Both the position numbers and the translations under genes were made by a program. 64,000 nucleotides of DNA from Gemmatimonadota bacterium (lineage in GTDB: Bacteria; Gemmatimonadota; Gemmatimonadetes; Gemmatimonadales; Gemmatimonadaceae), in assembly GCA_028287235.1 (NCBI GenBank), contig JAQBQB010000026.1:186001-250000 (forward strand), written 5' to 3'. Below the pieces are notes generated by a model, which was not told the origin of the DNA, searched no databases, and worked only from the letters and a program-made list of their open reading frames with translations. This document shows, one piece after another, positions 1 to 64,000 of the stretch (position 1 is its first letter; every line of letters starts with the position of its first letter).

Positions 1-2
1 CG

Positions 3-455
3 GATCTCCGGCAGGCTGAGGACCGCCTTGAGGGTTTTCTAACCACCAATCGACAGTTTAATAGTTCGTCGGAATTGACGTTTGAGCACGACCGAATCCA
101 GCGGGACGTTACGTTGAAGCAACAGGTATATACGTCGTTAACACAGGCGTACGAGGACGCCCGTATTCACGAAGTCCGCGATACGCCCGTGATTACCGTC
201 TTTGAGGCACCCTCAGTTCCCGCCGTGCCCGAGCCTCGCGGACGCTTGAACCGCTTAATAGAGGGCGTGTTCCTTGGCGGCATCCTCGGTGCGATCGTGG
301 CATTGTTCTCGAGTATGGTCAGTGGAGGTCACGCTCCTCACGATGCTGCCGCGCAGGAGTTCGTCACCGCGCTTGATGAGGCACGTACACAGCTGTTACG
401 GCCGGCGCGCAAGTTGGTTGGACGTGGTCGCAGTGCGTCGCGTGATGGTTCGTAA
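3..455 (+). CDS. Wzz/GNVR-type chain-length determinant, C-terminal part (5' end outside window)
   Basis: The reading frame is open from the left edge, so the ORF-track TTG start at 75 is internal and the gene is cut by the window. The visible part begins in a coiled-coil stretch (DRLEGFLTTNRQF, then QQVYTSLTQAYEDAR). It continues with the typical pre-membrane motif TPVITVFEAPSVPAVPEPRGR and a glycine-rich transmembrane helix (GVFLGGILGAIVALFSSM). A short cytoplasmic tail follows. This order is characteristic of polysaccharide co-polymerases (Wzz/GNVR), inner-membrane proteins that set polymer length. No tyrosine-kinase domain follows, so it looks like a PCP-1/2 type. It sits 60 nt upstream of the flippase gene. 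Confidence 0.85.
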   Translation, partial: DLRQAEDRLEGFLTTNRQFNSSSELTFEHDRIQRDVTLKQQVYTSLTQAYEDARIHEVRDTPVITVFEAPSVPAVPEPRGRLNRLIEGVFLGGILGAIVALFSSMVSGGHAPHDAAAQEFVTALDEARTQLLRPARKLVGRGRSASRDGS

Positions 456-515
456 GCGACTTGCTGAAGGCGGCCGCGGTCGCATGCCGCCGAGCCGACC
501 GCGCGTATCCGGCGA

Positions 516-2339
516 ATGATGGCGGAACGCGAACCCCGGCGTGACGGCACGGCGCTTTCGGGACTGATGATCGATCTGTTTCAACACATCAGCCGTCGGC
601 GTCGCTTTCAATTCATTCTATTGTTCGGACTGACGCTCGCGAGTTCCGTTGCCGAAGTAGTCAGTCTCGGCGTAGTCGTGCCGTTCATCGGAATTCTTAC
701 GCGGCCGGAGCAAGTGTTCGTGCAGCCGCGGCTCTCAAGTCTCGTTCATGCGCTGGGGATTTCGTCGGCATCAGAGCTCGTGCTGCCGCTGACGCTGGCC
801 TTTGCAGGAGCGGCGTTGGTTGCGGGAGCGCTGCGCGTATCGTTGTTGTGGGTGAGTGTGCGACTATCGACCGTTACAGGCATCGAGCTTGGCATTGAGG
901 TGTATCGCCGAACGCTATACCAACCGTACCATGTTCATGTCGCGCGAAACAGCAGCGAAATCATTAGCAGTTTGACTCAAAAGGTCGGGATGGCGGCGAA
1001 CGTGCTGATGTCGGTCGTCGCCGTGGTGACATCGGCGATACTGTTTGTCTCAATCTTGATAACGCTGCTTGCAATCAACCCGTTGGTGGCAACTGCCGCG
1101 ATGGGGACAATGGGAGTCGGCTATGCGTTGATCGCTTGGCGAACGCAGCGGCGATTGCTGCGAAATAGTCGGTGCATCGCTGACACGCAAACGACGATTA
1201 TCAAGAACTTGCAAGTCGGTCTCGGCGGAATTCGGGACGTGCTCATCGACGGAAGCCAAGCCTTGCATACCGAGGTATTCGCCCGCGCGATTAAGCAACA
1301 ATCAAACGCTGGTGCCGAGAATACTTTTCTTAATCAGGCGCCCCGATACCTCATGGAAACGCTCGCCATGGTGTTGGTCGCGATCTTTGCGTACGTGACG
1401 AGCAGTCAGGCTGGCAGCGTTGCCGGGACCCTTCCCGTCCTCGCCGCGCTCGCATTGGGCGCGCAACGCCTGCTGCCCCTGTTGCAGTTGATGTACTCAA
1501 ACTGGTCCACGGCGGCGGGCGGCAACGCGGCGTTAGTCGATGTGCTTGTGCTACTTGATCAGCCGTTGCCGCCGGAGGCGGACCTGCCTGCGTCGGCGCC
1601 GTTAGACTTCCGTAATGATATCCGTTTCGAGAATATAAGCTTCAGGTATGGACCTGCCGGATCATGGGTACTTGAAGGCATCGATTTAGTCGTTCCCAAA
1701 GGCGCTCGAGTTGGCTTGATAGGTACCACAGGAAGCGGAAAGAGTACGGCGTTGGACCTGCTTATGGCGCTCCTTGAGCCGACACACGGAGCCATCGTCG
1801 TGGATGGGAAGCCCGTCGTCGGCGAGCTCCGGCGAGCGTGGCAGCGCTCGATCGCTCACGTCCCGCAGAGTATCTATCTCTCAGATTCAACCATCGCCGA
1901 GAACATCGCGTTCGGGATTCCGCGAGAGCTGATAGATAGAAAACGCGTGCGGGAGGCGGCTAGTCAGGCACAGATAGCTGAATTCATCGAAAGTCGCCCC
2001 GAGGCGTATGACACCGTCGTTGGCGAGCGGGGAGTACGGCTGAGTGGTGGTCAGCGCCAACGCATCGGCATCGCGCGTGCTCTCTACAAGGATGCGTCGG
2101 TTCTCATCTTTGACGAAGCGACGAGCGCTCTCGACACGCCTACGGAAACTGCGGTCATGAACGCCATCGAACATCTCGCCCGGAGTCTCACCATATTCGT
2201 CGTCGCGCACCGGGTCACGACCCTCGAACATTGCGACCTGATCGTGGAGCTGGACGCGGGCCGAATGCTCAGCCGGGGAACGTATGACTCTTTCATCAAC
2301 ACGAATGGCCACAACGGCTCCGTCCAGACGGACACATAA
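516..2339 (+). CDS. ABC exporter (membrane plus ATPase half-transporter), PglK/MsbA-like lipid-linked oligosaccharide flippase
   Basis: This 607-aa half-transporter has an N-terminal six-helix membrane domain (about residues 30-330) and a C-terminal nucleotide-binding domain. The ATPase shows Walker A GTTGSGKST (about 402), signature LSGGQRQRIGIARAL (about 508), Walker B LIFDEATSALD (about 532) and an H-loop in VVAHRVTTL. The N-terminal helix with SVAEVVSLGVVVPFI resembles the PglK group, which flips undecaprenyl-PP-linked glycans. Since no Wzx-type flippase is visible in the window, this is the likely exporter of the repeat unit. ATG codons at 516 and 519 are both possible starts. A lipid A or peptide exporter is the alternative. 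Confidence 0.88.
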   Translation: MMAEREPRRDGTALSGLMIDLFQHISRRRRFQFILLFGLTLASSVAEVVSLGVVVPFIGILTRPEQVFVQPRLSSLVHALGISSASELVLPLTLAFAGAALVAGALRVSLLWVSVRLSTVTGIELGIEVYRRTLYQPYHVHVARNSSEIISSLTQKVGMAANVLMSVVAVVTSAILFVSILITLLAINPLVATAAMGTMGVGYALIAWRTQRRLLRNSRCIADTQTTIIKNLQVGLGGIRDVLIDGSQALHTEVFARAIKQQSNAGAENTFLNQAPRYLMETLAMVLVAIFAYVTSSQAGSVAGTLPVLAALALGAQRLLPLLQLMYSNWSTAAGGNAALVDVLVLLDQPLPPEADLPASAPLDFRNDIRFENISFRYGPAGSWVLEGIDLVVPKGARVGLIGTTGSGKSTALDLLMALLEPTHGAIVVDGKPVVGELRRAWQRSIAHVPQSIYLSDSTIAENIAFGIPRELIDRKRVREAASQAQIAEFIESRPEAYDTVVGERGVRLSGGQRQRIGIARALYKDASVLIFDEATSALDTPTETAVMNAIEHLARSLTIFVVAHRVTTLEHCDLIVELDAGRMLSRGTYDSFINTNGHNGSVQTDT

Positions 2340-2381
2340 ATCATCGGCACCGTTCGGGTCGCGGATTGCCCACGCACGCAC

Positions 2382-2963
2382 ATGACGCCTAAACCTACTG
2401 AACACTTGCACGGCACGACGTCATTTTTCGATAGCTACTTTGATGATCTCAGGAGGCATCTGACAGACGCAGACGCCAAGGCCCTCGACCGAGTGAGTCA
2501 GACGTTCGCCGCCGTGCGCGACCGGGGCCGAAAGGTCCTCGTCGCCGGCAACGGTGGAAGTGCGGCCATTGCTAGCCACGTTGCCGTGGACCTGACGAAG
2601 GCCGTGAGCATTCGCTCGGTGAATTTCAACGAAGCAGGCCTGATAACCTGTTTCGCCAACGACTATGGCTACGAGCAGTGGCTCGCGAAGGCGATCGAAG
2701 CCTATGGCGATGCGGGCGACGTCGCGGTGCTCATCAGCAGCAGCGGGCGCTCACCGAACATGCTCAACGCGGCACGTCGCGCTGCCGAATTGGGGCTGAC
2801 AGTCGTGACACTCTCAGGATTCGATCACGACAATCCGCTCCGCTGGCTCGGAGAGCAGAACCTCTGGGTGAACAGCCGCTCTTACAACATCGTGGAGACG
2901 GTGCATCAAACCTGGTTGCTCGCCGCAATGGACCGGCTGCTGGTCGTCGGGGATCTCGCATGA
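2382..2963 (+). CDS. gmhA: Sedoheptulose-7-phosphate isomerase (GmhA-like SIS protein)
   Basis: A 193-aa single SIS-domain protein of the usual GmhA length. It carries the phosphosugar-binding loop GNGGSAAIASHVAVDL (about 56) and a serine-rich loop SSSGRSPN (about 117). GmhA converts sedoheptulose 7-phosphate to D-glycero-D-manno-heptose 7-phosphate in the cytoplasm, the first step to ADP- or GDP-heptose. The HddC-GmhB fusion and HddA lie downstream, which supports this role and the GDP branch. Its stop overlaps the next ATG (ATGA). Confidence 0.88.
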   Translation: MTPKPTEHLHGTTSFFDSYFDDLRRHLTDADAKALDRVSQTFAAVRDRGRKVLVAGNGGSAAIASHVAVDLTKAVSIRSVNFNEAGLITCFANDYGYEQWLAKAIEAYGDAGDVAVLISSSGRSPNMLNAARRAAELGLTVVTLSGFDHDNPLRWLGEQNLWVNSRSYNIVETVHQTWLLAAMDRLLVVGDLA

Positions 2964-4003
2964 GCGCACCGGCTCGAATTCTTGTCACGGGTTGCAACGG
3001 GTACATCGGATCCGTGCTCACGACTGTGCTCCAGGAACGCGGGTACGGCGTCGTGGGTCTGGACACGGGCTACTACGCCGATTGTGTGCTCGGCGATCTC
3101 GGCCCATCGTATCCGTTGATCAAGAAGGACGTTCGCGATGTTACCAGGAACGACCTCCGCGATGTGAGCGCGGTCATCCATCTCGCGGCGTTGTCGAATG
3201 ATCCGCTTGGCGAGCTATCCCCCGGCTTGACGGAGGACATCAATCTTGAGGCGAGCATTCGCCTCGCGACGCTGGCCCGAGCTGCCGGCGTGGGTCGATT
3301 CGTGTATGCGTCCTCTCAAAGCATGTACGGTGTCGCGAACACCAGTGCGGAGCTCGACGAAGACAACAGCGAGAAAAATCCGATCACGGCTTACGCGCGA
3401 ACGAAGTGGAGCGCCGAGCTCGCGCTCAAAGAGCTCGCGACGGGCGAGTTCACGGTGACGTGCTTCCGGCCGTCCACGGTGTTCGGCGCGAGTCCGCGGC
3501 TGCGGTGTGATATCGTATTCAACAGCCTGGTGGCCTGTGCGTACACGACCGGCCGCATTGAGATCAAGAGCGACGGGACGCCATGGCGCCCTGTTGTTCA
3601 TGTTCGCGACGTCTGTTCGGCGTTCATCGCCGGGCTCGAAGCGCCTGCCGCGCTGATCGGCGGCCGCTCGTACAATGTGGGCATCGCGAACGGAAACTTC
3701 TCCGTACGCGAGCTTGCCGAGGCGGCGGGGAGATCTGTACCGGGAAGCGTCATCACGTATACCGGCGAGCATGGTTCCGACGCACGAACATACCGGGTGA
3801 GCTTTGCTCGGATTCTGAACGAGCTCGGCGAATGGTACCGTCCTGCGTGGACACTCGACCGCGGTGGAGCGGAGCTGGTGGATTATTTCCGCGAGACGAA
3901 GTTCACCGAGGCCGACTTTCGCGGAAGGAAGACCAATCGCCTCGCACAGCTCAAGCACCTCAGCGATGGTGGCCAGATCGACTCCCAACTTCGCTGGTTA
4001 TGA
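2960..4003 (+). CDS. NAD-dependent epimerase/dehydratase (extended SDR)
   Basis: The start is ATG 2960, overlapping the gmhA stop; the ORF track extends it artificially upstream. The 347-aa protein has the Rossmann motif VTGCNGYIGS (about 8-17), the active-site pair Ser (YASSQSMYG) and YARTK (about 144), and a C-terminal substrate domain. It is a clear paralogue of the SDR at 11629-12756: both carry GYIGSVL, SNDPxG, FGxSPRxR, WRPxVH and a QLRWL/ELRWL tail. It probably modifies a nucleotide sugar, perhaps GDP-heptose or a C-methylated sugar. The exact reaction (epimerase, reductase or dehydratase) cannot be read from sequence. Confidence 0.88.
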   Translation: MSAPARILVTGCNGYIGSVLTTVLQERGYGVVGLDTGYYADCVLGDLGPSYPLIKKDVRDVTRNDLRDVSAVIHLAALSNDPLGELSPGLTEDINLEASIRLATLARAAGVGRFVYASSQSMYGVANTSAELDEDNSEKNPITAYARTKWSAELALKELATGEFTVTCFRPSTVFGASPRLRCDIVFNSLVACAYTTGRIEIKSDGTPWRPVVHVRDVCSAFIAGLEAPAALIGGRSYNVGIANGNFSVRELAEAAGRSVPGSVITYTGEHGSDARTYRVSFARILNELGEWYRPAWTLDRGGAELVDYFRETKFTEADFRGRKTNRLAQLKHLSDGGQIDSQLRWL

Positions 4004-5244
4004 GCACCCAACTCTCGACAACGATCGTCGCATGTCGTGTCTGCGAGAGCGCGAACATTGCGCCGGTGCTCGATCTCGGACGCCAGCCGCTGGCGAATAG
4101 CCTTCGGCGCGACCAATCCGAAGTGCTACCCACCTTTCCGCTCATCGTCTGTCGGTGCGGAGACTGCGGGACGATTCAGCTGACCGAGACGGTCGCCCCG
4201 GAGATTCTATTCAAGGAATACGTCTGGGTCACGGGGACGTCCGAAGGCGCGCGCAACTACAGCAAGATTTTTTGCGAGCGTCTCGCCGCGCGGTGCGAGC
4301 CGGGGAAGCTCTTCGTCGTCGAGGTGGCGAGCAATGACGGAACGTTCCTGAAGCGCTTTGTCGAGCGCGGCGATCGCGTTCTCGGTGTCGACCCGGCTCG
4401 CAACATCGCAGCAATGGCCGAGCGTGACGGTGTGCCGACCGTCGCCGACTTCTTCGGTATGGACGTCGCCAGGCAGATCGTGGAACGCGACGGACAGGCC
4501 GATGCGGTGTTCGCGAGAAATGTCATTCCCCATGTCGCGAACGCCAACGACGTCGTCGCCGGCATGGCGCATTGCCTAACAGATCAGGGCATCGGAGCGA
4601 TCGAATTCCATCGTGCCGACGTGATTCTCGAGGAGTTGCATTACGACTCGATCTATCACGAGCATTTGTATTTTCATTCGCTACACAGCATTCGGCGAAT
4701 GCTCGATCGCTTTGGACTCATCTCGTTCGACGTGACGACCAGTCCGATCAGCGGCGGCTCGTACGTCGTCTACTTTTCGAAGACAGCGCGTCCGCACACA
4801 GAGGCATTCATCACCGCCGTGCGCGCGGAAGAGGCGCTCGGCACCGGACGTGCGGCGCCGTGGGAGGAGTTCGCTCGTCGTTGCGAGCGACATCGCACGG
4901 CGTTGCGTTCGATCGTCGAATCGAAAAAGGCGGAAGGGAAACGGGTCGTCGGCTACGGCGCGTCGGCGCGAAGCTCGACGATGCTCAACTACTGTGGCAT
5001 CGATGACCGTCTCCTCGACGTGATCGTGGATCGGGCGCCGCTCAAGCACGACACGTACACGCCGGGAACGAATGTGCTCATCGTTCCGCCCGAACGCGCA
5101 TTCGCGCTCAATCCGGACGTGGTGCTTTTGCTGGCGTGGAATTTTCGCGATGAGATCCTCGCCCAGATTCGCGCCGAACACGGATGGGCGGGAGAGGTCA
5201 TTGTGCCGTTACCTGGCGACCCGACGACGATCGAGTTCGCATGA
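4000..5244 (+). CDS. Class I SAM-dependent sugar C-methyltransferase with zinc-binding N-terminus (TylC3/NovU-like)
   Basis: The start is ATG 4000 (ATGA overlap), giving 414 aa. Three regions match the deoxysugar 3-C-methyltransferase family. First comes an N-terminal zinc-binding Cys cluster (CRVCE near 11, CRCGDC near 52). Then a SAM-binding domain with VEVASNDGTFLKRF (about 108). Then the family motif EFHRADVILEEL...YDSIYHEHLYF followed by a C-terminal Rossmann-like domain with VGYGASARSST. Such enzymes add a methyl branch at C3 of 4-keto-deoxysugar nucleotides. The next gene, an RmlC-like 3,5-epimerase, is the usual partner. Histidines of IYHEHL, implicated in deprotonation, are present. 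Confidence 0.88.
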   Translation: MSTQLSTTIVACRVCESANIAPVLDLGRQPLANSLRRDQSEVLPTFPLIVCRCGDCGTIQLTETVAPEILFKEYVWVTGTSEGARNYSKIFCERLAARCEPGKLFVVEVASNDGTFLKRFVERGDRVLGVDPARNIAAMAERDGVPTVADFFGMDVARQIVERDGQADAVFARNVIPHVANANDVVAGMAHCLTDQGIGAIEFHRADVILEELHYDSIYHEHLYFHSLHSIRRMLDRFGLISFDVTTSPISGGSYVVYFSKTARPHTEAFITAVRAEEALGTGRAAPWEEFARRCERHRTALRSIVESKKAEGKRVVGYGASARSSTMLNYCGIDDRLLDVIVDRAPLKHDTYTPGTNVLIVPPERAFALNPDVVLLLAWNFRDEILAQIRAEHGWAGEVIVPLPGDPTTIEFA

Positions 5245-5789
5245 GATTCGTCGAGCTGGGGCTGGTTGGTGTCTGGTTGATCGAGCCGGAGCTAGTGGTG
5301 GACGAGCGCGGTGTGTTTCGGAGAACCCTTTGTGCCAAGGAATTCGCCGAGCATGGTTTGGCGGCCACTGCCGTGCAAGGGAACATCTCCGAGAACCCAC
5401 ACGACGGCACACTTCGCGGTTTTCACTATCAGGTGCCACCGTTCGAGGAAGCGAAGACGCTGCTCTGCGTGTCGGGTGCACTCTTCGACATCGTAGTGGA
5501 TCTGCGTCCGTCGTCGCCCACCTTCCTGCAGTGGGTGTCGCTGGAGCTCTCCGCTGCGGATCGGCGGAGTCTGCACGTGCCCGCGGGGTGTGCCAACGCA
5601 TGGCTTACCACCCAGCCAAATACCACGGTTCACTATTACATGAGCGAGCTGTATCGGCCGAACGCAGATCGCGGGATTCGCTACGACGATCCGCTGTTCG
5701 GCTTTCAGTGGCCGGCGAAGCCTCGGATGATCTCGAAGAAAGACGAAGGCTATCCGAACTTCGATCCGAGCACTCTCGCCAAGAACTGA
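5241..5789 (+). CDS. RmlC-like nucleotide-sugar 3,5-epimerase
   Basis: The start is ATG 5241, overlapping the methyltransferase stop; 182 aa, the normal RmlC length. It shows the cupin strand with catalytic His (GTLRGFHYQ, about 56-64), the Tyr-containing segment VHYYMSELYRP (about 131) and the family tail GIRYDDPLFGFQWP. The family epimerises C3 and/or C5 of dTDP- or GDP-4-keto-sugars. No RmlA/RmlB is present in the window, so dTDP-rhamnose is unlikely to be the only product. Given the heptose genes around it, a 4-keto-heptose or C-methylated keto sugar is a plausible substrate (inference). Confidence 0.87.
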   Translation: MRFVELGLVGVWLIEPELVVDERGVFRRTLCAKEFAEHGLAATAVQGNISENPHDGTLRGFHYQVPPFEEAKTLLCVSGALFDIVVDLRPSSPTFLQWVSLELSAADRRSLHVPAGCANAWLTTQPNTTVHYYMSELYRPNADRGIRYDDPLFGFQWPAKPRMISKKDEGYPNFDPSTLAKN

Positions 5790-5794
5790 CCACC

Positions 5795-6667
5795 ATGCGC
5801 GTGCTCGTCACCGGTGGACGCGGTTTTCTCGGGCGCCGGCTCATGCATTTTCTCGCCGGGCACGAAGTGCTCAGCCTCGTCCGCTCGCTGAGTCGTGAAG
5901 AACCGGCCCCGAACGTTCGAAATGTCGTCGGCGATCTGGCGGGCGACGGAGCTTGGCAGCAAGAAGTCGAGGCGTTCGCACCCGATTGGTGCATTCATCT
6001 CGCGTGGGACGGCCTTCCGGATTATTCGCTCGAGCGGTGCCGTCACAATCTCGACGCGAATGTTGGACTCATGCAGACGTTGGTCCGGGCCCGTGTGCGG
6101 CGCGTCGTCGTTGCGGGAACCTGTTGGGAATACGGGCGTGTAACGGGCTCGATGCACGAAGACGCTGTCCCGCTGGACTGCGGAGTTTTTGCGACAACCA
6201 AGCATGCGATCAGAACGATGCTCGACGGTGTTGCGCGCGACGCCGGCTTCGAATACCGCTGGGCCAGGATCTTCTTCGTCTATGGCCCGGGGCAGAGGAG
6301 CGTCGCGCTCATCCCGCACGTTCGCGCTTCATTGCTCGCGGGCAATATGCCGTCGTTGCGGGAGCCGAACGCAATTCAGGATTACGTTCATGTAGACGAC
6401 GTGGCGCGCGGTCTCTTGTCGCTCGCCGCGTGCGATGCCCCATCTGGAGTCTTCAACCTCGGAAGCGGGCAACCGACGAGTGTAGGGGAGATTGCGAATC
6501 GCGTGGCGGAACACTACGGGCGAGCCAGGCCATTCGCGCACGTGGAGTCCGGAGACGGATTCTGGGCCGACGGTAGCCGGACGCTTGCAGCTGTGGGTTG
6601 GCGTCCGGATATTGGGATCGCCGACGGCATCGCGATGACGTTGCGCGAGCTGGACGGAGCGTCGTGA
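5795..6667 (+). CDS. NAD(P)-dependent epimerase/dehydratase-like SDR with Phe in place of catalytic Tyr
   Basis: ATG 5795 lies 5 nt after the RmlC-like stop; the long ORF in the track is an artefact. The 290-aa protein has the Rossmann motif VTGGRGFLGRR, an active-site Thr (VAGTCWEYG) and an extended-SDR C-terminus (IQDYVHVDDVARGL). Where YxxxK is expected the sequence reads FATTK (about 131-135), so the catalytic Tyr appears to be Phe. A 4-keto reductase of the RfbJ/WcaG type is the simplest guess. Its stop overlaps the GTG of the next gene. Confidence 0.82.
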   Translation: MRVLVTGGRGFLGRRLMHFLAGHEVLSLVRSLSREEPAPNVRNVVGDLAGDGAWQQEVEAFAPDWCIHLAWDGLPDYSLERCRHNLDANVGLMQTLVRARVRRVVVAGTCWEYGRVTGSMHEDAVPLDCGVFATTKHAIRTMLDGVARDAGFEYRWARIFFVYGPGQRSVALIPHVRASLLAGNMPSLREPNAIQDYVHVDDVARGLLSLAACDAPSGVFNLGSGQPTSVGEIANRVAEHYGRARPFAHVESGDGFWADGSRTLAAVGWRPDIGIADGIAMTLRELDGAS

Positions 6668-7908
6668 ATCGTCCGGAGCAGGCTGTCATCTTGTGCGGCG
6701 GGTTGGGAACACGCCTGCGCCCGCTCACTGACAATTTGCCAAAGCCGATGGCGCCAGTAAATGGACGGCCCTTTCTCGAGTACCTTGTTCAGCAGCTCAG
6801 AGAGCAAGGGATTCGGCGCGTCCTTTTGCTTACCGGCTATCGTGGCGAGACGATTCGCGAACACTTCGGCGACGGGACGGCCGCTGGTGTGGCGATCAGC
6901 TACTCGCACGGCCCCACCGAATGGGAGACGGGACGGCGTTTGTGCGAGGCGCGGGAACTGCTCGATGCAAGCTTTCTGCTACTGTACTCCGACAACTACG
7001 CGCCGTTCAGCCTCGACAAGTTGCAAGCGTTTCACATGGCGCGCGGGACCACGGTGAGCCTGAGCGTACAGCCGAAGGCGAAGGCCAACATTCGGCTGGC
7101 GCCGAATGGAATGGTGAAGCTTTACGATCCCACGCGCGCGGCGCCGGGATTAGAGTTCGTTGAAATTGGCTACATGATCGCCGAGCGCGATCGTCTATTC
7201 TCGGCGATGGATGATGCGGATGCCAGCCTTTCGGTGACGCTGCGTACTCTGGCCGAGCATAACGAGCTGGCAGGGCATGTGAGCCGCGATCCGTATCACA
7301 GTATTTCCGACCTGGACCGGCTCGTCGTGACGGCGCGGTATCTGGCGCCGAAGCGCATTGTGCTGCTCGATCGCGATGGAACGATCAACGCGCGGCCACC
7401 GCGCGCCGAGTATGTCACAGGATGGGACAAGTTCGATTGGGCGGACGCGACGGTGGAGGCGATGGGGCAACTCGCGGACCGTGGCTTTCAATTCATTGTT
7501 CTCTCGAATCAGGCCGGCATCGCGCGCGGCATGCTCGACGCCGAAGTAGTGGACGCCATGAATGCGCGAATGCGCGACGAGCTCGCGGGGCGCGGAATCG
7601 AAATTCTCACGGCCTATGTCTGCCCACATCACTGGGACGACGGATGCGAGTGCCGCAAGCCAGCGCCGGGAATGTTCTTTCGTGCGTCGGCGGAGTTCCA
7701 GCTGCGGCTTGATCGAACCGTCTATGTGGGGGATGATCCGCGAGATAGTGAAGCCGCGTATAACGCGAATTGTCTGAGCGTGCTCATTGGCCCGGACCGC
7801 CATGGCGCCGATACGAGCGACGCGAAGCCGGCTCGAACGGCGGAAACGCTGCTTGAACTTGTGCCATGGCTGCTGTCCCGATTCGAGGAATGGGAGTCAG
7901 TTCCTTGA
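6664..7908 (+). CDS. Bifunctional heptose-1-phosphate guanylyltransferase / heptose-1,7-bisphosphate phosphatase (HddC-GmhB fusion)
   Basis: I place the start at GTG 6664 (GTGA overlap), because LCGGLGTRLRPLT follows directly; the ORF-track start is too far upstream. Residues 1 to about 225 form a nucleotidyltransferase (LCGGLGTRLRP...LPKPMAPV, LLLYSDNYAPF). From about 229 a HAD-IIIA phosphatase begins (LLDRDGTINARP), with LSNQAGIARGM, a Cys/His zinc loop (CPHH...CECRKP) and YVGDDPRDSEAA, as in GmhB. One chain therefore supplies two steps of GDP-D-glycero-D-manno-heptose synthesis; the isomerase and kinase are genes at 2382 and 7975. Fusions of these domains are known in other bacteria. Confidence 0.9.
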   Translation: MNRPEQAVILCGGLGTRLRPLTDNLPKPMAPVNGRPFLEYLVQQLREQGIRRVLLLTGYRGETIREHFGDGTAAGVAISYSHGPTEWETGRRLCEARELLDASFLLLYSDNYAPFSLDKLQAFHMARGTTVSLSVQPKAKANIRLAPNGMVKLYDPTRAAPGLEFVEIGYMIAERDRLFSAMDDADASLSVTLRTLAEHNELAGHVSRDPYHSISDLDRLVVTARYLAPKRIVLLDRDGTINARPPRAEYVTGWDKFDWADATVEAMGQLADRGFQFIVLSNQAGIARGMLDAEVVDAMNARMRDELAGRGIEILTAYVCPHHWDDGCECRKPAPGMFFRASAEFQLRLDRTVYVGDDPRDSEAAYNANCLSVLIGPDRHGADTSDAKPARTAETLLELVPWLLSRFEEWESVP

Positions 7909-7974
7909 CTCTGGGGAACCGGAAACGAAGGCAGGACTCACTCAATACGCTGTATTCTCAAGAACTCACACTAA

Positions 7975-8991
7975 ATGGCTCCATCCCTGACGCTGCCGCG
8001 CGCGGTCACGACCATTACCCCGCAACGTTTGAGTTTTGCCGGCGGCGGAACGGATCTGCCCGACTTTTACCGCCAGCACACTGGTGCCGTTATAAGCGCG
8101 ACAATAGACAAATACATTTACGTCACAGTGAAGCGCCACAGCTCACTGTTCAATGAGGTCTATCGTCTCAGCTACTCGAAGACTGAGCACGTCAACACAC
8201 TCGATGAAATTGAGAATGACATAGCACGGGAGTGCCTGCGGCTGGTACACGTCGAGCCGCCGCTCTTCATTGCAACGGCGTCCGACCTTCCGGCCTCATC
8301 GGGGCTAGGCTCGTCTAGCAGCTTCGCAGTGGGTCTTCTCTATGCGCTGCACGCAATGAGGGGCGAGAACGTATCGGCGGGGCAGCTTGCCGAAGAAGCA
8401 TGTCACGTCGAAATCGAAATGTTGAATCGGCCGATCGGTAAACAGGACCAATATGCAGCGGCGTTCGGTGGTTTGAACTACATCACCTTCCAGTCTGACG
8501 GCAGGGTGTCTTTAGATCACCTCTGGCTTCCCGATGACGGCGCAGTGTCGCTATTTCAGAATAGCATGCTCTTTTGGACGGGAATGCAGCGTGAAGCCGG
8601 GGAAATACTCGAGGAGCAGCGAGACAACATCGAACGGACGAGCCACACCTTGATCCAAATGCGCGATATGGCGGCAACATGCCGGGATACCTTGCTACAG
8701 CATCCGAATGATTCGGACCGATTCGGAACTATTCTCGATGCTGGATGGCGAGCGAAGCGAACTCTGGCCACCAAGATCAGTTCGTTGCAGATCGACGCAT
8801 GCTACGATCGCGCTCGAGCGGCAGGGGCAGTTGGCGGAAAGATCGCCGGGGCGGGGGGTGGCGGTTTCCTGTACTTGGTGGTGCCACCGGCTGCTCAGGA
8901 TGCGGTGCGTGCCGCCTTGCCCGAGATGGTCGACGTCACGGTCCGCTACGAACCACGCGGCGGCCGTCTACTTTCTATCGTGCAGGACTAA
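7975..8991 (+). CDS. hddA: D-glycero-alpha-D-manno-heptose-7-phosphate kinase (HddA-like GHMP kinase)
   Basis: A 338-aa GHMP-family kinase. It shows the N-terminal PQRLSFAGGGTDLPDF, typical of HddA, the ATP-binding loop LPASSGLGSSSSFAVGLL (about 105-120) and the C-terminal GGKIAGAGGGGFLYL (about 288). HddA phosphorylates heptose 7-phosphate at the alpha-anomeric position, which leads to GDP-heptose rather than ADP-heptose. Together with GmhA and the HddC-GmhB fusion it completes the pathway. A 66-nt spacer without an obvious promoter separates it from the fusion gene. Confidence 0.92.
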   Translation: MAPSLTLPRAVTTITPQRLSFAGGGTDLPDFYRQHTGAVISATIDKYIYVTVKRHSSLFNEVYRLSYSKTEHVNTLDEIENDIARECLRLVHVEPPLFIATASDLPASSGLGSSSSFAVGLLYALHAMRGENVSAGQLAEEACHVEIEMLNRPIGKQDQYAAAFGGLNYITFQSDGRVSLDHLWLPDDGAVSLFQNSMLFWTGMQREAGEILEEQRDNIERTSHTLIQMRDMAATCRDTLLQHPNDSDRFGTILDAGWRAKRTLATKISSLQIDACYDRARAAGAVGGKIAGAGGGGFLYLVVPPAAQDAVRAALPEMVDVTVRYEPRGGRLLSIVQD

Positions 8992-8994
8992 ACA

Positions 8995-9759
8995 ATGAAG
9001 AATGTCACCGCGCCGCCAGGCTCGACGTTGACGCTCGACAACGGTACCGAACGCATGACGGTGGATCTTTACTCCCGCGAAGGGCTTGATCTTCTGTCCA
9101 ACCTCTCCCTCAAGGCCGGCGCCGAACATCGAGTCATGTACGAGCCGACCTGGCTGGGTCGCCCGATCATTCAATTTCCAAACGACATCGTTGCGATCCA
9201 AGAGCTATTATGGCAGGTGCGCCCCGACGTCGTCGTCGAAACTGGCGTGGCGCACGGCGGTTCTCTGATCCTCTCCGCATCCATCCTTGAGTTGATTGGC
9301 AAGGGAAAAGTCGTTGCGGTAGATATCGACATTCGCGCGCACAACCGTGTTGCGATCGAGGCACACCCGCTCGCGCATCGCGTCGAACTGATTCAAGGAT
9401 CATCAATCGCCGACGATACGATGGCCGCGGTCCGCCGTGCGGTCGGCGACGCAGAAACCGTACTAGTCTTCCTTGACAGCAATCACAGCGAGGCGCACGT
9501 GTTCCGCGAGCTTGAGCTCTACGGCGCGCTCGTGACGCCCGGTAGCTATCTCGTCGCACACGATGGCGCACAGGCGTGGGTGTCGGACATTCCTCGCGGA
9601 AAACCGGAATGGAAATCCGATCATCCGCTCGCGGCGATTTATCGGTTTATCTCGCTGCATCCTGAGTTTTCGATAGAACAGCATTGGACTCGATTCGGTA
9701 CCACGTCGTCTCCTGACGGTTGGCTGAAGAAAGCAGGCCAAAGGAGCCTCGGCTCGTGA
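8995..9759 (+). CDS. CmcI/cephalosporin-hydroxylase-family SAM methyltransferase (probable sugar O-methyltransferase)
   Basis: The ATG is 3 nt after the hddA stop; 254 aa. The fold motifs are VVVETGVAHGGSLILSASIL (about 79), VVAVDIDIRAHNR, GSSIADDT, VLVFLDSNHSEAHVFREL and a C-terminal segment with AHDGAQAW. This is the pattern of the CmcI/RhmT family, class I methyltransferases named cephalosporin hydroxylase in databases but mostly sugar or lipid O-methyltransferases. In this context it probably methylates a hydroxyl of the heptose or another glycan residue. Confidence 0.85.
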   Translation: MKNVTAPPGSTLTLDNGTERMTVDLYSREGLDLLSNLSLKAGAEHRVMYEPTWLGRPIIQFPNDIVAIQELLWQVRPDVVVETGVAHGGSLILSASILELIGKGKVVAVDIDIRAHNRVAIEAHPLAHRVELIQGSSIADDTMAAVRRAVGDAETVLVFLDSNHSEAHVFRELELYGALVTPGSYLVAHDGAQAWVSDIPRGKPEWKSDHPLAAIYRFISLHPEFSIEQHWTRFGTTSSPDGWLKKAGQRSLGS

Positions 9760-9765
9760 GGAGGG
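9758..9765 (+). promoter_or_regulatory. Ribosome binding site supporting a CTG (or ATT) start
   Basis: The string gaggaggg directly follows the stop of the CmcI-like gene. The only in-frame near-cognate start codons at a sensible distance for the E1alpha-like gene are CTG 9770 and ATT 9767; no ATG/GTG/TTG precedes the conserved N-terminal helix. Confidence 0.5.
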
Positions 9766-9769
9766 AATT

Positions 9770-10663
9770 CTGACCGCCTATTCGGATGCCAACGCGCTCG
9801 CGCTGATCCGGCTGAGGTTTTGGCAGCATCAACTCAACGAGATGTTAAAAGCCGGACAGTTCAAAATCCCCGTCCACCTCGCGTTCGGTCACGAGGCTGT
9901 CGCTGTTGCCATGGATTTGACCATGCAGGCCGAGGACGCCTTATGTTTGACCCACCGCAACGGGGCGTACAACCTGGCTCGGTCGAAGTCGTTCGATTCT
10001 GAGTTGGCCCACTACGAATTGCGGGGCCGAAGCGGCTCCGCCGCCCAAATGGCGTCGATGAACTTGGCGATGGAAAACACCGGCATCGCATACACGTCGA
10101 GTATTTTGGGCAACAACATGGCGGTGGGTGCTGGGATCGCTATGAACCGAAAGGTCTGCCACCGCGAGGGAATCGTTTTCATCCTGACCGGCGACGGAGC
10201 GATCGAAGAAGGGGTGTTCTGGGAAACGCTGATCTTCGCCCGAAGTCACGAGCTTGGGATCGCCGTAGTCGTCGAGAATAACAATTTCTCGTTGGGCTCG
10301 ACGATCGCGCAACGCCGCAGCCCGATCGATCTGTCCCTCGTTTGCGCCGGGCTGGGAGTGAGCTTTCGGCGCGCGACCGGCGCGGAGTTGCCGGAGGTGA
10401 AGGCCGCGCTCGGAGCCGCGCGAAGCGACGCCTCGCGCGGATGTCCCGCGGTAATCGAGGTCCAACTCCACACATTTAATCAACACGCCGGGCCCACTCC
10501 CGGCTGGGCCGAAGATCCGAGACGGATAGCCCTACACGACGGATTGTTGCTAGGTCAAGGCGATGATCCAAATGATCCGCTGGTCCGCCTTCAACAAGCG
10601 CTTGGCGAGGAGCATTTCCGTCGCTTGGCGGAACAGGTTGTTCAGGAGAATGCCGTTGGCTGA
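9770..10663 (+). CDS. Thiamine-diphosphate-dependent dehydrogenase/transketolase-like E1 alpha subunit
   Basis: The ORF track starts at ATG 9842, but the frame upstream encodes ALALIRLRFWQHQLNEM, the N-terminal helix expected before GxxKIPVHLAFGHEAVAVA in E1-alpha proteins. With a strong GAGGAGGG 5-12 nt upstream, CTG 9770 (or ATT 9767) is the probable start. The thiamine-diphosphate motif GDGAIEEGVFWE...ENNNFS spans about residues 141-172. It forms a pair with the next gene, whose ATG overlaps its end. No E2 or E3 gene is visible, so a classical 2-oxoacid dehydrogenase complex is unlikely. AviB1-like two-carbon attachment to a keto sugar is one possibility (inference). Confidence 0.82.
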   Translation: MTAYSDANALALIRLRFWQHQLNEMLKAGQFKIPVHLAFGHEAVAVAMDLTMQAEDALCLTHRNGAYNLARSKSFDSELAHYELRGRSGSAAQMASMNLAMENTGIAYTSSILGNNMAVGAGIAMNRKVCHREGIVFILTGDGAIEEGVFWETLIFARSHELGIAVVVENNNFSLGSTIAQRRSPIDLSLVCAGLGVSFRRATGAELPEVKAALGAARSDASRGCPAVIEVQLHTFNQHAGPTPGWAEDPRRIALHDGLLLGQGDDPNDPLVRLQQALGEEHFRRLAEQVVQENAVG

Positions 10664-11612
10664 CCCGACGTATATCGCTCAAATCATTGCGCAGGTGAAC
10701 GAAGTCACCGCCCGTTGCGGGCCGGTGCTGCTCTTTGGCGAGAACATCAATTACGGCTCGCGCATCGGCGGCTTGGCACGCGGCCTAACGGTAAATAGCG
10801 AAGGCGTCATTCAAAACGTCGGCAATTGCGAGCTGACTCATCTAGGCGTCGGCTTGGGGATAATGCTCGATGGTGGCCAAGCCGTTCAGTTTGGGAAGCA
10901 ACTCGATTTCATCGTGCTGGGCTTGGAACAAGCCTGCGATACGTTCAACTTCATTCGCGCATACCGTCCGCGGTCTTCGTGGGGTAGCTTCACAATCTTC
11001 GTCGTGGTTTGCGACCAAGGGTATCAGGGGCCGCAGTCGAGTATGAACGCCGCGGGAGATTTCGCATCGCTGGCGAACATCCCGGTTTATTGCCTGAACG
11101 GCGCCGAAGACGCCGCGCGTGTGGTGCGCCGCCACTTCGTGGCTCCCGGGTTTCGGATTTTGTGCCTTAGCCAGCGACACTTCGCGTCGCCTGCCCTTCA
11201 GCTGCCGGTCGAATGGGCCGCTCCGGACGAGAGCATCTTTCGGTATAAGTCGGGCGATGACGCCACCGTGGCTGCCTTCAATTTCTCGTTACGTGACGCG
11301 CTCGCGATGGATCGAGCGTTTCGAGCAGTCGGCATTCGCAGCGACGTGTTCCACGTCAACTTTATTCCCGGAATGGACTTGGCCGCGCTCCTCGACTCAA
11401 GTCGACGCACGCGCAAACTCATTCTCATCGATGACTCGAAGACTGTAACAAAATTTGGTGACGCAATCGTCACCGAATTGGCGTCGTCGAGCCTGGACGT
11501 GGGCGTGCTGTCGTATTGCAGACGCGGATCCGCCGATAATGAGTACGGCGCGAACGAGGATCGATTTCTTCCAGACGTCGACCGGGCGCTCGCGTTTATC
11601 CGTGGCACGTGA
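10650..11612 (+). CDS. Thiamine-diphosphate-dependent dehydrogenase/transketolase-like E1 beta subunit
   Basis: ATG 10650 follows the SD-like aggag closely and overlaps the alpha-subunit gene by 14 nt. The 320-aa protein shows the E1-beta pyrimidine-binding domain: LLFGENINYG, a Glu in NCELTHLGVGLGIMLDGG, and VVVCDQGYQGPQSS. A C-terminal transketolase-like domain follows (about 200-315; RKLILIDDSKTVTKFGDAIVTEL). It should assemble with the upstream subunit into an alpha2beta2 enzyme. The product sugar or acid is unknown; the adjoining SDR at 11629 may reduce it. Confidence 0.82.
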   Translation: MPLADPTYIAQIIAQVNEVTARCGPVLLFGENINYGSRIGGLARGLTVNSEGVIQNVGNCELTHLGVGLGIMLDGGQAVQFGKQLDFIVLGLEQACDTFNFIRAYRPRSSWGSFTIFVVVCDQGYQGPQSSMNAAGDFASLANIPVYCLNGAEDAARVVRRHFVAPGFRILCLSQRHFASPALQLPVEWAAPDESIFRYKSGDDATVAAFNFSLRDALAMDRAFRAVGIRSDVFHVNFIPGMDLAALLDSSRRTRKLILIDDSKTVTKFGDAIVTELASSSLDVGVLSYCRRGSADNEYGANEDRFLPDVDRALAFIRGT

Positions 11613-11628
11613 CCTCCTTCACACCGAT

Positions 11629-12756
11629 ATGAAACGCATCTTGGTGACCGGTTCGCTCGGATACATCGGAAGTGTGTTGCTGCCCTACCTTGCGACGCAT
11701 AAATACGATTGCATCGGATATGACGTCGGATTTTTCGAACACTGTGTTCTTTATCCGCCTCTCGCCGTCACGACGGTTCGCCGAGATGCCCGCGACATCA
11801 CCGAAGCGGATTTGGACGGCATCGATGTCGTGGTGCATCTCGCCGGCATATCCAACGATCCAATGGGGACGCTTGACGCGTCCCGCATTTACGATCCGAC
11901 TCGGGCCTATGCCTTCGCGATCGCGAAGCTTTGCAAGAAACGCGGAGTAAAGTTCATTTTCGCGTCCAGTTGTTCGGTATATGGGGTGGGCGCGGCGAAT
12001 CTCTTGACTGAGACCTCGCCAACACGGCCCCAGACCCCATACTCACTCAACAAGCTCCAGGTCGAGGAAGACCTTCGTACGATTAGCGACGAGACGTTTT
12101 CTCCCATCGCGCTTCGTTTCGCTACGATCTTTGGATCATCGCCTCGCCCCCGTTTCGACGTGGTGGTAAACATGTTGACGGCGATGGCCGTAGCAACAAA
12201 CACGATCGTCCTCAATTCCGACGGAGCTGCCTGGCGGCCGAATGTGCACATCTTGGATGCGTGCGAGGCGGTTCGGCGCGCCATCGACTTGGAGTATGTC
12301 GGAGGAGAACTCCTCGTGCTAAACGTCGGCGACGACGCGAGTAATCTGCAGGTGATCGACATCGCCAGAGTTATCCAGACGACGATACCGGGGTGCGACC
12401 TGAAATTCCTCAACCAGAATCCGGAGCTCGACCGGGACAGGCTGATCATCGACCGCAAGGTCAAAGACGGGGTAGATACGCGGACCTACAAGGTGTCGTT
12501 TGCAAAAATCACAACGGCACTGGCCGGCTTCAAGTGCGCATGGACCGTTGACCGGGGCGTGCGCGAGATAGTAAATCGATTCCACGATTTATCTTTCGAC
12601 GCCGCGGTCTTTAGACGAAGGGGATTCTATCGGCTCCAGGAGCTTGAATACCTACATGGTAACGGGTATCTGTCCGATGAACTGCGTTGGCTCAGGGCGC
12701 GCCCCACGGACGAATCTCTGGTGAGCTCGGCGATCAATGGGCAAGCTGTCTCATGA
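11629..12756 (+). CDS. NAD-dependent epimerase/dehydratase (extended SDR), paralogue of the 2960-4003 gene
   Basis: The start is ATG 11629, 16 nt after the E1-beta stop; 375 aa. Motifs are VTGSLGYIGSVL (about 7-17), active-site Ser in FASSCSVYG and YSLNK (about 141), then FGSSPRPRFDVVVN, WRPNVHILDAC and a C-terminal LSDELRWLRA. These match the SDR at 2960 segment by segment, so the two are paralogues acting on related sugars. Position next to the E1-like pair suggests it processes the branched or two-carbon-extended product (inference). Its stop overlaps the next ATG. Confidence 0.87.
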   Translation: MKRILVTGSLGYIGSVLLPYLATHKYDCIGYDVGFFEHCVLYPPLAVTTVRRDARDITEADLDGIDVVVHLAGISNDPMGTLDASRIYDPTRAYAFAIAKLCKKRGVKFIFASSCSVYGVGAANLLTETSPTRPQTPYSLNKLQVEEDLRTISDETFSPIALRFATIFGSSPRPRFDVVVNMLTAMAVATNTIVLNSDGAAWRPNVHILDACEAVRRAIDLEYVGGELLVLNVGDDASNLQVIDIARVIQTTIPGCDLKFLNQNPELDRDRLIIDRKVKDGVDTRTYKVSFAKITTALAGFKCAWTVDRGVREIVNRFHDLSFDAAVFRRRGFYRLQELEYLHGNGYLSDELRWLRARPTDESLVSSAINGQAVS

Positions 12757-13274
12757 CCGATGAGCCGATTCCTCCTCTATCGGATCAGGAAATCGACGAA
12801 TGGTTCGCGCGCGCCGCGCGATCGCCAAGGCGTCGAATTGCGAAGATATTGCACGCTCCCGGTATGGTCTTCAATGAAGTGTTCAATTTCATTCTCCAAG
12901 ACTCCTACATGCAGCCCCATCTTCACCCAAGTGCGGAGAAGATCGAGCGTATCTATCTCATCCGCGGCGCCATGGCGGTCCTCTTCTTTGACGATCGCGG
13001 CGCGGTGACGAAGGTGACGGTTCTCCAGAAAGGCCGGACTGAGTTCATCGAGGTGCCGGCGTTCACATGGCACACGTATGTCATGCTCGATGAGAGTGTC
13101 GTCTCGTACGAGACAATGATGGGCGAATATGATCCCAAGACGTGGAAAGAATTCGCGGAGTGGGCGCCGCTCGAGAATTCGGATAAATCTGTCGCGTATC
13201 TGGCCTTCCTGAAGACGGCGGCGACAAATCGAATGCCTGGAACCCTCAGCAGAAATAGCCGACTACCGATTTAG
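12753..13274 (+). CDS. WbuC-like cupin-fold protein
   Basis: ATG 12753 overlaps the upstream stop (ATGA); 173 aa. The cupin core shows MQPHLHPSAEKIERIYLIRGAMAVLFFDDRG, then PAFTWHTYVMLDESVVSYETMMGEYDPKTWKEFAEWAP. This spacing and wording match the WbuC family, often encoded beside FnlA-C and WbuB in O-antigen loci. The metal-binding His pair (HLH) is present. The biochemical role of WbuC is not settled. Here it lies about 37 kb from the FucNAc genes. Confidence 0.8.
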   Translation: MTDEPIPPLSDQEIDEWFARAARSPRRRIAKILHAPGMVFNEVFNFILQDSYMQPHLHPSAEKIERIYLIRGAMAVLFFDDRGAVTKVTVLQKGRTEFIEVPAFTWHTYVMLDESVVSYETMMGEYDPKTWKEFAEWAPLENSDKSVAYLAFLKTAATNRMPGTLSRNSRLPI

Positions 13275-13308
13275 CTATAAGATTTCACTCGATTGGGGAA
13301 GACATATC

Positions 13309-14643
13309 ATGCGCTTGCACGACGGATCCGAGATCACGGCGGAACAGATTGAAGAACTCAATGCTCACGGCCCCTATAGCATGGCTGTTTGGAAGTCAGG
13401 CGACGTGGCAATAGGCAATGAAGAAGGTTTGCAAGGTCGCAGTGCGTACTTTACGAGTCTTATTCGGCAGAGTATTCTCGCGCGGTTTTCACTCGACGAA
13501 ATCAAGGGTTTCTCGATTCTAGACATCGGTTGCAACGACGGTTGGGTTCTGCATACGCTCAGCGACCTTCCTTTCAAGAAGATGGTTGGCATCGAACCGC
13601 GCGAAAAGAACATCGCGAAAGGTCGAAAGGTACGCGAACTACTCAAGTTGACTAATTCTGTCGAGTATCGACTCGGCGACATTGAGTCGATCGGCGATGA
13701 AGTTTTCGACATTGTCATCTGCGCGGGCGTTCTCTATCACGTCGAATCTATTCCGCTTGCGCTTCGCAATGTCCGGAATGCGTGTCGTCGAATGGTCTTC
13801 GTGGAATCTCGGTGCATCTCATCAAAGTACGTGACGCGAGATTTGATGGATGAGATCGAGATGCGAGATCTTGTCTATCGATTCAAGGAACGTCAGTGCG
13901 GGATTACCGCGCAGAAATTCGAATCGGCATATCACGACGGATCCGCGAGGCACGCGACGATCGTCAACATCCCGTCGGCGGAATCGCTTATCATGAACTT
14001 GTCGATTCTCGGATTCGAGGGAATCGATGTTGTCGCCGACCTAGACACATACCGAGAGTCGGTCTGGCAGGACAAACGTCCGCTAAGCGGTATATGTATT
14101 GCGGCGACGCTTGATCCCGCTGCGAAGATGATGGAGTCGGAGGAGCAGACGTGGATCGACGAGTACGAGAGCAACCTCGAAGCAACAGTGCTTGATCGTG
14201 CGTACATCGAGCCAGTGTACCGGTACATCGTGCTCGGCGACATGGCAACGAATTTGCCGCCCAAGTCCGGAACGACAGCGGAGTACCTCACGCTCGCCGC
14301 GTCGAAGGCCGACGAGATGAAAGCGAAGTTGGCCAGTCTTCACCAAGATAAATACGAGATCGAGATTGTTCAGAATTTCCGATACAGCCCGCGCGACAAA
14401 ATAGCACTCGAGTATGGTAAGCTACTCAAGTCGGAGGGAAGGTTAGGGGAGGCGTTGGAGGTTCTGAAAAGCATCTCTTCAAAATTGAATGCCGATTGGC
14501 GGTCGGTCTATCGGTCGTTCCATCTGATCTCGGAGATCTATCGCGAGCAGCAAAATGTCGCCGCGACGAATCGGTATCGCGACTTGTGTCTCAAGTGCAA
14601 TCAGAAATACCCGGTGAACAGGCGCGCTCAGGCCGAGACGTGA
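13309..14643 (+). CDS. Class I SAM methyltransferase with C-terminal helical extension
   Basis: ATG 13309 has gggga about 12 nt upstream. The N-terminal half (about 60-240) is a methyltransferase: LDIGCNDGWVLHTL (motif I, about 68), GIEPREKNI, and FDIVICAGVLYHVES (motif IV region). The C-terminal part (about 290-444) is helical and rich in Leu/Glu/Lys, ending with GRLGEALEVLKSISSKL, which resembles a degenerate TPR repeat. The length of 444 aa is well above a simple methyltransferase. It probably methylates a glycan residue or a precursor; the substrate is unknown. Confidence 0.8.
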   Translation: MRLHDGSEITAEQIEELNAHGPYSMAVWKSGDVAIGNEEGLQGRSAYFTSLIRQSILARFSLDEIKGFSILDIGCNDGWVLHTLSDLPFKKMVGIEPREKNIAKGRKVRELLKLTNSVEYRLGDIESIGDEVFDIVICAGVLYHVESIPLALRNVRNACRRMVFVESRCISSKYVTRDLMDEIEMRDLVYRFKERQCGITAQKFESAYHDGSARHATIVNIPSAESLIMNLSILGFEGIDVVADLDTYRESVWQDKRPLSGICIAATLDPAAKMMESEEQTWIDEYESNLEATVLDRAYIEPVYRYIVLGDMATNLPPKSGTTAEYLTLAASKADEMKAKLASLHQDKYEIEIVQNFRYSPRDKIALEYGKLLKSEGRLGEALEVLKSISSKLNADWRSVYRSFHLISEIYREQQNVAATNRYRDLCLKCNQKYPVNRRAQAET

Positions 14644-14705
14644 GAAAAACTGCGGTCGACGGCTACAACGGTGAGCGACATGAGCATCCGAAAACCGCCG
14701 CGTGT

Positions 14706-15149
14706 ATGATCTCATCGATTCGGCACGTCGGCATTGTCGTGAGGAACCTCGATGTATCACTCAAGTTCTATGTAGGCATCCTTGGACTGGCGATCTACAT
14801 GCGCCGAGTCGAAGAAGGGTCGTTTATCGAAGCGCTTACAGGAGTTCCGGGTCTCAGATTGGAGTATGTAAAACTCGTCATTCCGAAGGGAGGTTTGATT
14901 GAGCTACTACAGTATCACTCCCATCCGGATGTCACGGCGGCGAACGCCGTCGTTCCGAGGGATTCAAATACTCTTGGGTGTTCTCACGTCGCTCTAACGG
15001 TGCTCGACCTTGCTAAAGTCTATGGAGCCATGACGCGCGACGGATACACATGCAAGTCGGAACCACTCATCGCGCCCGGCGGGAAAGCCAAAATCCTGTA
15101 CGCGCACGATCCCGACGGAGTCATTCTGGAATTGATCGAAGATTTGTGA
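14706..15149 (+). CDS. VOC-superfamily (glyoxalase/epimerase-like) protein
   Basis: ATG 14706 gives a 147-aa protein; the ORF-track start is inside the previous gene. The paired beta-alpha-beta-beta-beta modules of the vicinal-oxygen-chelate fold are visible: ISSIRHVGIVVRNLDVSLKFY with LGL at the start, and GCSHVALTVLDLAKVY with HDPDGVILELIE at the end. Metal-binding candidates are His7, the Glu of LIELL, His of SHVAL and the last Glu. Such proteins include lactoylglutathione lyase, methylmalonyl-CoA epimerase and sugar isomerases. Its role in a glycan locus is unclear. Confidence 0.75.
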   Translation: MISSIRHVGIVVRNLDVSLKFYVGILGLAIYMRRVEEGSFIEALTGVPGLRLEYVKLVIPKGGLIELLQYHSHPDVTAANAVVPRDSNTLGCSHVALTVLDLAKVYGAMTRDGYTCKSEPLIAPGGKAKILYAHDPDGVILELIEDL

Positions 15150-15174
15150 AGGAGCATTCGCGAGCGGAGCAATC

Positions 15175-16374
15175 TTGAGTACGGCAGATCTGGAAGCGTG
15201 GTGCCTGAGTGCATTGCGGGAATCCAAATCAAGGAAATGTGACGATCCTGGGTCGCTATCCGAACTTACCGTCGTCGTTCCGTCGTACGGGCGGCCCGAT
15301 TTTCTACTGCGGCAGGCCGTGTACTGGAGCGGCGCCGCTGCGACACTGCTCATAGCTGACGGATCACCAGAGCCACTGAGCGCTCGCGTTCGCGAAGCGT
15401 TCGCTGCCGAACCGAAAATTCAGTATCTCCATCTACCCGGAGACGTTGTTACCCGGTTGAACCGGGCGGCGGGACATATCCGTACTCCCTACGCCGTCCT
15501 TCTTGGCGACGACGAGTTCCTACTTCGAAGCGGTTTGTCTCAGGCGATCAATAGACTCGAAAATGATCCAACCCTGGTGGCATGTATCGGGCAATCTCTA
15601 GCATTCGCGCCGCGTTCGGACGGCACGCATGTGACGTACGGCCCTGGGTATGCTCATTGGCGGTTTAGTGCCAAGCAGGACGACCTCAAAGAGCGGGTCG
15701 TTGCTTCGATGGCGAGCTACAATGCGGCTACCTGCTACGCCGTCTTTAGAGAACCATTCTGGAGCAGGTCCTGGGGGGCCATTCGGCATTGGACATCGCC
15801 GTACGCGAGTGAAGTGCAACAAGCCATCGCGACCTACATCTTCGGCAAGGTCTCGACGGTCGATGACGTCTATTGGCTCAGGTCGACTGAGAACCCATCG
15901 GTAGCGGTCACGACCGACTGGGGTCGAAATCTCCCGTTCGCCGAGTGGTGGCTGTCGCCAGGATTTGAACAAGAGCGAGCAAGTTTCGTCGAAACGCTGG
16001 CTGGAGAGGCCGTCGGGGAGCAGCGGGTGAGCGGTATAACCGCATCGGCGATTGTCCACGATGCCGTCGAAGCATATGTCGACCTATGCCGCCGCAGAAA
16101 GCCTACGAAATCCAGTAAATTCCGAGCCTTCGCGCGGCAGATGGTTGTCAAGACGCTGCGGGCAGCCCTCTCGGAACATGATTTCCACGCCATGAAGGCG
16201 CGTACTGTTCGTTTGCTGGGGCTGAAGGGCGGAGAGGGCTTCGGTAGTCTCGCTGAAGTGTTATGCCGGACGGACCGCGACGCGTTTGTTGTCAGCCCAG
16301 AAGCTGCGCTCGAATTCGCCGAGGTTGAGCACCTAATCGCTGAGTTCTACGAAGTCAGGCTGAGAAAACGATAA
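15175..16374 (+). CDS. TIGR00180-like glycosyltransferase
   Basis: TTG 15175 with gcggag about 9 nt upstream; 399 aa. The N-terminal segment LTVVVPSYGRPDFLLRQAVYW and a later GDDEFLL are typical of the small GT-A family TIGR00180, variants of GT2 in which the DXD motif reads DDE. The C-terminal half (about 230-399) is helical and family-specific. It is likely a cytoplasmic transferase adding one residue to the lipid-linked unit. Donor and acceptor cannot be read from sequence. Confidence 0.78.
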   Translation: MSTADLEAWCLSALRESKSRKCDDPGSLSELTVVVPSYGRPDFLLRQAVYWSGAAATLLIADGSPEPLSARVREAFAAEPKIQYLHLPGDVVTRLNRAAGHIRTPYAVLLGDDEFLLRSGLSQAINRLENDPTLVACIGQSLAFAPRSDGTHVTYGPGYAHWRFSAKQDDLKERVVASMASYNAATCYAVFREPFWSRSWGAIRHWTSPYASEVQQAIATYIFGKVSTVDDVYWLRSTENPSVAVTTDWGRNLPFAEWWLSPGFEQERASFVETLAGEAVGEQRVSGITASAIVHDAVEAYVDLCRRRKPTKSSKFRAFARQMVVKTLRAALSEHDFHAMKARTVRLLGLKGGEGFGSLAEVLCRTDRDAFVVSPEAALEFAEVEHLIAEFYEVRLRKR

Positions 16375-16380
16375 TCCTTG

Positions 16381-17337
16381 ATGGCGGAGACAATCATAAT
16401 TTGCGGAGCCGGCCAACTTGGGTCGCGCTACCTTCAAGGACTCGCGCAGTGTGCCACACCTTTGCGCATCCACGTACAAGACAGTAGCCCCGAGTCACTG
16501 AGGCGAACGCGTCAGCGTTGGTCGGAGGTTTCTGATTCCAGCCCAGCGCATTTGGCGACCTTTGACACCTCGCTCGACTCATTGCCGCGAGACGCGGCCG
16601 TCGCCATCGTAGCGACAACCGCCGATGTGCGTCCAGAAGTCGTGGCTCAGATCTGCGGACGTTCCAGGGTGCGTTTCTGGATCCTTGAGAAGATGTTAAC
16701 CCAAAGCGAAACCGCGCTCGACGAGCTCGTGGCCCAAGTGGCCGGTGCTTCAGCCGCGTGGGTGAATACGCCGCGACGAATCATGCCGTGGCATCAAGCA
16801 CTCAAGTCCAAGCTCAGTCTCACGCCACCAGTAGTCCTGAAAATTGTCGGCGGACCGTGGGGATTGGCGTGCAATTCCGTGCACTATCTCGACCTGTGCG
16901 CCTGGTGGACGGGTGAGGCCCTGGTGAGCGTCGATACCAGTCGTCTCGATTCTCGGTGGCGTGCGAGTAAACGTCCGGGGTTTTTGGAGATTACGGGTAC
17001 AATAGAAGCGCAATATTCGCGGGGGTCGCGCGTTATTCTCACCGCGAACAACGCCGATGTCGCGTTCACGATGGAACTAAGCGACGGCGAACGTGCCTGG
17101 CAGATCGACGAAGACGGCGGCAGTGCGCGACGAGATGACGGACTCACCGTTGCTGGTCGCCTCATGTATCAAAGCGAATTGAGTGGTCCGATGATTGAGG
17201 CAATACTGGAGAGCGGACGGTGTGGCCTGCCGTCGCTCGAGGAGGCGGCCGTCACCCATCGCGCGCTCATCCGTGGCCTACAGGAGCACTGGGCGCGCGC
17301 CGGGCACCCCGGTGCCGCGTCGGTTCCCGTAACCTGA
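16381..17337 (+). CDS. Gfo/Idh/MocA-family oxidoreductase-like protein
   Basis: ATG 16381 is preferred to TTG 16378 directly before it; 318 aa. The N-terminal Rossmann motif is IICGAGQLGSRYLQGL. The family EKP motif reads LEKMLTQ, so the Pro is missing. A later NSVHYLDLCAWW corresponds to the conserved His/Asp segment of the substrate site. These proteins oxidise or reduce sugar hydroxyls with NAD(P). It is followed after 17 nt by a second family member, so the two may catalyse an oxidation/reduction pair at one carbon (inference). Confidence 0.72.
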   Translation: MAETIIICGAGQLGSRYLQGLAQCATPLRIHVQDSSPESLRRTRQRWSEVSDSSPAHLATFDTSLDSLPRDAAVAIVATTADVRPEVVAQICGRSRVRFWILEKMLTQSETALDELVAQVAGASAAWVNTPRRIMPWHQALKSKLSLTPPVVLKIVGGPWGLACNSVHYLDLCAWWTGEALVSVDTSRLDSRWRASKRPGFLEITGTIEAQYSRGSRVILTANNADVAFTMELSDGERAWQIDEDGGSARRDDGLTVAGRLMYQSELSGPMIEAILESGRCGLPSLEEAAVTHRALIRGLQEHWARAGHPGAASVPVT

Positions 17338-17354
17338 GCGAACGGCACCGCTTC

Positions 17355-18308
17355 ATGAGTCTCTGGTTGATTGGCGCTGGCCCAATGGCTCAGGATCATG
17401 CCAAAGTGTTGCAGCACTTGGATCGGGAGTTCGAAGTGATCGGACGCGGCGCGGCGTCCGCCGCGGCATTTGAGGCGGCGACCGGACACTCCGTTCGTCG
17501 CGGCGGGCTCGCCGCGGCGCTTGCAGCGTCTCCCGCGCCACAGCAGGCAGTGATCGCCGTTGGCATCGAGCACCTCGCTGACACCGCGGCGGTATTGATC
17601 GATGCCGGCACGCGCCGACTGCTCGTTGAAAAACCTGGCGGGTTGAACACCACAGCGCTCCGAGCGCTCGCCGAATCGGCGGCGCGGGCGAACGCCGATG
17701 TTCTGATCGGCTACAACCGTCGCTTTTACGCGTCGACCACGCTCGCGCGATCGCTCATCGCGGAGGATGGCGGTGCCACGACTTGCGCGTTCGAGTTCAC
17801 GGAGTGGTCGCACGTCATCGCGCCGCTGGCGGCGAACGACGGAGTCAAGCAGGCGTGGTTTCTCGCCAACTCGACTCACGTTGTCGATCTCTCATTTCAT
17901 CTGTGCGGATTCCCGGCGGATTGGCGCGCGTGGAGCGCGGGATCGCTCGATTGGCACCGGGCGTCGGCGCGCTTCTGTGGCGCTGGTGTGACTGACCAGG
18001 GTGTGTTGTTCAGCTACCACGCAGACTGGGAGGCGCCGGGACGATGGGGACTAGAAGTGTTCACCCGTCGCCGCCGATTCATTTTCCGTCCGATGGAGAA
18101 GCTTCAAGTCATGGCCATCGGCTCCGTGCGTACCGAGGCGGCGGAGCTCGACGACCGTCTGGACACTGCGTTCAAGCCTGGACTTCATCAGCAAATGAGC
18201 GCGTTTCTCGCTGGCGCCGATCGGCTATTCTGCACAGTCGGCGAGCAACTTCAGCACTATGCCATCTACGACGAAATGGCCGGGTATGAACGTGCCGCGA
18301 CGTCCTGA
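17355..18308 (+). CDS. Gfo/Idh/MocA-family oxidoreductase
   Basis: The start is ATG 17355; the ORF-track version extends into the upstream gene. The 317-aa protein has LWLIGAGPMAQDHAKVL (dinucleotide-binding loop), LLVEKPGGL (EKP motif, intact) and IGYNRRFYAS, then TWSH/THVVDLSFHLCG in the substrate domain. It is a typical NAD(P)-dependent sugar oxidoreductase. It directly precedes legB, with 9 nt between, so it may be cotranscribed with the nonulosonate genes. Confidence 0.82.
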   Translation: MSLWLIGAGPMAQDHAKVLQHLDREFEVIGRGAASAAAFEAATGHSVRRGGLAAALAASPAPQQAVIAVGIEHLADTAAVLIDAGTRRLLVEKPGGLNTTALRALAESAARANADVLIGYNRRFYASTTLARSLIAEDGGATTCAFEFTEWSHVIAPLAANDGVKQAWFLANSTHVVDLSFHLCGFPADWRAWSAGSLDWHRASARFCGAGVTDQGVLFSYHADWEAPGRWGLEVFTRRRRFIFRPMEKLQVMAIGSVRTEAAELDDRLDTAFKPGLHQQMSAFLAGADRLFCTVGEQLQHYAIYDEMAGYERAATS

Positions 18309-18317
18309 ACACCTACC

Positions 18318-19316
18318 ATGAAGAAGATCTTGATTACCGGGGCGGACGGATTTATCGGCTCGCATCTCACGGAGGCCTTGGTGCGTGCCGGATACGACGT
18401 CCGCGCCTTCGTCCTCTACAATTCGTTCAATTCCTGGGGATGGCTGGACCAGTGTAGCGACGATGTGACGGGAAAGTTCGAGGTCTTTCCGGGCGACATC
18501 AGGGATTCGAACGGAGTGCGCACCGCCGCGAAGGGATGTGACGCTGTGCTCCACCTCGCCGCCCTGATTGCGATTCCTTATTCGTATCACTCGCCGGACA
18601 CCTACATCGACACGAACGTCAAAGGGACGTTGAATGTCGTTCAAGCCGCGCGCGATCTGGGGCTCACGAAAGTGGTGCACACTTCCACGAGCGAGGTCTA
18701 CGGCACCGCACGGTTCGTTCCGATCACCGAGGAGCATCCGCTGCAGGGCCAGTCGCCGTATTCGGCAAGCAAGATCGGCGCAGACCAGATCGCACTGTCG
18801 TTTCACGCGTCATTCGGAACGCCAGTCGCGGTGCTTCGGCCGTTCAATACCTACGGTCCTCGTCAATCGGCGAGGGCGGTGATTCCGACCATCATTACGC
18901 AAATCGCCAACGGAGTGCGGCAGATCAAGCTCGGCGCTGTGCGCCCGACCCGTGATTTCAACTACGTGGCGGATACCGTGACTGGATTTCTCGCAGCGCT
19001 CGAATCGGACCGCTGTGTCGGCGAAGTTGTTAATCTTGGGAGCAACTTCGAGATTTCCATCGGCGACACGGCGAAGCTCATCGCGGATGTCATGGGCATC
19101 GATATCGAGATTCTCACGGACGAGGAACGCCTGCGCCCTGAGGGCAGCGAGGTCTACCGACTCTGGGCATCGAATTGCAAAGCCCGGGAGCTGCTCGGCT
19201 GGGAGCCGCGTTACGCAGGCGTCGAGGGCCTTCGCCGCGGGCTGACTGAAACGGTCGAGTGGTTCAGCAAGCCCGCGAACCTCGCGCCGTACAAATCGGC
19301 CATCTACAACCGGTGA
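18318..19316 (+). CDS. legB: LegB-like NAD-dependent 4,6-dehydratase (legionaminic-acid-type pathway)
   Basis: A 332-aa extended SDR with ILITGADGFIGSHLTEAL (about 4-22), STSEVYGTARFVPITEEHP and YSASK (about 147), then RPFNTYGPRQSARAVIPT. The IPYSYHSPDTYIDTNVKGTLNV segment and the immediate LegC-like neighbour are diagnostic of LegB. LegB dehydrates GDP- (or UDP-) GlcNAc to the 4-keto-6-deoxy sugar, the first committed step to legionaminic acid. Its stop overlaps the GTG of legC. Confidence 0.88.
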   Translation: MKKILITGADGFIGSHLTEALVRAGYDVRAFVLYNSFNSWGWLDQCSDDVTGKFEVFPGDIRDSNGVRTAAKGCDAVLHLAALIAIPYSYHSPDTYIDTNVKGTLNVVQAARDLGLTKVVHTSTSEVYGTARFVPITEEHPLQGQSPYSASKIGADQIALSFHASFGTPVAVLRPFNTYGPRQSARAVIPTIITQIANGVRQIKLGAVRPTRDFNYVADTVTGFLAALESDRCVGEVVNLGSNFEISIGDTAKLIADVMGIDIEILTDEERLRPEGSEVYRLWASNCKARELLGWEPRYAGVEGLRRGLTETVEWFSKPANLAPYKSAIYNR

Positions 19317-20491
19317 CCGGTGTGGCAAGCCAAGCTAGTCTCGCCGCTCAGGTCGTCAACGCCATTCACACGACGATCGGGTCAGGTCCGGTCGCCCTGC
19401 ACGAGCCGAGATTCGCGGGCAACGAATGGCTGTATCTGAAGGAATGCCTAGATTCGACGTACGTCTCGTCCGTTGGGCGATTCGTCGACCGGTTCGAAGC
19501 CGAGCTCGTCGAGTACACGGGGGCCAAGCATGCCATTGCTGTCGTCAACGGCACGGCGGCGCTACACGTTGCGTTACAGCTCGCCGGCGTCGAGCGCGGT
19601 GACGAAGTGCTCATCCCGGCGTTGAGCTTCATCGCGACGGCTAACGCGGTGATGTATTGTGGCGCGATTCCGCACTTTGTCGACAGTGAGGAGCGCACGC
19701 TGGGCCTGGATCCCGCCGCACTTCGACGACACCTCGAATTGATCGCAGAGCTACGCAGTGGGAAATGCGTAAACCGGGATACAGGTCGCGTCATTCGTGC
19801 TGTGGTGCCCATGCACACCTTCGGGCATCCCGTCGACATCACGGGAGTTCAGTCGGTCGCTCACGACTTTTCGCTCGTGCTGGTAGAGGACGCAGCAGAG
19901 TCGCTCGGCAGCACGATCGACGGCCGCCATGCCGGAACAATCGGCGTGATGGGAACGCTCAGTTTCAACGGCAACAAGACCGTCACGACGGGCGGCGGTG
20001 GAGCGATACTCACCAACGACCCTGCTTTGGCTAGGCGTGCCAGACATCTGACTACGACCGCCAAGGTTGCTCATCGGTGGGAGTTTCTGCACGACGAGGT
20101 AGGTTACAACTACCGCCTCCCCAATCTCAATGCGGCGCTCGGCTGCGCGCAGCTCGAGCAGTTGCCTGACTTCATCGAAGCAAAGCGGCGCTTGTTCCAC
20201 CGATACCGATCGGCGTTTTCCGAGATACCGCAGACACGCATCGTGGAAGAACCTCGCGGCTGCCGAAGTAACTACTGGCTCCAGGCGCTCCTTCTGGATG
20301 ACTCCGCCGCCGCACAGCGCGACGAGATTCTGGAAGCGACCAATGGCGCAGGATTCATGACGCGGCCGGTTTGGACGCTGGGCCATCGGCTGCAACACTT
20401 CAGCCAATGCCCGCGAATGGATCTTTCGGTTGCCGAGTCACTCGAACGCCGGGTGATTAATCTCCCTAGCAGCCCGCACCTGGTACGTTGA
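19313..20491 (+). CDS. legC: LegC-like PLP-dependent aminotransferase (DegT/DnrJ/EryC1 family)
   Basis: GTG 19313 overlaps the legB stop; GTG 19322 is an in-frame alternative. The protein is about 392 aa. It shows PLP-site features: NGTAALHVAL, VLVEDAAESLGS (Asp to the pyridine nitrogen) and FNGNKTVTTGGGGAI, with the Schiff-base Lys at about 222. The N-terminal IGSGPVALHEPRFAGNEWLYLKECLDSTYVSS is characteristic of LegC. It aminates C4 of the 4-keto-6-deoxy-GlcNAc nucleotide. Confidence 0.88.
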   Translation: MTGVASQASLAAQVVNAIHTTIGSGPVALHEPRFAGNEWLYLKECLDSTYVSSVGRFVDRFEAELVEYTGAKHAIAVVNGTAALHVALQLAGVERGDEVLIPALSFIATANAVMYCGAIPHFVDSEERTLGLDPAALRRHLELIAELRSGKCVNRDTGRVIRAVVPMHTFGHPVDITGVQSVAHDFSLVLVEDAAESLGSTIDGRHAGTIGVMGTLSFNGNKTVTTGGGGAILTNDPALARRARHLTTTAKVAHRWEFLHDEVGYNYRLPNLNAALGCAQLEQLPDFIEAKRRLFHRYRSAFSEIPQTRIVEEPRGCRSNYWLQALLLDDSAAAQRDEILEATNGAGFMTRPVWTLGHRLQHFSQCPRMDLSVAESLERRVINLPSSPHLVR

Positions 20492-20493
20492 AC

Positions 20494-21672
20494 ATGCCGC
20501 GACGAGTTTGCGTCATAACCGGCAGCCGCGCCGAGTACGGAATTCTGTATTGGGTGCTTCGCGACCTTCGCGACGACGCCGCATTCGAGTTGCAGCTGAT
20601 TGTAACCGGGATGCACTTGGCACTCGAGTTTGGCCTGACGGTCCGCGAAATCGAGAAAGACGGATTCGACATCTCTCGGCGAGTTGAGATGCTCCTGTCG
20701 AGTGACACACGGGGTGCCGTCGCCAAATCTGTGGGTCTTGGTGTCCTGGGCATATCTGATGCGCTCGACCAACTTGCGCCCGATTTAGTGCTCGTCCTCG
20801 GAGACCGCTTCGAAATTTTGGCAGCGGTCCAAGTCTGTCTCATTCATAACATACCGGTTGCGCACATTGGTGGTGGTGATACAACAGAGGGCGCATTCGA
20901 CGAGTCAATTCGTCACGCGGTGACGAAGATGTCGCACATTCATTTTGTCACGAACGATATGGCGGCGCGCCGTGTTCAGCAGATGGGCGAAGATCCGCAA
21001 CACATTCATATGGTCGGCAGCCCGGCACTAGACCATTTGCGTCGATCGCCGTTGCTTGACCGTGGCGCGTTGGAGCAGGCGCTAGGCGCACCGCTGGGCG
21101 CGCGAAACCTGCTGGTCACATTCCATCCTGTCACGTTGGAAGGAGACAGCGAGCACCAGTTTGGCGAACTGCTGGCCGCGCTGGAAACACTGAGTTCCGA
21201 TGTAACCCTGTGGTTTACGAAGCCGAACGCCGATACGGGGGGACGCGCACTTTCCGCCACTCTGGACGGCTGGGCCGCGTTACACGGGAAACGCGTGCAC
21301 GTTTACACGTCGCTCGGCCAGTTGTTGTACCTCAGCCTCATGGCGCAAGTCGATGCGGTCGTCGGGAACTCGTCGAGCGGATTGTTTGAAGCTCCGTCAT
21401 TAGGCATCGGAACTGTAGACATAGGAAACCGGCAACGTGGCCGCATTGCGCCAAAATCGGTCATCAAGTGTCCGCCGGAGCGTACGGCGATTGCGAAGGC
21501 GATCGAGGAGGCTATCGCAATGGATTGTAGCAACATTGTTAACCCGTTCGGTGATGGAGGGGCTGCGGCGCGAATCGTCTTGGTTCTGCGAGATCTGCCG
21601 CTCGACCCGGACTTGCTCAAGAAACGCTTTCATATGATGGATTCATCAACGGTCTCCGGCTCGCCGCTCTAA
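20494..21672 (+). CDS. neuC: Hydrolysing NDP-sugar 2-epimerase (NeuC/LegG-like)
   Basis: ATG 20494 is preferred; TTG 20488 overlapping the legC stop is possible. The protein of about 392 aa has the GT-B-like epimerase fold: ITGSRAEYGILYWVL at the N-terminus, LVLGDRFEILAAV, HIGGGDTTEGAFDESIRHAVTKMSH and GNSSSGLFEAP (about 291). This is the NeuC/LegG family, which hydrolyses the NDP-sugar while inverting C2 to give a free 2-epimer, here probably 2,4-diamino-2,4,6-trideoxymannose. It feeds the NeuB-like enzyme downstream. Confidence 0.9.
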   Translation: MPRRVCVITGSRAEYGILYWVLRDLRDDAAFELQLIVTGMHLALEFGLTVREIEKDGFDISRRVEMLLSSDTRGAVAKSVGLGVLGISDALDQLAPDLVLVLGDRFEILAAVQVCLIHNIPVAHIGGGDTTEGAFDESIRHAVTKMSHIHFVTNDMAARRVQQMGEDPQHIHMVGSPALDHLRRSPLLDRGALEQALGAPLGARNLLVTFHPVTLEGDSEHQFGELLAALETLSSDVTLWFTKPNADTGGRALSATLDGWAALHGKRVHVYTSLGQLLYLSLMAQVDAVVGNSSSGLFEAPSLGIGTVDIGNRQRGRIAPKSVIKCPPERTAIAKAIEEAIAMDCSNIVNPFGDGGAAARIVLVLRDLPLDPDLLKKRFHMMDSSTVSGSPL

Positions 21673-21693
21673 TCCTACGGAATTGAGTCTTCA

Positions 21694-22836
21694 TTGACGG
21701 ATGACGTCGATCCTCAGAGAGATCCGGTGACTATTCACCTCCTTCGGATGCTCGAATCGGTGAATGAACCTCCCGAAGGTGCTCGGGCCGACGTACGCTT
21801 CGACAGTAGCATTCCCGGTGCGTGCTCTGCCGCGACTCTGTCAAGCGGCCGGGCCGCGATCGCCCATCTGCTGCGCAGGCTCGGACTCGAACCTCGAGAC
21901 GCTGTTCTCCTTCCCAGCTTTGTCGCTGAGGGAGTGATCCAGCCAGTCCGAAGCCTGGGCCTCGAGATGCGATTCTATAGGCTGCGGCGCGATCTCACCC
22001 CTGACTTGGAAGACCTGACTCGAGTCGGAAATATTGATCCGCCAGCCGGGCTCGCGATCGTGATTCACCCATTCGGTTATGAAGCTCCAGTCGAGGCTAT
22101 TCGCGGCGTCCTTGAATCTCGCGGAACTCGCGTGCTCGAGGACTGCGCGCAAGCGCTGTTCCAGCGTGACACACATGGCGACTTCACGCTTTACTCGTTC
22201 AACAAGTTTTTGCCGGTCGCCGATGGGGCGGTCCTGTTGAGCCATACGCGTGAGGTCGACGTTACACTTGGGCGATCCGTCCCGCCGGCCGACGAGCGTG
22301 CCATCGAGCATTACCGAGAACATCTTCGACTCAACGGACAGCTGTTCCGATCTGCGTCTAGCTCGGAGGCTAGTCGATTGCTCCTCCGAACCGGCGAGAG
22401 TTACAATCGATATTACCAGTGTTTGAACGATGATATCTCCCCGAGAAGCCCGAGTCTGTTCTCTCGTCGCGTACTTGGAATGCTCAACCTCGCCGAGATC
22501 CGAGACAAGAGACGACTGAATGCTCGATATGTATATGAGAATTTGAAGAGTCCGGCATTCGAACTGCTCTTTGACGAGCTTCCCGATGGTTCAACCCTTT
22601 TCTGTATTCCCGCGCTCGTGGAGCGCGATCGCAGGGAGCACATTTTAGATCAGCTCATGACTCGGGGCACCTTGCTCGGCACCCTGCTAGACAGGTGGAA
22701 CTTCATTCCTGCTGGACAGGAAACGTGGTTCAAGAACGAGGTTGATTTCATGGCTCGGAATGTGTTGATCCCGATCAATGAGTTCTTAGATGAACAGGCG
22801 ATGGAAAGGCTCGTATGCGAACTAAACCGCATTTAG
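21694..22836 (+). CDS. DegT/DnrJ-like PLP fold protein of unknown role
   Basis: TTG 21694; 380 aa. Residues in place of the usual aminotransferase motifs are SGRAAIAHLLRRLGL (phosphate-binding helix), VLEDCAQALF (pyridine Asp) and LYSFNKFLPVADGAVLL (candidate Schiff-base Lys). It is strongly divergent from LegC next door. It resembles the N-terminal part of the 44873-47032 fusion, which reads LIEDAAHVL and LYSPHKHLPIPDGAVLV at the same places. It sits between neuC and neuB, so it may act on the nonulosonate precursor. Aminotransferase activity is likely but unproven. Confidence 0.75.
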   Translation: MTDDVDPQRDPVTIHLLRMLESVNEPPEGARADVRFDSSIPGACSAATLSSGRAAIAHLLRRLGLEPRDAVLLPSFVAEGVIQPVRSLGLEMRFYRLRRDLTPDLEDLTRVGNIDPPAGLAIVIHPFGYEAPVEAIRGVLESRGTRVLEDCAQALFQRDTHGDFTLYSFNKFLPVADGAVLLSHTREVDVTLGRSVPPADERAIEHYREHLRLNGQLFRSASSSEASRLLLRTGESYNRYYQCLNDDISPRSPSLFSRRVLGMLNLAEIRDKRRLNARYVYENLKSPAFELLFDELPDGSTLFCIPALVERDRREHILDQLMTRGTLLGTLLDRWNFIPAGQETWFKNEVDFMARNVLIPINEFLDEQAMERLVCELNRI

Positions 22837-22856
22837 CGCAACGGCGGAGTCACCCG

Positions 22857-23912
22857 ATGAACTACCAAAAACTCGTTCGAATGATGGATGAAGGACTCTT
22901 CATCATCGGGGAGGCCGGCGTGAACCACAACGGCGATCTTGAGATTGCCAAGGGGCTCGTTGATGTCGCCAAGGCGGCCGGGTGCGACGCCGTAAAATTT
23001 CAGACATGGATCACTGAGAAGGTCTATTCTCGGGCGCTGTCGCTCAAGCCCGAGTACCAAATGCGGACGACGGATCGCGCGGAGTCGGAGTTCGACACTA
23101 TCAAGAAGCTCGAACTTTCGTTTGACGCTTTCCGTGAGCTGAAGAAATACTGCGATCATCGCGAGATTGTATTCTTTTCGACGCCAGATGAGCGCGAGAG
23201 CGTGGATTTCCTGATCGACATTGGCGCGCCGCTACTCAAGACGGCATCGCAGGACGTCACCAACCTTCCTTTCCTTCGGCACGTCGCAAAGGCGGGCCTG
23301 CCGCTCATTGTTTCGACCGGAGCTTGTCGGCTTTCGGAGATTGCCGAGGCGATCGAGACGATCTCGAGTGAGAATCAAGATCTCGTGATCCTTCATTGCC
23401 TTTCGGCGTACCCGGCGCCTCTCGAAGACCTAAATCTGAATGTGATCCCGGTTCTTCGCCAAATGTTCGGCTACCCTGTCGGCTTTTCGGACCACACCAC
23501 AGGCACGGCGGCGGCCTGCGCGGCGGTAGCGCTCGGCGCACGGATCTTTGAAAAACACTTCACGTACAACCGCTCTGCGTCCGGGCCAGATCACCAGGCG
23601 TCGCTGTCACCGGCCGAGCTCAAGGAGTACGTCGACACGCTGCGCGCGGTCCACAGTTCACTCGGCGACGGCCACAAACGAGTTATGTCGTCTGAAGAGA
23701 ATACGCGTAAGGCCTTCCGGCGATTTCTCGTAACGGCTCGTCCAATTCGCAAGGGCGCGCGATTTGAGGAATCGGACTTCGTGTTTAAGAAGACCGGATC
23801 GGGACTCTCCCCGGCCGTGCTCGAACGCTTTGTCGGCGAAAAGGCGGCACGGGACATTCCTGAGGATGCTCTGATGGATTGGGACTTCGTGGAGTTCGGA
23901 GCGCCCCGCTGA
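22857..23912 (+). CDS. neuB: Nonulosonic acid synthase (NeuB/LegI-like) with C-terminal SAF domain
   Basis: The start is ATG 22857; 351 aa, normal NeuB size. The TIM-barrel part shows IIGEAGVNHNGDLEIAK, AVKFQTW, FFSTPDE, KTASQD, HCLSAYPAP, VGFSDHTTG and FEKHFTYNR. A SAF/antifreeze-like domain covers about 295-351. NeuB-type enzymes condense the free hexosamine derivative with phosphoenolpyruvate to a nine-carbon ulosonic acid. With LegB/C/NeuC upstream and PtmE/LegF downstream, legionaminic acid or a derivative is the expected product. The next gene overlaps by 1 nt. Confidence 0.9.
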   Translation: MNYQKLVRMMDEGLFIIGEAGVNHNGDLEIAKGLVDVAKAAGCDAVKFQTWITEKVYSRALSLKPEYQMRTTDRAESEFDTIKKLELSFDAFRELKKYCDHREIVFFSTPDERESVDFLIDIGAPLLKTASQDVTNLPFLRHVAKAGLPLIVSTGACRLSEIAEAIETISSENQDLVILHCLSAYPAPLEDLNLNVIPVLRQMFGYPVGFSDHTTGTAAACAAVALGARIFEKHFTYNRSASGPDHQASLSPAELKEYVDTLRAVHSSLGDGHKRVMSSEENTRKAFRRFLVTARPIRKGARFEESDFVFKKTGSGLSPAVLERFVGEKAARDIPEDALMDWDFVEFGAPR

Positions 23913-24574
23913 TGGCGTTCGACGAGCATTGGGAAGACGTTTTTCGGAGGAGAACCTGGGGGCGATACCCGTCTGAGGAACTCGTGCGCCTGCTTCTTCC
24001 CCGGTTCCCGGACACGGAGAAGCGAAAAAACAGCCGCATTCTCGATCTTGGTTGCGGCGGCGGGGCCAACGCCTGGTTCCTTGCCCGAGAGGGGTTTGAC
24101 ACTTATGGCATTGACGGTAGCCCGTCGGCGATTGGGCAAGCGGAGCAACTGCTCGGACGTGAGGGCTGCAAGGCAACGCTAGCAATTGGAGATTTCGTCG
24201 TCCTCAAGTATCCCGACGCGAGCTTCGACGCTATCGTCGATGCCAATGCAATCCAGCACAACACGTGGGCTGACATCACGCGATGCCATGCCGAGATCCG
24301 ACGCGTTCTCAAGCCGGGCGGATATTTTTTTGGGATGCTACTCAATGACGAATCGTCCGGTGCCGACACCGCGGAGATAGTCGAACTCAATACATATCGC
24401 GGCTTCAAGAGAGGCCCCGTTGGAGCGGATCTTCTCGCTCATCTGTTCACGCGTGTTGAGGTCGACCGCCTCTTCCGAGGCTATGAAGAGTTGCAAGTCG
24501 AGCGCCTAGTGCGAACGATGAACGGCGGTGCGGACCAAGCAGGGCATTTCATCGTCGTCGCGAAAAAGGCTTGA
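23912..24574 (+). CDS. Class I SAM methyltransferase
   Basis: ATG 23912 (TGATG overlap with neuB); 220 aa. Motif I is ILDLGCGGGANAWFLAREGF (about 43), then GIDGSPSAI, FDAIVDANAIQHN and an RVLKPGGYFFGML post-motif. It is a compact methyltransferase of the Methyltransf_11/25 type. Position between neuB and the FemAB-like gene suggests O- or N-methylation of the nonulosonate or of an acyl substituent, as known for legionaminic acid derivatives (inference). Confidence 0.85.
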   Translation: MAFDEHWEDVFRRRTWGRYPSEELVRLLLPRFPDTEKRKNSRILDLGCGGGANAWFLAREGFDTYGIDGSPSAIGQAEQLLGREGCKATLAIGDFVVLKYPDASFDAIVDANAIQHNTWADITRCHAEIRRVLKPGGYFFGMLLNDESSGADTAEIVELNTYRGFKRGPVGADLLAHLFTRVEVDRLFRGYEELQVERLVRTMNGGADQAGHFIVVAKKA

Positions 24575-24597
24575 GCGGGGCATCGGATGGAATTTCC

Positions 24598-25659
24598 ATG
24601 ACCCAACGCGGGCGGTGGCTAAAGGCCTCGGATCCGCTTGACTGCGACCAATGGAGGAAGCTTCTGTCACGCTTCCCGAACGAGGCGCGGGACATTTATT
24701 TCTTCCCCGAGTACGTCGCACTATACGAAGAAGATGGCGCGAAAGGGACGTGCTTTTCGTATGAGGTCGGCGAGGCCGTGTTTCTTTATCCGTTCCTTAT
24801 TCAGCCGATCGCGAAACATCCCGGCAAGTTCGACATAACCACGCCGTACGGCTATGGCGGACCAATCTCGAATTCAACAGACGCATCGTTCGTGCAGGCT
24901 GCCTTCGCGGCATTCTCTTACGAAGCGCTTCAGCGTGGAATTGTGGCGGAGCTTATCAAGTTTCACCCTCTATTGGGCAATCATCGACTGGCGGAGTTTG
25001 GTTTCGAGGGGCATGTCCAAGACATATCTCGAACGGTTTATGTCGACATCGAACAGGATGAAACTCATCGATGGGAGAAGATTTACACTCACTCCAATCG
25101 AAAGAACATCCAGAAATCAAGGCGGGCGGGCATCACCGTCCGCTTTGGACATGAGCCCAGTGCGTGGAATGCGTACCGGCAGCTCTATAGCGAAACGATG
25201 CAAAAGAATCAGGCGCAGGCATCATACTATTTCAGCGAAGAGTACTATCACGCAATTCGAACAACGCTACCGGCAAACCATATCCTCGCTTACGCGATCC
25301 TCGATGGCAGAATCGTCTCGGTCTTGCTCCTCCTGCTCGGCAGCGAGGATGCGCATTGCCATTTGATCGGAACCGACCGCGAAGTAATGTCCCTCGGAGT
25401 CAATAACCTCGTTCATCACCAGGTCATTTCATGGTGCAAGGACAATGACTACAAACGCCTCCATATTGGCGGCGGACGCAGCCCTTCGCCTGACGACAGC
25501 CTTTACCGATTCAAGGCCAACTTCTCGGACATCTCAGTTCCATTTCACGTTGGCGAGCGCATTCTCGATCAACCGCTCTACCGCCGTCTTTGTGATGAGT
25601 GGACCGATCTCAACCCCGAAAAGGAATTGAGTCACCGGTTGCTCAAGTACCGGTACTGA
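24598..25659 (+). CDS. FemAB-like/GNAT-fold peptidyl- or acyltransferase
   Basis: ATG 24598 gives 353 aa; TTG 24571 overlapping the previous stop is an alternative. The two-GNAT architecture of FemAB-like proteins shows HSNRKNIQKSRRAGITVRFG in the middle, then FSEEYYHAIRTTLPANHILAYAILDGRIVSVLLLLL and the C-terminal YKRLHIGGGRSPSPDDSLYRFKANFS. This family transfers amino acids or acyl groups onto amines. The nonulosonate pathway here lacks a LegH acetyltransferase, so this enzyme is a candidate for N-acylation (inference). A homologous domain is fused to a DegT-like domain at 44873. Confidence 0.78.
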   Translation: MTQRGRWLKASDPLDCDQWRKLLSRFPNEARDIYFFPEYVALYEEDGAKGTCFSYEVGEAVFLYPFLIQPIAKHPGKFDITTPYGYGGPISNSTDASFVQAAFAAFSYEALQRGIVAELIKFHPLLGNHRLAEFGFEGHVQDISRTVYVDIEQDETHRWEKIYTHSNRKNIQKSRRAGITVRFGHEPSAWNAYRQLYSETMQKNQAQASYYFSEEYYHAIRTTLPANHILAYAILDGRIVSVLLLLLGSEDAHCHLIGTDREVMSLGVNNLVHHQVISWCKDNDYKRLHIGGGRSPSPDDSLYRFKANFSDISVPFHVGERILDQPLYRRLCDEWTDLNPEKELSHRLLKYRY

Positions 25660-25833
25660 GATCGCCTTCTGCTGACACTGGGACCTGGCGTTCCGCGACG
25701 ACACTCCATAATGCCACGGTCAAGATGCAATCATTCGGAGCGCGCACCACTACGCCGGTGCTATGTCATCAACAACTGAGATAGGGACATCCGCGGGAAA
25801 TACGACTCCAGCCGTAGTGCGGACTTCACCACG

Positions 25834-26622
25834 ATGGAACCAACAATGAACCACGACGATACCAAAACGCCACGTGAAGTAAGAGCAAAGTGGAATGCGT
25901 CCGAACAGGAGCTGTTGGCTCGCCAAAATTTCATCGAGTGCTTCAAGGCATGTCCGATCCCCGACAACGAGCTGTTGTCAAATCTTAGCCTCTTTATTAG
26001 TCGGCAGAATCTTTCGCAAATCCTTTTTATTCATGAGCTCTATGAGCATATCATCGATGTGCACGGAGTGATCATGGAATTCGGCGTACGTTGGGGGAGG
26101 AACCTCGCGCTCTATGAAGCTCTGCGAGGTATCTATGAGCCGTTCAATCACAATCGTGCCATCGTTGGTTTTGATACGTTCGAGGGCTTTCCTTCGGTTC
26201 ATGAAAAGGATGGGAAGGCCGACATTATAGGCGTAGGCGCATACAACGTAACCGAAAACTACGAAAAGTATCTCTCAAAGATTCTTGACTATCATGAGCA
26301 GGAAAGTCCTATCGGACACATAAAAAAGTATGAGCTGGTCAAGGGCGATGCGATCACGTCGATTGAGTCATACCTTTCTCGTCGGCCCGAAACGATCGTC
26401 TCCCTAGCGTACTTTGACTTCGACGTTTACGAGCCAACGAAGGCGTGCCTTACGGCGATACGAAGCCACTTGACCAAAGGCAGCGTGATCGGTTTCGATG
26501 AACTGAACAATCGAGATTACCCGGGCGAAACGCTTGCGGTTAAAGAAGTGCTTGGGCTCGAGTCCTGTCGTATCAGGCACAGCCGCTATAGCCCGACACA
26601 ATCGTATCTCATCGTCGAGTAG
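25834..26622 (+). CDS. TylF/MycF-family SAM O-methyltransferase
   Basis: ATG 25834, with ATG 25846 in frame as an alternative; about 262 aa. The sequence shows GVIMEFGVRWGRNLALYEAL, IVGFDTFEGFP, YFDFDVYEPTKACL and GSVIGFDELN, the TylF/MycF pattern of sugar O-methyltransferases with acidic metal-binding residues. A 174-nt spacer upstream shows no gene. It lies inside the nonulosonate block, between the FemAB-like and ptmE genes. The substrate is probably a sugar hydroxyl, identity unknown. Confidence 0.82.
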   Translation: MEPTMNHDDTKTPREVRAKWNASEQELLARQNFIECFKACPIPDNELLSNLSLFISRQNLSQILFIHELYEHIIDVHGVIMEFGVRWGRNLALYEALRGIYEPFNHNRAIVGFDTFEGFPSVHEKDGKADIIGVGAYNVTENYEKYLSKILDYHEQESPIGHIKKYELVKGDAITSIESYLSRRPETIVSLAYFDFDVYEPTKACLTAIRSHLTKGSVIGFDELNNRDYPGETLAVKEVLGLESCRIRHSRYSPTQSYLIVE

Positions 26623-26873
26623 CGTGAGGGTCGCACGCCCGGGACAGTACGAGTTCCTCCCCGCTATCGACAATGTTATCAGTTTCGACATAAGGGACTG
26701 CGTTCTGCGACAATGAACAGCTTCGGGCGGCTTCGCGTTCCAAAAGAGATCGAGAGCCGATATCGCTCGTGATCATCCGTTACTAGTCCGCTAAACAGCC
26801 GGTGGGCTTCACTGTCGGCCCGGACGCTTGCAAGAAGGGGAGACACGCAATTAGCAAAAGGATTAGCACGCCG

Positions 26874-27944
26874 ATGGCACACAGTGAAGAGCCACTCGCG
26901 ATTGAGCGGTGGTCAAAAGCACTGTTGTCCGCCAACGCAACAGTGCGGCTGGGCATCTGCAATCTCGAAGAGTCGGCGCTTCAAATCGCATTGGTAGTCT
27001 CAGATAGCGGCGTCTTGATCGGCACGCTCACTGACGGAGACATTCGGCGCGGCCTGCTGCGCGGCCTGGACGTCAATAGTCCGATCGATTCGATCATTCA
27101 TCGCGAACCGTTGCTTGTCCCGCGAGGGTTGAGTCGAGACACGGTGATGCAAATAATGCACGCAAACAACATCCGCCAACTGCCAATCGTCGATGAGAAC
27201 CGGCGCGTCGTGGGATTGCATTTGTGGAACGAGCTTGTCGTGTCGAACGCGCGTCCGAATCTGATGGTTATCATGGCTGGTGGGGAAGGTCTCCGCCTTC
27301 GTCCACATACGGAGAAGTGTCCAAAACCGCTGCTTCCAGTGGGCGGCAAGCCGATGCTCGAGCACATCATCGAGCGCGCGAAGGCGGAAGGGTTCCAACG
27401 ATTCGTTCTGGCGATCCACTATCTCGGCGAGATGATCCAGGATCATTTTGACGATGGGAGCGCATGGCAGGTGCGGATCGACTACCTGAAGGAAGACAGT
27501 CCGCTCGGCACTGCCGGCGCGATTGGGTTGATCCAACCGCGCCCCGACGCGCCGTTCGTGGTGACCAACGGTGATGTTCTGACGGACATCCGTTACGGGG
27601 AGATGCTCGACTTCCACTGTCGCCACGCGGCGACCGCAACGATGGCCGTGCGCGCGTACGAATGGCAGATCCCGTTCGGTGTCGTGCGTACCAAGGGCGT
27701 GGACATTGTTGGGTTTGAGGAAAAGCCGATCACGAGAAGCCACATCAATGCAGGCGTCTACGTATTGGAGCCTGGGGCGTTGGACGCATTGGCGCCCGGT
27801 GAGCACTGCGACATGCCGAGCCTTTTCAGCCGACTACACGGATCGACGGCCCGCACGATCGTCTATCCAATGCACGAGCCGTGGCTCGACGTCGGTCGAG
27901 CCAGCGATTACGCGTCGGCGCAAGACTCCATCGGCAGGCGATGA
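26874..27944 (+). CDS. ptmE: CBS-domain nucleotidyltransferase (PtmE-like, glucosamine-1-phosphate guanylyltransferase)
   Basis: ATG 26874 is preferred over the ORF-track start; 356 aa. Two CBS motifs (about 10-125; TLTDGDIRRGLL and IRQLPIVDENRRVVGL) precede a nucleotidyltransferase domain beginning at about 133 (IMAGGEGLRLRPHTEKCPKPLLPVGGKPML). This domain order is that of PtmE, which makes GDP-GlcN/GlcNAc for the GDP-linked legionaminic pathway of Campylobacter. The 251-nt gap upstream (26623-26873) holds nothing I recognise, and may contain a promoter. Its stop overlaps the next ATG. Confidence 0.87.
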   Translation: MAHSEEPLAIERWSKALLSANATVRLGICNLEESALQIALVVSDSGVLIGTLTDGDIRRGLLRGLDVNSPIDSIIHREPLLVPRGLSRDTVMQIMHANNIRQLPIVDENRRVVGLHLWNELVVSNARPNLMVIMAGGEGLRLRPHTEKCPKPLLPVGGKPMLEHIIERAKAEGFQRFVLAIHYLGEMIQDHFDDGSAWQVRIDYLKEDSPLGTAGAIGLIQPRPDAPFVVTNGDVLTDIRYGEMLDFHCRHAATATMAVRAYEWQIPFGVVRTKGVDIVGFEEKPITRSHINAGVYVLEPGALDALAPGEHCDMPSLFSRLHGSTARTIVYPMHEPWLDVGRASDYASAQDSIGRR

Positions 27945-28636
27945 ATCCGCGGATCATGGCGCTCGTGCCCGCTCGCGGCGGCTCGAAGCGGATTCCCGGA
28001 AAAAACATTCGAGAGTTGGGCGGACGGCCGTTGATCGAATGGAGCATCGGCGTCGCGAGGGACATTCCGGAGATTTGCGACATCGTCGTTTCGACCGACG
28101 ACTTCGTGATCGCCAATGTGGCCAAGGCGGCCGGCGCATTGGTTCCCTGGCTTCGGCCCGAACTGCTTTCGACGGATACGGCCTCGTCGATCGACGTCTG
28201 CCTGCACGCACTGGATTGGTATGAGGCGGAGCGAGGCGAGGTGGGTGGCCTTCTGCTGTTGCAGCCAACGTCCCCCTTTCGCAGCCGAGAGTCTGTAGAA
28301 CGCGGCATCGAGTTGTTCCGTACGCATAATGGCCGGACGGTCGTTGGCGTTTCACCGGCGAAATCGCATCCCATGTGGTGCGTTCGCGTGACGGAATTGA
28401 CAATGCACCCATTCATGGACATGTCGAACGTTCCGGCAAGGTCGCAGGACCTTCCGCCGGCGTACGTGATCAACGGTACGTTCTATCTGGCGTCGCCAGA
28501 CGCTTTGCGCGGACAGCGTTCGTTCGAAGGTGCGGACACAATTCCGCTGGTCATCGATTCTCCGGCAGAGAGCATCGATATCGACACGGAATGGGATTGG
28601 GCGGTGGCCGAGACGGTCGTGCGCCTGCGCGGTTGA
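27941..28636 (+). CDS. legF: CMP-nonulosonate (legionaminate/neuraminate) cytidylyltransferase
   Basis: ATG 27941 (ATGA overlap with ptmE); 231 aa. The NTP-binding motif ALVPARGGSKRIPGKNIRELGGRPLIEW, VSTDDFVIANVA, LLLQPTSPFRS and YVINGTFYLA are standard for NeuA/LegF/PseF. It activates the nonulosonic acid to its CMP form, the donor for a transferase in the same locus. It closes the pathway started by LegB. Confidence 0.9.
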   Translation: MNPRIMALVPARGGSKRIPGKNIRELGGRPLIEWSIGVARDIPEICDIVVSTDDFVIANVAKAAGALVPWLRPELLSTDTASSIDVCLHALDWYEAERGEVGGLLLLQPTSPFRSRESVERGIELFRTHNGRTVVGVSPAKSHPMWCVRVTELTMHPFMDMSNVPARSQDLPPAYVINGTFYLASPDALRGQRSFEGADTIPLVIDSPAESIDIDTEWDWAVAETVVRLRG

Positions 28637-28706
28637 GGATGCTCGTGTCCGGCCCATGTACAAGCCATTCGAACGGCGCCATGCGTGTACACCTGGAATT
28701 TTGGAA

Positions 28707-29978
28707 ATGACGAAGCAGGTCGCACCAACAGACCGTCCCCGAAGCGCATCTGCCCGTCGGCTCGTTTGTCTGATTCAACAACCGCTCGACGCGAGAAACT
28801 ACGAGCGCTTCGGCATCCAATCATGGATTCGTCATGGATGGTGTGTCGAAGTGTGGGATCTCACTCCGTTCCTCGTTCCGCACGTCTGGGCGGACGCCAG
28901 AGCGTCACTGGCAACGTTCTCCGGATATTTTCCAATCGCGTCCAGCTGGGAGCTGGAAGAGCGATGTGCCGCTGTCGGATCGGTGGACTATTTCCTAGAC
29001 TTCACTGGCGTGGATCGCCGTGCGATTCGCGCCAAGCTGCGACTCATTCAGCTGGGGGCGATTCGGATAACGTGCGAACTCGGCTCCATGCCGGAGCCGA
29101 GCGACGACTCGAGAACAGGCTTCCTCCGCAGGGCGATCCGTTCCATCACATCGGCGCCCGCCGAGCTTCCGCGACGGGTGATCGACAAGTTCGACCGGCT
29201 CCGGTTGGCTGACGCTGTCAAGCCTGGACTAATCGTTGTCTCTGGGAGAAAATCGGCGCGCGCTGCGGAACAACAGGTAGGGTCCGACAAGGTCATATCC
29301 GCGCACAACTTCGACTACGACATCTTTCTCAAGCACACTGGTGCGGCGCCGACGCCGGCCGCGACTCAGCATGCGGTGTTCCTCGACCAGGACCTGTGCT
29401 TTCACTTCGACTTCGTCAGTGACCAGGTACCGTCGTACGTCACACCGCAGCAGTATTTCCCGGCGATTTCCAAGGGCCTGCGAACGATCGCCGGTGCGTT
29501 AGATACTACCGCGGTGATCGCCGCCCATCCGCGCGCTTCGTACCGCGACCGGGAAACCGACTTCTTCGACGGAATTCCAATTCAATATGGAAAAACTGTC
29601 GACCTCATTCGCGATGCGTGCGTCGTGATCGGTCATAGCAGCGCCGCGATCCAATTTGCGGTTCTGTTCAGGAAGCCCGTTGTGTTCGTGACAACAAACG
29701 AGCTGGCAGCATCCATTGGCGGGGAATACATTGCCACCTTCGCCGCGGCTCTCGGAAAATCGGTGATCAATCTGGAACGCGACGTTGAACGAACGAACTG
29801 GCACAGCGAGTTGACCATCGATTACTCCAGATACGCCGATTACCGGAACGAGTATGTGAAGCTCGACGGGACTCCGGAGCTGCCGCTCTGGGATATCGTC
29901 GCCAGTCGCTTGGAGACGGACCTGCGCGCTCGTCGTGCGAGCTCAGAGGAAGGCCAGCGCGAGGATACCATCCGTTGA
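28707..29978 (+). CDS. Putative GT-B-like glycosyltransferase of unknown type
   Basis: ATG 28707 (ggaa just upstream) is chosen; ATG 28656 is possible, and the ORF-track start lies inside legF. About 423 aa. I do not recognise a clear family. The C-terminal third reads LIRDACVVIGHSSAAIQFAVLFRKPVVFVTTNEL, a pattern seen in GT-B enzymes acting on CMP- or UDP-sugars, such as capsule and sialyltransferase-like proteins. The N-terminal part has VEVWDLTPFLVP and a Rossmann-like half. Position directly after the CMP-nonulosonate synthetase makes a nonulosonate transferase a reasonable guess (inference). Confidence 0.55.
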   Translation: MTKQVAPTDRPRSASARRLVCLIQQPLDARNYERFGIQSWIRHGWCVEVWDLTPFLVPHVWADARASLATFSGYFPIASSWELEERCAAVGSVDYFLDFTGVDRRAIRAKLRLIQLGAIRITCELGSMPEPSDDSRTGFLRRAIRSITSAPAELPRRVIDKFDRLRLADAVKPGLIVVSGRKSARAAEQQVGSDKVISAHNFDYDIFLKHTGAAPTPAATQHAVFLDQDLCFHFDFVSDQVPSYVTPQQYFPAISKGLRTIAGALDTTAVIAAHPRASYRDRETDFFDGIPIQYGKTVDLIRDACVVIGHSSAAIQFAVLFRKPVVFVTTNELAASIGGEYIATFAAALGKSVINLERDVERTNWHSELTIDYSRYADYRNEYVKLDGTPELPLWDIVASRLETDLRARRASSEEGQREDTIR

Positions 29979-30802
29979 AGACAGCGCTCAAGCGCCTTAT
30001 CGCGCAGATGGTCTCGCTGATGGGCAGCACATCAGGCGGACGCTACCTCTATGCTCAAATCGTCGGTGCTGCGATGCAGCGGACAGAAGCCGTTGAGCAT
30101 CACGGCGTCGGACTGTCTTTCGCCGTACCAAACGCCCAAAACAAATTTCGCGTTGACACGTTCTCGGAGAAGGAGCCCGAAACGCTCGACTGGATCGACG
30201 AAATGACGCCTGGGTCCGTGCTTTGGGACATCGGGGCGAACGTTGGTCTCTACTCGTGTTATGCGGCGAAGCGGAAAGGATGCCGGGTGTTCGCGTTCGA
30301 GCCGTCCGTGTTCAATCTCGAGCTCCTTGCCCGCAACGTGTTCGTCAACAATCTGGCCGCACTCGTGACGATTGTGCCCTTGCCGCTCAGTGAGTCCCGC
30401 TGTGTCAGCACGTTCAACATGACGACCACCGATTGGGGCGGTGCTCTGTCGACGTTCGGCGAATCGTACGGGTACGATGGCAAACCCTTGGTCAAGAAGT
30501 TCGAGTTCGCGACCGTCGGGTTGTCCATGAACGACGCCGCGGAGCTCCTGCGAATTCCGCCGCCGGACTACATCAAGATGGATGTCGACGGGATTGAACA
30601 TCTGATCCTGAAGGGCGGCGTCCCGCAGCTCGAGACTGTCAAAAGTATCCTCATTGAGATTAACGATGCCTTTCAGTCGCAGGCCCAGGAGGCGGAGCAA
30701 TACCTGGCGGCGGCCGGACTTCACCTGAAGGAAAAGCGCCGCTGGAAGGGCACCGACGGCAGTTCGTTCGAGACCGCCTTCAACCAGATCTGGAACCGTT
30801 GA
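29975..30802 (+). CDS. FkbM-family SAM methyltransferase
   Basis: TTG 29975 overlaps the previous stop (TTGA); 275 aa. Motifs are VLWDIGANVGLYSCYAA (motif I, about 88), VFAFEPSVFNLELLARNV and PDYIKMDVDGIEHLILKGG, the FkbM signature. FkbM enzymes O-methylate sugars or macrolides. A second, divergent FkbM gene follows 48 nt later. The two share only the family motifs, so they probably act on different positions. Confidence 0.87.
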   Translation: MKTALKRLIAQMVSLMGSTSGGRYLYAQIVGAAMQRTEAVEHHGVGLSFAVPNAQNKFRVDTFSEKEPETLDWIDEMTPGSVLWDIGANVGLYSCYAAKRKGCRVFAFEPSVFNLELLARNVFVNNLAALVTIVPLPLSESRCVSTFNMTTTDWGGALSTFGESYGYDGKPLVKKFEFATVGLSMNDAAELLRIPPPDYIKMDVDGIEHLILKGGVPQLETVKSILIEINDAFQSQAQEAEQYLAAAGLHLKEKRRWKGTDGSSFETAFNQIWNR

Positions 30803-30850
30803 CGTGAGCGTGAGTTGCCCGGGGACTATCGTGACTGAATTATCACAACA

Positions 30851-31627
30851 ATGACAAACTATCAATCGAACGAAGAGCGCACCGCGGAATATCTCAAGCG
30901 CTTTGATCGCGAGAAGACGCTCAAGTATCTCATCGGTGAATCGCGTCCGGTGATCTTCGACGTCGGCGCCAACGTCGGTTCCACTGTCGACGAATTGAAA
31001 GCGTGGTGGCCCGAGGCGGTGATCCATTGCTTCGAGCCGCAGGCGGAATGCTGGCCGGACCTCGAGCAACGGGTGGCTCGCTTTCCTGTCGGCGAGGTCA
31101 TACTCAATCGTTTCGCCGCCGGCAACACGTCGACGGACGCAGCGACATTCTACTCGCACGACGTCACATCTGGACAGTCGGGATTCAACAAGATCAATCT
31201 CAACAGCCGTGATTCCATCCAGCTGCAGCGGATGAATGCGGCTGGCCCGCAAGCGGTGCACGAATACGAGAAGGACCTGAATCACGAACGAACTGTGAAG
31301 ATCGTGCGGCTCGACGACTACATGAGAGCGCATGCGATCGAGCACGTGCATTTGCTCAAGATCGACACTCAAGGCCACGAGCCCGAAGTGCTCGACGGGT
31401 CCGGAGCGCGCCTGAAAGACGTGGACGTCGTCGTCACGGAATTGATGTTCTACGACTACTACGAGCGCAGCCTGTCGTTCTCGGATATCGAGCGAATGCT
31501 GCATCCGGCGGGGTTCCGGCTGTATGACATCAGCCACATCTCGAAAAACCCCATGAATGGCCGAACTGACTGGGTAGACGTGATCTACGTGAACGAGAGG
31601 ATTCGGGCGAGTGTCACTCCGAGCTAA
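30851..31627 (+). CDS. FkbM-family SAM methyltransferase
   Basis: ATG 30851; 258 aa. It shows VIFDVGANVGSTVDELKAW (motif I, about 35), HCFEPQAECWPDLEQ and HLLKIDTQGHEPEVLDGS, the FkbM core, with VDVVVTELMFYDYYERS after it. It is distinct from the FkbM gene just upstream (motif spacing and sequence differ). Its 3' end overlaps the GTG of the aldolase gene by 17 nt, which ties it to the following cassette. Confidence 0.87.
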   Translation: MTNYQSNEERTAEYLKRFDREKTLKYLIGESRPVIFDVGANVGSTVDELKAWWPEAVIHCFEPQAECWPDLEQRVARFPVGEVILNRFAAGNTSTDAATFYSHDVTSGQSGFNKINLNSRDSIQLQRMNAAGPQAVHEYEKDLNHERTVKIVRLDDYMRAHAIEHVHLLKIDTQGHEPEVLDGSGARLKDVDVVVTELMFYDYYERSLSFSDIERMLHPAGFRLYDISHISKNPMNGRTDWVDVIYVNERIRASVTPS

Positions 31628-32375
31628 GCTCCGCGCTGGAGAGACCACGTTCGGGTCTTGGATCACGCTTGGTCACGTGGCGATCGCGGAGATCATGGCC
31701 AAGGCAGGCTTTGATTGGGTGGTGGTCGACCTCGAGCACAGCGTCATCGGCGTCGAGCGAGCCGGCGATATGATCCGAGTGATCGATCTGTGCGGGACCG
31801 CGCCACTGGTCCGGCTCACGTCCCACGATGCGGATCAAATCAAACGTGTCATGGACGCCGGGGCGCATGGGATCATCGTGCCGATGGTCAAGACCGCCGA
31901 GGAGGCAAGGTGGGCGGTCGCGGCGACGAGATATGCACCGGTGGGGACTCGCGGCGCTGGTCTAGGGCGGGCCCAGGGGTACGGCGTCGACTTTCATCGC
32001 TATTCAGACTGGCTGACCGACGGACCCGTCGTGATTGTACAGATCGAACACGTCGACGCGATCGATCATCTCGACGACATCCTCGCCGTGCCGGGAGTAG
32101 ATGGTTTCATCATTGGTCCATACGATCTGTCCTGCTCCCTGGGCCTTTCGGGCCAATTCGAAGCGCCCGCGTTCGTCGCCGCAATGACACGCATCCGTGA
32201 GGCAGGAACACGGCGTGGTTGTGTCGCCGGTCTGCACATCGTCGAACCCGACCTGAACCAGCTCGATCGGACGTTGGCCGAGGGATACAACTTCATCGCC
32301 TATAGCGTGGATATTCGCATGCTCGATGTCGCTGTTCGACAGGGCCTGGCGAGAGCCAGGAAGACGGAACGATGA
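31611..32375 (+). CDS. HpcH/HpaI-family aldolase
   Basis: GTG 31611 (17-nt overlap with the FkbM gene); 254 aa. The class II pyruvate aldolase pattern is clear: WVVVDLEHSVIG, metal-ligand Glu in VQIEHVDAIDHL and Asp in GPYDLSCSLG, and GTRGAGLGRAQGYG as the conserved loop. The family condenses or cleaves pyruvate with aldehydes to 4-hydroxy-2-oxo acids. Followed at once by a KdsB-like gene, it may build a 3-deoxy-2-ulosonic acid by an aldolase rather than a PEP synthase route (inference). Confidence 0.86.
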   Translation: MSLRAKLRAGETTFGSWITLGHVAIAEIMAKAGFDWVVVDLEHSVIGVERAGDMIRVIDLCGTAPLVRLTSHDADQIKRVMDAGAHGIIVPMVKTAEEARWAVAATRYAPVGTRGAGLGRAQGYGVDFHRYSDWLTDGPVVIVQIEHVDAIDHLDDILAVPGVDGFIIGPYDLSCSLGLSGQFEAPAFVAAMTRIREAGTRRGCVAGLHIVEPDLNQLDRTLAEGYNFIAYSVDIRMLDVAVRQGLARARKTER

Positions 32376-33142
32376 GGGTAATCGGGATTATTCCTGTTCG
32401 ATTGGCCGCTTCGCGGTTTCCCCGTAAGCCAATGGCGCTTCTCCATGGCATGCCGATGGTGGGGCACTGCTATCATCGCACTCGGCTTGCGCAGGGCATC
32501 GAAGCCGCCTACGTCGCGACATGCGATGAGGAAATTGCCGACTACGTCCGAACGATCGGCGCGACTCCGGTGATGACCGCGAATACCCATACCAGAGCCA
32601 CGACCCGCACGGCGGAAGCGATGCAGCTCATCGAGGCTGCGACCGGCGAACGGCCCGACGTCGTTGTCATGGTGCAAGGCGACGAACCGCTGATTCTGCC
32701 CGAGACGATCGCGCAAACGCTCTCTCACTTCGACGACCCGGCCGTGGAAATTGTGAACATCATGTCGCGACTGCGCACGCCGGAGCAGTTCATCGACAAG
32801 AACAACGTCAAAGTGGTCGTCAACCGAAACAGCGATGCGCTCTACTACTCCCGGGAGGCGATTCCGTCGCCGTGGAAGGGATTTACCGATCTGCCGATGT
32901 ATATGCAGACCGGTATCATCGCGTTCCGCCGAGACGTGTTGCTTCGCTTCAACGGCATGGATGAAACTCGGCTCGAACAGATCGAATCGATCGATATGAA
33001 TCGCGTGCTCGAAACCGGTGGCAGGATTCGCATGGTCCCCACCGAGGCCGCAACGATCGGCGTTGACACCGCCGAAGAGCTGCAAGTTGCGGAGGCGATG
33101 TTGGACCGCGATCCGACCATGGCGCGGTATCTGACCCGATGA
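32372..33142 (+). CDS. KdsB-like cytidylyltransferase (CMP-ulosonate synthetase)
   Basis: ATG 32372 (ATGA overlap); 256 aa. It shows IIPVRLAASRFPRKPMALLHGMPM (CTP loop), MVQGDEPLILPE (metal Asp) and IGVDTAEELQVAEAM (second metal Asp), as in CMP-Kdo synthetase. The substrate motif usually written SGT(D/E)R reads RATTR here, which suggests a substrate other than Kdo. No KdsA, KdsC or KdsD is in the window. It presumably activates the acid made by the neighbouring aldolase and cyclase genes. Confidence 0.86.
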   Translation: MRVIGIIPVRLAASRFPRKPMALLHGMPMVGHCYHRTRLAQGIEAAYVATCDEEIADYVRTIGATPVMTANTHTRATTRTAEAMQLIEAATGERPDVVVMVQGDEPLILPETIAQTLSHFDDPAVEIVNIMSRLRTPEQFIDKNNVKVVVNRNSDALYYSREAIPSPWKGFTDLPMYMQTGIIAFRRDVLLRFNGMDETRLEQIESIDMNRVLETGGRIRMVPTEAATIGVDTAEELQVAEAMLDRDPTMARYLTR

Positions 33143-33152
33143 TCGGCCCGGA

Positions 33153-34196
33153 ATGACAATGTTGAGGGTTGGTATCGCCGGGTTCGGCGTTGTGGGCAAA
33201 CGTCGAAAGGAATGCGTCGATCGCCATCCTCAGCTCGAGGTGGTGGCAGTGTGCGACCAGACGTTCGTCGGGGAAGGGCGCCTCCCCGATGGCGTCCGTT
33301 ACTTCCAGAACTATCAGCAGTTGTTGACCGAAGACCTGGATCTACTCATCGTGTGCCTGACGAACGACGTGGCGGCGGAAGTGACGATCGCCGGTCTTGA
33401 CGCCGGGTTGCACGTGCTATGTGAGAAGCCTCCCGGCCGCACCGTCGATGACATCGTGCGAGTGATCGAGCACGAGCGCCGAAATTCAAGCCTGAAGCTG
33501 ATGTACGGATTCAATCATCGGTATCACGAATCCATAAAGGAGGCGCTTACCGTTCTGCGATCCGGCGAATTGGGGAAGGTCATCAACATGCGCGGAATGT
33601 ACGGGAAGGCGAAGCTCATCACCTTCAATCAGCCGGACTGGCGCACGAAACGCGATATCGCCGGGGGCGGAGTGCTCCTCGATCAAGGGATCCATATGGT
33701 GGATCTCATGCGGTTGTTCGGCGGAGACTTCACCGAAGTGCAGAGCTTCATCTCGAACGGGCACTGGGGCTATGACGTCGAGGACAACGCCTACGCGCTG
33801 ATGCGGACGCCGGATGGCGTCGTCGCCATGCTGAACTCCTCGGCTACGCAATGGCGCCATCGCTTCCATCTCGACATCAATCTGGAACGCGGAAGCCTGA
33901 TTCTCGGCGGGATTCTGTCCGGGACCAAGACGTACGGCGCTGAAACGCTGACCGTCGTACGGGCCGATCCGGACAGCGATCAGGGCGATCCGCGAGAGCA
34001 GTTGACGCGCTACAACCGCGATCCGTCGTGGGACGAGGAGATCGCTACCTTTGCCGCCTGCGTCTTGAACGACACGCCTGTGCTGAACGGCAATTCGCGC
34101 GACGCGCTGCAGACGATGAAGCTCGTCTACAAGATCTACTTCGCGGATGCTCGTTGGCGAGGCATGTACGATATTCCAGATCCAGACGGCCAGTGA
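33153..34196 (+). CDS. Gfo/Idh/MocA-family oxidoreductase
   Basis: ATG 33153 (ATG 33159 in frame too); 347 aa. It shows VGIAGFGVVGKRR (Rossmann loop), LCEKPPGRTVDDI (EKP motif), YGFNHRYHESIKEAL, and GGGVLLDQGIHMVDLMRLFGG, with the conserved His/Asp site. This is a textbook family member of full length. In this cassette it probably oxidises or reduces a hydroxyl of the aldolase or cyclase product. Confidence 0.87.
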   Translation: MTMLRVGIAGFGVVGKRRKECVDRHPQLEVVAVCDQTFVGEGRLPDGVRYFQNYQQLLTEDLDLLIVCLTNDVAAEVTIAGLDAGLHVLCEKPPGRTVDDIVRVIEHERRNSSLKLMYGFNHRYHESIKEALTVLRSGELGKVINMRGMYGKAKLITFNQPDWRTKRDIAGGGVLLDQGIHMVDLMRLFGGDFTEVQSFISNGHWGYDVEDNAYALMRTPDGVVAMLNSSATQWRHRFHLDINLERGSLILGGILSGTKTYGAETLTVVRADPDSDQGDPREQLTRYNRDPSWDEEIATFAACVLNDTPVLNGNSRDALQTMKLVYKIYFADARWRGMYDIPDPDGQ

Positions 34197-34228
34197 GCAG
34201 CGGGAATGACGGTAACTGAACGCCCCAG

Positions 34229-34957
34229 ATGACCGCGCCCAATCGATTTGCGGGCAGGAAGGTGGTCGTCACTGGCGCCTCGCGTGGTATCGGGCGCGCG
34301 ATTGCGACTGCCTTTCGTGGCGAGGGCGCGTGGGTGATCGGCACGCGATCCGGGATTGGCGACAGTGCCAACGACGTGTGCCAGGAATGGATACGCGCTG
34401 ACTTTCTGGATGTCGACCAGATCGACGCATGCGCTGCACGGGTGGGCGTGGCAGAACCCGATGTGCTCATCAACAACGCAGGGATCAACAAGATCGCTCC
34501 CTTTGTTCAAATCGCGGCGGCCGACTTTCTGTCGATCCATCGCGTCAACGTGCTTGCTCCGTTCTTGCTCTGCCAAGCCGTGCTCCCAGCAATGGCGCGC
34601 CGAGGCTGGGGTCGGATCGTAAACGTGTCGTCCATCTGGGGGAAAATCAGCAAAGCGCAGCGTGCTTCGTACTCGGCAAGCAAGTTCGCACTGGACGGCA
34701 TGACGGTGGCTCTGGCGGCAGAGCATACCGTCGATGGGATCCTCGCCAATTGCATCGCACCCGGTTTCGTCGACACCGAGCTCACTCACCAGGTGCTCGG
34801 GAAGGCGGGGATCGAGCGGATGGTGAGTGCGGTACCTGCCGGCCGACTTGCCCAGGTCGATGAGATCACCCGGCTCGTGCTATGGCTTGCGAGCGAAGAG
34901 AATACCTTCGTTGCGGGTCAGAACATCGCGATCGACGGTGGATTCACTCGTGTCTGA
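34229..34957 (+). CDS. Classical SDR oxidoreductase (FabG-like)
   Basis: ATG 34229; 242 aa. It has VVVTGASRGIGRAIA (TGxxxGxG), LINNAGINKIAPF, NVSSIWGKISKAQRASYSASKFAL (catalytic Ser, Tyr, Lys) and GQNIAIDGGFTRV at the C-terminus. It is a full-length classical NAD(P)-dependent reductase. Fatty-acid synthesis is unlikely here; a keto-sugar or keto-cyclitol reductase fits the neighbourhood (inference). Confidence 0.86.
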   Translation: MTAPNRFAGRKVVVTGASRGIGRAIATAFRGEGAWVIGTRSGIGDSANDVCQEWIRADFLDVDQIDACAARVGVAEPDVLINNAGINKIAPFVQIAAADFLSIHRVNVLAPFLLCQAVLPAMARRGWGRIVNVSSIWGKISKAQRASYSASKFALDGMTVALAAEHTVDGILANCIAPGFVDTELTHQVLGKAGIERMVSAVPAGRLAQVDEITRLVLWLASEENTFVAGQNIAIDGGFTRV

Positions 34958-36020
34958 CCGCATGGTGATTCAATCGCATCGCGGAGCGTACGAGGTGTTG
35001 TTCGACGACACACTTCTTGCCGATCCTGAAAAACTGATCGACGCGCAGGCGCACTTTCTGATCGACGAGAACGTGGCGCGCCTCTACGCATCGGAATTGC
35101 GTGCCGTCGTCGAACATCCGAACGCCATCCTCATACACGCGACCGAAGAAAACAAATCGATCGCGAAATTGATTCCCGTGTATGAACGGCTGGTCGCGAA
35201 CCACATTCGTCGAGGGCAGATGCTTGTCGCAGTTGGCGGCGGCATCGTCCAGGACATCTGTTGCTTCGTGGCCAGTACGCTGTTGCGAGGGCTTCCGTGG
35301 CGGTTCGTTCCGACGACGCTGCTCGCCCAGGCGGATTCGTGCATTGGTTCGAAGAGCTCGATCAATCTGCGCGATACCAAGAACATTCTGGGCACGTTCA
35401 ATCCGCCGAGGGACGTCCTGATTCACACGCGGTTTCTCGACACACTGGAACGGAAAGATCTGCGATCGGGGATTGGTGAGATCCTCAAGGTCCACGCGAT
35501 CGACGGGATTGCGGCGTTCGATCGCCTCGCCGTCGATTTTGACCGGCTCCTGATCGACCGTGAGGTGTTGACGTCATACATCCGGTCGGCGCTGCGGATC
35601 AAGCAGCGGTTCATCCAGATCGACGAGTTCGATGTCGGCATTCGCAATGTATTCAACTACGGACACAGTTTTGGGCACGCCATCGAGTCCGCCACCTCCT
35701 ACGCGGTGCCACACGGCGTCGCCGTAACGATTGGGATGGACATGGCGAACTACATCGCGGCACAACGAGGCCTGTTGCCAGAAGCCCAGTATGCTCGAAT
35801 GCATCCGATACTGCGGGCCAACTACGCTGAGTATTCTCACACACCGATTCCGTTCGACGCGATGTGGGCGGCGCTGATGAAGGACAAAAAGAACACCAGC
35901 ACGGCATTGGGCCTGATTTTTCCGGTGGGCGCCGAGGCGTCCATCGAACGAGTTCAAGTCGCGCCGGATGACGGCTTTCGCGATCAGTGTTTGCGGTTTT
36001 TCGCGAATATCGAGCAATGA
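34950..36020 (+). CDS. Dehydroquinate-synthase-like sugar-phosphate cyclase
   Basis: GTG 34950 has a purine-rich ggtgga upstream and overlaps the SDR stop by 8 nt; ATG 34962 is the alternative. About 356 aa. It keeps the DHQS core: AVGGGIVQDICCF, VPTTLLAQADSCIGSKSSINLRDTKNILGTFNPP, and the zinc ligands Glu in GIGEILKVH, His in NYGHSFGHAIE and His in PHGVAVTIGM. The sequence departs from AroB (CCFVAS, NYGHS). Other sugar-phosphate cyclases include 2-deoxy-scyllo-inosose and 2-epi-5-epi-valiolone synthases. Here it may cyclise a ulosonic-acid phosphate or heptulose phosphate to a carbocycle. Confidence 0.83.
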   Translation: MSDRMVIQSHRGAYEVLFDDTLLADPEKLIDAQAHFLIDENVARLYASELRAVVEHPNAILIHATEENKSIAKLIPVYERLVANHIRRGQMLVAVGGGIVQDICCFVASTLLRGLPWRFVPTTLLAQADSCIGSKSSINLRDTKNILGTFNPPRDVLIHTRFLDTLERKDLRSGIGEILKVHAIDGIAAFDRLAVDFDRLLIDREVLTSYIRSALRIKQRFIQIDEFDVGIRNVFNYGHSFGHAIESATSYAVPHGVAVTIGMDMANYIAAQRGLLPEAQYARMHPILRANYAEYSHTPIPFDAMWAALMKDKKNTSTALGLIFPVGAEASIERVQVAPDDGFRDQCLRFFANIEQ

Positions 36021-36949
36021 ACGACACATCCCGAGTGGCGATCTGTTCGCGTTCATTCTCCAAGCATCCCGCGTTGCGAGCTCGCCTCCTCGAGCGTTAC
36101 CGTCACGTGACGTTCAACGATGCAGGCATCTCCCTGAGCGGAGACGAGCTCGTCGACTTTCTTCGCGGCCACGACCGGGCAATCACGGCTCTCGAGGTGA
36201 TCGACGCAACGATCCTCGAACGTCTGCCGGAGCTCGCCGTGATCAGCAAGTATGGCGTCGGCCTCGACATGATCGACATGGCGGCGATGCGCCTGCACGG
36301 AACACGTCTCGGATGGACGCCAGGCGTGAATCGCCGCTCGGTTGCCGAGCTGGCATTGGCGTTTGCGATCGTCATGTTGCGGCGTGTACCGGCCGCCAAT
36401 CGAGACGTGCTTGCCGGCGGCTGGCGCCAATACGTTGGTGGTTGTCTGTCCGGACGCACCGTCGGTATCATCGGCTGCGGGCATGTCGGGAAGGACCTGG
36501 TCACGTTACTCAAGCCATTCGGCTGCCCGGTCATCGCCTATGACATTCGGGACTATCGGGATTTCTACACCGCGCACGGCGTCGAGCCTGTGAGTCTCAC
36601 GACGTTGCTGACCACGGCCGACGTCGTGACTCTGCATGTGCCGCTGGACCATAGTACGCGCGGCATATTGGACGCGCAGCGGCTCGCGATGTTGAAGCCA
36701 ACCGCCGTGTTGATCAACACCGCGCGAGGTGATCTCGTCGAGGAAACGGCACTTAAGCACATGTTGCTCGACGGGCGTATTGCGGGGGCTGCGTTCGATG
36801 TGTTTGCGAACGAGCCGCCGCACGATGCCGAATTGCTCGCGGCACCCAATTTTCTGGCGACGCCACACATCGGCGGCAGCGCTGAAGAGGCCATACTCGC
36901 CATGGGGCTGGCGGCGATCGACGGTCTCGACAACAACGAAGTTCCTTGA
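36017..36949 (+). CDS. D-isomer-specific 2-hydroxyacid dehydrogenase
   Basis: ATG 36017 (ATGA overlap) gives 310 aa. It has SKYGVGLDMIDM, the NAD loop GIIGCGHVGKDLV (about 158), LINTARGDLVEE (catalytic Arg), FANEPP (Glu) and TPHIGGSAEEA (His). It reduces a 2-oxo acid or oxidises a 2-hydroxy acid. In a cassette with an aldolase that makes 2-oxo acids and a cyclase, a carboxylated intermediate is the expected substrate. Its stop overlaps the TTG of the next gene. Confidence 0.87.
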   Translation: MNDTSRVAICSRSFSKHPALRARLLERYRHVTFNDAGISLSGDELVDFLRGHDRAITALEVIDATILERLPELAVISKYGVGLDMIDMAAMRLHGTRLGWTPGVNRRSVAELALAFAIVMLRRVPAANRDVLAGGWRQYVGGCLSGRTVGIIGCGHVGKDLVTLLKPFGCPVIAYDIRDYRDFYTAHGVEPVSLTTLLTTADVVTLHVPLDHSTRGILDAQRLAMLKPTAVLINTARGDLVEETALKHMLLDGRIAGAAFDVFANEPPHDAELLAAPNFLATPHIGGSAEEAILAMGLAAIDGLDNNEVP

Positions 36950-38850
36950 TCGGCGGTCGTTCGACGGGCGATTGGTTAACGGTATCGGACGCCGCCTCCG
37001 AACCAGTTGGAGCAGGCGTAGTCTATTCCTGGAACGGCTACGCAGAAACGGAATCGACGCGGTCGTTGTTGCGGTACGTCGATACGTACAGCGAGCAGTT
37101 GCGAGACAAGTACCTGGCCTGGATTCACGAACTGGGCGAATCACGCATCGACGGTCGGCGCCTGATCGATCATCTCGTTCTCGACGGCGAATTCAGCTAC
37201 TGGTGGATGACGCTGTTTACGGAACAGTCGTTGTGGAAGCAGCCGTCCATTACAGATGCCATTCGACTGTTCGCGCTCGAGCAAATCATTCGGGTGGAGA
37301 AGCATGACCGCGTTCGTCTCGTCACCGATGACCGGCGCCTTCACGTCGTGTTTCGCAATTTTTGCCGGGACCTTGGCCTAACCTACGAGTGGCAGCGTGT
37401 TCGGCGTCGGGCCAATGCCCGAACCGCTCGCCAGCGGATCTACGACGCGTTGCCGTTTCCGGCGAAGGCGGTCGTCAGCGTCGTCCGTCATGTCGCCGCG
37501 CGCTGGCCGTTGAGAAAATCGGCAATGTCGGGTTGGTTTCAGGGGCCGCGCTCGTGGTTCCTGTGTTCGTATTTCATCCATCTCGACGCGGAATCGTGTG
37601 CGCATGGGAGCTATCGTTCCCATCTCTGGGAGCAGCTGCCCACGCTGCTGCACGAGCATCGGTTCACCACGAATTGGCTGGAGCACTACCTCCAGAGCAG
37701 CGTGGTGCCCGATCCCACCGTCGCGATGGATTGGGTGCGCAGCTTCAACCTGAATCGGCGCGAGCAGGGCTTCCACACCTTCGTCGATTCGTACTTGTCC
37801 TGGCGTATTGTCCGACGCGTCTTTCGGCGTTGGCTCTTGCTCAATGCAAAGTACTGGCGACTGCGAAACGTCAGCGACGTCTTTCGCCCCAAGGATTCCC
37901 AGTTCTCCCTGTGGCCACTGATGCGCAAGGACTGGGACGCGTCGTTGCGCGGCCCGGCCGCCTTTAACAATCTGTTATGGATCGAGTTGTTCGATCGGGC
38001 GATGAGCGATCTTCCCTATCAGGCGAACGGGCTGTACTTGTGTGAGAACCAGGCGTGGGAACGAGCGTTCACCAACGCGTGGCGCGAGCACGGCCACGGC
38101 CGCTTGACGGCAGTCGCGCATTCCACGGTCCGATTCTGGGACTTGCGATACTTCACCGACCCGCGGACGATCCGATCCGCCGGCGCGCACGTGGTGCCTC
38201 AGCCGAATCGAATCGCGCTCAATGGAGACGCCGCGGTGAACGCCTACGTTGCCGCCGGCTACCCCAGGGAGGCAATCGTGGAATGTGAGGCGTTGCGATA
38301 CTCCTACTTGACGGCCTTTCGACGACAGCCGGCAAAGGCGGTGAACTCGAACGCCATCAAAGTGCTGATCCTCGGCGACTTTCAGCAGTCGACCACGGCT
38401 TCGCTGCTCGAATTGCTGGTGAAGGCAGCTTCACGTGTCCATGTGCCGGCTGATTACACGATCAAAGTCCATCCCAACTGCATGGTCGACGCGCAGGACT
38501 ATCCTTCCCTGAGCCTGCAGGTCGTTACAGATCCGCTGGAAAAGATCCTGGCGCATTTCGACGTCGCGTACTCCAGTAACGTTACGTCCGCTGCGGTCGA
38601 CGCTTCGCTCGCGGGACTTCCGGTAGTCGTTGTGCTAGATCAGAACCAACTCAACCTGAGTCCACTCCGAGGCCGATCGGGCGTCCGTTTCGTCAGTACA
38701 GCCGGCGAATTGTCGGACGCGCTCCAAGTGGATGCGACGGTCGTAACGAATCCGGATGTTCGCGACGATTTCTTCTTTCTGGATCCGAATCTGCCGCGCT
38801 GGAAAACGATACTGGGCATTGTACCCGATTCGCCGACCCTCGGCTCATGA
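36946..38850 (+). CDS. Large surface-carbohydrate biosynthesis protein, putative glycosyltransferase
   Basis: TTG 36946 (TTGA overlap); 634 aa. From memory it resembles the TIGR04326-type surface carbohydrate biosynthesis proteins described in Leptospira. The relevant stretch is FSYWWMTLFTEQSLWKQPSITDAIRLFALEQII (about 85-117). A GT-B-like C-terminal half follows: VLILGDFQQSTTASLLELL, IKVHPNCMVDAQDYP and YSSNVTSAAVDASLAGLPVVVVL. No membrane helix or signal peptide is evident. It could transfer the CMP-activated product of the upstream cassette (inference). Confidence 0.6.
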   Translation: MIGGRSTGDWLTVSDAASEPVGAGVVYSWNGYAETESTRSLLRYVDTYSEQLRDKYLAWIHELGESRIDGRRLIDHLVLDGEFSYWWMTLFTEQSLWKQPSITDAIRLFALEQIIRVEKHDRVRLVTDDRRLHVVFRNFCRDLGLTYEWQRVRRRANARTARQRIYDALPFPAKAVVSVVRHVAARWPLRKSAMSGWFQGPRSWFLCSYFIHLDAESCAHGSYRSHLWEQLPTLLHEHRFTTNWLEHYLQSSVVPDPTVAMDWVRSFNLNRREQGFHTFVDSYLSWRIVRRVFRRWLLLNAKYWRLRNVSDVFRPKDSQFSLWPLMRKDWDASLRGPAAFNNLLWIELFDRAMSDLPYQANGLYLCENQAWERAFTNAWREHGHGRLTAVAHSTVRFWDLRYFTDPRTIRSAGAHVVPQPNRIALNGDAAVNAYVAAGYPREAIVECEALRYSYLTAFRRQPAKAVNSNAIKVLILGDFQQSTTASLLELLVKAASRVHVPADYTIKVHPNCMVDAQDYPSLSLQVVTDPLEKILAHFDVAYSSNVTSAAVDASLAGLPVVVVLDQNQLNLSPLRGRSGVRFVSTAGELSDALQVDATVVTNPDVRDDFFFLDPNLPRWKTILGIVPDSPTLGS

Positions 38851-40664
38851 CTTCGGAAGTGTCGAATTATCTGCGGCGCTGCCGGCGGCCAGCATTCGCC
38901 CTTCGGGCCGTGGGAGCATTTGCTGCTCGAGCTTTCAGGTCCGCGACGCGTCGGCTAGTTCCACAAAGTCGGAAGTATTTTCAACCACCTGCCGTCTGCC
39001 GGCTCCGGAGCGAATTTCTCAGTCCGGACGCAGTGGAGCCGGCTGTGCCTCCCAGTGCCGATCCCGATACGGGTATGCTGACGCTCACGGCGGCGCGTAT
39101 CGTGGTTAACGCCGATGCCACGTGGTCTGAGACCTTCGCGGACGAAGAGACCGGTGCCTCGCTCCACCGCTGGAATTGGTTGTTGCGAGGGCTGACTGAT
39201 GACCCCATACCCCTAAGCCGCCAGCAGGGACTCGCGCTGATGCGGTCGTGGATTCGAAACTGCTCGTCACGGCCGAGCCTCACCACGGATGCGTACTCCA
39301 CAGGCGAGCGTATCGTCAACGGCACCTTGTTCCTGATGTTGACTGGGGACGGTACGATTCCTCGAGACATCACCGAAGCGATGGCGTGGATGGCTCGCGA
39401 CGTGGCCACGAACGTGGAGTACCATCGCCCGGAACAGACCGGCAATCATGCGCTGAACAACGCCCGCGCACTGTTGTTCGCTGGCCTGATTGCCGGCGCA
39501 CCGGCGGCCGTTGACCTTGCATACGCGATTTGTGACGAGCGCCTCCCTACGCTCGTAACGCCGGACGGCTTCATGCGCGAGGGCAGCAGCCATTACCATT
39601 TTCTGTTCACGCGATGGGTGCTGGAGATGTTGTGGATCGCGAAGCGCGGAGTGAACGACGCGTTTGTGCGCTTGCTGGCGCCCTACGCAGAGCGGCTCGT
39701 GCGCCAGTGCTGGTTCTTTCTCGTGTCCGACAAGAATCGAGGCGACTGGACGATTCCGCTGTTTGGCGACGTGTCCCCCGATTTTCCGCCGTCGTGGTTG
39801 ATCGGGTTACCATGGTCATCGCTGGCGTGTGACGTGTACCGGCCCGATCGTCTTTCGATTGGGCCGCTGGCGTCCGGATGGGAATGCCTCTTTGGAGCGG
39901 TCACGGGAACGGGCTCTCCCGAGCCGCGACACGATTCGTTCGTCAGTCCGAGCGGATGGTGCCGTGCAGACGCACATGGTTGGACGGTGTTCAGTCGTGC
40001 AAGCTCGAGCGATGGAGCGCTCATGGCTGGCCACTTCCACCGCGACCTCGGCGGCATTGTCGTCTTTCACGACGGAGCGCCGCTCATCACCGATGTCGGG
40101 CGCTCGGACTACACGAACTCCCCCATTAGCCGGTACGGAATTTCGGCGTGTGCGCACAGCACTATTTTACTGGATGGACTTGGTGCCGCCGCCGATGATG
40201 CGACTTGGATGAGCGGCGCCTATCGCGCAGTTCAGGCGACGATCGACGTGGGTGGAGACAAAGGGCAAACTTTGATCACGCTGACTCACAACGGATTTAC
40301 TCGATTCGCGGGCAGCGTTGGACTCCACGAGCGGCGAATTCGACTCGGTCCCGCTGAGCTGACGGTGGAGGACCGCATTGCCGGGAACGGCAGGCACGAG
40401 GCCTGTCTCCGCTTTCACTTTGCGCCTGGGATCGAATTGCGTAATCGCCCGGAGAACGGTTGGACAGTGGGCGAAACTGGTCTACAGTTTCGCACGGGAA
40501 AGCTCCCAAATGTTCTCATTCAATCCGGATGCGCTGAGCCGCCGCACGGCGGGCTCTTTTTCCCCGAGTACGGTCTCGAGCAGGCGTGTCAGACGTTGGA
40601 CTTGTCTGGGTCGGTGAGGCTTCCTGTGATGCTGACACATTCGCTGACATTAGAGAATATATAA
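38847..40664 (+). CDS. Heparinase II/III-family protein (alginate-lyase-like)
   Basis: ATG 38847 overlaps the previous stop; 605 aa. The N-terminal (alpha/alpha) toroid shows TGNHALNNARALLFAGLIAG and REGSSHYHFLFTRWVLEM. The beta-sandwich part shows MAGHFHRDLGGIVVFHDGAPLITDVGRSDYTN, which is the HADxG...GxPlxxDxG motif of the family. Related proteins lie in many exopolysaccharide loci together with an asparagine-synthase homologue, as here. No cleavable signal peptide is obvious (MTSEVSNYLRRCRR start), so the cellular site is uncertain. It may trim or modify uronate- or ulosonate-containing glycan. Confidence 0.82.
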   Translation: MTSEVSNYLRRCRRPAFALRAVGAFAARAFRSATRRLVPQSRKYFQPPAVCRLRSEFLSPDAVEPAVPPSADPDTGMLTLTAARIVVNADATWSETFADEETGASLHRWNWLLRGLTDDPIPLSRQQGLALMRSWIRNCSSRPSLTTDAYSTGERIVNGTLFLMLTGDGTIPRDITEAMAWMARDVATNVEYHRPEQTGNHALNNARALLFAGLIAGAPAAVDLAYAICDERLPTLVTPDGFMREGSSHYHFLFTRWVLEMLWIAKRGVNDAFVRLLAPYAERLVRQCWFFLVSDKNRGDWTIPLFGDVSPDFPPSWLIGLPWSSLACDVYRPDRLSIGPLASGWECLFGAVTGTGSPEPRHDSFVSPSGWCRADAHGWTVFSRASSSDGALMAGHFHRDLGGIVVFHDGAPLITDVGRSDYTNSPISRYGISACAHSTILLDGLGAAADDATWMSGAYRAVQATIDVGGDKGQTLITLTHNGFTRFAGSVGLHERRIRLGPAELTVEDRIAGNGRHEACLRFHFAPGIELRNRPENGWTVGETGLQFRTGKLPNVLIQSGCAEPPHGGLFFPEYGLEQACQTLDLSGSVRLPVMLTHSLTLENI

Positions 40665-42514
40665 TGTGCGGCATTGCGGGCATTGTGGCGTTCGACGGAC
40701 GTACTGTCGCGAAGGCAGAGTTAGCTGCTATGACCGATCGCATGATCCAGCGCGGTCCCGACGACGACGGATTCATGGTGGCTGGGCCAGTTGGCCTCGG
40801 AATGCGGCGCCTCTCCATCATTGACGTGGCTGGAGGCCACCAGCCACTGACGAACGAGACTGGCGACCTTCATCTCGTACTCAACGGCGAGATCTACAAC
40901 CACCTCGAGCTTCGTCAGCAGCTCATCGGCCGGGGCCATATATTTCGGACCGCCAGCGACGCCGAGGTGGTCTTGCATTTGTACGAAGAAGAAGGCGTCA
41001 AGGCGTTGGCGAGCCTGAACGGCATGTTCGCGTTTGCCCTGTTCGATGCGCGTCGCGGCTCTGTTTGGGTTGCGCGCGATCGCCTCGGGATCAAGCCGCT
41101 CTACTACGCCCTCGCCAACGATCGCGTCGTATTCGCTTCGGACATTACAGCCCTTCGGAGCGCCTATCCCACCGACGTCGTTCCCGAGCAGCTGCTCAAG
41201 TATCTCGCTCTGAGCTATGTCCCGGGCGTCGAGACTATTTGGCGCGGAGTCCACAAGTTGCCGCCTGCACACTATCTCCTCGTCGAGAGCGGCAAGGTTA
41301 CCACGCACCGCTATTGGGCCGTTGGATGTATGGGCACGTGGCGCGGCACGGAAGCGGATGCCGCACGCCAGCTCGAAGAGTTGCTTCATGACGCGATCCG
41401 TCTCCAGCTGAGGAGCGATGTGCCGCTGGGAGTCTTTCTCAGCGGGGGCCTCGATAGCTCGACCATCGTCGCTCTTGCTGCCGATCAAGTGGCTGAGCCG
41501 CTCCGCACGTTCACCGTGCGATTCGAGGGCAAGGTGTCCGGCGACGAGGGTTTTGCACGGCGCATCGCCACGCAATACGGTACTACGCACGCCGAGATTT
41601 CAATGGGCAGGGAGGATGCTGGTACCGCACTCGACGAACTGCTTTCTCGTATGGATGAGCCGCTCTCCGATTCGGCGCTGTTACCGGCGTATTGGCTGTC
41701 GAAGGCAGCACGTGCGCAGGGAATTAAGGTTCTCTTAAACGGTGCTGGCGGTGACGAGATCTTTGGCGGTTATCGCAGGCATTGGCGCCCGAAAGTCGGA
41801 AGTCCGACGTGGGTTGCCGAGAGCCTGCCGAATCCATTGCGCCGGCTCGTTGCCAGTGCATGGTCTCTGTTGCAGCCAGATCGTGCCGCCCGCGCGATCG
41901 ATCCGGCACTAGCATGGGCTACCGGTGTCTCCGGAGTCAATCTTTACACGATACGGCACGTGTTGAGAGAGCCGGATGACTATCGTGCGCTGGTTCGAGC
42001 GGCGCGCGTCGAGTATCAGCCTGTTGCGGATGCCGGCGCCACTTCGGAGTATGCTCGCGCACGCATGCATCTCGATCTTGAGACGTACTTGCCGGACGAC
42101 GTTCTGTCATTGACTGACAAGGCGACGATGGCGGCGTCCGTAGAAGGGCGCGTACCGTTTCTCGACCATCGGTTGGTCGAGTTTGCCTTTTCACTGCCGT
42201 CCGAAATCAATCTCGCCGGCGGGCAGCCGAAGGGTCTATTGAAGCGGTGCATGCAGGGGCGTCTCCCGCGAGACCTTCTTACACGGTCAAAGGAAGGATT
42301 CAACGCACCGGACGAGATCTGGTTGCAGAACGACCGTGGGATGAACTTGACCGATGAGCTTCTCGAAAATCGTTCGCGTGTTCTCGACAGGCTTATCGAC
42401 CCCGTGGCGCTCGAACGCACTTTGGCAAGTCCGGAACGCCGGCGTCGGTCTGCCGCGACACTGTTCGCGCTCTTCCTGTTCAATCGTTGGTACCGTGCGC
42501 ACGCGTCGGACTGA
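40664..42514 (+). CDS. asnB: Asparagine-synthase-family glutamine amidotransferase
   Basis: ATG 40664 (TAATG overlap); 616 aa. Cys2 is the glutaminase nucleophile (MCGIAGIVAFDG), with RGPDDDG and LNGEIYN following. The synthetase half carries the PP-loop FLSGGLDSSTIVAL (about 262) and LLNGAGGDEIFGGYRRH. It is full length and all key residues are present. In polysaccharide loci such proteins probably amidate a sugar carboxyl group (WbpS-like), which would suit uronic or ulosonic residues; asparagine synthesis itself is the alternative. Confidence 0.88.
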   Translation: MCGIAGIVAFDGRTVAKAELAAMTDRMIQRGPDDDGFMVAGPVGLGMRRLSIIDVAGGHQPLTNETGDLHLVLNGEIYNHLELRQQLIGRGHIFRTASDAEVVLHLYEEEGVKALASLNGMFAFALFDARRGSVWVARDRLGIKPLYYALANDRVVFASDITALRSAYPTDVVPEQLLKYLALSYVPGVETIWRGVHKLPPAHYLLVESGKVTTHRYWAVGCMGTWRGTEADAARQLEELLHDAIRLQLRSDVPLGVFLSGGLDSSTIVALAADQVAEPLRTFTVRFEGKVSGDEGFARRIATQYGTTHAEISMGREDAGTALDELLSRMDEPLSDSALLPAYWLSKAARAQGIKVLLNGAGGDEIFGGYRRHWRPKVGSPTWVAESLPNPLRRLVASAWSLLQPDRAARAIDPALAWATGVSGVNLYTIRHVLREPDDYRALVRAARVEYQPVADAGATSEYARARMHLDLETYLPDDVLSLTDKATMAASVEGRVPFLDHRLVEFAFSLPSEINLAGGQPKGLLKRCMQGRLPRDLLTRSKEGFNAPDEIWLQNDRGMNLTDELLENRSRVLDRLIDPVALERTLASPERRRRSAATLFALFLFNRWYRAHASD

Positions 42515-42574
42515 CAGCGCGACTATGCCGGGAGCGATCGACGTCACGAGACCCATCCCAATCCGCGAAACGGC

Positions 42575-43948
42575 ATGAGCACGCCACTAACGGCGGGGTC
42601 AGGAGGGTCACGCGCCGTTGTCGATGGACTCAACCCGCGACTAAGCCAGGCGGACGTGCTCTGCACACTGGCGATTTTTCTGTATTGGCTCGTGTACGAG
42701 AACGTGATCTTCTTCTATCCGATGGAGTATGGCGGGCCGGCCCTGTTCGGGCTGACGAATGCTATCAAGCTGCTTCTGCCGCTTGGCCTGCTGGCATATA
42801 CAGGCATTCCCTCTCCTCGGTTGCTCACGCGCGGTCCGGTGGGATTCTACGTGCTGTTTTTCGCCACGTTTCTTATGTGGGGACTAGTACCCACCTTGGT
42901 ATCCGGCGACCCGTGGAGTTGGCTCAAGCTTCTACCGCGGCTGGCCTTCTTTCTCAGCGTTGCGGCGTTCTTCTCGAAGCGGCCGAATGCGTTCGCACTT
43001 TACGCGAAGTGCATCGTCCTCTATGTCCTGTCCGCACTGGTGCAGTACGTATTGATCTACGCGACTGGCGCGTATGCCAACGGACCGGCCGGCTATACTA
43101 TCAATCCGTTAGGGCTCATCCATGCAACGCAGTTCCCTGGCGCGCCGTTCGCGATCGTTCGTTTGTGTGGATTCTGGAACGAGCCCAGCAACGCGTCTGG
43201 AAGCGCATTCGCTGCGTTCTTTCTGGCGCGCTATCTGGTGAATTCCGGAGACGCGCCAAAGTGGCGCTGGGCCTCCCGTGGGTGCTTCGTTGCCGGCGTA
43301 CTCGCTCTGGCAAACGCTGGCTATTTGGCACTTGCCGCCGGCGTCCTCTTCGGCCTCCTAGCGGGAACAAGAAGACTAACGCCGGGGCGAGTTTTCCAGA
43401 TCACTATATTGGTTCCGACCGCTCTCAGTCTGGTGCTAATTGTGGCATTCGGCCGAGCCTACGTTTTGGAAAACATGCCTGACAATATTTGGGCGCGCGC
43501 GCTGACTGGAGTTCGAGACTCGAGCGTCGGTAGCGACGTTACCGGTGGGCGTGTCGAACTCTTGAAAATGACTGTCGGAAAGACCGGATCGAATTTTGTC
43601 GGCGCCGGAATCCAAGAAGTTGGCTCAGGAGGTATCGAAGGATCTGCAACGGCGCCGATCTATTGGCTTCTGTTGACCGGAGTTCCAGGGCTTTTGTTGT
43701 TGCTGAGCCGAGAGACGGTATTGATCGCGTCAGCACGCTCACTCGCACAACGGCTGCCATTGATGTTGCCCGTCACTCAGGCGCTCGTTGCAGTCATGGC
43801 GCAACAGCTGTCTTATGGAACGTGGATGAATCCGAACTATTTGGCGTTGGCCGCGATGGTCGTCGTCAGCGCGCAGCGCTCCACGCGCCGGCGACACCAG
43901 CTGGTTCCGGTGATCATTCCCGGATCCATCGAGCCGTTGCCGGGATAG
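42575..43948 (+). CDS. Wzy-like polysaccharide polymerase / O-antigen ligase-fold membrane protein
   Basis: ATG 42575; 457 aa with about 10-12 predicted transmembrane helices spread over the whole length. A large loop around residues 170-210 contains RLCGFWNEPSNASGSAFAAFF. The periplasmic segment RALTGVRDSSVGSDVTGGRVELLK (about 310-333) is the kind of Arg-containing loop seen in Wzy/WaaL proteins. In a locus with Wzz and a flippase the likely role is polymerising lipid-linked repeats in the periplasm. Wzy and WaaL cannot be separated by eye. Confidence 0.78.
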   Translation: MSTPLTAGSGGSRAVVDGLNPRLSQADVLCTLAIFLYWLVYENVIFFYPMEYGGPALFGLTNAIKLLLPLGLLAYTGIPSPRLLTRGPVGFYVLFFATFLMWGLVPTLVSGDPWSWLKLLPRLAFFLSVAAFFSKRPNAFALYAKCIVLYVLSALVQYVLIYATGAYANGPAGYTINPLGLIHATQFPGAPFAIVRLCGFWNEPSNASGSAFAAFFLARYLVNSGDAPKWRWASRGCFVAGVLALANAGYLALAAGVLFGLLAGTRRLTPGRVFQITILVPTALSLVLIVAFGRAYVLENMPDNIWARALTGVRDSSVGSDVTGGRVELLKMTVGKTGSNFVGAGIQEVGSGGIEGSATAPIYWLLLTGVPGLLLLLSRETVLIASARSLAQRLPLMLPVTQALVAVMAQQLSYGTWMNPNYLALAAMVVVSAQRSTRRRHQLVPVIIPGSIEPLPG

Positions 43949-43951
43949 CGC

Positions 43952-44827
43952 GTGACCTCGTTTCATCATCGCGTCCTCGGTTGGGCGTCGCATTCACTCA
44001 ACGCCGCCAAACTCATTGGACGGCCGCTGGGCCTTGCGCATGTGGATCAACTTCGAGTCCTCATCTACCACGACGTTCCCCCGCAGGATGAGTCGAGGAT
44101 GGCCACTCAGCTGCGGGCGCTGTCGCGCACGTGGAAGTTCGTATCGCCGGACCGATTCGCGGCCATGATTTCAGGAGCCGAGCACGTTCGCGGCCGGAAT
44201 TTGTTGCTGACCTTCGATGATGGATTCGCCTCGCAGCGTGGCGTCGCGGACCGAGTACTCGCACCAATGGGCATCAGCGCAATCTTCTTTGTGATCTCTG
44301 ATTTTGTCGCGCTACAAACCCTTCATGACGCTCGGGAGTTCGTCGCGCGAAACATCCAACCGGGTGCACGTGCCGAGTCTCTGCCGTCGCACCTTTCCAA
44401 CATGGACTGGTCGGACCTCGAGTTCCTCTTGGATCAGGGGCATTGTATTGGCGGGCACACGAAGACGCACGCAAGGCTGTCCGGAATAGAGACTAGCAAG
44501 ACGCTCGAGCAAGAAATCGCCGGCAGTGCGGACACCCTCGAGCAGCGACTGGGAACACACATCGCGCACTTCGCTTATCCATTTGGTGACGTCGCGAGCT
44601 TTGGCGCCGACGCAATGGCGGTCGCGCGTGAGCGCTTCCGATTCGTCTACTCGGGGCTGCGCGGGGAGAACTCTCGCGGCGGCGCGACGCCGGCCAGCAT
44701 TCGGCGCGATGCCGTTTCGCCGCGAGATACCAATGCTCTCGTGAATGCTTACGTCGAGGGAATCGCCGATTGGCGATATCGTCGCTCGCGTGTCCAACTT
44801 TCAGAATGGGCGTCGAACGACGCCTAA
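43952..44827 (+). CDS. Polysaccharide deacetylase (NodB/CE4-like)
   Basis: GTG 43952, 3 nt after the polymerase stop; 291 aa. The NodB homology motifs are LLTFDDGFASQRG (catalytic Asp-Asp, about 86), IGGHTKTHARLS (metal His pair, about 166) and FAYPFGDV. There is no obvious signal peptide, so it may act on a cytoplasmic sugar nucleotide or lipid-linked sugar. It could N-deacetylate a HexNAc residue before re-acylation by the FemAB-like enzymes (inference). Confidence 0.86.
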   Translation: MTSFHHRVLGWASHSLNAAKLIGRPLGLAHVDQLRVLIYHDVPPQDESRMATQLRALSRTWKFVSPDRFAAMISGAEHVRGRNLLLTFDDGFASQRGVADRVLAPMGISAIFFVISDFVALQTLHDAREFVARNIQPGARAESLPSHLSNMDWSDLEFLLDQGHCIGGHTKTHARLSGIETSKTLEQEIAGSADTLEQRLGTHIAHFAYPFGDVASFGADAMAVARERFRFVYSGLRGENSRGGATPASIRRDAVSPRDTNALVNAYVEGIADWRYRRSRVQLSEWASNDA

Positions 44828-44872
44828 GAAGATGTCGAAGTTGATGCTCCCGAAAATCTCAAAGGAACGCCT

Positions 44873-47032
44873 TTGTTGTTGACCCAAGCTCCGATGCCTT
44901 CCTGGGGCGAATTGTTCGGCGGTCTATCGCGCACACCTCCGTCTGATTCTCAGCTCGTACGGCCATGGCATGACAAGGGGGAAACTGCCGGTTGCCTTTC
45001 TCGCTCGGCTTGGTCGCTCGCGCTGATCGCTTTGTGGAGGAAAGGTGATAATCCGGCGGCGCTGGTCTCGGTGTGGATCCCCGACTATTTCTGCAATTCT
45101 TCGCTCGAGCCGCTGCGTCGAACTGGAGCGCGGATCGTATTCTATCCGCTGACAGAACAGCTAGCGCCTGATATGTCGGCAATCCGCGTCCTTGCTGCGG
45201 ACAACGTGCCAGATCTCTTTCTGGCGGTGCATTACTTCGGGCGACCTACGCCAATGGCGCCGCTTCGTGATTTCTGTGGCGGTCGTGGCACTTGGTTGAT
45301 CGAGGACGCAGCTCACGTCTTGCGTCCGGGTCACGGGATCGGCGCGAATGGCGATTTCGTCCTATACAGTCCGCACAAGCATTTGCCGATTCCTGACGGC
45401 GCCGTGTTAGTCGCGCGTCGGGGAGGTCCGGCCGGATTGAGCGACCGTGATTTCGTTGCTATGGGCTCACCGAGAACTTGGCCGAGCCAGCTCGCCGCTT
45501 TGGATCGGGTAGTGGGTTCGCGCCGGATTTGGGGAAACAGCAGCACGGTGTGGCTCGTGAAGCGAGTTTTGCAGAAACTTGGCGTGCGGCGGAGCGTTGC
45601 CCTGACTCCCGTAGCGGAAGAATCGAGCAGCGATTCAGCAACTCTCATGGCGTTGCCGACGCCGGCCCAAAGCGCACTGTCGCGGCGCCTGTTGGCGCGA
45701 CTGATTCCCGACCTTGGCGATGTCGCGCGCCAGCGCCAGCGACACCAGTTGCTGTGGGACGACATTCTCCTGACGGGTGACCCACGATCACCTGAAAGTC
45801 CGGCGGCCGCGGAGCGCCCCGCGCGCCGAGACTGGACGCCGTACCTGGCTTCGTATCAGGTGCCTCCCGCAGTGGCTGAAACGGTCAATGAGGCATGGCA
45901 GCACCGAGGACTTCCCGTTACGACCTGGCCCGATCTTCCACCGGAGGTCACGGCCGATAAAGAACGCCATGCTCGGGCCTGGCGTCTGCGACATAGTCGG
46001 CTGTATCTGCCGGTGCATCAGACTCTACGTGCGCGCGGCATCTTGAAACAGGTTGGTTCTCGCCGGCTCCAGCGAGACGACGACGCATCTCTCACTTTGA
46101 TTTGGGACGGCGCGTCGCGATCTCAGTGGCACGCTTGGCTAATGCAAACGGAGCCATCGACCGTTCTGCAAACCTGGGCGTATGGCGAAGCGAAGGCGGA
46201 ACACTCTGGTTGGAAGGTGAAACGAGGCGTCTTCTATCATGGCAACGAGCCAGTGGCGTTTGCACAGGTATTGGAGCGACGTGTGGCCGCATTCGCCCGC
46301 GTCGTCCGCATCAACGGAGGTCCACTGTTCGTTCGAACGGCGCCTCCTTCGCAGCAGCACGCCGTCTGGCAGGAATTGGCCCGTTTAGGGAATCTTGGAC
46401 GCGGGCGCGTACTCTCTGTCGCGCCGGGACTGCGCTTGTCAGGCTCCTCATTGGCTGTCATGGCGGAGATGAACTTTCGCCGATTCTCACGTGACAGTTG
46501 GGAGTCGGCGAGCGTGGATCTAGGACTCGATCTGGACGTGCTGCGCAGGAAACTGAATGGGAAGTGGCGCAACATGCTAACGGTCGCAGAGCGAAGTGGT
46601 TTGACAATTGAGGTCGGCGACAGCGACGAATTGTTTGACTGGATGATGAATCGGTATGAGCAATTGATGCATGAGGCGGACTTCCGTGGAATGTCCATTG
46701 AATTCCTACGGACGTGGCGCAAACACACCGGTGCTGCGGACCGGTTCCAAATCCTCCGTGCTGTCCACGACGGCGAGGCCGTCGCCGGAGTGTGCCTGGC
46801 ACGCCACGGTCTTGGTGCGACCTATCTGCTCGGGTGGAACGGAGAAAGAGGCCGCGACTTGAGGGCCAATCAGTACCTGCTGTGGCAGGCAATAGTCCAC
46901 CTGAAGCAGTCAGGTTTGGGGTGCTTCGATCTGGGCGGCATTAGCGAGGAACAGACTCCCGGCATTGCAGCTTTTAAGCTAGGATTGAACGCCGAGCGTT
47001 ATGAATTGGTCGGTGAGTACTGGAAATGGTAG
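44873..47032 (+). CDS. Fusion of DegT-like PLP-fold domain and FemAB-like acyltransferase domain
   Basis: Three TTG codons stand in a row (44873, 44876, 44879) with aaagga about 8 nt upstream; ATG 44894 is the only ATG choice. 719 aa. Residues 1 to about 385 resemble the DegT-like protein at 21694: LIEDAAHVLRPGHG and LYSPHKHLPIPDGAVLV (candidate PLP Lys). From about 405 a FemAB/GNAT region runs to the end: AEMNFRRFSRDSWESASVDL, NGKWRNMLTVAERSGLTIEV and LGGISEEQTPGIAAFKLGLN. I read the two activities as acting in sequence on one amino sugar: amination, then N-acylation (inference). Confidence 0.78.
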   Translation: MLLTQAPMPSWGELFGGLSRTPPSDSQLVRPWHDKGETAGCLSRSAWSLALIALWRKGDNPAALVSVWIPDYFCNSSLEPLRRTGARIVFYPLTEQLAPDMSAIRVLAADNVPDLFLAVHYFGRPTPMAPLRDFCGGRGTWLIEDAAHVLRPGHGIGANGDFVLYSPHKHLPIPDGAVLVARRGGPAGLSDRDFVAMGSPRTWPSQLAALDRVVGSRRIWGNSSTVWLVKRVLQKLGVRRSVALTPVAEESSSDSATLMALPTPAQSALSRRLLARLIPDLGDVARQRQRHQLLWDDILLTGDPRSPESPAAAERPARRDWTPYLASYQVPPAVAETVNEAWQHRGLPVTTWPDLPPEVTADKERHARAWRLRHSRLYLPVHQTLRARGILKQVGSRRLQRDDDASLTLIWDGASRSQWHAWLMQTEPSTVLQTWAYGEAKAEHSGWKVKRGVFYHGNEPVAFAQVLERRVAAFARVVRINGGPLFVRTAPPSQQHAVWQELARLGNLGRGRVLSVAPGLRLSGSSLAVMAEMNFRRFSRDSWESASVDLGLDLDVLRRKLNGKWRNMLTVAERSGLTIEVGDSDELFDWMMNRYEQLMHEADFRGMSIEFLRTWRKHTGAADRFQILRAVHDGEAVAGVCLARHGLGATYLLGWNGERGRDLRANQYLLWQAIVHLKQSGLGCFDLGGISEEQTPGIAAFKLGLNAERYELVGEYWKW

Positions 47033-47066
47033 GTGCGTGTCGATCGCCAAGCCGCCTGCACCGTCT

Positions 47067-47073
47067 AAGGAGA
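47067..47073 (+). promoter_or_regulatory. Ribosome binding site selecting GTG 47079
   Basis: The string aaggaga lies 5 nt before GTG 47079, directly ahead of the first beta strand of the GT2 domain. The ORF-track ATG at 47001 lies inside the preceding gene and has no comparable site. Confidence 0.55.
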
Positions 47074-47078
47074 ACGAT

Positions 47079-47870
47079 GTGAACGCGGACGAAATCAGTG
47101 TTGTAGTTCCTGCGTTTAACGCCGCGCTCTTCGTCACCCGAACACTCGATACAGTCGCGTCGCAAACGGTACGACCACGCGAGGTCATTGTCGCCGATGA
47201 CGGAAGCACTGATGATACAGTACAGGTCATCGAACACTGGGCCCTGGAGCATCCGCAGCTGGTCGTGCGCGTTCTACGGTGCCCTCACCGCGGACCCGGA
47301 GCGGCACGCAATGCCGCGATTCGCGAAGCGACTGGCGCCTGGATCGCCTTCCTCGACTCGGACGATCTTTGGAGACCCGAGAAGGTGGAGCGCGTCACCG
47401 CATTCCTCTCCTCGAATCCAACGCTCAATTTCGTCTGCCACGGCGAGGAGCATCTTCGACTCGACGGAACTGCCGATTCGGTCGATTACTCGGAGTTGTA
47501 TGATCCGAAGCAGCGCCTTGCTCCGCAACTCTTTCGACATAATCTGTTCTCGACCTCGGCTGTCGTGTGTTCCCGACAACTTCTTCTCACCGCTGGACTC
47601 TTTGATGAAACGCTGATGTCGGCGCAGGACTACGAAATGTGGCTGCGCGTCGCCCCGTCGATCCACGTCGGCTTCATATCCGCGGCCTTGGGGACGTACG
47701 TTGAGCGCGTAGGCAACATCACCCGTGGAAGCATCGCGCAGCGACGTCGCAATCATCTCGCCATCTTGAAGCGTTATCGGGCGTATGTCGGCGCACCGCT
47801 ATACTGGAGGGCTGCGTTGGTCGTCCGTGCCAGTGCTGCAAAGCAGTACTTGAGACGCTCTTTTGGGTAG
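47079..47870 (+). CDS. GT2-family glycosyltransferase
   Basis: GTG 47079 chosen on its ribosome binding site; 263 aa. It shows the GT-A core ISVVVPAFNAALFVTRTL, VIVADDGSTDDTV, GPGAARNAAIREATGAWIAFLDSDDLW (DXD-type) and SAQDYEMWLRV (catalytic region). It is a standard inverting GT2 of minimal length, acting at the cytoplasmic membrane face. The donor sugar is unknown. Confidence 0.88.
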   Translation: MNADEISVVVPAFNAALFVTRTLDTVASQTVRPREVIVADDGSTDDTVQVIEHWALEHPQLVVRVLRCPHRGPGAARNAAIREATGAWIAFLDSDDLWRPEKVERVTAFLSSNPTLNFVCHGEEHLRLDGTADSVDYSELYDPKQRLAPQLFRHNLFSTSAVVCSRQLLLTAGLFDETLMSAQDYEMWLRVAPSIHVGFISAALGTYVERVGNITRGSIAQRRRNHLAILKRYRAYVGAPLYWRAALVVRASAAKQYLRRSFG

Positions 47871-47873
47871 GCG

Positions 47874-48806
47874 ATGCCATCATTGGTAATTCTTGGAGCC
47901 GGCGGATTCTTGGGCAGGACGATGGTGGCCGAGAGTCGATCGTCACTGCCGATCAAAGCAGTGGCTCGCTCGATTCCGCGCGATAGGAAACCAGAACGGC
48001 CTGGTGTCACGTGGATCGAGGCGGATCTGATGGACCCGGGTTCCATCGACTCGGTCCTGGAGGACGGCGATGTTGTCGTGAACCTCGCCTATATGCCATA
48101 TGCGAGTGCCGCCGACAATCTTCGTTTGATAGATAACGTTGTCGACGCGAGCCTCCGAACAGGTGCGTGTCGCCTGGTGCACTGTTCGACAGCGGTCGTC
48201 GTGGGTGCGTCGCAGGCCGCTCGCGTCGACGAGACGACGCCGTGCCGACCGGCAACGTCGTATGAAAGGAGCAAGTGGGCGGTGGAGCAACACGTATGCG
48301 CTGCAGTTGCTCGCGGTCTTGACGTTGCCATTGTTCGACCGACAGCGATCATCGGTCCCGGCGGGCAAAATCTTCTGTCCCTCAGCCGCTCTATTCGCCA
48401 GGCACCCAGAATAATTTCATACGCTCGGGCGTGCCTGTTCGGCGCTCGGCCAATGCACCTCGTGCCCGTTCGCGATGTGGCGGCTGCCCTGCTTCACGTG
48501 GCAATGCTGCCGGGAGCACTTGCCGGAGAGGTTTTCATCGCGTCATCCGACGACGACTCGAGCAACAATTTCCGAAGTGTCGAAGTGATCCTGACAGAAG
48601 CGCTCGCGCTGCCGCGCCGGACGCTGCCGCTCCTGCTCCTGCCGACGGGCATGCTTTCTCTGCTGTTGCGGCTGCGAGGGCGGTCTGAAACGCGGTTGGA
48701 CCGCACCTATGCGCACGAGAAGTTGCGGGCGACCGGCTTTCGACCCGTCGATACGATCGCCGCGGTCGTGCGAGAATTCGGTGAGTCAGTTCGAGAAACA
48801 TCGTGA
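47874..48806 (+). CDS. NAD(P)-dependent epimerase/dehydratase-like SDR
   Basis: ATG 47874, 3 nt after the GT2 stop; 310 aa. It has LVILGAGGFLGRTM (Rossmann loop), an active-site Ser in HCSTAVVVG and YERSK (about 125), RPTAIIGPGG and a hydrophobic C-terminal stretch (PLLLLPTGMLSLLLRL) that may associate with membrane. The latter recalls reductases that act on lipid-linked or hydrophobic sugars. Its stop overlaps the next GTG. Confidence 0.82.
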   Translation: MPSLVILGAGGFLGRTMVAESRSSLPIKAVARSIPRDRKPERPGVTWIEADLMDPGSIDSVLEDGDVVVNLAYMPYASAADNLRLIDNVVDASLRTGACRLVHCSTAVVVGASQAARVDETTPCRPATSYERSKWAVEQHVCAAVARGLDVAIVRPTAIIGPGGQNLLSLSRSIRQAPRIISYARACLFGARPMHLVPVRDVAAALLHVAMLPGALAGEVFIASSDDDSSNNFRSVEVILTEALALPRRTLPLLLLPTGMLSLLLRLRGRSETRLDRTYAHEKLRATGFRPVDTIAAVVREFGESVRETS

Positions 48807-49858
48807 CCGCCCATGCTGCGGGCCGCACTGGTTCGGCCACGGTTGCGCACCGGTGTCTCTTTAATTTTTCCGCGTCGCACCGCGGTGGCGGAATGAAGCG
48901 ACTATATGAATACGCGCGGTGGTTCGGCGACCGTGGGGGCGCATCGTTCATCATTCATCCGAACTGTGCAAGCCTCATTGATGCTGTGCCAGGCAATCGC
49001 TACTTCATCGTCAACCCACCGACCTACCGGCGGATCCTGAATGACTGGGGATATCTCGACGCCATCATAGCCGAAACCGGTACGCCGGAACTCTACTACG
49101 CATACGGAATTCCGGTCTATAGTCGTGTTGGACGAGTGAATTGGTTTCATCTCAGCAATGTCTTGCCAATCTACTCGCGCGACATTCCGCTGTCGGTCTT
49201 CGATCGTATCAAGATGCGCTACCTCGGATGGCGGATTCAACGGAACTATCGCCACGCCGACGTCATCTCGGCGGAGTCAGATTTCTCGTTACGCCAGATC
49301 AGGATCGCGGATACAGGGAGACTCTTTCTTTCCGTCAATGGCAGCGATGACGAGCTCAGTGATACGTTTTCCGACGGTGGGCGTCTGCGCGAGAAGATTG
49401 CGGTTGTCGTCGGAACATACAAATACAAAGCGCTGTGGGATTCGTATCGAGTGTTCGAAACGCTTCGTCGGCATGAGGATCGGCTCACCTTGCTGATCAT
49501 CGGTGACAAAAGGCAAATACCGAGCGGCTTGTTGCGTAAGTCGGGTGTACGGTCGACGGGACTACTGAGTAGAAGCGCAGTCGTGGAGTACTTAGAACGA
49601 GCGATGTACTACATCTCGACGACTCGTGTCGAGAACTCCTATAACGCGGCGTCGGAAGGGGTGTTTCTGGCTCAGGAGTCGTATATCTCGGCTATCCCCC
49701 CGCACGAGGAGATGCTGCACGGTGTCCCATTCGACCTGGTATCCGTGCCGGGGGTCTCCCATTCCGTGATCCACGTTCGGCAGGCTGATGTTTCCAGAGA
49801 AAATCTGAAAACCTGGAATCAGGTGGTGACGGAGATGATGGCGCGGGCGGCATCCTGA
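48803..49858 (+). CDS. Glycosyltransferase, GT4/GT-B-like
   Basis: GTG 48803 (GTGA overlap) gives 351 aa; a shorter form starting at ATG 48893 (MKRLYEYARWF) would remove the unusual N-terminus. The protein looks like a GT-B enzyme: NFSASHRGGGMKRLYEYARWF, NWFHLSNVLPIYS, ADVISAESDFSLRQI, then VVGTYKYKALWDSYRVFETL and SYNAASEGVFLAQESYIS, where the Glu of ASEG matches the conserved acidic motif. Sequence similarity to standard GT4 is limited. Confidence 0.72.
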   Translation: MTAHAAGRTGSATVAHRCLFNFSASHRGGGMKRLYEYARWFGDRGGASFIIHPNCASLIDAVPGNRYFIVNPPTYRRILNDWGYLDAIIAETGTPELYYAYGIPVYSRVGRVNWFHLSNVLPIYSRDIPLSVFDRIKMRYLGWRIQRNYRHADVISAESDFSLRQIRIADTGRLFLSVNGSDDELSDTFSDGGRLREKIAVVVGTYKYKALWDSYRVFETLRRHEDRLTLLIIGDKRQIPSGLLRKSGVRSTGLLSRSAVVEYLERAMYYISTTRVENSYNAASEGVFLAQESYISAIPPHEEMLHGVPFDLVSVPGVSHSVIHVRQADVSRENLKTWNQVVTEMMARAAS

Positions 49859-49951
49859 TCGCCGTTCGTGGGCAGGTCGACGAGAGCTCGGCGCGCGCCA
49901 GCCGGTCGCCAGAATGCAGAGCATGGGATCTTGAGCCGTGGGAGCCTATCA

Positions 49952-50983
49952 ATGTTTGACAACAAGAAATTGATGATTACGGGAGGCACCGGCTCGTTCG
50001 GCCGCGCGGTGCTCAACCGTTTTCTCGACACTGATGTTGAAGAGATTCGCATCTTCAGCCGCGATGAGAAAAAGCAGGACGACATGCGGAAGTATTATCG
50101 TAGCCCGAAGCTCAAGTTCTACATTGGAGACGTGCGCGACCGACGCAGTCTCACGGCGGCCTTTCGGTCGGTCGACTATTGCTTCCATGCTGCGGCGCTG
50201 AAGCAAGTTCCATCGTGCGAGTTCCACCCGATGGAGGCCGTACGAACGAATATTCTCGGGACTGAAAACGTGATCGAGGCTGCCGTCGCCGCGGGAGTCA
50301 ACCGTCTCGTGTGCTTGAGCACGGACAAGGCCGTGTATCCGATCAACGCTATGGGCATCTCCAAGGCGATGATGGAGAAAGTGATGGTTGCTGCCTCGCG
50401 GAGCTTGGATCAGAGTGGTACGGTCATCTGCGGGACACGTTATGGCAACGTGATGGCATCCCGCGGCTCAGTGATTCCCCTGTTTGTCGAGCAGATCAGT
50501 ACCGGCCGACCAATGACAGTCACCGACCCCGCGATGACGCGCTTCATGATGACGCTGGAAGACGCGGTCGAATTGGTGATGTATGCCTTCGAGCATGGCG
50601 CCAATGGAGACATCTTCGTGCAAAAGGCGCCGGCCGCGACTCTCCAGGTCTTAACGGAAGCGATCCGCGAGGTTTTCGAGCGACCGGACCATCCGGTGCG
50701 CGAGATCGGAACGCGTCACGGCGAGAAACTCTATGAATCGCTGCTCAGCCGAGAGGAGTTGGCAGGCGCTCACGATTTAGGCAAGTACTTCCGAGTTCCG
50801 CCCGACGGGCGCGATCTGAACTATGAGAAATTTGTAGAACAGGGAGAGGGAAGCATTACATCGTCTCCCGATTACAATTCGCATAACACACGTCATCTCG
50901 ATGTGGAGGAAATGAAGGCAATGTTGCGCGACCTGCCGTTCATTCAACGCGCCGTGCGCGGCGAGAACGTTGAGGCCTTTTGA
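49952..50983 (+). CDS. fnlA: UDP-GlcNAc 4,6-dehydratase/5-epimerase (FnlA/CapE/WbjB-like)
   Basis: ATG 49952 is preferred; 343 aa. It has LMITGGTGSFGRAVLNRFL, AAALKQVPSCEFHP and STDKAVYPINAMGISKAMMEK, in which Met replaces Tyr of YxxxK, as normal in this SMK-triad family. RYGNVMASRGSVIPLF follows. It begins the UDP-L-FucNAc pathway, and the two next genes complete it. It is preceded by about 90 nt without a gene. Confidence 0.9.
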   Translation: MFDNKKLMITGGTGSFGRAVLNRFLDTDVEEIRIFSRDEKKQDDMRKYYRSPKLKFYIGDVRDRRSLTAAFRSVDYCFHAAALKQVPSCEFHPMEAVRTNILGTENVIEAAVAAGVNRLVCLSTDKAVYPINAMGISKAMMEKVMVAASRSLDQSGTVICGTRYGNVMASRGSVIPLFVEQISTGRPMTVTDPAMTRFMMTLEDAVELVMYAFEHGANGDIFVQKAPAATLQVLTEAIREVFERPDHPVREIGTRHGEKLYESLLSREELAGAHDLGKYFRVPPDGRDLNYEKFVEQGEGSITSSPDYNSHNTRHLDVEEMKAMLRDLPFIQRAVRGENVEAF

Positions 50984-50991
50984 AGGACGCG

Positions 50992-52104
50992 ATGAAAATT
51001 GTCGTGACAGGCGGAGGCGGCTTCATTGGCCGCAATCTTCGCGTAGGTCTGTACGAACTCGGCTATCAAAATGTGGTGAGCATCGAGCGGTCGACGGGTG
51101 TCGAAGACCTGCGCGCGGAGTTGGCAAGCGCAGACTTTGTCTTTCACCTTGCCGGTGTGAATCGCCCCGAAAACGTTTCCGACTTCGACGCGGGAAATCG
51201 TGTCTTCACCGCCATGCTTTGCGATGTGCTACGCTCGTCGGGGCGAAAAGCCGCGTTGGTCTACACGTCCTCCACGCAGGCACTGCTCGATAACCCGTAC
51301 GGCATGAGTAAACGAGGCGGTGAGCTCGAAGTGGAGCGCTATGCATCGGACACGGGCGCTGCTGTCTATTTGCTGCGACTACCAAACGTCTTCGGTAAAT
51401 GGTGCCGCCCCAACTATAACTCTGTAGTCGCTACGTTCTGCCATAACATCGCGCGTCGTATCCCCATTACCGTGAACGACCCGTCCGCGCAACTACGGCT
51501 TGTGTACATCGACGACGTAGTCGAGACAATGCTGCGTTTCGTTGGCCAGCCCGAGGCGCCAACCGGCGGGGTCGACGTGACGCCGGCATACGACACAACG
51601 GTCGGCGCAGTCGCGACGATGCTTCGTGAGTTCGCCGCAATCCGCGAGACAGGTATCGTGCCCCGGGTTGGTGTCGGCCTCACGCGGGTGCTATACGCTA
51701 CGTATGTCAGCTACCTTCCCCTTGATGATTTCGCGTACACGCTGACGCGGCACCTCGACGAGCGCGGCGTGTTTGTCGAGATGCTCAAGACGTCGGACAG
51801 CGGTCAGTTTTCGTTTTTTACCGCGCGCCCGGGAATCACTCGCGGTGGACACTATCACCATACCAAGAGCGAAAAATTTCTCGTGCTGAAGGGGCGTGCA
51901 CGTTTTGGCTTTCGGCACATCACGACGGGCGAAATGCACGAGGTGCTCGTGTCTGGTGATGAATCGCGCGTAGTGGAAACAGCACCAGGGTGGGCGCACG
52001 ACATCACTAATGTCGGTGATGATGAGATGATCGTAATGCTCTGGGCGAACGAAGTGTTCGATCGGAATCGCCCGGACACCATTGCGGCTGCCGTCAATCC
52101 TTGA
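50992..52104 (+). CDS. fnlB: CapF/WbjC/FnlB-like bifunctional reductase-epimerase (SDR plus cupin)
   Basis: ATG 50992 with gaagga about 4 nt upstream is preferred to TTG 50980. About 370 aa. The N-terminal SDR shows VTGGGGFIGRNLR, HLAGVNRP, TSSTQALLDNPYGMSKRGGE (YxxxK as YGMSK) and LPNVFGKWCRPNYNSVVATF. The C-terminal cupin domain (from about 270) has GGHYHHTKSEKFLVLKGRARF and PGWAHDITN. This order is diagnostic of CapF, second enzyme of UDP-L-FucNAc synthesis. Confidence 0.9.
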   Translation: MKIVVTGGGGFIGRNLRVGLYELGYQNVVSIERSTGVEDLRAELASADFVFHLAGVNRPENVSDFDAGNRVFTAMLCDVLRSSGRKAALVYTSSTQALLDNPYGMSKRGGELEVERYASDTGAAVYLLRLPNVFGKWCRPNYNSVVATFCHNIARRIPITVNDPSAQLRLVYIDDVVETMLRFVGQPEAPTGGVDVTPAYDTTVGAVATMLREFAAIRETGIVPRVGVGLTRVLYATYVSYLPLDDFAYTLTRHLDERGVFVEMLKTSDSGQFSFFTARPGITRGGHYHHTKSEKFLVLKGRARFGFRHITTGEMHEVLVSGDESRVVETAPGWAHDITNVGDDEMIVMLWANEVFDRNRPDTIAAAVNP

Positions 52105-52130
52105 GCCCTTTCTCCAAGGCATCATACGGT

Positions 52131-53264
52131 ATGAAGAAACTGAAGGTTGTCACCGTTCTCGGCACCCGGCCGGAAATCATCCGTCTCTCACGCGTGATGA
52201 CAAAGCTCGACCGGTATTGCGACCATGTGATGGTGCATACAGGACAGAATCACGACTACGAGCTCAACGAGATCTTCTTCCAGGATCTCGGCTTACGCAA
52301 GCCAGATCGTTTTCTGAATGCTGCGGGAGCTACCAGTGCCGAGACGATCGGCAAAGTCATCATTGCTGTGGATTCGATGCTTGCCGAGGTGCGGCCAGAT
52401 GCCATGCTGGTGCTCGGAGATACCAATAGTTGCATGGCGGTGATTTCGGCCAAGCGTCGCAAGGTTCCGGTGTTTCATATGGAGGCAGGCAACCGCTGCT
52501 TTGATCAGCGTGTGCCGGAAGAAATTAACCGGCGCATCGTCGATCATACGGCGGATATCAACCTTACGTACAGCAGTATTGCGCGCGAGTATCTCCTGCG
52601 AGAAGGGCTGCCTCCCGATATGGTCATCAAGACGGGTAGCCCGATGTTCGAGGTCCTTACGCACCATAGGTCGGAAATCGAACGCTCCGATGTGCTGCAA
52701 CGTCTCGGGCTTGTCGAAGGGCAATTCTTCCTCGTGAGCGCGCATCGGGAGGAGAATGTCGATACGGATGTGCCGTTCGGAAAACTCGTCACGGTGGTGA
52801 ATACCATCGCCAAGGAGTTTGGACTGCCGGTCATCGTTTCGACACACCCGCGTACACAGAAACGCGTCGACGCGACCGGCGCACGCTTCCAGGAGAATGT
52901 TCGGCTTCTCAAGCCGCTCGGATTTCGCGACTACGTCAAGCTACAACTCGCATCGAAAGCCACATTGTCAGACAGCGGAACGATCAGCGAGGAGTCATCG
53001 ATCCTGAATGTTCCCGCGCTCAACTTGCGCGAGGCGCATGAGCGACCGGAGGGCGTGGAGGAGGCCGCCGTGATGATGGTTGGTCTCGACACTGAACGCG
53101 TGCTTCAAGCGCTCACCATCCTCGCTGACCAGCCGCGCGGTGAGGATCGCCTTCTGCGCCAGGTAGCCGACTATAGTGTCCCGAATGTATCAGACAAAGT
53201 CCTCCGAATCATTCTCAGCTACACGAGCTACGTGAATCGCGTAGTGTGGCGTATGAACGGCTGA
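52131..53264 (+). CDS. fnlC: Non-hydrolysing UDP-sugar 2-epimerase (CapG/WbjD/FnlC-like, WecB family)
   Basis: ATG 52131 is preferred; TTG 52101 overlaps the capF stop. 377 aa. It shows VLGTRPEIIRLS, HTGQNHDYELNEIFF, VLGDTNS, HMEAGNRCFDQRVPEEINRRIVDH, SAHREENVD and LSDSGTISEESSIL. AGNRCFDQRVPEE is typical of the FnlC/CapG branch (last step, UDP-L-FucNAc), as opposed to WecB, which has AGLRT. Confidence 0.9.
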   Translation: MKKLKVVTVLGTRPEIIRLSRVMTKLDRYCDHVMVHTGQNHDYELNEIFFQDLGLRKPDRFLNAAGATSAETIGKVIIAVDSMLAEVRPDAMLVLGDTNSCMAVISAKRRKVPVFHMEAGNRCFDQRVPEEINRRIVDHTADINLTYSSIAREYLLREGLPPDMVIKTGSPMFEVLTHHRSEIERSDVLQRLGLVEGQFFLVSAHREENVDTDVPFGKLVTVVNTIAKEFGLPVIVSTHPRTQKRVDATGARFQENVRLLKPLGFRDYVKLQLASKATLSDSGTISEESSILNVPALNLREAHERPEGVEEAAVMMVGLDTERVLQALTILADQPRGEDRLLRQVADYSVPNVSDKVLRIILSYTSYVNRVVWRMNG

Positions 53265-53270
53265 CGCGGC

Positions 53271-54512
53271 GTGCGTCTTCTCGTAGTCAGCCAGTATTTC
53301 TGGCCGGAAGACTTTCGCGTCAACGAGTTGGTGGCAGAGCTGAGCGCGCGTGGGCACCAGATTACAGTGCTCACTGGGAAGCCCAACTATCCGACAGGTA
53401 GGATCTTTGAGGAATTCGTCGCCGCGCCGCAGCGATTCGCGTCATACGCAGGCGCGCGAATCGTGCGCGTGCCAATGCTCGCGCGCGGGAACGGCAAGCT
53501 CCGTCTCCTCCTCAACTACTTGACCTTCGCCGTGAGCGCGACGGCAATCGGTGCTGTTCGGTTCGGAGGCGGTAGCTTTGACGCTATCTTCGTATTCGAG
53601 CCGTCGCCGGTCACCGTCGGCATTCCTGCAATTGCACTTCGTGCACTACACGGCTGGCCGATTGCGTTTTGGGTACTCGACCAATGGCCGGAATCATTGG
53701 CCGCGGTCGGCGTTGTGCGATCAAAATGGTTGCTGAACATCGTCGGCAGTTTCGTAAGATTTATCTACACACGATGTGATCTCATTCTTTCGCCATCTAA
53801 GCGGCTCGTGCCTCGCATCGCAGAGTATTGCCTCGCGGGACAGCGCATCGAGTACTTCCCCAACTGGGCCGAAACCGGCTATGCATCCGCCCCACTCGGC
53901 GACGCTCCCGAAGTCCTGGCGCGGCCTGAGTCATTCAACGTGATGTTCGCCGGAAATATTGGAGAGGCGCAGGATTTTCCGACGATTCTCGACGCGGCTG
54001 TACGGCTTCGGAAACACGCCCACATCCGGTGGCTGGTGGTGGGGGATGGGCGCATGGCAGGCTGGGTGCGTACCGAGATAAAGCGTCGAGGCCTCGAGGA
54101 CAGTGTGGTAATGCTCGGCCGCTTTCCTGCGGACCGCATTCCGTCGTTTTTCCGTCACGCCGACGCGCTGCTCGTTTCGCTTAAACCGAATTTGGTCTTC
54201 AGCATGATGTCACCGGGGAAAATCCAGTCGTACCTCGCCTTCGGGCGGCCGGTCCTCGCTATGCTCGACGGCGAAGGAGCCGCAATTATCCACGAAGCGC
54301 AGGCGGGACTAGTGGGCGCCGCGGGTGATGCGAAGCAGCTGGCCGAAAACGTGCTTTCCCTTGCCGCGCTTTCTGCAGAGCAGCGAGCTGCGATGGGGAG
54401 AAACGGCGCCGCGTACGCTCAGCGCGAGTTCGCGCGGAATAGACTGGTAGATCGCCTCGAGACTTGGCTTTGCGACATCGTCAGTCCGAGACATGCCAAT
54501 CGCGAACCATGA
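53271..54512 (+). CDS. wbuB: GT4 glycosyltransferase, WbuB-like (candidate L-FucNAc transferase)
   Basis: GTG 53271 starts 6 nt after the fnlC stop; 413 aa. It shows LLVVSQYFWPEDFRVNELV, GKPNYPTGRIFEEF, FEPSPVTVGIPAI, WVLDQWPESLAAVGVV and SMMSPGKIQSYLAFGRPVLAML, the WbuB pattern. WbuB is usually next to fnlA-C, where it is thought to add L-FucNAc to the lipid-linked first sugar. Its stop overlaps the next ATG. Confidence 0.87.
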   Translation: MRLLVVSQYFWPEDFRVNELVAELSARGHQITVLTGKPNYPTGRIFEEFVAAPQRFASYAGARIVRVPMLARGNGKLRLLLNYLTFAVSATAIGAVRFGGGSFDAIFVFEPSPVTVGIPAIALRALHGWPIAFWVLDQWPESLAAVGVVRSKWLLNIVGSFVRFIYTRCDLILSPSKRLVPRIAEYCLAGQRIEYFPNWAETGYASAPLGDAPEVLARPESFNVMFAGNIGEAQDFPTILDAAVRLRKHAHIRWLVVGDGRMAGWVRTEIKRRGLEDSVVMLGRFPADRIPSFFRHADALLVSLKPNLVFSMMSPGKIQSYLAFGRPVLAMLDGEGAAIIHEAQAGLVGAAGDAKQLAENVLSLAALSAEQRAAMGRNGAAYAQREFARNRLVDRLETWLCDIVSPRHANREP

Positions 54513-55465
54513 TTCTTGTCACGGGTGCGACCGGCTTCGTGGGAAGGGAGGTGGTTGCGGCCGCAGTGCAACGCGGGTTTCAAGTTCGCGCTGCCGTACG
54601 ACGCACGCCAGTGTCGCCTGTCGCGGGCGCCGAGTACTTCCTGGGCGCGGACCTCGCCGACGACAACGATTGGACCGCTGCGCTGGCCGGAGTCGATGCC
54701 GTCGTGCATACCGCTGCGCGCGTTCACGTCATGAATGACGAGTCGCACGAGCCAATCAGTGAATTCCGCAAAATCAATGTTGCCGCGTCAGTGAACCTTG
54801 CGCGACAGGCTGCGGCTGCGGGCGTTCGCCGTTTCATCTTCATCAGCTCCGTCAAGGTCAACGGCGAGCGCAACGTCGGCGACCGCCCATTCTGCGAGAT
54901 TGACCCTGCCGCGCCGGTCGAGCCGTACGGTATCTCCAAGCGCGAGGCCGAAAATGGGCTGTACCGTGTGGCAAAAGAGACCGGATTAGAAATCGTAGTA
55001 ATCCGACCGCCCTTGGTGTATGGGCCGGGTGCAAAGGCTAACTTTGCCGCATTGGTGCGCGCAGTCGCACGCGGCATCCCGCTTCCTTTGGCGGCGATTC
55101 GAAACAAGCGCAGCCTCATTGCGCTTGATAACCTCGTAGATTTCGTGCTTGTGTGTATCACTCACTCGGCAGCGGCGAATGAAACGTTTCTGGTGAGCGA
55201 TGGCGAGGATTTGACAACCAGCGAGTTGATTCGTCGCATTGGCACCGCGTTGCGACGTCCCGCGCGACTAATTCCAATCCCTAAATGGGTACTCGTTCTT
55301 GGCGCGACAGTACTCTTCAAACGAGATTTGGTAAGACGGTTATTGGATTCTCTACGCATCGACTCAAGCAAGGCGCGAACGCTTCTCGGGTGGGCCCCGC
55401 CCCTCAGTGTTGACGAAGGCCTCGAAAAGGCGGTCCGGTTACTCCGGAGAGACGCAAACGCATAA
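54509..55465 (+). CDS. Nucleotide-sugar 4-reductase-like SDR (WbpV/WreQ-like)
   Basis: ATG 54509 (ATGA overlap); 318 aa. It has ILVTGATGFVGREVV, VVHTAARVHVMNDES, FISSVKVNGERN, YGISKREAE (YxxxK) and RPPLVYGPGAKANF. The AARVHVMND and SSVKVNGE wording matches the WbpV/WreQ group, which reduces UDP-4-keto-6-deoxy-GlcNAc to UDP-QuiNAc. The following phosphoglycosyl transferase and the WbpM-like dehydratase at 57411 form a matching set. Confidence 0.83.
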   Translation: MILVTGATGFVGREVVAAAVQRGFQVRAAVRRTPVSPVAGAEYFLGADLADDNDWTAALAGVDAVVHTAARVHVMNDESHEPISEFRKINVAASVNLARQAAAAGVRRFIFISSVKVNGERNVGDRPFCEIDPAAPVEPYGISKREAENGLYRVAKETGLEIVVIRPPLVYGPGAKANFAALVRAVARGIPLPLAAIRNKRSLIALDNLVDFVLVCITHSAAANETFLVSDGEDLTTSELIRRIGTALRRPARLIPIPKWVLVLGATVLFKRDLVRRLLDSLRIDSSKARTLLGWAPPLSVDEGLEKAVRLLRRDANA

Positions 55466-55477
55466 CATTTCGCGAAT

Positions 55478-56038
55478 GTGAAACGGCTGATTGATTTTTG
55501 CCTAGCTGCGATCGCGATTTGTTTTCTGTCGGCTCCGATCGCATTGATAGCGCTTCTGGTCCGCGCCACGTCGCCTGGACCTGCTCTATTCTGGTCTGAT
55601 CGCGTCGGCCGACGCAACGAGCTCTTTCGCATGCCGAAATTTCGGACCATGCACGTCGGCACACCGGCGGTCGCATCGCATCTGCTACGCGATCCAGAGG
55701 CGCGGTTGACTCCGATCGGAGGCATCCTGCGAAAGGCCAGCTTGGACGAGATCCCTCAAATTTGGAGCATCTTGTGTGGCGACATGAGCTTTGTCGGCCC
55801 CCGGCCCGCGCTTTTCAATCAGTACGACCTGATTGCACTGCGAACGGCTCAGGGCGTGGATGCTCTGTTGCCTGGCTTAACAGGATGGGCGCAGATCAAC
55901 GGGCGCGATGAACTGCCGATTCCTGACAAGGTTCGGCTCGATGTAGAGTACCTTCGACGACAAAGCTTGTGGTTCGACGCACAGATCCTCTGGCGCACCG
56001 TGTTCAAAGTCACGGCCGGCGACGGCATTACCCATTGA
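55478..56038 (+). CDS. Initiating phosphoglycosyl transferase (WcaJ/PglC/WreU-like, polyprenyl-phosphate)
   Basis: GTG 55478; 186 aa, a short monotopic type. An N-terminal re-entrant membrane helix (IDFCLAAIAICFLSAPIALIALLV) is followed by FRMPKFRTMHV, LRKASLDEIPQIWSILCGDMSFVGPRPALF (catalytic Asp-Glu) and PGLTGWAQINGRDELP. It loads the first sugar-1-phosphate on undecaprenyl phosphate, probably QuiNAc-1-P given its neighbours (inference). It is the last + strand gene of the locus. Confidence 0.9.
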   Translation: MKRLIDFCLAAIAICFLSAPIALIALLVRATSPGPALFWSDRVGRRNELFRMPKFRTMHVGTPAVASHLLRDPEARLTPIGGILRKASLDEIPQIWSILCGDMSFVGPRPALFNQYDLIALRTAQGVDALLPGLTGWAQINGRDELPIPDKVRLDVEYLRRQSLWFDAQILWRTVFKVTAGDGITH

Positions 56039-56100
56039 AGGGAATCGTTCGTCGCGCTTCGCGCGGATCGATTGTTTCGCCGTTTGGCCGCGCAGTGCGC

Positions 56101-57312
56101 CTAGGAGGACATCATGCCGAGCACTCGCCGCGTCACTTCACCGCCGATGGCGAGAGATGCCGTCGCCGCGGGGCTGGGAGCGTTGATGATATGCACGGCA
56201 CCGGGGCGCTCGACTACCTCGAAGTCTTGGACTAACTCGCCGTTCCTGCGCATTGCTTGTGCTCGAACGCCTGAAGGACCGGGTATGATATCACCAAGCC
56301 GCAACTCAGGCACCAAGCGCTGAAGCGATTTTAAGAAAAGACCGGGGCTGCGCGAGCGAGCGACCTCATAGGTCACGAGTCGCGGATACCGCGCGATGAA
56401 TCGCCAAAGCCCAGAGAACGAGATCGCTTCGCCGAGGTCTCGCAGGTCGACATCGCCTTTTCGATATCCTTCGCGAGCGGCCGCCAACGTCGCGTTCGGA
56501 CCAGCCTCGATTCCGCCGTGAACCATTCGGGTAAGGTGAACGCCCAGGAATGGAAACGCCGGGTTGGGAACCGGATAGATCAGGTTGCGTACGAGAAACG
56601 CACGGTCTGCACGCAATGTGTAGTACTCTCCCCGAAACGGCACGATCTGGAGATCAGTCTGCACACCAGCCAATCGCGCGATACGATCGGCATGTAGCCC
56701 CGCACAGTTGACAAGAACCGTCGCGGACAAAGTGTGCGTTCCGGCGAGAATAGTCCAAGATTCCGAATCTCGCACGCGTCCAATTGATCGGACCGAAGCT
56801 TCAACAAGTACTTCTCCGCCCCTCGAAACGATCAAGCGCTTGAGAGTCTGACATACTGCGGCGTAGTCGACGATTCCTTCCTCGGGAACCCGGACTGCGG
56901 CGATGCCGCGCGCGTGCGGCTCGATTTCGCGTAGCTCCGCCGAGTTCAGCTTCTTGAGGCCTGTCAGCCCGTTCTTCTGTCCACGCTCATGGAGCGTATT
57001 TAGACGATCCAGCTCGGACTCGTCTGTTGCAACGACGACCTTTCCGCACTGCTCGTGCGCGATCCCGTGCTCGCGGCAGAACGCGACCATCTCGCGCAGG
57101 CCGTCGATGGCGAAGCGCGCCTTCAAAGATCCGGGCGCGTAGTAGAGACCTGCGTGAAGCACGCCGCTGTTGTGCGTCGACTGATGTTGGCCGACGTCTC
57201 GCTCCTTCTCGAGAAGCACGACACGATCGAAGCGGCCGGTCTGTTGGAGCTTGAGTGCGCTGGCGAGGCCGACGAGGCCTCCGCCGATCACAGCGATAGA
57301 TGGCATCGACAA
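56101..57312 (-). CDS. lhgO: L-2-hydroxyglutarate oxidase-like FAD protein (LhgO family)
   Basis: Minus strand, 403 aa. The FAD motif is IAVIGGGLVGLASALKLQ at the N-terminus, followed by HNSGVLHAGLYYAPGSLKARFA, which is typical of LhgO. LVNCAGLHADRIAR, PFRGEYY and PFLGVHLTRMVHGGIEAGPNA follow. LhgO oxidises L-2-hydroxyglutarate to 2-oxoglutarate. It is inserted between the phosphoglycosyl transferase and WbpM-like genes and runs opposite to the former. It may be a housekeeping gene caught in the locus, or it could oxidise a sugar-derived hydroxy acid. Confidence 0.87.
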   Translation of the reverse strand: MSMPSIAVIGGGLVGLASALKLQQTGRFDRVVLLEKERDVGQHQSTHNSGVLHAGLYYAPGSLKARFAIDGLREMVAFCREHGIAHEQCGKVVVATDESELDRLNTLHERGQKNGLTGLKKLNSAELREIEPHARGIAAVRVPEEGIVDYAAVCQTLKRLIVSRGGEVLVEASVRSIGRVRDSESWTILAGTHTLSATVLVNCAGLHADRIARLAGVQTDLQIVPFRGEYYTLRADRAFLVRNLIYPVPNPAFPFLGVHLTRMVHGGIEAGPNATLAAAREGYRKGDVDLRDLGEAISFSGLWRFIARYPRLVTYEVARSRSPGLFLKSLQRLVPELRLGDIIPGPSGVRAQAMRRNGELVQDFEVVERPGAVHIINAPSPAATASLAIGGEVTRRVLGMMSS

Positions 57313-57410
57313 AAGCTAGCTTGAGCTGTAGCTGGCCGACAAAACGCGCGCAAAAGGCGTCGTCGCGCAGTGAGGAGCACTTGCATGATTCGTTCGAGCG
57401 AGTGCCGACC

Positions 57411-59318
57411 CTACTTCGAAAGTGATGGGCGTGGCGGCGCCGAAATCTCCGAAGCGACCACCGGGCGCGAGCGAGGATCGGTGCGCGCATCCTCTCGCGC
57501 ATACTCCGGCACAAGGACTCGCAGCGCATCACGGAGCTGCTGATCACCTGTAGCGTGACCAACGGCCCGACGGATTAGCCCGTCCACCTGGTCAATAAAA
57601 CTCGGGTCATGCTTGTCGTCCAATACGCGAAGTACCTTCGGGTGATTCGTCGGCCGGATATCCTCGCCGCCGAAGAATACCTCCTCGTACAGCTTCTCCC
57701 CCGGCCGCACGCCCGTATAGGCGATTTCCACGTCGCCCCCTTCCTCGAGCCCTGACAGTCGAATCAGGTCGCGCGCGAGGTCGACAATCTTGATCGGCTC
57801 GCCCATGTCGAGCACGAACAGCTCCGAGCCCTGACCGAGCGCCCCGGCCTGCAGCACAAGCTGCACGGCCTCAGGTATCGTCATGAAATAGCGCCGCATT
57901 TCAGGGTGTGTGACGAGCACCGGTCCGCCCTCCTGAATCTGCCGCATGAACGTCGGGATCACCGATCCGCGCGATCCCAGCACGTTCCCAAACCGCACCG
58001 ATACGAAGTTTCGCTTCTCTGTAACCGCCGCGTGCAGGACGACACGTTCCGCGACGCGTTTTGTCGCACCCATGATGGACGTCGGCCGTACGGCCTTGTC
58101 GGTCGAAATGTTGACGAGGTGCATCGTTTCCGCATCGAGCGCCGCGTCAACGACATTCCGCGTCCCTAGAATGTTGTTGGCAATCGCTTCCGCGACGTTG
58201 CCTTCCATGAGTGGTACATGCTTATGCGCCGCCGCATGGAAGATCGCGTATGGGCGAAACTCGCCAACAATGGCGTGAATGCGCGCGGCGTCCCGAATAT
58301 CTGCGATGATTGGAATGATATTGAGCGCCGGAAAGCTGCGTCGGAGCTCGCCGTCGATCTCGAAGATCTGATTTTCGCTGTGATCGATTACCACGAGCCG
58401 TTCTGGAGCAATCGCGGCAATCTGTCTGCACAACTCGCTGCCAATCGAGCCACCGGCCCCCGTGATCAGTACTGTCCGACCGGTGGCTAATGTCTTGACG
58501 GCTTCCATGTCCGTAACGATCGCGTCACGACGCAGCAAATCTTGAATTTCCACCCGTCGAAGCGCGCTCACTTTGACGCGGCCGGAGATCAAGTCAGGTA
58601 GACCCGGCACGGTGCGCGCGGTGATCCCGGCATCCGTTGCCGCCTGGAGCAGTTTTCGGATCACCGAGCCGCGAGCATCCGGAATTGCAATGATCAACTC
58701 GTCGACACCCAACCGGCTGATGAGGGCGGGAAGGTCGCCGAGCGTGCCAAGAACCGGCACGTTTCCCAGCAGATGCTGTTGCTTGAATGGATCGTCGTCG
58801 ACAAACGCGACGACGGTGACGTTGAGCTTCGGATTGAGCCTTGTCTCGCGAAGGATCAACTGTCCGGCAGCGCCGGCGCCCACGACGATTGCACGACGGG
58901 CGTTCGGCGACCGTCGGCCCCGAACGGCTCGAAACCTCACGAGCAGCCGCGGGCCCGCAAATATGCCAAGCGCGAACAGCGCATCCAAGGCAAGCGCCGA
59001 ATACGGTAGGCGTGTTGCTGCCAGCCTCGTGACCTCGAGTCCAACTGTGCCGAGCAAAAAGCTAGCAATCCCAGCGATCGCGCTCGCGTACAGGATGCGC
59101 TCCAATTCAGCTCCACTCGCGTGCCGCCAAATGCACCGGTACAACCCGCTCTTGTAAGCGATGGCGACCCGCAGAACCAACACTAGCGCGGCATAAATCC
59201 ACACTGCGCGCCAAACGGCGGGGGGCCACGCGAACGTCTCAAACCGCAGGGCGACCGCCAGGAACGGCGATCCTGCCAGCAACAGAAGATCGAGAATCAG
59301 AAAGTGTCTATTTCGCAT
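57411..59318 (-). CDS. Membrane nucleotide-sugar 4,6-dehydratase (WbpM/PglF/WreV-like)
   Basis: Minus strand, 635 aa. Four N-terminal transmembrane helices (about 5-115) are followed by a first Rossmann domain (AIVVGAGAAGQLILRE) and a C-terminal SDR domain (VLITGAGGSIGSELCRQI, HAAAHKHVPLMEGN, STDKAVRPTSIMGATKR). The Met in MGATK marks the SMK triad normal in this family. RFGNVLGSRGSVIPTF and RPGEKLYEEVF follow. It makes UDP-4-keto-6-deoxy-GlcNAc, feeding the WreQ-like reductase. It is separated from lhgO by 98 nt. Confidence 0.9.
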   Translation of the reverse strand: MRNRHFLILDLLLLAGSPFLAVALRFETFAWPPAVWRAVWIYAALVLVLRVAIAYKSGLYRCIWRHASGAELERILYASAIAGIASFLLGTVGLEVTRLAATRLPYSALALDALFALGIFAGPRLLVRFRAVRGRRSPNARRAIVVGAGAAGQLILRETRLNPKLNVTVVAFVDDDPFKQQHLLGNVPVLGTLGDLPALISRLGVDELIIAIPDARGSVIRKLLQAATDAGITARTVPGLPDLISGRVKVSALRRVEIQDLLRRDAIVTDMEAVKTLATGRTVLITGAGGSIGSELCRQIAAIAPERLVVIDHSENQIFEIDGELRRSFPALNIIPIIADIRDAARIHAIVGEFRPYAIFHAAAHKHVPLMEGNVAEAIANNILGTRNVVDAALDAETMHLVNISTDKAVRPTSIMGATKRVAERVVLHAAVTEKRNFVSVRFGNVLGSRGSVIPTFMRQIQEGGPVLVTHPEMRRYFMTIPEAVQLVLQAGALGQGSELFVLDMGEPIKIVDLARDLIRLSGLEEGGDVEIAYTGVRPGEKLYEEVFFGGEDIRPTNHPKVLRVLDDKHDPSFIDQVDGLIRRAVGHATGDQQLRDALRVLVPEYAREDARTDPRSRPVVASEISAPPRPSLSK

Positions 59319-59590
59319 GGTCCATCAACTGACTCTGTCGTTGAAGAAGTTGCAAGCCGTCGGGAAGACTTTTGGGGCCGTAGGCCGAAGCAAGCTAGAA
59401 TCCTGGGGACCGGACACGACAGCGAATTGCGAGCCAACCGCGGCCTTCTGAAATGCGACCGACACAGCAGCGGACAGTCTGACTCCGCCGCTACTTCTCC
59501 TGCGCTCTGACCGGCCCGCCGTCGGGCCCCGGCTGTTACACGTCTGGTAAACGAAAGCCGCACGCCCTTGCGCCCCGGTCTTTGCTTTTG

Positions 59591-59875
59591 TCAACAGCCG
59601 GAGAAGCGTCCCATCCCCTTCCGCCGCTCATTCCGCGCCGCCCTCTGCATCTGCTTGAAGATCGCCCCCCGTAAGTACGGCTCGTCGTCCCCCTCGAGCC
59701 GCGTCGGATCCAGCCTCCAAACCGCGATGGCTCCCTCCTGCTCCAGATCCACCGCGAACGCGGGATCGTCCGCCGTCAACCTCCGTGCATTCGCCCGAAT
59801 GAACCCCCGTAACCGGCTAAGCGCCTCTCCAACCGCATCGTCCGTGTCGATGTCGACTAATTCCTTGGCGATCAT
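59591..59875 (-). CDS. Small protein resembling sigma-70 region 2 only
   Basis: Minus strand; I set the start at the ATG complementing 59873-59875, which overlaps the stop of the CHAP-like gene (ATGA); the longer ORF in the track is a read-through of that gene's antisense frame. 94 aa. The central part (FIRANARRLT...FAVDLEQEGAIAVWRLDP...YLRGAIFKQMQRAARNERRK) has the acidic/aromatic helix of sigma region 2. No region 4 follows. It could be a regulator or a remnant. It ends the leftward operon started by a complete sigma factor. Confidence 0.6.
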   Translation of the reverse strand: MIAKELVDIDTDDAVGEALSRLRGFIRANARRLTADDPAFAVDLEQEGAIAVWRLDPTRLEGDDEPYLRGAIFKQMQRAARNERRKGMGRFSGC

Positions 59876-60429
59876 GCCGCCCTCCGTCGCGTTGAGACAA
59901 TACGTTGCTCGAGCCCGGACCATCGGATAGTCCGATCCCCGCGACCCGGCGACAGGATGCGCCGGACGCGCGCCAAGCGATCGCCGCCGATACACCCGGT
60001 CGACGTGATGTTCGCCTCTATGGTATGGCACTCGTACCGCGGCGGTTCGCCGGCTCCCACGTTGAAGCGCTCCGCGGCCAGTACGATCCCGGCGTGGACG
60101 AACCGACGCTTCGACGGCGATCGCAACAGAAAGACTTCTCCCGAGACCGGCCCTTCAGCCGACAAGACGTTGCGAATGCACGCGAAGTCCGCTAGCTCGT
60201 CGCACGTGGCCGTCGACGGTAGTGGCCAGCTCGATTTCCCCGTGCGGTGATCGAAATGCGACCAGAATCCGGCGTGGTGTACGAACGCTAGGTCCCAGTG
60301 TCTCGCGTCAGGTTGCCGCGCTTGTGATAGAAATTGTTCCGCCAGGCGCCGGGTACTCTGTCCCGCTCGCGCACCGTCGAGCAACGCTCCGGCCGACGCG
60401 ATGAGCAACACAGGTGAAAGGGGGATCAT
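59872..60429 (-). CDS. CHAP/peptidase-like protein, probably without the catalytic Cys
   Basis: Minus strand, 185 aa, overlapping both neighbours by ATGA. After an N-terminal hydrophobic stretch (PLSPVLLIASAGALLDGA) it reads AFVHHAGFWSHFDHRTGKSSWPLP, GEVFLLRSPSKRRFVHAGIVL and ECHTIEANITSTG, the pattern of CHAP-like peptidoglycan hydrolases. The segment where I expect WCAAFVHH has WDLAFVHH, so the nucleophile may be absent; Cys at about 76 or 84 would be alternatives. Function could be cell-wall binding rather than cleavage. Confidence 0.55.
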   Translation of the reverse strand: MIPLSPVLLIASAGALLDGARAGQSTRRLAEQFLSQARQPDARHWDLAFVHHAGFWSHFDHRTGKSSWPLPSTATCDELADFACIRNVLSAEGPVSGEVFLLRSPSKRRFVHAGIVLAAERFNVGAGEPPRYECHTIEANITSTGCIGGDRLARVRRILSPGRGDRTIRWSGLEQRIVSTRRRAA

Positions 60430-61022
60430 TCGCTACCTCCGTGAGTTTGGTGTGGACGCCCGACCCTTGCTCCGACGGCATACTCCGCCAGCTCCTCCCG
60501 CAATTGAATCCGCGTCCGCCGCACGCGTGATTCGACGGTCCGCGGCGAGACGTCGAGCGCCGCGGCAGCCGAGGAGTAGCTCCTCTCCTCCTCCTGAACC
60601 ATCAGATACGCGGCTCGCCCTTTCGGCGACGTCCGCGCCAGCGCGCGGTGAAGCGCCTCGGTGAGCTCCGAATAGTCGGACTGCGCTTCGGGGCACATCC
60701 AAAGTCGCCTCCGCCGTCGAGACTCGTTCTCGTACGCGACCTCGCGCCGCGCTCGGCGGCGATCGCTGCGCAAGCGGTCGACGAGGGCATTCCGTGCGGC
60801 GGTGACCACGAATCGATCGAGCTCGCTCGGGCCGGCGAGAAAGCTGGCATCCAGTCGTCGTCGCTCCCACACGCTCAACGCGACCTCGTTCGCGAGGTCG
60901 TGCGCGGTGTCGTAATCGACGCGCTTGATGGCCCACTGCAGCACGCGCGAATGCGCCGCTGTCAGAAAGCTTGAAGGGACGTCGACGGCGACGTCCACGG
61001 AAGGTTCGACGCATGTGGCCAT
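60426..61022 (-). CDS. ECF-type RNA polymerase sigma factor
   Basis: Minus strand, 198 aa. Region 2 is recognisable as YDTAHDLANEVALSVWERR through FVVTAARNALVDRLRSDRRR. Region 4 is a helix-turn-helix, TSPKGRAAYLMVQEEERSYSSAAAALDVSPRTVESRVRRTRIQL. No anti-sigma factor is adjacent. It probably directs this small locus and perhaps the divergent operon starting at 61652 (inference). The upstream region is the 629-nt gap. Confidence 0.82.
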   Translation of the reverse strand: MATCVEPSVDVAVDVPSSFLTAAHSRVLQWAIKRVDYDTAHDLANEVALSVWERRRLDASFLAGPSELDRFVVTAARNALVDRLRSDRRRARREVAYENESRRRRRLWMCPEAQSDYSELTEALHRALARTSPKGRAAYLMVQEEERSYSSAAAALDVSPRTVESRVRRTRIQLREELAEYAVGARVGRPHQTHGGSE

Positions 61023-61428
61023 GGCGCCTTGGTCCTCTGGAGGGTGGGAGCTCGAGGGACGTAAGCGTTCACTTCGGCTAGCACTTGCTCTGGCGGGGTT
61101 TCCTGTTCTTATAACGCCGCTCGGCGGAGTTTTCCCTTCACTTGTTTGAGTTCGATCGGCGTAGAGCGTTCTCGTTCTTTTGCCTCTTGCGCAATTCTGG
61201 CGAAAGGGAACTTGCTAATGATCGCGTGACTTGAACTTCTTGCTCTGAGCTCCGGTCTTCGCCGCGTGCCGTGCGGCCGATGCAGCCGAGCACCGAATCC
61301 CCGCGCACCGTTGGTGAGCAGGGGATTCGCGTGAGTTGAACGGCCGAGCGAGTCTATCGAACGTGCATCATGTCAGCGTCATGCGTTCGGCGTCTTGCTC
61401 GAACGGCCCACGTCCGGAGCGTAACGTC

Positions 61429-61475
61429 CATCGTGAGCGCGGCGTGAGCACTGGACGAGGGCATCGTGAGCGCGG
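61429..61475. repeat. Pair of 14-bp direct repeats, 33 bp apart
   Basis: catcgtgagcgcgg occurs exactly at 61429-61442 and again at 61462-61475; a partial copy (ggcgtgagcac) lies between them. A 33-bp period is about three helical turns, compatible with side-by-side protein binding. The location upstream of the rightward operon suggests an operator, but this is inference. Confidence 0.5.
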
Positions 61476-61584
61476 ATCTCGCCCGAACCAGGCGCACCAC
61501 GGCCGCGACGAGCTGACACCTCACCTCGATGTCCGGCGACCCAGCTCGCGTCGCTGACGACATCGTTCGAACAATCGATCACTT

Positions 61585-61621
61585 ATGGCCGACGTGAGGA
61601 CGCGCACGTCGGCCATTTTTT
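61585..61621 (+). terminator. Intrinsic (Rho-independent) terminator
   Basis: A perfect 12-bp inverted repeat (atggccgacgtg / cacgtcggccat) with an 8-nt loop (aggacgcg) is followed directly by six T. It acts on + strand transcripts and lies 30 nt before ATG 61652. No + strand gene ends before it, so it either closes a small RNA or works as an attenuator of the following operon. Confidence 0.85.
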
Positions 61622-61651
61622 CGCGCGTCCATCTCACACTTCGGAGGTAGC

Positions 61652-62359
61652 ATGCAAATCGCTCAAGGCAACACGCTCCAGTCGCTTCGAGCTGTCCAGG
61701 CGTTCCTCGACGCCCACGCCGACCTGTTGGCGTCCGTGGCCAACTCTGGCGCTCGAAAGAAGCTGGACGCGCAGGTAGAGGGGCTGAGCACCCACGTGGC
61801 GACCCAGAGCGGCAGCGGGCTCGCGTCGAAGGGAGCCACACAGAAGCAGCGCGCGTTGCGGCTCACGCTCCTCCAGGATCACATGGCCCCGATCGCGCGC
61901 ATCGCGGCGGCGGATCTCCCGCACACGCCGGAGCTATTGCCGCTCAAGATGCCGCGCGGCACGCCCAGCACGGAGACTCTCTTCGCTGCGGCGACGGGAA
62001 TGGCGGACACGGCGGAGCGCTACTCGGCGGTGTTCATCGCCGCCGGGCTGTCGCAGGACTTCATCGCGCAGCTGCACGCGGCGGCCGCGGCGCTCCTCGT
62101 TCCATTGGATGCCCGAGCCCAGAGTCGCGGGTCCAGTCAGGGCGCGACACAAGGTCTCAAGGCGGAGCTCCGCAGCGCGCGGAAGACGGTCCGGGTGCTC
62201 GACGCGCTCGTTCGCCGAGTGCTCAAGGCCGATCCGGCGCTGCTCGCGAGCTGGAACGCGGTGAAGCGTCCGCCAGCCAAGACGGGCAAGGCGGCCGCTC
62301 CCGTGACGCCGCCATCACCGGCGCCGGCTGCGTCACACCCCACGCTCGTTACCGCCTAA
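61652..62359 (+). CDS. Conserved-looking hypothetical protein, helical
   Basis: ATG 61652 has a perfect ggaggt 3 nt upstream. The 235-aa protein is Ala/Leu-rich and mostly helical (SLRAVQAFLDAHADLLASV, RSARKTVRVLDALVRRVLK), with a Pro/Ala tail (PPSPAPAASHP). No signal peptide or transmembrane helix. I recognise no family. It opens the rightward operon that leads to the amidase; a structural or phage-like role is possible but not supported by a motif. Confidence 0.75.
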   Translation: MQIAQGNTLQSLRAVQAFLDAHADLLASVANSGARKKLDAQVEGLSTHVATQSGSGLASKGATQKQRALRLTLLQDHMAPIARIAAADLPHTPELLPLKMPRGTPSTETLFAAATGMADTAERYSAVFIAAGLSQDFIAQLHAAAAALLVPLDARAQSRGSSQGATQGLKAELRSARKTVRVLDALVRRVLKADPALLASWNAVKRPPAKTGKAAAPVTPPSPAPAASHPTLVTA

Positions 62360-62391
62360 CCGCCGAGCATTCCCACATCCACGGAGGTCAC

Positions 62392-62622
62392 ATGCGGAAA
62401 CACGGTCCCAATGTGTGGGTCGTTCGTCGCGGGGGCGGCTTCTCGATCCTCGAGGAGAAGACCGGCGTCTACATCGTTCCGCCGATCGCCCAGCGCACGG
62501 CAATCAGCGTGGCGCGGGCGATCGCCCGCGCCAACGGCAGCGAGTTGATCGTGCAAGGACGGCGCGGTCAGATTCGGTTTCGCGACAGCCACGGCTCGGA
62601 CCCTTACCCGCCGAAGGGCTAA
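62392..62622 (+). CDS. DUF2188-like small protein
   Basis: ATG 62392 with ggaggt 3 nt upstream; 76 aa. It reads NVWVVRRGGGFSILEEKTGVY, TAISVARAIARANGSELIVQGRRGQIRFRDSHGSDPYPPKG, which fits the DUF2188 pattern (an alpha/beta fold ending in a DPxPP motif). Members are found in bacteria and phages; the function is unknown. The next gene starts 1 nt after its stop. Confidence 0.72.
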   Translation: MRKHGPNVWVVRRGGGFSILEEKTGVYIVPPIAQRTAISVARAIARANGSELIVQGRRGQIRFRDSHGSDPYPPKG

Positions 62623-63003
62623 ATGCGCAGCGCTCTTCTTCCCATCGCGGCGTGGCTCGGCGTGCTGCAATCGCTGGCGCCGCCGACGTCCGCGCCTGAT
62701 CAGGCCATGCGCTTGGTGGGGATCGCGAGCATGCTCGGAAGCCTCACGGTCCTGGTCTATCGCCTCGGCACGTGGCGCCAGCAGATGGAGAACACACGCC
62801 ACAACGTCGGCGAGCAGGTGAATGTGTTTCGCACGGAGATGACGGCGTGTTTCGACCGCATCGAGCGACGGCTCGACCGGTTGGAAGACTGTTGTCAAAG
62901 CTCATGTCATTCTGAGGGAGCGCAACGAGCATGTCATCCTGAGGGAGCACAGCGAGTCTGTCATCCTGAGGGAGCGCAGCGACCGAAGGATCGCCTTCTA
63001 TGA
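62623..63003 (+). CDS. Small membrane protein, holin-like arrangement, with repeat-derived C-terminus
   Basis: ATG 62623; 126 aa. An N-terminal hydrophobic segment (LLPIAAWLGVLQSLA) and a second helix (LVGIASMLGSLTVLVYRL) are followed by an amphipathic coiled coil (about 50-90). The C-terminal 33 residues (CHSEGAQRA, CHPEGAQRV, CHPEGAQRPKD) are encoded by the interspersed repeat, so the original end of the gene may have been changed by insertion. It overlaps the next ATG by 4 nt. A holin-like role is inferred from position only. Confidence 0.6.
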   Translation: MRSALLPIAAWLGVLQSLAPPTSAPDQAMRLVGIASMLGSLTVLVYRLGTWRQQMENTRHNVGEQVNVFRTEMTACFDRIERRLDRLEDCCQSSCHSEGAQRACHPEGAQRVCHPEGAQRPKDRLL

Positions 63004-63095
63004 AGACGATCCTTCGCTTCGCTCAGGATGACAAGCAACCGGCTCAGGATGACACGAAACCGGCTCAGGATGACAAGCAACCGGCTCAGGATGAC
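62903..63095. repeat. Interspersed repeat with 27-bp and 21-bp tandem units in inverted orientation
   Basis: Left half: three 27-bp units, catgtcattctgagggagcg-type, at 62903, 62930 and 62957, ending in cgaaggatcg. Right half: the inverted form (cgatccttcg at 63008, then gctcaggatgac) with four copies of the 21-bp unit gctcaggatgac+aagcaaccg or acgaaaccg at 63021, 63042, 63063 and 63084. The 10-bp core cgaaggatcg / cgatccttcg is a perfect inverted repeat with a 14-nt loop. The translated phrase ILRFAQDD is well known from unrelated database proteins, so this is a dispersed element, not a domain. Confidence 0.85.
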
Positions 63096-63446
63096 ACAAG
63101 GTGGCTCCGCGCGATTGCCTTAGCCGCTCTCACACCTCTCCTCGAGAAGAACGTCATCAAGACGCTCGCAGTGGACGTCCCACTCGTCTTCTCGATGGGC
63201 CGTGTGATCGTGCTGGCCTTCGCGCTCTGCATGCTTCGCCAGATCTGGCGCGCCGGAATTGCCGGCTGGCCCGAAGCGACTCTCTCCATCGCCATCGTCC
63301 TGGCATTGCCCGTCCTTGGCGCATTGGAGCGGGTCACACCGGACCGCGTCGTGGACCTCGCGTCGGCGCTCGTCGGCCGCTTCGGAGTTGGAAGCACTCG
63401 TTCGCGGGAGCCATCGAAGTTCGACGACCACCGTGCCGACACGTGA
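63000..63446 (+). CDS. Small membrane protein with repeat-derived N-terminus
   Basis: ATG 63000 (ATGA overlap); 148 aa. The first 36 residues (ILRFAQDDKQPAQDDTKP, repeated) come from the interspersed element. The rest has three hydrophobic helices: AIALAALTPLLEKNVIKTLAV, VFSMGRVIVLAFALCML and LSIAIVLALPVLGAL. It directly precedes the amidase (GTGA overlap), as holins precede endolysins. The native start may have been replaced by the insertion; GTG or ATG codons further in could be used. Confidence 0.6.
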   Translation: MKTILRFAQDDKQPAQDDTKPAQDDKQPAQDDTRWLRAIALAALTPLLEKNVIKTLAVDVPLVFSMGRVIVLAFALCMLRQIWRAGIAGWPEATLSIAIVLALPVLGALERVTPDRVVDLASALVGRFGVGSTRSREPSKFDDHRADT

Positions 63447-64000
63447 CGCCGAGCCTCGACGTGCGTGTCGACGACCGGCGCCACTCACGCGTGCTCCAAT
63501 CGCCGCTCGCCGCGCCGCGCGGCGGGATCATGCTGCACTACGACGATTCGTCGCGCGATGACTGGGCGGTCGAATGGTTTCACGATCCGCGTTGTACGAA
63601 CGGCTACACCTGGCTCGTCCTCGATGACGGCCGAGTAGTAGAGCTCGCGGATCCAGCCATGCGTACGCCGCACGCCGGCGCTTGCAAGACGCCGAAGGCG
63701 AACTCCGTCTACTACGGCATCGCCGCGGCGACCAACGGGCTCGTGCCCGTGACCGCACCACAGTTGGCATCGATTGTCGCCCTCTGCCTGGACCTCGTCC
63801 GCCACCATCACTGGGCGATCGAATCGCTCGATGACCGCCTCGTCGGTCACGATGAGCAGGCGGTATGGACGCCGCAGTACACGACGCGACGCGAGCTGTG
63901 GGGCAGAACCGGACGTAAGGTCGATCCCACCGGCCTTCGTCCCGATGGACGACCGATCATCGATCTCGCTGAAATGAAACGTAGAATCGCCTCACTCACC
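63443..64000 (+). CDS. N-acetylmuramoyl-L-alanine amidase (Amidase_2 / PGRP-like), truncated by window edge
   Basis: Not in the ORF track because no stop lies in the window. GTG 63443 overlaps the upstream stop (GTGA), and 186 codons are open to the edge. It shows GIMLHYDDSSRDDW (first zinc His), NGYTWLVLDDGRVVELADPAMRTPHAGAC, YYGIAAATNG and LVGHDEQAVWTP (second His), then GRKVDPTGL with the expected Lys/Asp. This is the type-2 amidase fold that cleaves the MurNAc-L-Ala bond of peptidoglycan. No signal peptide is seen, consistent with holin-dependent export. Confidence 0.83.
   Translation, partial: MTPSLDVRVDDRRHSRVLQSPLAAPRGGIMLHYDDSSRDDWAVEWFHDPRCTNGYTWLVLDDGRVVELADPAMRTPHAGACKTPKANSVYYGIAAATNGLVPVTAPQLASIVALCLDLVRHHHWAIESLDDRLVGHDEQAVWTPQYTTRRELWGRTGRKVDPTGLRPDGRPIIDLAEMKRRIASLT

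Follow-up and report, generated by a model that had tools for sequence, protein, structure and literature searches.

The gene considered here lies in a window of 64,000 nucleotides, which is the whole stretch of Gemmatimonadota DNA that was analysed, and encodes a DegT-like domain followed by a FemAB-like acyltransferase domain (Table 1). Both domains fall within a single uninterrupted reading frame of 719 aa, according to the open reading frame call and its translation. The start codon is either the TTG at 44873 or the TTG at 44876, with the sequence AAAGGA just 5' of them; the second is favoured because the homologues of the protein open with M-(L/M)-T. The gene is preceded by a polysaccharide deacetylase gene and forms part of a larger glycan locus, while a separate block for the synthesis of a legionaminic-acid-type sugar is found elsewhere in the window.

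Table 1. Coordinates in the window of the fusion gene, its domains and catalytic codons, and the genes discussed with it.
Feature	Position	Strand	Remarks
Fusion gene	44873..47032	+	719 aa; DegT-like PLP domain and FemAB/GNAT domain
DegT-like domain	44873..46066	+	residues ~1-398
FemAB/GNAT domain	46067..47029	+	residues ~399-719
Lys169 codon	45377..45379	+	PLP Schiff-base lysine by alignment; motif Y-S-P-H-K
Lys702 codon	46976..46978	+	aligned with catalytic Lys305 of W. viridescens FemX
CE4-type polysaccharide deacetylase	43952..44827	+	PF01522, 50.8 bits; directly upstream of the fusion
Asparagine-synthase-like (AsnB-like) amidotransferase	40586..42514	+	relative of TIGR03108 and WbpS
FnlA-, FnlB/WbcJ- and WecB-like genes	49868..53264	+	downstream of the fusion
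Canonical LegC aminotransferase	19259..20491	+	TIGR04181, 543.6 bits (cut-off 420); PF01041, 302 bits
Divergent DegT-like gene	21694..22836	+	39.5 bits; S-x-x-K subfamily
FemAB-like acyltransferase gene	24571..25659	+	44.5 bits

The preliminary description of this DNA had read the protein as one chain carrying both folds, and the intact frame, Pfam, AlphaFold2 and Foldseek agree on this point. The N-terminal half matches DegT_DnrJ_EryC1 (PF01041; 25.6 bits, cut-off 19.8) at residues 76-175, and the C-terminal half matches both Acetyltransf_6 (PF13480; 50.7 bits) at residues 558-692 and FemAB (PF02388; 31.2 bits) at residues 636-716, all of these matches exceeding their own cut-offs. The AlphaFold2 model of the whole chain has a mean pLDDT of 85.5 and a pTM of 0.81, and the N half modelled separately reaches 86.2 and 0.89, respectively. 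When each half is compared with known structures by Foldseek, the N half retrieves sugar aminotransferase folds such as TlmJ, PseC, ArnB, perosamine synthase, and WbpE, with E values down to 3.6e-16 and target-normalised TM scores mostly between 0.6 and 0.73. The C half retrieves FemX/FemA, with FemX on top (TM 0.77 by target length). Enzymes co-crystallised with streptothrisamine are also among the Foldseek matches of the fusion.

Eight further full-length fusions of ~700 aa, 28-55% identical to the one in the window, were recovered from 84,980 species genomes. Since they come from unrelated genomes, a fusion created by chance or by an assembly artefact can be ruled out. They belong to Methylobacter, Polaromonas, Marinomonas, a Flavobacteriaceae MAG, two gammaproteobacterial MAGs, a Nitrospirota MAG, and a Prochlorococcus assembly, and thus to the phyla Pseudomonadota, Bacteroidota, Nitrospirota, and Cyanobacteriota. 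In a phylum sample, the profile of the N half finds matches at 1e-10 in 8 of 395 genomes, and among those eight only the window's own genome contains a score at the level of the fusion family. The family is therefore rare and scattered.

The constant neighbour of the fusion is the CE4-type deacetylase. Of the eight other fusion loci, seven (L022-L026, L028, L029) encode a homologue of this protein immediately before the fusion, and the eighth (L027) encodes one ~7 kb away from it; the F-D-D-G and H-x3-H motifs of the deacetylase are invariant. The AsnB-like amidotransferase upstream of the deacetylase scores 462 bits against TIGR03108, below the cut-off of 817, and has homologues in 4 of 11 related loci. 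Beside the AsnB-like gene, at 38847-40664, a heparinase II/III-like protein is encoded.

The DegT-like half conserves the residues expected of a PLP enzyme. In a profile alignment, K169 coincides with the lysine that binds PLP in QdtB and other sugar aminotransferases and, together with the PLP-N1 aspartate D145, it is invariant in all 12 N halves compared. The residues S43, H120, E144, D145, H148, K169, and G176 are invariant across both fused and split versions. The lysine and aspartate of the PLP site on which the preliminary description depended are thus present, and loss of the lysine in this half can be discarded.

Even though the fusion DegT shares the fold, the PLP lysine, and the aspartate with PseC, LegC, ArnB, and WbpE, it departs from these enzymes in sequence motifs. 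The lysine is preceded by S-x-x-K in 12/12 fused-type N halves and by the canonical S-x4-K in 10/10 canonical sequences, a two-residue deletion that the fused type has in common with the divergent DegT at 21694 and with the DegTs of loci L048-L053. The G-x-N-x-R motif is found in 7/10 canonical sequences and in none of the 12 fused-type ones. In addition, the N half reaches no more than 21 bits against the NCBIfam equivalogs for PseC, LegC, ArnB, and WecE, whose cut-offs are at least 375. A glutamate six residues after the lysine was dropped as a discriminator, as it varies within the canonical sample. These departures, as read from alignments and profiles, make an ordinary sugar aminotransferase less likely, and would be compatible with a specialised transaminase.

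The acyltransferase half resembles FemX and the aminoacyl-tRNA-dependent peptide synthases Orf11, Sba18, and Sbb17 in its double-GNAT fold and in an F-K pair that aligns with FemX Lys305. Its profile match to S. aureus FemX has an E value of 4.5e-15, and F701-K702, invariant in all FemAB halves, is aligned with F304-K305 of FemX by profile alignment. Lys305 of FemX has been reported as catalytic, and Orf11 glycylates streptothrisamine using Gly-tRNA as donor (PMC12945691). Against the TIGR03019 equivalog, which describes the FemAB protein of XrtA loci, the C half scores 19.5 bits, far below the cut-off of 260.

The two domains are not always joined in this way. The locus L032 holds a fully split version, with the deacetylase gene sitting between the FemAB and DegT genes, and L030 encodes an unfused DegT, followed after a few genes by a PF13480 GNAT and a polysaccharide deacetylase. 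One genome of the window's class contains a single 775-aa frame (L048:3641-5965) with the reverse order, showing similarity to GNAT at residues ~144-328 and to DegT at ~399-765; its N-terminus obtains a low hhalign probability against the FemAB profile, whereas a broader HMM matches it clearly (24.5 bits, 6.5e-10 for a single target). Adjacent pairs of divergent DegT and FemAB genes are found in L049-L052 and in L147, the latter being a later find outside the set used for building the profiles. In L031 and L148, both on short contigs, a FemAB gene was not detected. In L050 and L052, a divergent DegT, a FemAB, and a canonical DegT are encoded consecutively.

The preliminary description had proposed to look for such fused or adjacent pairs in other loci, and the two domains do co-occur widely, either as neighbours or fused in both orders. 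The DegT-FemAB pairing is real and general, and independent support for the coupling comes from how varied the arrangements are (fusions in the forward and in the reverse order, a split trio, and the order found in the XrtA loci described below). Trees of the three parts, which bear on the question of their co-inheritance, are poorly supported. Relatives of the FemAB half with 27-31% identity are also found on Azospirillum plasmids (L144, L145, L146), where neither a deacetylase nor a DegT is annotated nearby. The existence of these solitary homologues indicates that the DegT is not obligatory for FemAB function.

Both folds are also encoded by separate genes within the window, in the legionaminic-acid-type block at 18318-27944. 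This block encodes LegB (at 18318, above its cut-off), LegC, NeuC, NeuB, and a PtmE-like CBS/nucleotidyltransferase, together with the divergent DegT at 21694, the FemAB at 24571, and a methyltransferase at 23879; of the genes scanned in the block, none was recognised as a LegH-type acetyltransferase. The preliminary description had taken the separate genes as the unfused counterparts of the fusion. Both genes are real and the DegTs are related (36% identity over 119 aa between the 21694 protein and the N half of the fusion), but the FemAB proteins show no significant pairwise similarity and have the superfamily alone in common, and the two genes are not adjacent, with NeuB and methyltransferase genes between them. 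Fusion and separate genes are therefore not close paralogues. Given that the block has its own canonical LegC, the DegT at 21694 is not needed for amination of the nonulosonate and is an additional protein rather than the nonulosonate aminotransferase.

A second context in which a divergent DegT accompanies a FemAB protein is that of the XrtA/PEP-CTERM exopolysaccharide loci. The trio encoded in L057 corresponds to the XrtA set, with a TIGR03006 deacetylase, a TIGR03019 FemAB (both above cut-off), and then a divergent DegT, and for this reason TIGR03019 loci were sampled across the class. Such loci came from 59 of 246 genomes of the class, and 54 of them were taken with their flanks (L090-L143). 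By a strict rule, a divergent DegT on the same strand lies directly downstream of the TIGR03019 FemAB in 34 of the 54; by the same rule the remaining 20 have none directly behind FemAB, some having one slightly farther away. In the window's own genome, the locus L135 on contig C15 holds an XrtA deacetylase/FemAB pair without a DegT gene. As in the fusion loci, deacetylase and FemAB are adjacent, but in the XrtA loci the components are separate genes, the FemAB passes the TIGR03019 cut-off, and the DegTs keep the usual S-x4-K spacing. The G-x-N-x-R motif is missing in this type as well (0/34). Neither of the two XrtA DegTs scanned as examples (L110:5674-7173, L132:2551-3711) reaches any NCBIfam equivalog cut-off, so this component of the XrtA loci appears to be unnamed.

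The PLP lysine is kept in 33 of the 33 XrtA DegTs that cover the site. This finding, and the fact that lysine and aspartate do not vary among four phyla or when the DegT is a separate gene, speak against a DegT domain that serves the acyltransferase as a non-catalytic scaffold for dimerisation or substrate binding. The loss of canonical sugar aminotransferase motifs and the FemAB homologues that manage elsewhere without a DegT would fit such a role, which we nevertheless consider very unlikely.

As a control, 20 genomes, picked mainly for holding an XrtA FemAB gene, were examined for canonical DegTs (PF01041 above 300 bits; 33 proteins), divergent DegTs (50-132 bits; 21 proteins), and all PF13480 genes. 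A PF13480 gene lies no more than 1.5 kb from 17/21 divergent DegTs and from 0/33 canonical ones, a difference whose Fisher p of 1.3e-10 overstates independence, since XrtA loci are related by descent. These context statistics refer to one class, and the fusion family alone is cross-phylum.

The preliminary description had seen in the fusion two activities acting in sequence, amination of a keto sugar and then N-acylation. That the two activities belong together is borne out by the fusions and by the adjacency of the genes; that a keto sugar is aminated and the same amine then acylated is not established. An NDP-keto sugar would in that case receive an amine from the DegT half, and the FemAB half would acylate this new amine, in the manner of PseC followed by PseH. 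The fold of the N half, closest to NDP-sugar aminotransferases, its invariant lysine and aspartate, and the presence of keto-sugar-making enzymes such as FnlA in several loci agree with this sequence of reactions, with which fusion and adjacency are also compatible. However, the conserved neighbour is a deacetylase, which provides an amine with no need for transamination, and not a keto-sugar enzyme: searches with single query sequences found FnlA-, WbpB-, and UDP-sugar-dehydrogenase-like genes within 5 kb in 0/54 XrtA loci, and LegB-like SDRs in 7/54. Canonical sugar aminotransferases, moreover, do not occur near PF13480 genes in the control, the nonulosonate block is already served by LegC, and the S-x-x-K spacing and the lack of G-x-N-x-R set the domain apart. 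Amination followed by acylation of the same amine is thus rather doubtful.

Several known systems combine a deacetylase with an acyltransferase of this type. In the Wbp/Vim pathway of Porphyromonas gingivalis and Tannerella forsythia, the DegT enzyme WbpE and WbpD make a 3-N-acetylated uronic acid sugar, whose C2 position VimE is proposed to deacetylate and VimA to modify with Ser or Gly; when a vimA mutant of P. gingivalis expressed the T. forsythia vimA, Gly took the place of Ser (PMC7468200). VimA has been tied to TIGR03019, and the XrtA AsnB-like proteins and WbpS to TIGR03108 (PMC7468200). The fusion loci resemble this system in placing a CE4 deacetylase next to a FemAB-type transferase, and the Wbp/Vim pathway likewise uses an AsnB-like amidotransferase and a DegT enzyme (WbpE/PorR) to reach an amino-acid-modified sugar. 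They differ from it in that WbpE is a separate, canonical enzyme accompanied by WbpA, WbpB, and WbpD, whereas in the window a divergent DegT forms one chain with the acyltransferase, and relatives of WbpA/WbpB were not found near the fusion loci. In the holdfast of Caulobacter, the deacetylase HfsH and the FemX-like N-acyltransferase HfsK act on one polysaccharide; HfsK, unlike the fusion, is a stand-alone c-di-GMP effector, and the portion of the source consulted describes no DegT partner for the two (PMC5362036).

The data show both folds, catalytic residues that do not vary, a deacetylase partner that is conserved, and a recurrent coupling of this DegT type with FemAB-type enzymes. Building on this, the fusion is proposed, with slightly better than even confidence, to be the central enzyme of a conserved three-part cassette (deacetylase, FemAB, DegT) that edits the nitrogen substituents of an amino sugar during surface-glycan biosynthesis. 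The upstream CE4 deacetylase would first strip the N-acetyl group from the sugar, leaving a free amine. The FemAB domain would then re-acylate this amine by means of the FemX-type lysine K702, most likely with an amino acid from an aminoacyl-tRNA. That the acylated amine comes from deacetylation is the more likely option because the constant neighbour of the fusion is a polysaccharide deacetylase, as in VimE/VimA. The DegT-like domain, with PLP on K169, would act on the same sugar at some stage, and our single best guess is a specialised transaminase adding a second amine. VimE/VimA (PMC7468200), HfsH/HfsK (PMC5362036), and Orf11 (PMC12945691) serve as precedents for the cassette. Against it stand the solitary state of the FemAB homologues in Azospirillum, the 20/54 XrtA loci without a DegT directly behind FemAB, and the Wbp genes that precede VimE/VimA in Porphyromonas, relatives of which sequence searches did not find near fusion or XrtA loci.

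The PLP chemistry might instead be directed to the acyl side, for example to the alpha-amine of the amino acid placed by FemAB. This would explain both the differing DegT motifs and a DegT type that tracks FemAB and not keto-sugar enzymes, but we know of no DegT-fold enzyme acting on such an amine, and regard this role as highly improbable. More speculative than the cassette, and in our view unlikely, is that the FemAB-linked divergent DegTs of XrtA loci and fusions are not ordinary sugar aminotransferases but perform an unrecognised step in the pathway of amino-acid-modified sugars, acting after deacetylation on an aminoacylated or lipid-linked sugar.

PEP-CTERM proteins, which are sorted by exosortase, may become attached to a sugar, and one that carries an amino acid and is produced by enzymes like VimE and VimA has been suggested for this role (PMC7468200). 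While the pairing of a deacetylase with a FemAB-type enzyme is already known from VimE/VimA, the third, PLP-dependent partner is new here: it lies directly behind FemAB in most of the sampled XrtA loci and is fused to FemAB elsewhere. A literature search found no paper describing the trio of deacetylase, FemAB, and DegT. Context and motif set this DegT subgroup apart from the sugar aminotransferases whose name annotation would give it, and in vitro tests of the pathway can now start from a defined set of genes and from one fused protein.

Regarding the sugar itself, the FnlA/FnlB/WecB-like genes downstream of the fusion, a set also present in L024, L025, and L029, probably provide a UDP-L-FucNAc-type sugar, and suggest that sugars of the L-FucNAc type are involved. 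No relative of UDP-sugar dehydrogenases of the WbpA/WbpB type was found in the window using single query sequences, which distant relatives could escape, and the starting sugar is therefore probably different from that of Wbp/Vim. Further upstream in the window, at 31611-36949, an HpcH/HpaI aldolase, a Gfo/Idh oxidoreductase, a dehydroquinate-synthase-like protein, and a 2-hydroxyacid dehydrogenase are encoded consecutively, possibly constituting a pathway for an unusual sugar or polyol.
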